24,265 bases of DNA, taken from a virus. The stretch spans positions 1 to 24,265 of IMG/VR virus record IMGVR_UViG_3300027909_000064; one strand, written 5' to 3'. A model generated the notes under the pieces. That model worked only from the letters and a program-made list of their open reading frames with translations. It made no database searches and was not told the origin of the DNA. Below, in pieces: positions 1 through 24,265 of this stretch; the stretch's first letter is position 1, and each line of letters opens with the position of its first letter. The position numbers and the translations under genes are program-made.

Positions 1-35
1 CTGGCAACCCGTCTACCAGTTCCCCCGATGGTGAC

Positions 36-64
36 ATGTTACTAATGGGACAGAGATAAGTCAA
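36..64 (-). promoter_or_regulatory. Candidate sigma70-like promoter at left edge
   Basis: On the minus strand TTGACT (59-64) is followed by a 17-base spacer and TAACAT (36-41). The -35 box matches five of six consensus bases and the -10 box four of six. It lies just after the last gene of the block and would drive a gene beyond the window edge. An ATG at 35-37 overlaps the -10 box and has no ribosome binding site, so I do not call a gene from it. This is a motif match only. Confidence 0.25.
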
Positions 65-78
65 GTAAGTGCAGATAT

Positions 79-489
79 TTAATGGTTATCAACAGGTTCG
101 GCAATGTATGAGCCATCATCCATGCGTTTCCAGCTAAACTTCTGGGGTGTTTTCTGTTCCTGGTGGGACTCTAAGACGCGGTTCCAGGCTGCAGCGGCTT
201 CTGCTGCTTGTGGGGAGCCTTCATCCGTGAATGAGTAGGGCGGGACAAGTTGTCTAGCAGGCGGGTTCTCTGGCTTGGGACGGCGGTTATGGATGATGTT
301 GCGGACGATAACAATGGGTTCGTAGATGATGGCGAATAGTGCGAGGAGTGAGATGTAAGCGCCGATGTAGTAGGCGACACGGTTGGGGAGTGGATAATGC
401 TGTGGCGCGACGGGGAAGCCGCCAAAGACAGCCATGAAGACTACCGCGATGCCGAAGTATATTAGGACTCTGGTGAATGCTTGCTTCAT
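79..489 (-). CDS. Small membrane protein of unknown function
   Basis: 136 residues. Two hydrophobic stretches are visible, roughly residues 8-25 and 38-64, separated by a short Pro-rich loop (VAPQHYPLPN). A basic segment (RNIIHNRRPKP) and a soluble, charged C-terminal half follow. This predicts an inner-membrane protein with two membrane spans and a cytoplasmic tail. The start codon overlaps the stop of the upstream gene as ATGA, so it is translationally coupled to it. I do not recognise the family. Two-span phage proteins can be holins, but the long C-terminal domain (about 70 residues) and the absence of a lysis enzyme nearby give no support for that. It is the last gene of the block before the left edge. 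Confidence 0.7.
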   Translation of the reverse strand: MKQAFTRVLIYFGIAVVFMAVFGGFPVAPQHYPLPNRVAYYIGAYISLLALFAIIYEPIVIVRNIIHNRRPKPENPPARQLVPPYSFTDEGSPQAAEAAAAWNRVLESHQEQKTPQKFSWKRMDDGSYIAEPVDNH

Positions 490-710
490 ACCGCGTCCTT
501 GCGTTCTATGAAGTAGATAGGGCCGTCGTCAGTTTCAATCTTGCCCACGACTCGGATAGGGGCAGATTGCCATGCGTAGTGGCTGACGTGGATAGTCTTG
601 TCACCATCCAAGATGGCGCAGCGGAATGGAATTTGGAATTGAACCCAATCACCATCCCTCTTTACGCCTAACTTGCCTTCAAGTTCGGTTTGGTTCTTCA
701 TAGCGCGCAT
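486..710 (-). CDS. Hypothetical small protein
   Basis: 74 residues if started at the first ATG, 71 if started at the ATG three codons downstream (699-701). Neither start has a strong ribosome binding site. The sequence is mixed hydrophilic with short beta-type stretches (DWVQFQIPF, PIRVVGKIET, PIYFIE) and looks like a small compact beta-rich domain. No motif, signal peptide or membrane segment is seen. Its stop overlaps the next start as ATGA, which supports it as a real operon member. The function is unknown; small accessory genes of this kind are common at the ends of phage late operons. Confidence 0.6.
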   Translation of the reverse strand: MRAMKNQTELEGKLGVKRDGDWVQFQIPFRCAILDGDKTIHVSHYAWQSAPIRVVGKIETDDGPIYFIERKDAV

Positions 711-740
711 TCTACAGGTAAACTAACCGGTTGTGAAGAG

Positions 741-923
741 CTATAGTATTGTCTTAGGCCAATGGTTCGGGGCCGGAGCGCGCGTAGATACGAGTTTATC
801 TTCAATAACCAGGCATTTTTCACAGCGACGGCGGGCATAGAGATGTATATTGCCGTTGGGTTGTAGAACATGGTTGCGGCTTACTTCTCGCCATTTATGG
901 TTAAGCCAGCATTTCTTCTTCAT
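741..923 (-). CDS. Small zinc-ribbon-like phage protein
   Basis: 60 residues, very basic. The arrangement C5...H9-K-W near the N-terminus and CEKC near residues 34-37 gives a C-x3-H plus C-x2-C pattern, a plausible single zinc site. This layout (Cys, His-Lys-Trp, then Arg-rich and CxxC) resembles small prophage proteins such as the DUF1660 type. That resemblance is from memory of the pattern and is not verified. No good ribosome binding site is seen before the ATG, and 31 bases separate it from the upstream gene. Its role is unknown; nucleic-acid or protein binding through a zinc knuckle would fit. Confidence 0.55.
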   Translation of the reverse strand: MKKKCWLNHKWREVSRNHVLQPNGNIHLYARRRCEKCLVIEDKLVSTRAPAPNHWPKTIL

Positions 924-946
924 AGTGGTCTAATTCTAAAATAGAA

Positions 947-978
947 CTGGCCGGTTATCTGCTGGCCGGGTTTCTTTT
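947..978 (+). terminator. Hairpin with plus-strand T tract
   Basis: Two copies of CTGGCCGG (947-954 and 962-969) are separated by seven bases. As plus-strand RNA they pair over eight positions, two of them G-U, and are followed by GTTTCTTTT (970-978), which fits a weak intrinsic terminator for plus-strand transcripts. In minus-strand RNA the same positions give A-C mismatches, so the hairpin is weaker there. The stop codon of the minus-strand gene ending at 955 lies in the loop. It could shield the operon from antisense transcription or be chance. Confidence 0.3.
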
Positions 979-1224
979 GTGCCTGCGGGTTTGGGCGGTG
1001 GCCCGTTCGTGACGCTTCGCCCTAAAAGCGACGGTCAGCGAAGTGGCCTTTGAGTCTTTAACAAGCATTGTCTTATTCGACAGATGTTTCACCCGCACAA
1101 TTTTCAATTGCATCTGGTGCACCAGCCCACAGTCACAGCACGCAAGCCGGTAGTCGTCCATGTATGGGTATATCCACTCGCACCATCCGTCGTCGTTTAC
1201 TTTGGGTCTTTGATGTTTTGGCAT
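955..1224 (-). CDS. Conserved phage protein with CCDCGLVH motif
   Basis: 89 residues. The core WIYPYMDDYRLACCDCGLVH carries a C-C-x-C cluster with a following His, and the C-terminus is basic (AKRHERATAQTRRHKRN). Small proteins with the sequence ACCDCGLVH followed by a beta strand and a basic Arg-rich tail recur in many tailed phages. I recognise the pattern but know of no assigned function. The start codon overlaps the stop of the 1003-residue gene as TAATG, and AGAGGA lies seven bases before the ATG, so expression is coupled to the structural genes. A zinc knuckle is plausible but only one clear cluster is present. Confidence 0.7.
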   Translation of the reverse strand: MPKHQRPKVNDDGWCEWIYPYMDDYRLACCDCGLVHQMQLKIVRVKHLSNKTMLVKDSKATSLTVAFRAKRHERATAQTRRHKRNPASR

Positions 1225-4200
1225 TACTTAGTCCTCTTTGCCGCTGTCGCTTCGGCGCTGTCCATCAGGGTGTTGGCGTCGAGTTGGAGTTCAGGGAATG
1301 GGAACTCAGCCTTCGTTAGTTGCTTCGCGCGTTCGTTCAGGGCGTCCAGGGCCAGAACCTTGACGCTATCCGGCGCTTGTCTGAACCGGGGACTGTCCAA
1401 CAGCTGCAAGCCGTAGAGGGTATAGTTCTGCCCGAACTGCTGGACGCGCCGGTTAAAGCTGGCGTCGTCTTCGTTCTCTACCTGAACCCACTTGCCGTTC
1501 TTGAACTCCTGCTTTGTCGTCTTCCGCAAGTCGGATACTTGCTTACCGAGTCGCTTCAGTTCGGTGAACAGCGGTTGGGCGCGTTCGATGGCGGCTTCTA
1601 CTGGGGTTTGTTCGAAGTTTTGAACGCCGATGCCGGTAGTGCCAAAAGACGCTTTACCGATGCCCGCCAAGCCTTCCTTCTGATATGCGTCAACGAAGTC
1701 CGCCCACTGCATTGGCGCGGCTAAGTCTACCGCTGCCTGGCCTGGCGTGTATCGCTTCTTATCTATCGTCCGGCCTTCAACGAAGTTCTTAAACACTTGC
1801 GCGGGCGGTGAGAGCTTGTAGCTCAAGAACGTCTGGGCAACGTCTATAGCGTCATTGCGGCCCGGCGGCTCGCCCTTCCCGACGAAATACTTGCCAGCCC
1901 GAACCATGTCTTCGCCCACCAGATACGTCATCTTTAGCGCCTGGGTAAGCCCCGCGCCCAGGTCGTAGCGCCACGTCCCCAGTTTTATCTTCCCAAAGTC
2001 CCGGTCGTGCGGGTTCAGCGTCACATCGGCCCCGGCTTGCTTGGCGGCGTACATCGTAGCGCCGACAACGCCGAGATATTGCACCAGGTCTGCCATCTGT
2101 CCTCTGAGAACCGCGCGCCCGGCTGGAGTCATACCGTTCTTGATGTACATCGGAAGATTCAAGATGTTCAGGCGGCTAGCGACATAGCGCGGGGAAAAGA
2201 TGGTGTAGTTCAGCGCCTCGAATGCCTTGTCTATCGTCTGCCCAAGACTGCCACGCCCGGTGGCTATATTCACCCACTGCGCCGCCGCCTTGTATCCCTT
2301 CATGGCTTCTTCGGACGAAAGTCCGAGTTTATCTATCGCCTGCTTGAACTGCTGGAAGCGTTGGACGCGCTGGCTGTCCAGCATCGTCACATACATCTGG
2401 TCGGACTGCTTGACGCCGGGTGCTTTGCCGACTTTCTCCCCAACCCACGAACCGGAACGCTTTATAAAAGCTTCTTCGCCTTTCTGTATTGCGCCGGACG
2501 GCCCGCCTAGATAGAGTCCGGCTTCCTGCATTACCGGAAGGTCGGGATGCGCGGCGATAGCTTCGTGGATTGCCGTATAGTTCTTTTCCTTAAAGGCCCT
2601 GAACATCTGCCCCAGCGCCTTTGCGCTTTGTTTGGCCTGGAATGGGCGAAGAAATAGTATTCCGCCCTGACGCAAGACGGCGGAAATGTCGCCCATAGAC
2701 TTGATGGACTTGAAAGCGCCCAGCGTTCCTAAGAACTCATCCTTGATGCGTTCGGCTCGAGGGCGGGGAATTGATTCTGCGGCCTCCGTCAACGCGGCGT
2801 CCAGGTTTATCGGCGCGCTAACCGACGGCCCCACGGTTTCAGTGTAGCCCAAGTCGGGCGCTGCTTTGACTCCGAACTGTGGCGGGCCAAATTCGGCGGA
2901 TAGCCGCGGTGGGGCAGTATCCATAGCGGCGACATTGGACGGGCCACGCATTGTGGCCTGATTTACCACTCTACCACCGTCTAAATACTCAACGGCGGCC
3001 ATTTCGGCGTTTCCGGCTTTGACTACCGGAACCATTGTCTCTAAGTCCGGGTCGAACTGGACGCGGGCGACTTCTCCCTGCACGGTTCGCGGCGGAACTC
3101 CTACCTCGTACTCTATGATGTCGCCCGGCTTGAGACTGTGGACGGGCATGGACGCAGTTTTTGCCTCTTGGAATGGCCGAATTGAAGCGCCAGGCGCTGC
3201 GGTTTCACCTGGAAGCCTGCCCGCCATCTGTATCGCGTTCGGATTCTCTGGAAATTCCATCAGCGGGGGATATCCCGCGCGCGTCTCCGCCGACACTGGA
3301 CGAACCCCAGAGGCTTCGCTGCTTACACGCTGGATGGCGGCTTCCATCTCTGCCGCTTGCTGCGCGGGTGGCAGAGTCTTGATGCGCGCCACTTCCTGTT
3401 CGAACTGCGACATTGCGCGCTGGACGCCGGGAGAAACCGCCCCACTTGCGGGCGGAAGCGCCACCCCTCCGGCTTCCGCTTCTATTATCTGCGCCGCCCC
3501 CTTGCCGAACGTCCGGCGAACGGCATTTACGCTCGCCTTGAACGCCTGGCCGACGGGGATGGGAACAGCCGCCAGTCCAGCCGCCAACGGAATGTTTTCC
3601 GGCGCGTTCAACTCCATCAACGCCCCAGTTGCGGCCATCGCGGCGCCGCTTCCGCCTGTGGCTACCCCCGCCCCAATGTAGGGCAGAACTTGCGGCGCGC
3701 CTCGTGTAAGTTTACCGAGTAACGATGGGTCTTTGGCCGCTTCCGCCGCAAGCTTGGCGTTCTCGATTGCGCTGCCACGGAAGTAGACGTCGCCGCTGGC
3801 TTCGCGCCGGGCGGTCTGCCTCTGCTTCACGGCCTCGATAGCTGGGGCTTGCGCCGCTGACATGCCGGTGAAAGCCGCGCCCGGCCCTCGGGAATTGGCG
3901 GCGCCGGCAAGATATGGAAGCGTGGCCCGTCCGGTAATTTCCGCCGTCTCTTTCAGCGGGGCAAAGTTGCCATGTAGGGCTTCGCGCCCAATTTCATATG
4001 CCGACGCGCCTACGTCTGAGACTTTCTGCCCTAACTGTTTAAAGCCGGTGCTAAGGTTGCCGAGGATGCCGGGCGCTTCTGGCGGGGGCGGCGTGTACGT
4101 CGTATCCGTGAAGTCGTCATAGGCGCCGGGGTACTTGGCTTTGACTTTCTGGCCCACCACGCCGTCGGGCAGGTCGTCATACACCCCCGGATACTTGTTT

Positions 4201-4235
4201 TTTACCTTTCGTCCCAATTGCACTACGTCTGGCAT
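1224..4235 (-). CDS. Large virion protein, probable ejection (internal) protein
   Basis: 1003 residues, Ala/Gly-rich. The N-terminus has a 17-residue motif of the type GxKVKxKYPGxYDDxxD twice (residues 8-24 and 28-44), then a Pro-rich linker. Hydrophobic or glycine-rich segments lie near residues 178-235. Around residues 670-770 is a block beginning SPRYVASRL, followed by a hydrophobic stretch and then DFGKIKLGTWRYDLGAG. I associate this block with the large polyvalent protein-associated domain LPD38 and with very large phage virion proteins, but it is unverified. The C-terminal 150 residues are charged and helical. Its size, final position in the structural operon and hydrophobic segments fit a podovirus ejection protein delivered into the cell with the DNA, the role of the large internal proteins of T7 and P22. 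No lytic transglycosylase or lysozyme motif was seen. It starts in a TAATG overlap with the previous gene. Confidence 0.75.
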   Translation of the reverse strand: MPDVVQLGRKVKNKYPGVYDDLPDGVVGQKVKAKYPGAYDDFTDTTYTPPPPEAPGILGNLSTGFKQLGQKVSDVGASAYEIGREALHGNFAPLKETAEITGRATLPYLAGAANSRGPGAAFTGMSAAQAPAIEAVKQRQTARREASGDVYFRGSAIENAKLAAEAAKDPSLLGKLTRGAPQVLPYIGAGVATGGSGAAMAATGALMELNAPENIPLAAGLAAVPIPVGQAFKASVNAVRRTFGKGAAQIIEAEAGGVALPPASGAVSPGVQRAMSQFEQEVARIKTLPPAQQAAEMEAAIQRVSSEASGVRPVSAETRAGYPPLMEFPENPNAIQMAGRLPGETAAPGASIRPFQEAKTASMPVHSLKPGDIIEYEVGVPPRTVQGEVARVQFDPDLETMVPVVKAGNAEMAAVEYLDGGRVVNQATMRGPSNVAAMDTAPPRLSAEFGPPQFGVKAAPDLGYTETVGPSVSAPINLDAALTEAAESIPRPRAERIKDEFLGTLGAFKSIKSMGDISAVLRQGGILFLRPFQAKQSAKALGQMFRAFKEKNYTAIHEAIAAHPDLPVMQEAGLYLGGPSGAIQKGEEAFIKRSGSWVGEKVGKAPGVKQSDQMYVTMLDSQRVQRFQQFKQAIDKLGLSSEEAMKGYKAAAQWVNIATGRGSLGQTIDKAFEALNYTIFSPRYVASRLNILNLPMYIKNGMTPAGRAVLRGQMADLVQYLGVVGATMYAAKQAGADVTLNPHDRDFGKIKLGTWRYDLGAGLTQALKMTYLVGEDMVRAGKYFVGKGEPPGRNDAIDVAQTFLSYKLSPPAQVFKNFVEGRTIDKKRYTPGQAAVDLAAPMQWADFVDAYQKEGLAGIGKASFGTTGIGVQNFEQTPVEAAIERAQPLFTELKRLGKQVSDLRKTTKQEFKNGKWVQVENEDDASFNRRVQQFGQNYTLYGLQLLDSPRFRQAPDSVKVLALDALNERAKQLTKAEFPFPELQLDANTLMDSAEATAAKRTK
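4104..4214 (-). repeat. Tandem 17-residue coding repeat
   Basis: Within the 1003-residue gene, residues 8-24 (GRKVKNKYPGVYDDLPD) and 28-44 (GQKVKAKYPGAYDDFTD) are near-identical copies with a 20-residue (60-base) period. Most differences between the DNA copies fall in wobble positions or conservative codons, so the duplication is old enough to have diverged under selection for protein sequence. Confidence 0.85.
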
Positions 4236-5221
4236 TATCTTATCCCTAGTGGGTCAGCTTTTTTACCTTGTGGCGTTGCCGTCTTCGCACTGGAAGCCCC
4301 GCCGCCCACGTAGCCGACGACTTTTACCGGCTTTCCGTCAATTATCACCCTACCCGTCTTTTGGTCTACCAGCGACGACGGGATTATCTGTCCATTTTCG
4401 AGCTGCGCCATCAACTTCCCGCCGCCTGCTCCGCCGCCTGTCGGCCTGCTAGCCAATATCTCAGCCCGTTTGGCCTGCGCGTTCAGCCATTTTTGAGCGG
4501 CAGGCGACAATGAGTCGCTGATTTTGGCGTAATAGTTCCCAAGTTCTTCCGCAATTCTGGCTGGCGCGGCCCCTGGCCCTCTCCCCAACTGCGACGCGAA
4601 GACACGCGCGTCCCGTTCCTGCTGGGCTTTCTCTTTCCGCCGCTGTTCAGCCGCCGCACGTTCGTCGTCTTCGCGCTGACGCCTGGCTAGCAGCGTATCG
4701 CGGAACATTTCAAGTTCGCGCTGGTCGGTCAGGTGCAGTCTGCGCGCCTCTCTGTCCACTTCGGCGGCAAATTGCCGGTCTGACACCTGTTGCGCCCTAG
4801 TTGTCTGTCTTTCCTGCTCCCGTTGCGCCTTTTCAAGCCCGCGCGCGCCCAATTCCGCGCCCAGCTGGTTGTAATTCTCAAGCTGTCGTTGATATTGGCG
4901 CTGTGGTTCCTGCAATTGCTGTAAAAACTGCGCGCCGTTGCCCTGAAAGCCCGCGCCGAAGCCCGCCAACGCGTTGAATATCCGCTCCGCCTTACTCCTC
5001 GGCGCTGGCGCAGTGGGCGCAGGGCCACGGAGCGCCAACATGTGCTGGATAATTCGCGTATCAAGGGGCGCTTGCGGCGGTTCCGTCACCTGTGACGGCC
5101 CGCCGTACTCAGGGACGTTGCCCGTCGGGGCAGGGGCCATCGGTACAGGGGTAGCGGGCGCTGGAACCGGCGGCAATTCGTCCCTATTGAGAGCCATCAG
5201 TAAGTCTAGAATAGTAGCCAT
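4235..5221 (-). CDS. Coiled-coil virion protein, probable ejection protein
   Basis: 328 residues. The N-terminus is Pro/Ala-rich (residues 18-75). A short glycine-rich segment (ALAGFGAGFQGNGAQFL, about 86-102) leads into a long Gln/Glu/Arg-rich region, about residues 104-215, expected to be a continuous helix or coiled coil (for example QREQERQTTRAQQ). The C-terminus has a small domain with beta-like segments (GQIIPSSLVD, RVIIDGKPVKVVGYVGG) after a Gly-rich linker. No enzyme motif is visible. It lies between two other Ala/Gln-rich structural proteins, with a GGGGTGAT ribosome binding site and TAATG coupling to the 1003-residue gene. The trio resembles the podovirus ejection-protein clusters (P22 gp7/gp16/gp20, T7 gp14/15/16) in position and composition; I infer that role from context, not from homology. 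Confidence 0.65.
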   Translation of the reverse strand: MATILDLLMALNRDELPPVPAPATPVPMAPAPTGNVPEYGGPSQVTEPPQAPLDTRIIQHMLALRGPAPTAPAPRSKAERIFNALAGFGAGFQGNGAQFLQQLQEPQRQYQRQLENYNQLGAELGARGLEKAQREQERQTTRAQQVSDRQFAAEVDREARRLHLTDQRELEMFRDTLLARRQREDDERAAAEQRRKEKAQQERDARVFASQLGRGPGAAPARIAEELGNYYAKISDSLSPAAQKWLNAQAKRAEILASRPTGGGAGGGKLMAQLENGQIIPSSLVDQKTGRVIIDGKPVKVVGYVGGGASSAKTATPQGKKADPLGIR

Positions 5222-5225
5222 ATCA

Positions 5226-6170
5226 TCACCCCGTCTTGTATGCGCTATACGCTGTCCCGCCGCCCTGTAGCAGCCCTGACGCCGCGTTGAGAGTCTTCAG
5301 GAACTTGTTAAACGGACTGTTCTGCTGGTCTAGCGCCTGCTTGTTGAGTTCTAGTCCGACTTGCTGCAAGCCGAAGTTCTTGTTGAACTGTCTCATAGCC
5401 TCATCCAGTCGTTGCTGGTCTAAGCCTAGTCCTGCGCCCGCAATGTCACGCTGGTTCTGCTGTCCTGACAGGTTCGCTAGTAGACTGGCCAAGTCCTGAT
5501 TCTGCTGTAGTCCCGCGCCGGTGAGATATTGGCGCAATTGTAAATTGCGATTCGCCGCATCGCTGGATTGCTGCTGCTGTACCAAGCCTAATTGCTGCGC
5601 GAACCTTGCCGCCGCATCGTTGGCGATTGAGGATTGATTGACTCTGTTGCCGTAAAGCTGCGCTACAAGCTGTCCGCGCGCGTCTTCACCCTGTTGCGCG
5701 ATGCGCGCCTTCTCGGCGTCGGATATGGCCTGTAGTTGCGCAGCCACCTCGGGCGGCAGTTCGGCCAGCTTCGTCGGGTCAAGCGATTGCTGTAAACGTG
5801 TCTGTAGTTGGGCGATGAAGTCTTGCTGGCTCTTATTCGGTAGTATCGGCGGTCGGTCCGACACGTTTTGAACCTGCCCGCTTGACGCATCGGCCCCGGC
5901 GCGCGTTAGGGTATGCGTGTACCCGTCGGCGTCTTTGAACTCCACCTTGAACGGCGTCATGTTGGTTATCTGGCTGCCGGGTGGGACTCTGCTGCGCAAG
6001 TCGCCGTATTTCGTGTCAAGAAAACGGGCGTATTCTGGCGACTTAAAGAATATTTCCGGCGTGATGCGGTGGCCCTCTCTGTCTATCTGGTCGTAGAGCT
6101 TCTCAAGCTCGTATTCCGTCGGCGTCAGCGTCTTAGTGTCTCTAGGTGCGAATAAATAGCTACGCCCCAT
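5226..6170 (-). CDS. Gln-rich virion protein, probable ejection protein
   Basis: 314 residues. Residues 1-100 are a mixed domain (GRSYLFAPRDTKTLTPTEYE...). From about residue 115 to 290 the protein is strikingly Gln/Ala/Asn-rich with almost no charge clusters (LVQQQQSSDAANRN, GLQQNQDLASLL), probably helical. The end has a small Gly-rich hydrophobic stretch (ASGLLQGGGTAYSAY). The composition fits internal virion or ejection proteins. A very strong ribosome binding site (TAAGGAGG) precedes the ATG, suggesting high expression. It is the first of three consecutive genes of this type. I know of no named family, and the ejection role is inferred from composition and order. Confidence 0.65.
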   Translation of the reverse strand: MGRSYLFAPRDTKTLTPTEYELEKLYDQIDREGHRITPEIFFKSPEYARFLDTKYGDLRSRVPPGSQITNMTPFKVEFKDADGYTHTLTRAGADASSGQVQNVSDRPPILPNKSQQDFIAQLQTRLQQSLDPTKLAELPPEVAAQLQAISDAEKARIAQQGEDARGQLVAQLYGNRVNQSSIANDAAARFAQQLGLVQQQQSSDAANRNLQLRQYLTGAGLQQNQDLASLLANLSGQQNQRDIAGAGLGLDQQRLDEAMRQFNKNFGLQQVGLELNKQALDQQNSPFNKFLKTLNAASGLLQGGGTAYSAYKTG

Positions 6171-6179
6171 GCTGCCTCC

Positions 6180-6794
6180 TTACTGCTGGTAAAGCTCAAT
6201 AATTGACAAGTTCTGCGTCACGTCGTTGTTGGCCGTCGCCTCTGCCTGAACCAGCATCGTCACCGCGTTGCTGTTCAAGTTCGCCACGGTCAGATTGGCG
6301 TTCCGCGATATAAGCCGCAGACTTGAACCAGCCTGCGCCGCCGCCCCGTCCAGTTGGTTCAAAAACCCGAACGATATACAGGATTCCGCAAATAAGCTTG
6401 TGGCCGATAGCCTGGTGTACGTCCCTTCTACCCGCCACCATCCCTGGTCAATGTCAATCAACCCGGTGTTCTCTAGCACCTGGGCGTCAATACTAGTCTG
6501 CAACCGCTTGTCGTTGTCGTTCGTGGCGCAGTTCCCGCAGTAGCGAAACCGCACCCAATCGCCGTTAGTTGCCAGACTGTTCGCCGGTAAGCTGAAACTG
6601 TGCAAGCTGTCCAGCCCCGCCCCGACGTTGCCGACAACCGATACATCAACCTTTATGACGCGCGGTGAGTTCTTCGCCCACGCGATAATGTTATCCAGTT
6701 CCGCGTCCACAAGGTCTGAGCGCGGCCCGCCCACGTCGCCAATATTGCGAATGATTAGCTTGCCAAGCGGTGAATTTGTGCGGGCCAGACTCAC
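6180..6794 (-). CDS. Tail appendage protein with fibre-type beta-sandwich domain
   Basis: 204 residues, starting with GTG overlapping the previous stop (TAGTG). After a 60-residue N-terminus there is a domain beginning FSLPANSLATNGDWVRFRY and continuing through NCATNDNDKRLQ, a WWRVEGTYTR strand and an ending of the type AEATANNDVTQNLSIIELYQ. This succession (PANxL-xxxGDxxR, a N/D-rich turn before K-x-L, an R-x-E/T strand, then a -DxTQNLxIxE- end strand) is a recurrent beta-sandwich module in phage tail-fibre and tail proteins. It probably forms or caps a host-binding appendage. Two Cys in RYCGNC are unusual for the module. The position between a holin-like gene and the ejection genes is compatible with a tail role. 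Confidence 0.6.
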   Translation of the reverse strand: MSLARTNSPLGKLIIRNIGDVGGPRSDLVDAELDNIIAWAKNSPRVIKVDVSVVGNVGAGLDSLHSFSLPANSLATNGDWVRFRYCGNCATNDNDKRLQTSIDAQVLENTGLIDIDQGWWRVEGTYTRLSATSLFAESCISFGFLNQLDGAAAQAGSSLRLISRNANLTVANLNSNAVTMLVQAEATANNDVTQNLSIIELYQQ

Positions 6795-7009
6795 TATTCC
6801 TCCGGCTTGTCCGTCGGCTTCTTCGGCGGGAAGCGATATTGCAATTCCCGTTTCAGGAAATGCGCAACGACAACTCCGACGGCTAGAGTCAGTATCGCCG
6901 TCGCAAACTGCGTCACACTACTGGCAGCGGTAAACATACCCACCACCACCCCCAACGTCGCCCATCCTGTGCTGTCTACGTGTTGCCCCATTGTTTGTTG
7001 TAACCTCAT
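6794..7009 (-). CDS. Small membrane protein, candidate holin
   Basis: 71 residues, or 65 if started at the second Met. Two adjacent hydrophobic segments (about residues 15-32 and 36-54, e.g. GVVVGMFTAAS and AILTLAVGVVVAHFL) are followed by a charged Lys/Pro/Glu tail. This is the size and layout of a two-span (class II-like) phage holin, which would permeabilise the inner membrane at lysis. It overlaps both neighbours (ATGA upstream, TAGTG downstream). No endolysin or spanin pair was recognised nearby, so the assignment rests on topology alone. A membrane-anchored accessory protein is the main alternative. Confidence 0.45.
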   Translation of the reverse strand: MRLQQTMGQHVDSTGWATLGVVVGMFTAASSVTQFATAILTLAVGVVVAHFLKRELQYRFPPKKPTDKPEE

Positions 7010-7380
7010 TTCACCCTTTCAGGGGGAGAATTGGTTAGATACTTGTTCTGTAGAGTTGCGGCTAGATGCCGCGCTAGTAGTTCCGGCCCGCGCCCTGTGT
7101 GGATTGACAACTTGTACTCCCCGGCTGTCACAACCAGTACAGCGGCTGCGTAGCCGTAAAAGCGTTCTTCCTCTTTCAGCGGCGTCATTACCACATAGAT
7201 ATCGAAGTCCGGCTTGCGCGACGCCACCATCAAGTTTCGGTTCTGCCGCAGTTCGTGCCACAGTGTTTCCGTAAATGGCCCCTCTGCCGGGTCAACGGAT
7301 AGCGCGAAACTCAGCGGTTTGAGTGGCGCTTGGGCCGTTACCGGAATAAACAGCAATGCTATTAAGAGAAAAGTCTTCAT
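7006..7380 (-). CDS. Exported small protein of unknown function
   Basis: 124 residues with a clear Sec signal peptide: MK, then a run FLLIALLFIPV, then TAQA with likely cleavage after Ala18. The mature part of about 106 residues has no Cys, no second membrane span and no lipobox. It shows alternating beta and helix segments (DFDIYVVMTPLK, AAAVLVVTAGEYKLSIHTG, LLARHLAATLQNKYL). It should be periplasmic or secreted. It directly precedes the holin-like gene (ATGA overlap), so a lysis or envelope role is possible, for example a periplasmic inhibitor or a lysis accessory factor. I do not recognise the family. Signal-peptide proteins are unusual inside a tail-gene cluster. Confidence 0.65.
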   Translation of the reverse strand: MKTFLLIALLFIPVTAQAPLKPLSFALSVDPAEGPFTETLWHELRQNRNLMVASRKPDFDIYVVMTPLKEEERFYGYAAAVLVVTAGEYKLSIHTGRGPELLARHLAATLQNKYLTNSPPERVK

Positions 7381-7382
7381 AT

Positions 7383-7889
7383 TTACGACATCATCAGCAG
7401 CGAGCCGTCAAAGAGCGTCACCTCAATCTTGATATTGGCTATCGTCGCCGTACAGGTGGCGACTTCGCCGCCTGAAACCGTGCTGGTGCTAATAAGGTCT
7501 CTCACCCTGACTTGTGTTAAGTCCTGGGCGACGGATAAAGCCACTGAAAACGTCGTAGGCCCCTGTGACGCCGTGAAATGTGACCTGCTGACGGCGCTAT
7601 TCCAACTGCTGCCATTGTTGAGACTGTATTCCAGCGTGAAAGCGTTATTCGCCCCGGCCCCCGTCAGCGCTCCGCTACTCGTATGGTCAGCTTTCAGCGT
7701 TACACCCTGAATCTGTCCGGCAGCAGCCGCGAAGCCCTGCCACCTGCAACTAAGCGCGTCCGAGTCCAGTACATCACTTGACGTAGACTGCGAGCTAGCG
7801 TGTCCGGTATTCGTCGGTGAGGTGACGGCGCCAGTCCCGCCCTGGTCAGGGGTCGTGTTCGACGTTGGGTTGAGAGTAGCTAAAGACAT
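7383..7889 (-). CDS. Ser/Thr-rich beta-structured tail protein
   Basis: 168 residues from ATG 7887-7889. The frame stays open 32 codons further upstream, but that stretch lies inside the preceding gene and is Arg-rich and unlike a phage protein. The start is one base after the previous stop (TAA-T-ATG), with no clear ribosome binding site, implying coupling. The first 50 residues are Ser/Thr/Asn-rich and low complexity. The rest is a beta-rich domain (GVTLKADHTSSG, FTLEYSLNNGSSW, TQVRVRDLIS, ANIKIEVTLFD). This composition and its place next to a fibre-like gene suggest a tail fibre or appendage subunit. No enzymatic motif. Confidence 0.6.
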   Translation of the reverse strand: MSLATLNPTSNTTPDQGGTGAVTSPTNTGHASSQSTSSDVLDSDALSCRWQGFAAAAGQIQGVTLKADHTSSGALTGAGANNAFTLEYSLNNGSSWNSAVSRSHFTASQGPTTFSVALSVAQDLTQVRVRDLISTSTVSGGEVATCTATIANIKIEVTLFDGSLLMMS

Positions 7890-7890
7890 A

Positions 7891-8628
7891 TTAAGTGGTA
7901 AACAACTGCGTGCCTCTGGCGCTAATGGTGACAACCTGTTCCGTAGCGGTATTGCGCGTCGTAAACAGCGGGTATATCTGGTCACCCGCCGACAGGGTTA
8001 GCGGCGCGCCCAGGGTCGTCACCTGGATAACGTCTTGATTGGGCGTGTTCACGTTCACGGTTCCAACGTCGGCTTGCGGGATGCCCGCCGAATTGCGGCG
8101 CTTAATTGTGAAAATGTTGTTCGCCGCGCTGTCCGTCCCACCCGCCCATATAACCACCAAGTCGATAATTTGTATGGTATTTCCAGCCGGAACTATCCAA
8201 CGTGGCGCGCTAGGGATGGTTTCCACGGCCCCCGGCAGGACGGCGTAGAACCAACTGACTGAAAACGCCGTCTTGTGGGTGTCCAGTTTGGCGATGTTCG
8301 CGCCCTGTATGCCGTCAACAGTGTCAGCGTTCAGGTTTGTCACCATCGTCGTTGAGGACGTAGCGAATGTACCGTCGTTGCCTATCGCGGCTTTCTGCAC
8401 GCCATTCTGTTTCCATCGCGCCAAAAGCCCCGCGCCTATCTGGTCTTGGTCAACAGGCGGGTCGGTGGCGTCGCTTGCTTTAACAAGCAACTTCGTGGCT
8501 GTCGTCCCGCCGTTGAATATGCCCGACGCGCCGACGTACTGGTTAAACTCGTTGTCGAGCAGCACAAGGCTGGACACCGGCTTAATGGCGTCGAAGCTGG
8601 CCGTCGTTCTAGCTGGTAAAGATGCCAT
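7891..8628 (-). CDS. Tail fibre-like protein
   Basis: 245 residues. The N-terminal 70 residues contain LLDNEFNQYVGASGIFNGGT, then KLLVKASDATDPP and LARWKQNGVQKAAIGNDGT. I recognise this as the stereotyped attachment segment found in many phage fibre proteins. A motif LNADTVDGIQGANIAKL (about residues 98-114), of the NADxxDG type common in fibres, separates it from a beta-rich C-terminal domain (about 125-245) with repeated hydrophobic strands (NTIQIIDLVVIW, EQVVTISARGTQLF) that probably binds a host-surface ligand. The start has GAGGAATTT before ATG, directly after the tail hub stop codon. Short-tailed phages usually place fibre genes just after the tail hub gene, as here. Confidence 0.7.
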   Translation of the reverse strand: MASLPARTTASFDAIKPVSSLVLLDNEFNQYVGASGIFNGGTTATKLLVKASDATDPPVDQDQIGAGLLARWKQNGVQKAAIGNDGTFATSSTTMVTNLNADTVDGIQGANIAKLDTHKTAFSVSWFYAVLPGAVETIPSAPRWIVPAGNTIQIIDLVVIWAGGTDSAANNIFTIKRRNSAGIPQADVGTVNVNTPNQDVIQVTTLGAPLTLSAGDQIYPLFTTRNTATEQVVTISARGTQLFTT

Positions 8629-8635
8629 AAATTCC

Positions 8636-10261
8636 TCACACGTCGGTTACGCGCTTGTTATTCAAAATCAGATAGTTCAATTCAAAGTCCTGTATGGTGA
8701 AGCCTTCGCCCGCCTGCGAGTTCGACACATTGAAAGTGATATCCTGTGACTCGCGCCCGATGCTGTTCGACTTCAGCGGCCTAACGATATCGTTCTGTCC
8801 GCTAAAAGTTGTTCCCCACAGTCCCGCGCCCCACAAGCCACCAGCCCATAGCGAGCCGGTGCTTATCCCTGTCAGTCCGAAGCTATAAGAGTCCGTCCGT
8901 AGTATGTTTTGGTCGTAGTAGTATGCGACGTTTATCCCGGCTGTGGCGCTTAGCAGGTTCAGCCCTATCCCCCATTCAACCCATGCTTTCTTCAGCAGTT
9001 GCGCGCCGCCGTTAAATGACTTCATCGTCATGGCTTTCGTGTACGCGCTGCCCTGGTCGGAGAACGCCGCAGACGTGGCGCGCGGCTGGTAGGTGAATAG
9101 CTGATAGTTGCTGCCGCCGCTGTTCAGCGCGCCTATCACGTAGACTTTCCCCGTTGCGCCGGGGAACGAAGTGTAAGCCGTCCCGGCAACCATGCCATCG
9201 AACCGCGTCCACCGCACAACGCCTTCATCAATTCTCAAGTAGTCCAGCACGTAAACCATCTTGTTGCCGTTAGGCGCAACGGATGTCGGTAGGCTTATCC
9301 AATACTGCGCCCCGGTGTCGCAGAACAGTGACGGAATTTCAAGCGTCGTCTTCGGAAAGTTCGTCAGTTCTTTAATGTTCCGGCTGTAGAAGGCAGTGCG
9401 GAAGTCCTCAGCCGTCTGGACTAGGGACAAGCTGGCAATCCCCTGGTCGGAGAGGAATACAACGTCATTGGGGATTTGCTGGATGGAGTACGGCCCGGCG
9501 CAGCCTATATCCTTCGTCACCACTTCTCGCCGTATGTTGTTCGCGTCCGTGTTAGGGTCTGCGAACGCGACAAGACGGTGGATGCTATGCCGTTTAAAGA
9601 TATACAGCGCGTCGCGGGTAGAAAACAGTCCAGTGATGGGGTCGCCATCATTCGTATCAATGTCAATATCTATCTTTCCCGCCGCCCCGGTCGCCGTCCA
9701 ATCTTCCGGCAGTCCAAGCGCCGAACCATGTACCCGGCTAAATGCGGACGCCGACGCTATCCACACCCGGCTATTCCACACCGCGATATATTTACCGCGT
9801 GGTGGACTTCCGCCGAGGGCAGCTGCGGTAGATGTGGAATCCACTTTTACCGGGTTCGTCCCCGAGGTGGCCCCGTTGACGCCGATAGCCAACCCCCCAA
9901 ACGTTACCCACTGCCAAAATGTGTTATTGGGAAATGTCAGCGCGCCGGTCAGGTTCGTTAGTCCCGTCCCGTTCGTCTCGATTATCTGTAGTTTTGTTCC
10001 TTCCGTCAGAAGGATGCCGATTTCGCCCGCGTCTATCGTGAAGTAGTGCAGGGAAGTGATGCGAGAGAACGTGTCGGCGGATAGCTGAGTCACGCCGCGC
10101 CGAGTGGACAGGTTGCCGTTATCGTCAACCTCGAAGTTCAGCGCGTCTTGTAGGGCATTGTCCTCTATTTCGTTCGGAGGCGTGGCTGTGTTGATTCCCA
10201 ATTTCCAGTCTCGAACCCGCAGCGGCTGTACGCCTATTGAATCTAAATTCGTGCTAGCCAT
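8636..10261 (-). CDS. Tail hub / nozzle protein (P22 gp10-like beta-propeller type)
   Basis: 541 residues from ATG 10259-10261, placed because GGAGGG lies just before it; a longer open frame to 10384 runs through the endonuclease gene. The opening pattern IEDNALQDALNFEVDDNGNL followed by TRRGVTQLS is typical of podovirus tail hub or stabilisation proteins, which begin with N-x-L-x-x-x-x-N and R-x-G-x-x. Repeated beta blades follow with short W/Y/F-rich strands (e.g. YIAVWNSRVWIAS, ALYIFKRHSIHRL, KVYVIGALN). A Gly/Trp run (SLWAGGLWGAGLWG) occurs near residues 475-490. I infer a six-fold tail tube or nozzle with beta-propeller folds, as in P22 gp10 and T7 gp12, connecting the adaptor to the fibres. 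The assignment is from pattern and position, not alignment. Confidence 0.7.
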   Translation of the reverse strand: MASTNLDSIGVQPLRVRDWKLGINTATPPNEIEDNALQDALNFEVDDNGNLSTRRGVTQLSADTFSRITSLHYFTIDAGEIGILLTEGTKLQIIETNGTGLTNLTGALTFPNNTFWQWVTFGGLAIGVNGATSGTNPVKVDSTSTAAALGGSPPRGKYIAVWNSRVWIASASAFSRVHGSALGLPEDWTATGAAGKIDIDIDTNDGDPITGLFSTRDALYIFKRHSIHRLVAFADPNTDANNIRREVVTKDIGCAGPYSIQQIPNDVVFLSDQGIASLSLVQTAEDFRTAFYSRNIKELTNFPKTTLEIPSLFCDTGAQYWISLPTSVAPNGNKMVYVLDYLRIDEGVVRWTRFDGMVAGTAYTSFPGATGKVYVIGALNSGGSNYQLFTYQPRATSAAFSDQGSAYTKAMTMKSFNGGAQLLKKAWVEWGIGLNLLSATAGINVAYYYDQNILRTDSYSFGLTGISTGSLWAGGLWGAGLWGTTFSGQNDIVRPLKSNSIGRESQDITFNVSNSQAGEGFTIQDFELNYLILNNKRVTDV

Positions 10262-10715
10262 AGCCCTCCATGTAAGCAAGAGCGCGACGGAGCATCTCCG
10301 GGCTATCCTTGAATTTACCAAGCGCGCTATTACATGTGCGGCAGAGAAGCCCGCGCACGCGCCCTGTTTGGTGGTCATGGTCAACGCACAGCGGCTCTAG
10401 CTCACCGTTTCTCACTATTCTTTCAGGTTGTTCACAAATCGCGCATCTGGACGCTTGCGCTTCAACCATTGCTCGATAGTCGGCGTCAGTTAACCCGTAA
10501 GCTTTAAGCTGTTTTTTTCGACGCCAAGCCTTGCCATTCGCCGCTTGCGAGATTTTATGTCTTTCGTGTCTGGCCTTTTTGTATCCTGGGCTTTGCGTCT
10601 CTCGGGCGTTCCGGTAGCACGCGTCGCAATGCCCTTTAAGCAGTGACACTATCGGCTTCAGCTTGCCGCACACGCTGCAAACGGCTCGCGGACGATTCCT
10701 GTTATATCCTGACAT
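10254..10715 (-). CDS. Endonuclease VII-like HNH (His-Me finger) nuclease
   Basis: 153 residues. An N-terminal zinc knuckle uses C13/C16 and C30/C33. A basic segment (KKARHERHK) follows. The catalytic module has C91/C94, then VDHDHQTGRVRGLLCRTCN with D112, H113, H115, C125/C128 and N129. This matches the T4 endonuclease VII / recombination endonuclease VII family, where Asp-His, a second His and Asn form the metal site. The start at 10713-10715 is chosen for GGAGG six bases upstream; the frame is open a further 79 codons without good signals. It is free-standing between tail adaptor and tail hub genes and its stop overlaps the hub start by eight bases. Possible roles are homing of its own gene, or resolution of branched DNA during packaging. 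Given a position inside the tail genes, I favour a homing-type gene. Confidence 0.85.
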   Translation of the reverse strand: MSGYNRNRPRAVCSVCGKLKPIVSLLKGHCDACYRNARETQSPGYKKARHERHKISQAANGKAWRRKKQLKAYGLTDADYRAMVEAQASRCAICEQPERIVRNGELEPLCVDHDHQTGRVRGLLCRTCNSALGKFKDSPEMLRRALAYMEGYG

Positions 10716-10878
10716 TGAATGCCTCCGATTTGACGAAGGCGTGAAGGTGGGTAATGATAGGAATGAGCTATCAATCCGCCCTACACGCGGGTTGCTAGTC
10801 GGCTGGCGGTGAGTCTCAATCACCGCTGGCCACTTCTTTAGCCGTCCTGATAATACCACATTGGCCATTGCTTCTTCA
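10716..10878 (-). other. Non-coding leader with two hairpins
   Basis: This is one of the few non-coding gaps inside the operon. It holds two strong inverted repeats. One is at 10801-10831 (GCGGTGA/TCACCGC, seven pairs, seven-base loop, plus three outer pairs across a 2x2 internal loop). The other is at 10755-10773 (TGATAG/CTATCA, six pairs, seven-base loop). A 13-codon frame (10838-10879) starts in a TAATG overlap with the adaptor stop. Neither hairpin has a following T tract, so they do not look like terminators. Plausible roles are translational control of the endonuclease or a mobile-element boundary. Confidence 0.5.
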
Positions 10879-11586
10879 TTAAACAAACGGGTTCTTGAAA
10901 TGAGAGGGGTCGAATATCGCCTGCGCCCTGCCGCCGCCACTGGGTAAATCATTCCATCTCTGCTGGGTGGTAGCCGCTACTTTGCGCTTCTCCCGCTTTT
11001 CCAGCTTGTCAACCAAGTTCTGGTAAATGCTGCGCTGGTCTTTCGCCCTATCCAACATTCCATCGAGGTCGTATAACTCAGCCTTGACGTAGTAGCGAAT
11101 GAGGGGAATAAACTGTTCCAGAACCGGTATAACCGTTGAAGTGGCGACTTCTGACGGGTGGAAGTAGTACGTCCGTTCAACGGTGAGAACAGAGTTAGGA
11201 ACAGGCGCGAGTCGGAACTGATAGAGGACATTCGCCCCGCTCACCAAAATGCCGTCTTCAACCCAAACTCGCGCCCTGCCTGAGTCCTCAAGTTTCGCCA
11301 TATACCGCGCCGCTTCCTGCGTCCCCCATAACCATATCGGCTCCCCGGTGTCGGTGTAGCGCAGTTGCTCAATATCGCGCCCGCCGACGGGAAGCTGGTA
11401 TGTTGGTACTGTGGCAGCAGTCGAGAACGTGGAACGGGTCTTGAACATGTTGTAATTCGTAGTAATCGCAATATTGTCTAAAGCGTCGTTGACGCGCTTC
11501 TCCACCCTCTGGACAAAGCCAGCGTCATCGGTGGATTTCTCCATGTTTTGCAATATTTCGATTGCTAACGAATTAGGCGTTGCCAT
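10879..11586 (-). CDS. Head-tail adaptor-like protein
   Basis: 235 residues. It begins with a helical segment (LAIEILQNMEKSTDDAGFVQ), followed by beta strands (VPTYQLPVGGRDIEQLRYTD) and a core where a strand of the form YQFRLAPVPNSVLTVERTYYF leads into helices (IPLIRYYVKAELYDL) and a charged coil (LDRAKDQRSIYQNLVDKLEK). The helix-beta-helix layout with R-L-x-P-x-P ... Y-Y matches the adaptor ring proteins that bind under podovirus portals (T7 gp11 / P22 gp4 class). The position between the capsid genes and the tail hub gene supports this. The start codon sits in a TAATG overlap with the previous gene. Family membership is inferred from pattern and position. Confidence 0.6.
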   Translation of the reverse strand: MATPNSLAIEILQNMEKSTDDAGFVQRVEKRVNDALDNIAITTNYNMFKTRSTFSTAATVPTYQLPVGGRDIEQLRYTDTGEPIWLWGTQEAARYMAKLEDSGRARVWVEDGILVSGANVLYQFRLAPVPNSVLTVERTYYFHPSEVATSTVIPVLEQFIPLIRYYVKAELYDLDGMLDRAKDQRSIYQNLVDKLEKREKRKVAATTQQRWNDLPSGGGRAQAIFDPSHFKNPFV

Positions 11587-12110
11587 TACAGTCTCGGATT
11601 CTCAATGAACGTTTCAGGCAACAGCCGTTCGTCCCTCGCCACTTTCACCTGTTCGGGTGTGCGGACATGGGACGGGCCTGTGGTTGAATGTTTCAACGCT
11701 ATATGCCGCGCCAATGTATTCTCCGCATGCCAACGCGCTGTTTGACCGTTCCACGGCAGAATGAGGTCTTCCGGTATAGAGTCGTAGCCATTCGCCCAAC
11801 CGGTAGCCTCGGCCCCGTCGAAACTGCATCTAGGGTCGGCCTGGCACATTGACGGGGTGAGAGTCACCCATCCGATAGGCGTTGTGGTAGCCAATCGCCC
11901 CTCCTGCGGGTCAATGACTTTGCTGCGGTGAATCTGGCCACGGTCAATGTGACTTACCTTAACCTCACGCGCGGCTTTGGCCTCCTGTTCTTGCAGGTAG
12001 TCGGCCATCAGCTTCTTCGTTCGCTGCTGTTCTTCCTCCAGCGACAATTCAATGACAGCCTTCTCCGCGTCCGCCCGCTCCTTCAGTGTCGTGTAACTGG
12101 TTTTCGCCAT
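11586..12110 (-). CDS. Unknown protein with helical N-terminus and Cys/His cluster
   Basis: 174 residues. The first 50 are highly charged and helical (ELSLEEEQQRTKKLMADYLQ). The C-terminal part has MCQADPRC and, about 45 residues later, WHAENTLARHIALKH. A C-x4-C pair and clustered His residues are consistent with a C2H2-like zinc site, but the long spacer makes this uncertain. The segment ATGWANGYDSIPEDLILPWNG may form the surface between them. The start has AGGAG (12116-12120) and the stop overlaps the adaptor start (TAATG). I do not recognise the family. Its neighbours suggest a minor virion or assembly role. Confidence 0.65.
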   Translation of the reverse strand: MAKTSYTTLKERADAEKAVIELSLEEEQQRTKKLMADYLQEQEAKAAREVKVSHIDRGQIHRSKVIDPQEGRLATTTPIGWVTLTPSMCQADPRCSFDGAEATGWANGYDSIPEDLILPWNGQTARWHAENTLARHIALKHSTTGPSHVRTPEQVKVARDERLLPETFIENPRL

Positions 12111-12119
12111 AGTCGCTCC

Positions 12120-12308
12120 TTAGTACATCTTCTTACCGCGCGCTTTTCCCATGACGCCGCGAACAGCGGTTATGGGGTGGTTGGTGGCGACGCCGCCCTT
12201 AACGCTGGGCTTCTGTGGCCGCGCGCCTCTGGGGACTGTCTTCCCCATCAACTTGAAGCCGGTCTTGACGCCGGTCAGGTTCGGTTTCCCTAGATTCTTC
12301 ATTGGCAT
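12120..12308 (-). CDS. Small basic protein overlapping the transferase gene
   Basis: 62 residues with about 13 Lys/Arg and almost no acidic residues (KNLGKPNLTGVKTGFKLMGK..., ending RGKKMY). It begins with MPMKN; AGGAG (12316-12320) lies seven bases before the first ATG, an excellent ribosome binding site. The first 110 bases lie inside the 3' end of the glycosyltransferase-methyltransferase gene in a different frame. A gap of nine bases then leads to the next gene. A small basic protein in a head/tail operon could bind DNA or an acidic virion surface, but no motif identifies it. The strong start signal is the main evidence that it is real. Confidence 0.6.
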   Translation of the reverse strand: MPMKNLGKPNLTGVKTGFKLMGKTVPRGARPQKPSVKGGVATNHPITAVRGVMGKARGKKMY

Positions 12309-13704
12309 GATTTGTCTCCTCTAGTAAGTGCGCCAATTCATTCGGCACACATATCAAGTTACAGTGAGTCGCCACGATTGGCGTGTACCCTTTGGCTTTC
12401 GCCATGTAGTGAATTGGATGCGCGCCCGCTTGTGTGCCTTCCGCGCCCGGTTCCGGGATGTACATCCCCGCGACTCCCGGCGCGAACTCGACACAGATGA
12501 CACGCGGGCGGTACTTGGTTAGTGAGTTCCACAGGTGATAGTCCTGCCCATCTACGTCAATGACGAGTAAATCAATGTCCTCTGGTGCGCCCGCCCGCTT
12601 CAATATGTCGTCAATTCGGTTGCCGGGCTTAAGCCCTGCGAATTGTTGGACGCAGTGGACGCGCGGGTTATCCTTGTAGCGGGTTGATAGTTGTTCGAAG
12701 AAGGCCGGGTCTGCTTCCACTTGAATAGCGTTCCAGCCGTCCTCTATAAGCTTCCGAGTGTTCGAAAAGAACAGCCCATCACTTGCGCCGCATTCAAAAC
12801 ACCACTTATTTTCAGTGCCTATCCGGTTGAATATCGCTTCAATGATGGAGTCCTCACCGAACTGCGAAGTGTGATTCCAGGGTTCGATGCCCGCGATAAA
12901 TGGGATAAATCTGGTGTCTTGCTTCCTGTCTGCCCCGTCGTACGTGTAGCCCGATACCCTCACCAGTTCCGGCTTGCCTTTCTCGATATAATCCGCCGCG
13001 TTCTGTCTCGTGATGCCGAACTGCGCGTTCGGCCACAGTATTTCCTCGTCTATGTGGCCGATGCGAACATCGTTCGCTAAGAATGCCTTGTTTCCTGCTT
13101 CGCGGAAGACGTTCCAGAAGTGAATATCGGCATCCGTCTTCCCGTCCTCCCATTCGCCGTCTTTGTTGGGCTTGTCCCAGAACCACGGCTTCGGCGTCCG
13201 TTTCAGCGCGTCAGCCTTTATCAGCGTTAAACCGAAATGCCCGCCCGCGACAGGAACCAATTCACCCTGGAGCCGCTGCGCCGTGACAGACTTAACCGGC
13301 TGGTTGTTCTCATCTCGGATTAGCAGCAGCATTTCGTCATACCCGCCGCGCCTGACTTGCCACGGCAGGATGGCGTCCGCCTCGTCGTACCGTGCGGCAA
13401 GAAGAAGCAGTTCGAGAATGTCTTCCTTGTGAAAGATTGAGTCGTAATCAATCGTGATTATCCAGTCGCAACCTGCTTCAATTAGCAGGTTAATACCCCG
13501 CTGTAGGCAAGCGCCCCAGCCGTAGCCGGTTATTTTGATAACCGGGATTTGCATGGCGTCGAACGCCCGTTGAAGCGCGCCCCAATGGGTAGAAAATGCG
13601 AGGCGGGGAACCGAACAAACAGCGCCAATGCGAACTTCGCGCCGCTCTCCGGTTCCCTGCTCCTCAAGTATCCAGGGGGCTGCATCTATTTCGAGTTTTT
13701 GCAT
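12199..13704 (-). CDS. Glycosyltransferase (GT-A) fused to FkbM-type methyltransferase
   Basis: 501 residues in two enzyme domains. Residues 25-245 look like a GT-A (GT2-like) glycosyltransferase: an N-terminal Rossmann-type strand (VRIGAVCSVPR), then WIITIDYDSIFHKEDI with the DxD sugar-nucleotide/metal motif at D86-D88. Residues 278-453 match FkbM-type (Methyltransf_21) methyltransferases: SQFGEDSIIEAIF, the SAM-binding loop FECGASDGLFFSNT (303-316), GWNAIQVEADPAFFEQL, and the DLLVIDVDGQDYHLWNSL strand (378-395). The expected chemistry is sugar transfer plus O-methylation of a glycan or peptide, in the cytoplasm. It follows the decoration-like gene with TAA-ATG abutting and no strong ribosome binding site. 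The last 37 codons overlap the next gene and are charged and low complexity, so they may be dispensable. Substrate unknown: capsid or fibre glycosylation and host-surface modification are both possible. Confidence 0.8.
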   Translation of the reverse strand: MQKLEIDAAPWILEEQGTGERREVRIGAVCSVPRLAFSTHWGALQRAFDAMQIPVIKITGYGWGACLQRGINLLIEAGCDWIITIDYDSIFHKEDILELLLLAARYDEADAILPWQVRRGGYDEMLLLIRDENNQPVKSVTAQRLQGELVPVAGGHFGLTLIKADALKRTPKPWFWDKPNKDGEWEDGKTDADIHFWNVFREAGNKAFLANDVRIGHIDEEILWPNAQFGITRQNAADYIEKGKPELVRVSGYTYDGADRKQDTRFIPFIAGIEPWNHTSQFGEDSIIEAIFNRIGTENKWCFECGASDGLFFSNTRKLIEDGWNAIQVEADPAFFEQLSTRYKDNPRVHCVQQFAGLKPGNRIDDILKRAGAPEDIDLLVIDVDGQDYHLWNSLTKYRPRVICVEFAPGVAGMYIPEPGAEGTQAGAHPIHYMAKAKGYTPIVATHCNLICVPNELAHLLEETNHANEESRETEPDRRQDRLQVDGEDSPQRRAATEAQR

Positions 13705-14184
13705 TTACAAAGTGACAAACACGTCCACAGTCCCGCTCCCTGCCGAACTGTCAATCGTGGTAACGCGGCAAGCCTGCTGCGCCGCAATCAGGGCCGCGCC
13801 CTGAGTCGCCAGCGTATCCAGCTTGCCAGCCGTACCGCTTGAGCCAAGTAGCGCGCCCGCAGACACAGCCGCGTTTACGTTGCAAGGCGTATGGCCCTTG
13901 ATTGTCACCCACCCGAACGAACCCGAAGCGATGGCCACATGCGCGATGCCCATGATGGGCTGCCCGGTGGCAGTCGTCGCCACCATCGCGTGCGGTTCGT
14001 TTGTCTCGTCGGTGTTGTCAATCGTGAGTGCCTGGTTAATGGCGATTGCCGCGTTACTTTTCACGTAACGAAGCATGTTTTGTCCAAGGCTGCGCGTTCG
14101 TGGGTCACGGCATTCCGTACCGAGCGTGAACTGCGCCGTGGTGTCTACCTGCGTTGGATTTACTCCCCAAAGAAACTGACTCAT
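13705..14184 (-). CDS. Capsid decoration (cement)-like protein
   Basis: 159 residues, small-residue-rich and beta-type. The pattern of a strand-rich core (MVATTATGQPIMGIAHVAIASGSFGWVTIKG) followed by CNVNAAVSAGALLGSSGTAGKL is typical of phage capsid cement or decoration proteins of the DUF2190-like kind, in which V-x-A-G-A-x-L and a T/S-A-G-x-L turn recur. An exceptionally strong ribosome binding site (AAGGAGGAAAT) sits directly after the capsid stop codon, implying high expression next to the major capsid protein. It probably binds the outer capsid surface and stabilises it. The assignment rests on composition, motif style and position. Confidence 0.65.
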   Translation of the reverse strand: MSQFLWGVNPTQVDTTAQFTLGTECRDPRTRSLGQNMLRYVKSNAAIAINQALTIDNTDETNEPHAMVATTATGQPIMGIAHVAIASGSFGWVTIKGHTPCNVNAAVSAGALLGSSGTAGKLDTLATQGAALIAAQQACRVTTIDSSAGSGTVDVFVTL

Positions 14185-14193
14185 ATTTCCTCC

Positions 14194-15273
14194 TTACGCG
14201 CCAGCGAAGTTAACGCGCCCCTGACGGCGACGGTTGCTGAGTACAAGGTTGCCGTACATCAAGCATTTGATGCTGGCCGAGTCCTGGTTATCGGGCTGGA
14301 TTGGGTCAGTGAACGTGAACTCGTAACCCTCGCCAAACACCATCTTGGCGTAGTCGAGATTCAGCGCCACGCAACCGAAACCGGCGGTGTTCGAGACGGA
14401 ACCGGCAGCAACCGATGTATTCGGCTGCATGTCCTCGTCCCACACGTGGGGAACGCCCATATAGACGACGTTCTTGAATCCGGCCTGGCCTAACGCCGCG
14501 TCCGTAGCATCCGGCCCACGGACTAGTTGCTGTTTAGCTTCCAGTCCCTGAAGCAGTATCAGGTAGGCGGTGCGAACCATCACAACGAGATGCGGACTGT
14601 CGGAACCCGCCATGCAAGCGACAATCAGGGCGCGCAGTCCATCGAACAGGTTGTTGGAACCGGTTGGGGAAGCGGCGTTGATGTTCGCCCCGCCCGTCGC
14701 CGTACCTGACAAGCCAACGCCAGTGGTTGTGAAGAACTGATTGCGCCAGGTGGTGTTCTGCGCAGAATCAAGCGTCCCATAGGTTCCTGTCTGCGGGTCA
14801 AACGGAATCGCGGATTGATAGCCAATCAACGCCTTGCCACCGTCGGCTGAGCCGTCCGATGGTAGCGCCTGGTTGACTTTGCGCTTCATGGTGATGGCCA
14901 AGCGCTGGCCCATCGCGTCCCACAGGTCAATGATTTGGCCGGGGCCGCTGTTCTGGAACTTCTCGAAGCCTGAAATCTGTTCGACGCCCGCCAATTGCTT
15001 GAACGCGTATTCCGCGCCCGTTGCAACTTCGGTGCGGGTCATATCGAGTGGGTCATAGCCGGAATACCACTTGGCGCTAGCGGCATCATCCAGCATGATT
15101 GGCTCGAAGATTGTTTTACCCTGCCGCGTGACTATCCCGCCAAGTTGCCCAAGCATCCATAAAACTACCTGGTTGCTTGTAATGTTGTCAGTCAAGACGC
15201 GGCTGAAATCAGTCAATGACGTCGCGTCCACTTGCGCCCAAGTGGTGCGAAGCATCGTTCCTGGTACTGCCAT
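14194..15273 (-). CDS. Major capsid protein (HK97-fold family)
   Basis: 359 residues. Characteristic segments are WYSGYDPLDMTRTEVATGAE followed by FKQLAGVEQISGFEKFQNSG (the region after the N-arm), a NTTWRNQFF segment, LIVACMAGSDSPHLVVMVRT, GFKNVVYMGVPHVWDEDM and an end of the type YGNLVLSNRRRQGRV. These occur in this order in a large, widespread family of phage major capsid proteins, which I recognise clearly. Length is normal. It follows the scaffold gene with TAG overlapping a GGGAGA ribosome binding site, and precedes the decoration-like gene. No fused protease or scaffold domain is seen, consistent with a separate scaffold. Confidence 0.9.
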   Translation of the reverse strand: MAVPGTMLRTTWAQVDATSLTDFSRVLTDNITSNQVVLWMLGQLGGIVTRQGKTIFEPIMLDDAASAKWYSGYDPLDMTRTEVATGAEYAFKQLAGVEQISGFEKFQNSGPGQIIDLWDAMGQRLAITMKRKVNQALPSDGSADGGKALIGYQSAIPFDPQTGTYGTLDSAQNTTWRNQFFTTTGVGLSGTATGGANINAASPTGSNNLFDGLRALIVACMAGSDSPHLVVMVRTAYLILLQGLEAKQQLVRGPDATDAALGQAGFKNVVYMGVPHVWDEDMQPNTSVAAGSVSNTAGFGCVALNLDYAKMVFGEGYEFTFTDPIQPDNQDSASIKCLMYGNLVLSNRRRQGRVNFAGA

Positions 15274-15282
15274 TGTGTCTCC

Positions 15283-16191
15283 CTAGACTGTGATGGGTCG
15301 CGCCCGTCCAGTCTGCTGGTTGTGGAAGATAATCCGGCCCAGTGCGTTGACGTTCATCAATGCGGCTGGAAGCGCCGGTTCTCCTGCGCCACTGACACCA
15401 TTACGCGGTGGCAGGCTGTGCGCCTGCGCTGCTTTCTGCGCCGCTTCTTGCGCGGTAAGTGTGCGTTGGCCTGGTTTGACGCCTGGTGAGGACGCCGCTG
15501 GTTGAGAAGTAATCTGACTGTCGGCTACCAATTGGTAGGCCGCTGGAATAGAGAATTGTCCGCCGGACTTCGCTACGAGTTGTAGCGCCTTGTCCATAAA
15601 CGGCTTGAAATTCGGGTCGTGGCCGTAGTCGCCTAATACGCTGTTGTATTGCCGGGTATACTCCGCCGCTTGCATTGCGCCTTCGTGCGGCGCTAGTGCG
15701 GACTGTACGGACTGCTGGACGGTTGCCTGGATATAGGCGTTGTTCTGTTTGTGGAACTCTTTCACCTGCGCCGGGTCATAGAAGTCGAACTCTGCCGGGT
15801 CTGGCGGCTGCGGCCCTTGTGGTTGCGCTGGTTGCCCGCCCATACCTTGCGCCATGGCCTGCATCGTCTGCTTTAACTCAGCTATTTCCCGGTGCAGGGC
15901 ATCGTAGGGCTGGCTTGTTTGCTGCTCAGTTGTATACGAAGCGGCGCGACTGCCGTCGTCAACCGGCGCTTCCGCCGCTGGTTCCTCTGCCGCTGCTTCC
16001 TGAGGAACCCATCTAAGTTGGCCGTTCTCTTTCCATTCCGGCCTATATTCCGGCGCTGTTGGCGCTGCTAGGCGGACAGTGTGCAACGACTTACGTTGGG
16101 CCAGCGGTGACGGCGCATCCGGTGCATTACGCGGTGGCCCCTCGCCCTCTGATACTACATTTGTTCCGCCAACTGGCACTGTGAATTGCAT
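15283..16191 (-). CDS. Scaffold protein
   Basis: 302 residues, acidic and Pro/Gln/Ala-rich with no globular enzyme motif. The N-terminus (1-90) is disordered and acidic (QEAAAEEPAAEAPVDDG). A helical middle follows (ALHREIAELKQTMQAMAQGM), then Pro/Gln-rich and helical stretches (FHKQNNAYIQATVQQSVQ), and a basic C-terminal end with KPGQRTLTAQEAAQKAAQAH. This composition, directly upstream of the major capsid gene, is the standard signature of a phage scaffold that templates procapsid assembly. GGGAGGA lies close before the ATG, and a candidate promoter lies just upstream. No protease motif is seen. Confidence 0.75.
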   Translation of the reverse strand: MQFTVPVGGTNVVSEGEGPPRNAPDAPSPLAQRKSLHTVRLAAPTAPEYRPEWKENGQLRWVPQEAAAEEPAAEAPVDDGSRAASYTTEQQTSQPYDALHREIAELKQTMQAMAQGMGGQPAQPQGPQPPDPAEFDFYDPAQVKEFHKQNNAYIQATVQQSVQSALAPHEGAMQAAEYTRQYNSVLGDYGHDPNFKPFMDKALQLVAKSGGQFSIPAAYQLVADSQITSQPAASSPGVKPGQRTLTAQEAAQKAAQAHSLPPRNGVSGAGEPALPAALMNVNALGRIIFHNQQTGRARPITV

Positions 16192-16216
16192 GATTCCTCC
16201 CTAAAATAGAACAATT

Positions 16217-16245
16217 AAAACAGTTGCACAAGTGAAACGTGTCAA
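16217..16245 (-). promoter_or_regulatory. Candidate promoter for scaffold-capsid genes
   Basis: The gap between the zinc-ribbon gene and the scaffold gene (16192-16262) contains a perfect minus-strand TTGACA (16240-16245). A 17-base spacer leads to TGTTTT (16217-16222), which matches only three of six -10 bases; AT-rich sequence continues to the scaffold ribosome binding site, so the true -10 may be shifted by a few bases. A promoter here would raise expression of scaffold, capsid and decoration proteins. Confidence 0.4.
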
Positions 16246-16262
16246 TTCGGCCCACCCCACCC

Positions 16263-16673
16263 CTAACTGTTATCTCTAATAAACTTCTCGCCGTCTGCGC
16301 CGCCAAGCCCCAACCCGGATGGCCCGAACGTCTTTACATTCCACTCATGCACGTCTTTGGCAAGCTTTTCCTTCTTAGCGTCCTGTGCTTTATCGGCTAT
16401 CTTGTCCCACGCTTCCCGGTCGGTTCGGTCGCCGACGGGAACGTGGTTGCGCCGCGCCATTTCGGCTTTTAGTTGAGATGAGGACGTGACATAGCCGTAG
16501 TTCGTAGTTTTGACGCCGTGCCAATAGGTATCGGGCCGCATCACCGTCAGAGAGAAGACACGAGGCGCTGGCACATCGCACGTCGGGCAAGGTTGGTATT
16601 CGACGCCCACCACGCGCGGGAACAGCGCCTCGAACTTGCCGTGTTCCTCACAAAGAAACTCGTAAATCGGCAT
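16263..16673 (-). CDS. FmdB-like zinc-ribbon protein
   Basis: 136 residues from ATG 16671-16673; the frame is open further upstream but that part lies inside the barrel gene and is not protein-like. The N-terminus MPIYEFLCEEHGKFE with C8/H11, then CPTC (C29/C32), is the FmdB/CxxC_CxxC zinc-ribbon pattern, with His replacing one Cys. The start MPxYEFxC is the family hallmark. After the zinc site the protein is helical and Lys-rich (KIADKAQDAKKEKLAKDVHE), so the zinc ribbon is fused to a long helical tail. Homologues are frequent next to scaffold or portal genes in phages; the role is unknown, possibly protein binding in head assembly. The stop of the barrel gene lies one base before the ATG. 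Confidence 0.75.
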   Translation of the reverse strand: MPIYEFLCEEHGKFEALFPRVVGVEYQPCPTCDVPAPRVFSLTVMRPDTYWHGVKTTNYGYVTSSSQLKAEMARRNHVPVGDRTDREAWDKIADKAQDAKKEKLAKDVHEWNVKTFGPSGLGLGGADGEKFIRDNS

Positions 16674-16674
16674 A

Positions 16675-17244
16675 CTAGAACCTGAAACCTGCGCCCGCCC
16701 CGTACTTGTGAGTTGAGGGGCCAGCGAACCGGGCCAGAAACTCATATTCGATAAAGAACGGACGGACGAAGAAATGGCCTAGCGCGATGTCAACGCCCGC
16801 CTGATAGCGGCGGACAAAATGACGGGTGGCCACGTCGGTTGGGTTGCGGAACCCGAACAGCGCCGTAGCGAACGGTTCAACCGGGCCAGCTTTATAGCTA
16901 AGTCGCGGGCCGAATGAGTAGGTGTCGGTGTCCCGCTTAACGACGTTGAACCCGACGGCGGTGGCGACGGGCGGCAACGGGTCTTTCGGATATGTCATCG
17001 GGTCAAGCATCGTCACGTCAAACGTGCGCTGAAGGTTGAAGACGCCGCCGATGCGGAACCCGCCCTTGCTGACTATCTTTCCGTCAACGTCCAGCCACAA
17101 GCCGTTGAGATATTCGGCGGCTTCGTTCGGGTCGAACTTGAACTCATTGCCGACGTAGCCGACGGCGATTTTGACTTTATCCTGCGCGAACGTCGAAGCG
17201 ACGAACGCGACCAGAAATGTGAGTGTAAGGATAATTTTTCTCAT
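16675..17244 (-). CDS. Outer-membrane beta-barrel protein with signal peptide
   Basis: 189 residues from ATG 17242-17244 (AGGAG five bases before). A Sec signal peptide (MRKIILTLTFLVAFVASTFAQ) is followed by alternating amphipathic strands (VKIAVGYVGNEFKF, FRIGGVFNLQRTF, YSFGPRLSYKAG, VEPFATALFGFR, QAGVDIALGHFFVRPFF, YEFLARF), ending YGAGAGFRF with the C-terminal Phe that the BAM machinery recognises. The mature length of about 168 residues fits an eight-stranded barrel of the OmpA/Opa class. The sequence style recalls small Acidobacteriota barrel proteins. Phage-encoded barrels (lambda Lom is the classic case) can alter the host surface or block superinfection. It sits between portal and scaffold genes and is coupled to both neighbours (ATGA upstream). 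Confidence 0.7.
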   Translation of the reverse strand: MRKIILTLTFLVAFVASTFAQDKVKIAVGYVGNEFKFDPNEAAEYLNGLWLDVDGKIVSKGGFRIGGVFNLQRTFDVTMLDPMTYPKDPLPPVATAVGFNVVKRDTDTYSFGPRLSYKAGPVEPFATALFGFRNPTDVATRHFVRRYQAGVDIALGHFFVRPFFIEYEFLARFAGPSTHKYGAGAGFRF

Positions 17245-17474
17245 TCTTCTCCTGTTAGTGTTTTGGTGTTGTAGCAATACAGTTTTAGCGCGCGCACTTC
17301 CCGCATCCGCCCCGCTTCCCGCAGCATTACATGGGCCGCGTGACGAACCTGATTCAGCATGCTGTCTACAACCGCTTCGGCCCATTCCTCGGTGTCGAAC
17401 TTCGCCATCTGTTCATCGTCAATGGCGTTGATTACAACTAGCGGCCACGGACTGTCGTTGTCTTCTTCTGCCAT
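17241..17474 (-). CDS. Small acidic protein of unknown function
   Basis: 77 residues. The first half is acidic (EEDNDSPW, NAIDDEQMAKFDTEEWAE) and the second half helical with several Arg (HAAHVMLREAGRMREVRALK). There is no signal peptide or membrane segment. It starts with an excellent ribosome binding site (AAGGAGAGGG before ATG) and its stop overlaps the barrel start as ATGA, so it is co-translated with the outer-membrane protein. It may form a functional unit with it or be a small head protein next to the portal. No family recognised. Confidence 0.65.
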   Translation of the reverse strand: MAEEDNDSPWPLVVINAIDDEQMAKFDTEEWAEAVVDSMLNQVRHAAHVMLREAGRMREVRALKLYCYNTKTLTGEE

Positions 17475-17493
17475 CCCTCTCCTTGTTAAGCGG

Positions 17494-19419
17494 CTACTGC
17501 ATGAAGCCGCGCATTGACTGCATTAAGTCTTCTACGCTTCCGCCCTCTCCTGGTTGTCCCACCCCCGGCGTCTGTCCCACTGGCGACGGCGCATTTGCCC
17601 CGCCTATCTCTGGCGTCATCGCCGGGCCTCCTGGCTCCTGTCCCGGCCCATTGCCTACGCCCAACGTCATTGGCGTGCGGGACGAACGGAAGAATCTGGA
17701 CTTATCCTTCACGCCGAACTTATCCAGAACCCAGCCGACAAGCGCTGGCATGTCGAACGTGTCGGGCGCGCCGGTTTGGGCCAATGCGGATAGCGACTGC
17801 ACGGCAAGTTGAAATATCTGTAGCGCCTGCTGTTTCTCCAAGTCGGGGTCAGTCTTCGGCGCCGCGAAGTAATTCACCTCAACGTCAACGCCCGCTTGAA
17901 TGTCTTCGTTGGTGTACGCCTCCCAAGACACGCCCTCTTTGCCGACAACCTGTATCACGTCGGCGGTGGTGCGGTACTTCTTCAAGTGCCCAAGTATCTG
18001 CGTCGCCACGTCTTCAACGAACTCTTCAAAGTCTTCGACGTGCTGGTCTAGCTTGAGTCCGGTGAGTCTGGCGCGCGTCCCTACCTCACCCGCTGTCGTG
18101 CGAGAGGGAAGCGCCCTGCCTTGAAGTAGCGCGTCGGCCCCCGTCATCTCTTCGATGGCGCGTTCAAGGTTCTGCTTGTAAATCTGGAACATCTGCGACA
18201 GGTCGGCGGGCTGGATGGCCTTAAAGTCCCCGACTACTACGTCGTCGCCGTTTGCGAACTTAACAACTTCTTCGGGGTTTGTGCCTTCACTTGCCGCCGT
18301 GCGTGGGCGGCTTTTTCGCATCACGTCCTGTTCGAGCGTCGCCGCGCGGTTTATCTGAACTTGCTGGTCTTCTATCCAGCGGGGAAGCCCTATGCCGTAT
18401 GGCTGGTTGGGAGCTTCAATGTACTTACACATGACGTAGGGGAATGTTGTCCCCAGATGGGTGTACGGCCAATCTTCGGAGACTAGCGGATGTGGGCAAC
18501 CGTCGGCGTAAACCATCCGTTTCTGATACTTCTTGTCCCAAATCTCAATCAGTGTGACTAGGTTGTCTTCCGGCAGCGCGAACGATTGCAGCCCCTTCAT
18601 TGCTTTAGGGTCAACGCCCAGCGACGCCCAATTCGTCTGTGTCGTTGGCGAATATTCGCCGCTATAGAGCAGCCCTAGCGTCTCCCGGTCGTAGTCCTTA
18701 TTGGCCAACACGTCGGCGTAGGGGACGAAGAAGACTTCGCCGCACCAGCGCGCCGTGCGAAGCGTCCTGTCTCTGCCTCCCCAATCAAACACGAAGTTAA
18801 GCGGGTTGACGCGTTCGACGTATGGCGCATCCTGCTTTACATAGTCGGCGTAGTTGATAACGCCGTCGTCTTTCGGCTTCTTGCTTTCGTCCACTTCCAC
18901 CGTATAACCGGGCTTGGCGATACAGTGGCCGATGATAACCATGTCCCGCGCGCAAACTTTTATCGCGTTGGTCATCTTCCGCTTGCGCCATTCATAGTTG
19001 AGTAGCGCCTGTTGAATCATTGCGCTTACGTCGTCGTCGGGGCGCTGCGGCTTCAATAAGAACTTAATTTCATCGTTGATGAGGAAGGGAACTATCGAGT
19101 TGATGATACTTCCCGTTTTGTTAATTGTGGCTGTGTCGCGCGGGTTGTCAGAATTGACTTGCCCGCCCGTTCCACCTCTATCGTCCCACTGTTCGCCCTC
19201 ATACCAGCGGTAGTATCTGCGCCAACTTCTTTCGCCATTCTTCAGCATCAGCCGGGCTTGCCGGGTCATCGCTATGCGGGAAAGCCATATCTCGCCGTCA
19301 ATCTTCGGGTCGCCCGTTTCGCTGCGGACGCTGGCGATAGCCTTTCTTCCACGGCTGCGGCGCGTTGCCACCGGGCCGTCGGGGAAGACGATAGGAACTG
19401 TCAGTTTCTTGCGTGGCAT
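17494..19419 (-). CDS. Portal protein (podovirus P22-type)
   Basis: 641 residues. Early segments WRRYYRWYEGEQWDD and NKTGSIINSIVPFLINDEIKF are followed by KVCARDMVIIGHCIAKPGYTV and ERVNPLNFVFDWGGRD, a central GIGLPRWIEDQQVQINRAAT, and a long stem/wing helix region (LERAIEEMTGADALLQG, then LPSRTTAGEVGTRARLTG). The C-terminus is Pro/Gly-rich and flexible (GNGPGQEPGGPA...), ending EDLMQSMRGFMQ. These features and their order match the large portal proteins of short-tailed phages that form the dodecameric packaging and ejection ring. It directly follows the large terminase (stop, one base, ATG) with AGGA as ribosome binding site. Confidence 0.9.
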   Translation of the reverse strand: MPRKKLTVPIVFPDGPVATRRSRGRKAIASVRSETGDPKIDGEIWLSRIAMTRQARLMLKNGERSWRRYYRWYEGEQWDDRGGTGGQVNSDNPRDTATINKTGSIINSIVPFLINDEIKFLLKPQRPDDDVSAMIQQALLNYEWRKRKMTNAIKVCARDMVIIGHCIAKPGYTVEVDESKKPKDDGVINYADYVKQDAPYVERVNPLNFVFDWGGRDRTLRTARWCGEVFFVPYADVLANKDYDRETLGLLYSGEYSPTTQTNWASLGVDPKAMKGLQSFALPEDNLVTLIEIWDKKYQKRMVYADGCPHPLVSEDWPYTHLGTTFPYVMCKYIEAPNQPYGIGLPRWIEDQQVQINRAATLEQDVMRKSRPRTAASEGTNPEEVVKFANGDDVVVGDFKAIQPADLSQMFQIYKQNLERAIEEMTGADALLQGRALPSRTTAGEVGTRARLTGLKLDQHVEDFEEFVEDVATQILGHLKKYRTTADVIQVVGKEGVSWEAYTNEDIQAGVDVEVNYFAAPKTDPDLEKQQALQIFQLAVQSLSALAQTGAPDTFDMPALVGWVLDKFGVKDKSRFFRSSRTPMTLGVGNGPGQEPGGPAMTPEIGGANAPSPVGQTPGVGQPGEGGSVEDLMQSMRGFMQ

Positions 19420-19420
19420 T

Positions 19421-21361
19421 TCAATGTCCTGGGACTCTTAAACCGCGTTGACGTGCTAGCCTGTGCGCTTCCCAGGCAAAACTGCCGCGTGGTATTTCCT
19501 GGCGCGGCGGTGAAAAACGGTGGATATGCTTCTTGAGAAAGCGGGCAATCATTGCTGCTGAAACGAAATCATCTTTCGTCCCCGGCGCGCCGCCTAGTTT
19601 GTTGTTCTTCAACACCTGATAGGTTTTAAGTTGGTCTATCAACTTCACGCTGCGGAATAGAATGGTGTGGTTGACTATCTCTTCGGCCAAGTCCGATACC
19701 AGCTTGCTTTTGCCGTCGGCTGTCACGTTGACGCCAGGAACGGTATCGCGGCGCGTCTTGCCGGTGAACATATCGCGCGGAAAGTACAGCAGGGGATAGC
19801 GCCATACTTTGTGCAGATAGTCGTTAACCACCGCGCCGCCCCGCTCGTTGTGTTCGACACCTAGCAAAGCCGTGTCGTAGAGACGGCCAAGCCAGTTCAG
19901 TAATTCCGCGAAGTCGTGCGGCGCGATGACAGCGTTGAAGCTGGCTACTTCTTCAGTCTCGTCGGCAGAAACCGCGAGAACCACAGCAGCCGACGGGTCA
20001 GCGTCAGCAGACATTCCCATAGAAGTATCCGCGCCGATAACAAAAGAAGTGTGCTCACGCTGGAACTCTCCGGGCAGTCGGTAGAAGTAGACTTTGCCGT
20101 AGCCGTCGGCACGGTGGAATTTGCGGTTGGGGTGGATTTCATCGTCATTTTGTATCAACTTGCAGCGTATTGGGGTGTATCCCTCAGCTAGAACGTGGGC
20201 GCGCATCTCTTCCAGGCTTTCGTGGTCAAAGAGGTTCTTCGCGCCGGTAGCGAAACTGTCGGCAGGCGTTAGTGGGTATTCGTGCCGGAATACCTGCAAG
20301 TCGCCCATGCAATCCGTGTCAATCTTCCTGCGCCGCCAGTGAAGGCGTAAACGAAGTTCCTTTTCTACCCACTCGTCCCCACCTTCGTCCACTTCCTCTG
20401 GGTACCAGATAGGCAATGCTTCACGAATATGGCGGCTAACGTCCATCTCGTCGCCGTAGCGCGAGTCGGGGTCAACGGACAGTTCGCCCAACTTGTCGTA
20501 GACGAGTTTCGGCGTCCGGTATTCGTCGAACGCGCACCAGGGAATGAAGACTTTGCGGTACTCGTTCTTTGTGTCCGTCCACCATACCGTAGCCTCGTTC
20601 TCCCCTTTGGCCGTGGACTCCATGATGAGTATTGTCCCGGCCTCCTTCGCCATTACCTGAAGCAGCCCGCCCATCTGGTCTTTTACGTTAATGCCTAGTC
20701 CCGGCCACAGGGCAAATTCCGATAAGTGAACCGCGTGAAAGTTATAACTGCGTCCCAGCTCGCCACTAGCCGCCGTGTTGAATACGAGTTTGCTTTCAAG
20801 CCCGACTCCGACGCCGCGCTTGCGCTTAAGTGTCGGGGTTCCGAAGTACACCAACACCCGGTTTTCCGTGTGGGTTTCCGGCTTCAACATCGGATGAAGT
20901 TGCGCATACATTGAACGGACGCGGTGGTTGAAGTCGAAGGTGTTGGCTTCCTTGTGGGCGCATATCAGGGCTTCGCGGTTCGCGCGCAGAGATGTCAACC
21001 AAAGAAAGAATGCAAGCCAGAACGTAGAGACGCCCTCTTGTCGGGCTTTCAGGATGAACCAGCGGACGGGGCGACGCGCAGCTAAGTCCTCAACTAGCCA
21101 TTCCCACATTCGCCGTTGAATACGGTTGAGTTTTAGCCGGACGCGGTCGCCCTTTTTGGTTTTTATAAAGCAGTTGATGGCGCACCAGACAGGGAAGTCC
21201 CATTCCTTCAAATCGGTGAAGCGACGCTGGATGTACGCTTCGCGGTCTGCGTCGTATAGCGCAAGTTCCCGTTCCACGCGCGCCGGGTCTGGCGTGGCTA
21301 GCCTGAGCGCGTCAACGGCCAAGTCTGTGGCGCTATTTTGTTGTATCGCCGTCGTCGTCAT
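19421..21361 (-). CDS. terL: Large terminase subunit (packaging ATPase/nuclease)
   Basis: 646 residues. The ATPase has a Walker A-like KARQEGVST (105-113), Walker B HAVHLSEFALW with the catalytic Glu at 215, and a coupling motif IMESTAKGE (246-254). The C-terminal RNase H-like nuclease has Asp in VIGADTSMG (D445), Glu in LLGVEHNERGG (E503) and the TKDDF pair (D597/D598). Order, spacing and length are normal for TerL, which binds the portal, pumps DNA into the procapsid and cuts concatemers. It overlaps the 3' end of the candidate small terminase gene by 29 bases and precedes the portal gene. Several in-frame Asp/Glu near 300-330 are not part of the catalytic sets. Confidence 0.95.
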   Translation of the reverse strand: MTTTAIQQNSATDLAVDALRLATPDPARVERELALYDADREAYIQRRFTDLKEWDFPVWCAINCFIKTKKGDRVRLKLNRIQRRMWEWLVEDLAARRPVRWFILKARQEGVSTFWLAFFLWLTSLRANREALICAHKEANTFDFNHRVRSMYAQLHPMLKPETHTENRVLVYFGTPTLKRKRGVGVGLESKLVFNTAASGELGRSYNFHAVHLSEFALWPGLGINVKDQMGGLLQVMAKEAGTILIMESTAKGENEATVWWTDTKNEYRKVFIPWCAFDEYRTPKLVYDKLGELSVDPDSRYGDEMDVSRHIREALPIWYPEEVDEGGDEWVEKELRLRLHWRRRKIDTDCMGDLQVFRHEYPLTPADSFATGAKNLFDHESLEEMRAHVLAEGYTPIRCKLIQNDDEIHPNRKFHRADGYGKVYFYRLPGEFQREHTSFVIGADTSMGMSADADPSAAVVLAVSADETEEVASFNAVIAPHDFAELLNWLGRLYDTALLGVEHNERGGAVVNDYLHKVWRYPLLYFPRDMFTGKTRRDTVPGVNVTADGKSKLVSDLAEEIVNHTILFRSVKLIDQLKTYQVLKNNKLGGAPGTKDDFVSAAMIARFLKKHIHRFSPPRQEIPRGSFAWEAHRLARQRGLRVPGH

Positions 21362-21668
21362 CCTCTTCCGCGTCTATCACCGCGCTTGCGGTTATCTGCG
21401 TTAGCCCCGCGAGCGGCCCCGCCTGCAACGGCGCAGCCTCCATTAACTGATTGAATGTCGCCTGAACCCTGACGGATTGGGTTTTCATCCCGCCGCCAAT
21501 TTTGAGTATGAGCCCCGCAGCCGTAAGCGCCGCCTTGTCGTCGGGGCCATACAGAATCCTTTCCAGCCTATTCATCACCTCACCGTGCAAATCCAGCGCG
21601 CGGGCCTTTGTTGTCTCCTGAATGTCCCTTACTGCTTCCTTGTCGTAGGGAATTAGGGCTTTGGACAT
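21333..21668 (-). CDS. Candidate small terminase subunit
   Basis: 111 residues. The central part (EAVRDIQETTKARALDLHGEVMNRL followed by DDKAALTAAGLILKIGGG) is helical with an Ala/Leu-rich helix, as in small terminase subunits that recognise the phage DNA start site. The C-terminus is acidic (DAEEDDDDGD). It directly precedes the large terminase gene and overlaps it by 29 bases. GGAGG lies eight bases before ATG, and it overlaps the upstream gene by 16 bases. No convincing helix-turn-helix is seen, so the neighbouring HTH protein is an alternative for the site-recognising subunit. Confidence 0.5.
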   Translation of the reverse strand: MSKALIPYDKEAVRDIQETTKARALDLHGEVMNRLERILYGPDDKAALTAAGLILKIGGGMKTQSVRVQATFNQLMEAAPLQAGPLAGLTQITASAVIDAEEDDDDGDTTK

Positions 21669-21943
21669 TTAGCAACCTCCCGCGCCAGCCGCTTTGCGAG
21701 TAACCGGATTAAGGTTTCCGCGCGCTGGATGGCCCATTCCTTGCCGTTCTTCGCCATTAAGTAATGGTGGCGGGCACCAACTCGATACCAAATACCCTGC
21801 GGGTGCTGGCGGCACGTTATACCAACCCAATCCCCGTCCTCATTGAGGCGGGGGCGCGTCTCTATTCGCACGTCCGAAAAAGCTAACCCCGGCGCGATGT
21901 CCAAAACCGTGTTAAAGCGGATAGAGTCAATCAGGCTACTCAT
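21653..21943 (-). CDS. Unknown protein upstream of terminase genes
   Basis: 96 residues with a beta-rich first half (FSDVRIETRPRLNEDGDWVGITCRQHP, GIWYRVGARHHYLMAK) and a helical, basic C-terminal half (EWAIQRAETLIRLLAKRLAREV). GGAGGCCGA lies before the ATG, which overlaps the stop of the HTH gene as ATGA. It is therefore part of the packaging operon. No domain is recognised. Its size, basic helical tail and place between a DNA-binding protein and the terminase suggest a DNA- or terminase-associated factor, but this is inference. Confidence 0.6.
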   Translation of the reverse strand: MSSLIDSIRFNTVLDIAPGLAFSDVRIETRPRLNEDGDWVGITCRQHPQGIWYRVGARHHYLMAKNGKEWAIQRAETLIRLLAKRLAREVAKCPKP

Positions 21944-22218
21944 TCGGCCTCCACATCAATTTCAATCATCACCCGCTTGCGCGCACCTATCGCTTTGAGC
22001 ATTTTCGGCCCCGGCTTCCGCTTCCCGGCAATCAACAAGTCTATAAACTGCCCCGTCACTTTCAGGCGTCGGCCAAGCTCCGCCTTGCTGCCTAGGTCGT
22101 GGGCAAGCCGCGCTAAGTGTTCTTGGAACTGCTCCAACCCGAGTAAGAAAGTGCGTTTTGGCGCCGTTGGGGGCAACTGCGGGGTTACAATGCTGGTTTC
22201 GGGTGTCGTTTCGCGCAT
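21940..22218 (-). CDS. Cro/CI-type helix-turn-helix DNA-binding protein
   Basis: 92 residues. Residues 41-78 (DLGSKAELGRRLKVTGQFID...KRKPGPKMLKAIG) match the Cro/CI (XRE) helix-turn-helix pattern, with helix 2 near 44-51 and recognition helix near 55-64 (TGQFIDLLIAG). A 25-residue Thr/Pro-rich N-terminus precedes it and a short beta-like acidic end follows. The ATG has no ribosome binding site. A sigma70-like promoter just upstream would start transcription almost at the ATG, so the message may be leaderless like lambda cI from PRM. It heads the packaging operon and could be an autoregulator of late genes or the DNA-recognition part of the terminase. Confidence 0.75.
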   Translation of the reverse strand: MRETTPETSIVTPQLPPTAPKRTFLLGLEQFQEHLARLAHDLGSKAELGRRLKVTGQFIDLLIAGKRKPGPKMLKAIGARKRVMIEIDVEAE

Positions 22219-22223
22219 GGCGC

Positions 22224-22252
22224 TTTATTGCATAAACAAGACAGTGTGTCAA
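22224..22252 (-). promoter_or_regulatory. Promoter for packaging/structural operon with embedded operator-like repeat
   Basis: On the minus strand a perfect TTGACA (22247-22252), a 17-base spacer and AATAAA (22224-22229, four of six -10 bases) lie before the HTH gene. The predicted start is at or near its ATG (22218). The spacer contains GACA-CAC-TGTC (22240-22250), a small inverted repeat that overlaps the end of the -35 box and is a plausible operator for the HTH protein. Confidence 0.5.
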
Positions 22253-22400
22253 ATAGGCACGCATTGAATTAGCTGGATAGGGCTAAATGTGTCGGAATGG
22301 CTTGCGGCTAGGGTAGGGAATTGATAGACTGCCGCCACAGTTAGGCAACATCTTCTAGCAGATAGAGGCATCTAACGGTTTCATTTGAACCTTCGGTTGG

Positions 22401-22435
22401 CCCGCCAGTCCTCGACAGATTGGCGGGTTTTTGTT
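22401..22435 (+). terminator. Intrinsic terminator on plus strand
   Basis: CCCGCCA (22401-22407) pairs perfectly with TGGCGGG (22421-22427) across 13 bases, which can form an inner GTC/GAC pair, and is followed by TTTTTGTTT (22428-22436). The T tract is on the plus side only, so it ends plus-strand transcripts although no plus-strand gene is recognised nearby. The rest of this 278-base gap (22219-22496) holds the minus-strand promoter and no convincing gene. Confidence 0.6.
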
Positions 22436-22496
22436 TGCCTGATGGCTTATGATAGCGGCGGGGAAAGACGAGTCTATACGTGCCGGGCCGTGGCGG

Positions 22497-22712
22497 CTAT
22501 TCTTGTTCTTGTATTTTGTTGACTACTATATAAACCTGAAACAGCCCCTCTCCGATTTCCTTTTCGAGATTCAATTCGTCTTCAAAGTTCCAGTCGCCAT
22601 TATCTTTCATTTTAAACATCACAAGAGGCTTGCCATCGTGATAGATGGCGGTGCTTCCTGTTTTTCTATTTAGAATCTTTCCTTCGTACTTAAAAACCGT
22701 CTCTAGTATCAT
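22497..22712 (-). CDS. Small Lys/Glu-rich protein of unknown function
   Basis: 71 residues from ATG 22710-22712, chosen because AGGTGA lies just before it. A start 12 codons upstream (22748) is in frame but lacks such a signal. The protein is beta-rich at the N-terminus (ILETVFKYEGKIL, STAIYHDGKPLVMFKMKDNG) and acidic and helical at the end (FEDELNLEKEIGEG). The codons are richer in A/T than those of its neighbours, which might mean separate origin. Its downstream neighbour is the promoter and terminator region, with no terminator for this gene seen. The function is unknown. Confidence 0.6.
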   Translation of the reverse strand: MILETVFKYEGKILNRKTGSTAIYHDGKPLVMFKMKDNGDWNFEDELNLEKEIGEGLFQVYIVVNKIQEQE

Positions 22713-22951
22713 TCTTTCACCTACCTGTTTGCCGCGCGGGGAACTCATATTGGATACCCATAGGGCGTCTGATAATAGTTATTACGTAAACAGCAGGGAA
22801 TTTTCATTCGCTTTTAAAGGGTTTACGCTTGCGGAGGACAATTAAAGTCAGCGGCCAGACATTGATTTCATAAGCGCCAGACAGAGTCAGTATTCGCGGT
22901 CGCCTTAGATTCATTTGCCAAAATGGCGTCGCAAGTATCTTCGTATGCCCA

Positions 22952-23353
22952 TCACTTCTCCCCCTTGTACTCATCCACAAACTTCTTCGCGTCCAGTATC
23001 ACAGGCGTCGGCAACACCGGCGTCGGTTCAGCTTCCCGTGTAACCTCGTATTCGTCAGTGTCCAGCCATTCCCCGTCCTCGTTGCCGTCTTTGACCTTTA
23101 TCGCCCCGGAGGGCTTTTGCTCGACAACTGTGCGCCAGCGTTGAAAGTGGCGGTCGTAGACTTGCCGCCCAATTAAGCCGGGTTTGCACTCGGCGTCCGG
23201 CGTCGTTTCGGCGGGCGTGTGAACACTGCAATATGTGCCATCGGCAACAAAACATGGGTATTCAGTTGATTCGAGTTTGTAAGCGTGGCCATTTTCACAC
23301 CACGCAATCAAGCCGTTGCTATCTAGTTCAAGCTGGCACTCTGGACACTTCAT
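22952..23353 (-). CDS. Cys-rich zinc-ribbon-like protein
   Basis: 133 residues. The first 45 residues contain a CPEC pair (C3/C6), WCENGH (C19 and H23), and then PCFVADGTYCSVH with two more Cys and a His, giving enough ligands for one or two zinc sites. The middle (GLIGRQVYDRHFQRWRTVVEQKPSGAI) and the acidic, Pro-rich C-terminal end (EAEPTPVLPTPVI) look non-enzymatic. It overlaps the upstream coiled-coil gene as ATGA, with GAGGTGAAGGA as ribosome binding site. Zinc-ribbon proteins of this kind in phages usually bind nucleic acids or proteins, but no specific role can be given. Confidence 0.65.
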   Translation of the reverse strand: MKCPECQLELDSNGLIAWCENGHAYKLESTEYPCFVADGTYCSVHTPAETTPDAECKPGLIGRQVYDRHFQRWRTVVEQKPSGAIKVKDGNEDGEWLDTDEYEVTREAEPTPVLPTPVILDAKKFVDEYKGEK

Positions 23354-24078
23354 TCCTTCACCTCACTTTCGGCGGGCGTGGGCGCGAGGGCGGCTTGCGC
23401 CATTTGCCGTACATCTGTCGCCACCAGCGATGCGCATGACTCTGTGCGCTTTATTATTTGCGCCAGCGCCTTCCGCATCGCCTCTGCCCGCGCTTCGGCT
23501 GCGATAAAACGCTCTAGCATTGCGTCGGTTTCGCGCTCGGCTTGTTCCGCGCGTTTGAGTGAAGACTCACGCCCCCATTGCTCCTCGGCCAACTGCGCTT
23601 TGACGGCTTCGAGTTGTCGCAGTCTCTCGGCGCGCGTGTCTCTTAAATACTTGTCTGACTCTTTCCATTCCCTGAGAATGTCTTTTTTCTCGCGCTCCAG
23701 AACGGCCAACCGCGCTTGTAGCACTTCGACTTTGTTGCCTAGCTCGACCGCGCCGTCATACCAACGCCGATGCTGTTCGGATTCTTTAGCCAACTGCGCC
23801 TTCAGTTCAATACCTTCGTCAACAGCGGCTAGCCAGCGCTTAGTCTCGTTGGCCAACTGCGCCTCAAGTGTTTTCACTTTTCTCTCGGCGGTCGAACCCC
23901 TGATGCATAGCCTGTCAAATTCGTGCTGCGTCATGTAGACCATTTCCGTGTTGAGTTTTGCGTGAGCCTCGGTTAACTGCGCCTCAAGTTCGCGGATACG
24001 CGCCTCTGCATTCTCAAGCGACTTGCCAACCTCGAACGCTACGGCCTGGTAGCCATCGTCAAGTTTCTGTTTAGTCAT
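23350..24078 (-). CDS. Long coiled-coil protein
   Basis: 242 residues, mostly heptad-type helix. The unit (L/V)xAQLAxE recurs: LEAQLTEAH, LEAQLANET, LKAQLAKES, LQARLAVLE, VKAQLAEEQ. The DNA carries matching near-repeats of AACTGCGCC on the plus strand (about 23591, 23791, 23854 and 23974). The C-terminus (AEAMRKALAQIIKR, then DVRQMAQAALAPTPAESE) is a style common at the end of phage coiled-coil accessory proteins. GGAGG precedes the ATG, which overlaps the stop of the next upstream gene as ATGA. The function is unknown; a scaffold or a host-interaction protein is possible. Confidence 0.7.
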   Translation of the reverse strand: MTKQKLDDGYQAVAFEVGKSLENAEARIRELEAQLTEAHAKLNTEMVYMTQHEFDRLCIRGSTAERKVKTLEAQLANETKRWLAAVDEGIELKAQLAKESEQHRRWYDGAVELGNKVEVLQARLAVLEREKKDILREWKESDKYLRDTRAERLRQLEAVKAQLAEEQWGRESSLKRAEQAERETDAMLERFIAAEARAEAMRKALAQIIKRTESCASLVATDVRQMAQAALAPTPAESEVKE

Positions 24079-24265
24079 TCAACCTCCATTGCCAATATCT
24101 TGTCCACGGACGCGACGATAGCGTCCAGCATTTGCTTAGTTTTCTCGCCAACGTCCCGAATTTCGGCGGCGATACTCGGCTCAACTTGTTCGGCTAATGT
24201 TTGACACTTGGCCATAATTTCGCGGCAGACATTCGGGGCATCGTAAATCGTTAAGCCTTCGTTGG
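24075..24265 (-). CDS. Partial CDS running off the right edge
   Basis: An open frame enters from the right edge and runs 62 codons to a TGA (24075-24077) that overlaps the ATG of the coiled-coil gene as ATGA. The visible part reads NEGLTIYDAPNVCREIMAKC, then a helical, acidic stretch ending VDKILAMEVE. The lack of stops over 62 codons, the overlap that repeats the operon's joining pattern, and GGAGG near its end for the next gene support it as coding. The N-terminus lies outside the window. No motif is recognised, and the C-terminal part looks like a helical regulator or structural peptide. Confidence 0.6.
   Translation of the reverse strand, partial: NEGLTIYDAPNVCREIMAKCQTLAEQVEPSIAAEIRDVGEKTKQMLDAIVASVDKILAMEVE

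Follow-up and report, generated by a model that had tools for sequence, protein, structure and literature searches.

Outer-membrane barrels encoded by phages are already known, and the one described here stands out by an unusually clear swapping of alleles. Lom of the temperate phage lambda, grouped with the Ail/OmpX family (PF06316), is a phage-encoded eight-stranded outer-membrane barrel whose gene also lies in the late region. Receptor inactivation has been proven for Llp of phage T5, which inactivates the receptor FhuA (PMC9586334), and Cor of phages phi80 and N15 is a further receptor-inactivating phage protein (PMC11436027).

The window, by which we mean the whole 24,265-base record of a soil bacterial virus that was analysed, encodes among its head genes a predicted outer-membrane barrel that can be compared with each of these systems. 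With the OMP_b-brl family (PF13505) it shares a common fold, a signal peptide and a C-terminal aromatic residue, and its relative L032 exceeds the family cut-off across almost the whole profile (34.4 bits against 28.7; residues 7–170 on profile positions 2–175). However, PF13505 describes bacterial barrels and is matched at all by only four of 11 relatives scanned, whereas the window gene is phage-borne, its alleles appear to be traded between phage backbones, and its product matches no family in Pfam or PHROG. Structure comparison ranks Ail and OmpX with the best matches of the window barrel, but only the fold is shared, sequence identity to Ail is about 15%, and the Ail_Lom model (PF06316) matched neither the window protein nor any member of the sets of 11 and 10 relatives scanned. 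Uncultured tailed phages encode many predicted barrels, among them A0A6J5MAZ5 (COG3637), that are similar in size and fold (Foldseek 1.8e-5, TM 0.65–0.69) at about 12% identity. With Llp and Cor the likeness lies in the proposed effect, the closing of an outer-membrane receptor after infection (PMC9586334, PMC11436027); the proteins themselves differ, since Llp is an early-made lipoprotein, the window protein is a barrel without a lipobox in a late-type gene block, and neither Llp nor Cor is a barrel. A literature search found no paper on the present barrel family.

The barrel gene and its predicted product

A longer, near-identical contig of 39,212 bases (G001; 99.7% identity over 21 kb) reaches past the window on both sides. 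Every relative used was taken from an IMG/VR metagenome contig; many of these contigs are fragments, and none is rated complete. The features of the window on which the analysis draws are as follows.

19421-21361: terminase, confirmed
17494..19419 (-): portal protein, 641 aa, upstream bound of the variable slot (PHROG 156 portal, 8e-31; Pfam P22_portal, 1.2e-17)
17241..17474 (-): acidic protein of 77 aa, present in only some relatives; its gene overlaps the start of the barrel gene as ATGA
16675..17244 (-): predicted outer-membrane beta-barrel protein, 189 aa (residues 1–20 signal peptide, 21–189 mature eight-stranded barrel)
17185..17244 (-): predicted barrel signal peptide, MRKIILTLTFLVAFVASTFA, with Q next (hydrophobicity and cleavage-site check, 15 relatives)
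16948..17004 (-): second outer loop, L2, mature residues 61–79, hypervariable between relatives in sequence as well as length
16263..16673 (-): zinc-ribbon protein, 136 aa, downstream bound of the variable slot (PF09723, 9.7e-8)
15283-16191: scaffold-like gene, identified from position alone
14194-15273: major head protein (phrog_9953, 4e-49)

The barrel gene has its own ribosome-binding sequence (AGGAG) and encodes a protein that starts with MRKIIL (more fully, MRKIILTLTFLVAFVASTFAQDK) and ends in YGAGAGFRF. Because dN/dS lies between 0.09 and 0.16 for close relatives, the reading frame is a real coding gene, and it is under purifying selection. A composition check of 15 relatives found a hydrophobic core at the N terminus of all 15, and in 14 of them a cleavage-like site that precedes Gln; these two features and the charged start persist although the sequence itself diverges. 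In the window protein, the signal peptide contains no Cys that could form a lipobox. The C-terminal residue is F or Y in every complete copy among these relatives.

The AlphaFold2 model of the mature protein, computed with an alignment of 15 diverse relatives, has eight strands (pLDDT value of 75.6, pTM value of 0.67), with short turns on one side of the barrel and loops on the other. A model of the full-length protein, built from seven close relatives, was poor (pLDDT value of 39) and shows residues 2–19 as a helix. Structural matches of the mature model comprise OprF, OmpA, OmpW, NspA and OmpX (VIA-align Z values of 12–17), the highest being a Z value of 16.6 to both OprF (2.1 Å calculated over 124 residues) and OmpA (3.0 Å calculated over 148 residues). 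Foldseek places the model at 3e-5 to OmpA and Ail (about 4e-5 for Ail) and at 1.6e-4 to OmpX. A profile sequence search of solved structures returned nothing significant. Taken as a prediction, an eight-stranded outer-membrane barrel of OmpA/OmpX type is well supported. The sequence-only reading had proposed a barrel with a signal peptide and a terminal Phe, and all three elements hold: the structure prediction gives a transmembrane barrel of eight strands and not a soluble fold, a relative passes the Pfam OMP_b-brl threshold, the protein terminates in GAGFRF, and the signal peptide looks normal by hydrophobicity and cleavage site in the 15 relatives.

Divergence among the relatives is concentrated in L2, where the mean majority frequency is 0.20, against 0.49–0.77 for all other segments, and the gap fraction of the alignment is 0.41; L2 falls in a low-confidence part of the AlphaFold2 model. 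In barrels of this kind, with a periplasmic N terminus, turns T1–T3 are periplasmic and loops L1–L4 external, and the loops were oriented here by these general rules. If the usual topology holds, the variable part of the barrel would face outward.

The slot between the portal and zinc-ribbon genes

Downstream of the barrel the gene order is zinc-ribbon, scaffold-like and major head protein. The zinc-ribbon gene holds the same position in relatives, and its PF09723 score of 32.4 bits is just below the cut-off of 34.4. An initial placement of the barrel between portal and scaffold genes is thus right on the upstream side, where the portal lies, and needs correction on the other, where the zinc-ribbon gene intervenes before the scaffold-like gene. 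Nor are the neighbours strictly virion genes, as that reading had it: the block also includes a glycosyltransferase/FkbM-methyltransferase-like reading frame and an endonuclease VII domain. The former (12199-13704, minus strand, 501 aa) has an N-terminal half that is glycosyltransferase-2-like, below the cut-off, and a C-terminal half that matches FkbM methyltransferase above it; a related reading frame of 405 aa is present in L046, and a 64-aa one stands in its place in L002. It is possible that this is a second surface-modifying cargo gene. The recombination endonuclease VII domain (PF02945, 9.5e-26) lies within a reading frame amid virion genes (10254-10952, minus strand) and is possibly a homing-type insertion. 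Another small protein of 124 aa with a signal-peptide-like start, MKTFLLIALLFIPVTAQA, is encoded at 7006-7380 on the minus strand; no family matched it with a meaningful E-value.

Among relatives that share the window's backbone (backbone A, below), the barrel stays constant in the slot while the other small genes vary. It follows the portal directly in all backbone-A relatives that have it in the portal slot, and no other gene shares the slot with it in L002 and L007. Its companions elsewhere include an 84-aa protein (L004, L005/L006), a 68-aa protein or a fused relative of it (L024, L032), a short hydrophobic protein (L003, L008) and a secreted-looking 75-aa protein (L009). The acidic protein of the window (16 D+E against 8 K+R; no match in Pfam, PHROG or PADLOC) is one more such companion. 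The start of the barrel gene does sit within the stop codon of this 77-aa reading frame, as had been noted, but the proposal of a coupled two-protein system that accompanied the observation is rejected: the acidic family is present in only four of the 11 distinct slots read (the window, L004, L008 and L024), and in L024 another gene separates it from the barrel.

In L005 (5588-5803) and L006 (5296-5511) a homologue of the Acb2/Tad1-hairpin family (PF24729, 34.9 bits against a cut-off of 27) lies immediately downstream of the barrel and is likely to be an anti-CBASS sponge encoded among head genes. On two unrelated backbones (L057:5625-5834 and L073:6434-6640) the gene that comes next downstream of the barrel encodes a small protein of 68–69 aa; these proteins match phrog_1761 (6e-27 and 3e-25) and, weakly, phrog_1454, the PHROG that is matched by the L005 Acb2 homologue.

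The position of the barrel is not invariant. In L030, a 4-kb fragment, the zinc-ribbon gene directly follows the portal and no barrel lies between them; in L073 the barrel is placed before the terminase; and in L041 and L054 it lies outside the head block. L041 (IMGVR_UViG_3300037153_000401), a contig that also has a phage terminase and an integrase, carries just upstream of its barrel a 578-aa Cas12m/Cas12u1-like reading frame (2402-4135; PADLOC Cas12u1 1.1e-15, PDB Cas12m 1.4e-8) and a CRISPR array (4144-5541; 20 copies of a 36-nt repeat, 19 spacers of 34–39 nt). The two resemble a phage-borne type V-M-like system that deserves a look of its own; its spacers had no convincing match among all loci in this analysis.

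Barrel alleles and phage backbones

The barrel family occurs on three backbones: A, which is that of the window; B, represented by L041 and L054; and C, represented by L053 and L057. Portal and terminase proteins of backbone A have no BLASTP match to those of B or C, and the terminases of B and C are 24–26% identical. Across these boundaries, barrels are 81% identical between L032 (A) and L041 (B), the latter having no detectable portal or large terminase (TerL) similarity, 69% between L041 (B) and L053 (C), and 63% between L024 (A) and L057 (C). Within a backbone the discordance runs both ways. L024 and L004, both of backbone A, have portals that are 91% identical and barrels that are 49% identical, and the two C phages L053 and L057 share 70% identity in TerL and 32% in their barrels; conversely, barrels are 77% identical between L024 and L046, whose portals share only 37%, and 79% identical between L003 and the window (both A), whose portals share 45%. 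L032 and L003 are 66% identical in portal and 76% in TerL. In AU tests over ten backbone-A phages, the barrel alignment rejects the portal and TerL tree (P=1.3e-10) and the portal and TerL alignment rejects the barrel tree (P=2.3e-5).

These sequence comparisons give good support to a line of inheritance for the barrel that is separate from that of the phage backbone, and to its horizontal trade, and the identity matrix and AU tests bear out the suggestion that the gene is moron-like. The conflict between barrel and backbone trees is the most useful concrete result of the analysis and can be checked with more genomes.

Lifestyle and possible functions

Of the six large backbone-A contigs searched, five encode an integrase (G001 and G003–G006; not the 27.5-kb G002), and in G001 (L082) a tRNA-Lys (ttt) gene at 1134-1206 stands beside a tyrosine integrase at 1266-2129, a region that is likely to be the attachment site. 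On this basis the phages look temperate. A consensus scan near the barrel gene, using a consensus that may not be that of the host, found no promoter or terminator site beyond chance; the place of the gene among head genes, with no promoter standing out, suggests late transcription. Two scans of bacterial genome contigs with narrow patterns found no relatives of the barrel (the second query combined the L041 barrel with a short marker peptide of Granulicella plasmid origin, and neither part matched), plasmid and phage collections yielded nothing useful, and 50,697 phage records and the PHROGs gave no match to the family at the thresholds used. The barrel may resemble those of Acidobacteriota, a likeness on which no conclusion here is based.

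A role in conflict at the cell surface is suggested by a barrel that appears to be late, secreted and traded, that has one hypervariable loop, and whose slot also takes a probable anti-CBASS gene; the Cas12m-like gene and CRISPR array near the barrel of L041 also fit such a role. We tentatively favour, at a little short of an even chance, superinfection exclusion, in which the barrel, probably expressed late and placed in the outer membrane, would mask or modify a phage receptor. A temperate phage would carry it as a cargo gene in the head-gene block, and the gene would be transcribed late along with the head genes; export of its product would run through the Sec system, and insertion through the Bam machinery of the host. 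The inserted barrel would then cover, displace or alter the receptor used by its own phage and by competitors, so that late superinfection would be blocked and new virions kept off debris; traded alleles with different outer loops may track different receptors or competitors. Several points weigh against superinfection exclusion. Conflict genes lie near the barrel in only some relatives, and exclusion would have less time to act because the barrel, with no standout promoter, may depend wholly on late transcription. Known blockers such as T5 Llp, moreover, are early-made lipoproteins and not late-placed barrels (PMC9586334). An unlikely proposition is that the barrel serves phages as a weapon or shield against one another and comes in interchangeable serotypes: the hypervariable loop would decide which competitor is blocked in its adsorption, and alleles would pass between unrelated temperate phages that infect the same soil hosts.

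The main rival to exclusion is lysogenic conversion, as proposed for lambda Lom, in which a barrel made by the lysogen would change host adhesion, predation or stress resistance and have no anti-phage role. The integrases and the tRNA-Lys neighbourhood, which make these phages look temperate, speak for it, as does the fact that traded cargo genes are typical of lysogenic conversion; the barrel gene, however, is embedded in the head block, separated from its neighbours by short gaps, and the promoter scan found nothing beyond chance near it, and we regard conversion as unlikely. A virion or head-assembly protein would explain the constant position after the portal in the window's family, but such a protein is hard to reconcile with a signal peptide and a predicted transmembrane-barrel fold, with the other arrangements in L030, L073, L041 and L054, or with a barrel tree that conflicts with that of portal and terminase, so that this explanation appears highly improbable.

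Two further roles would place the barrel in the outer membrane to a different end. As a lysis or release factor it would weaken that membrane or aid the last step of lysis, and two arrangements on backbone B are in line with this: the L041 barrel is upstream of a lysozyme-like gene, and that of L054 is flanked by two small proteins for which membrane segments are predicted, the first of them resembling a holin on visual inspection only. Yet no lysis gene adjoins the barrel in the window's family, a lysis tool would not be expected to have well-conserved alleles in which a single outer loop is hypervariable, and the established outer-membrane lysis proteins (spanins, disruptins) are not known to be barrels; we consider the role improbable. 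A small chance is likewise given to a barrel that supplies or mimics a receptor, whether as a host receptor or as a decoy shed in vesicles. It shares its fold with OmpA and OmpX, which commonly serve as phage receptors, and its outer loop is variable as receptor loops are, but there is no obvious gain in giving a receptor to a cell that is already infected.

Should superinfection exclusion prove correct, temperate soil phages with unrelated genomes would be exchanging alleles of outer-membrane proteins, at a site where an anti-CBASS gene can also be taken up. The remodelling of cell surfaces by phages late in infection, which is well studied for only a few coliphage proteins, would become testable in a larger group, and the barrel would serve as a marker for phages with common hosts.
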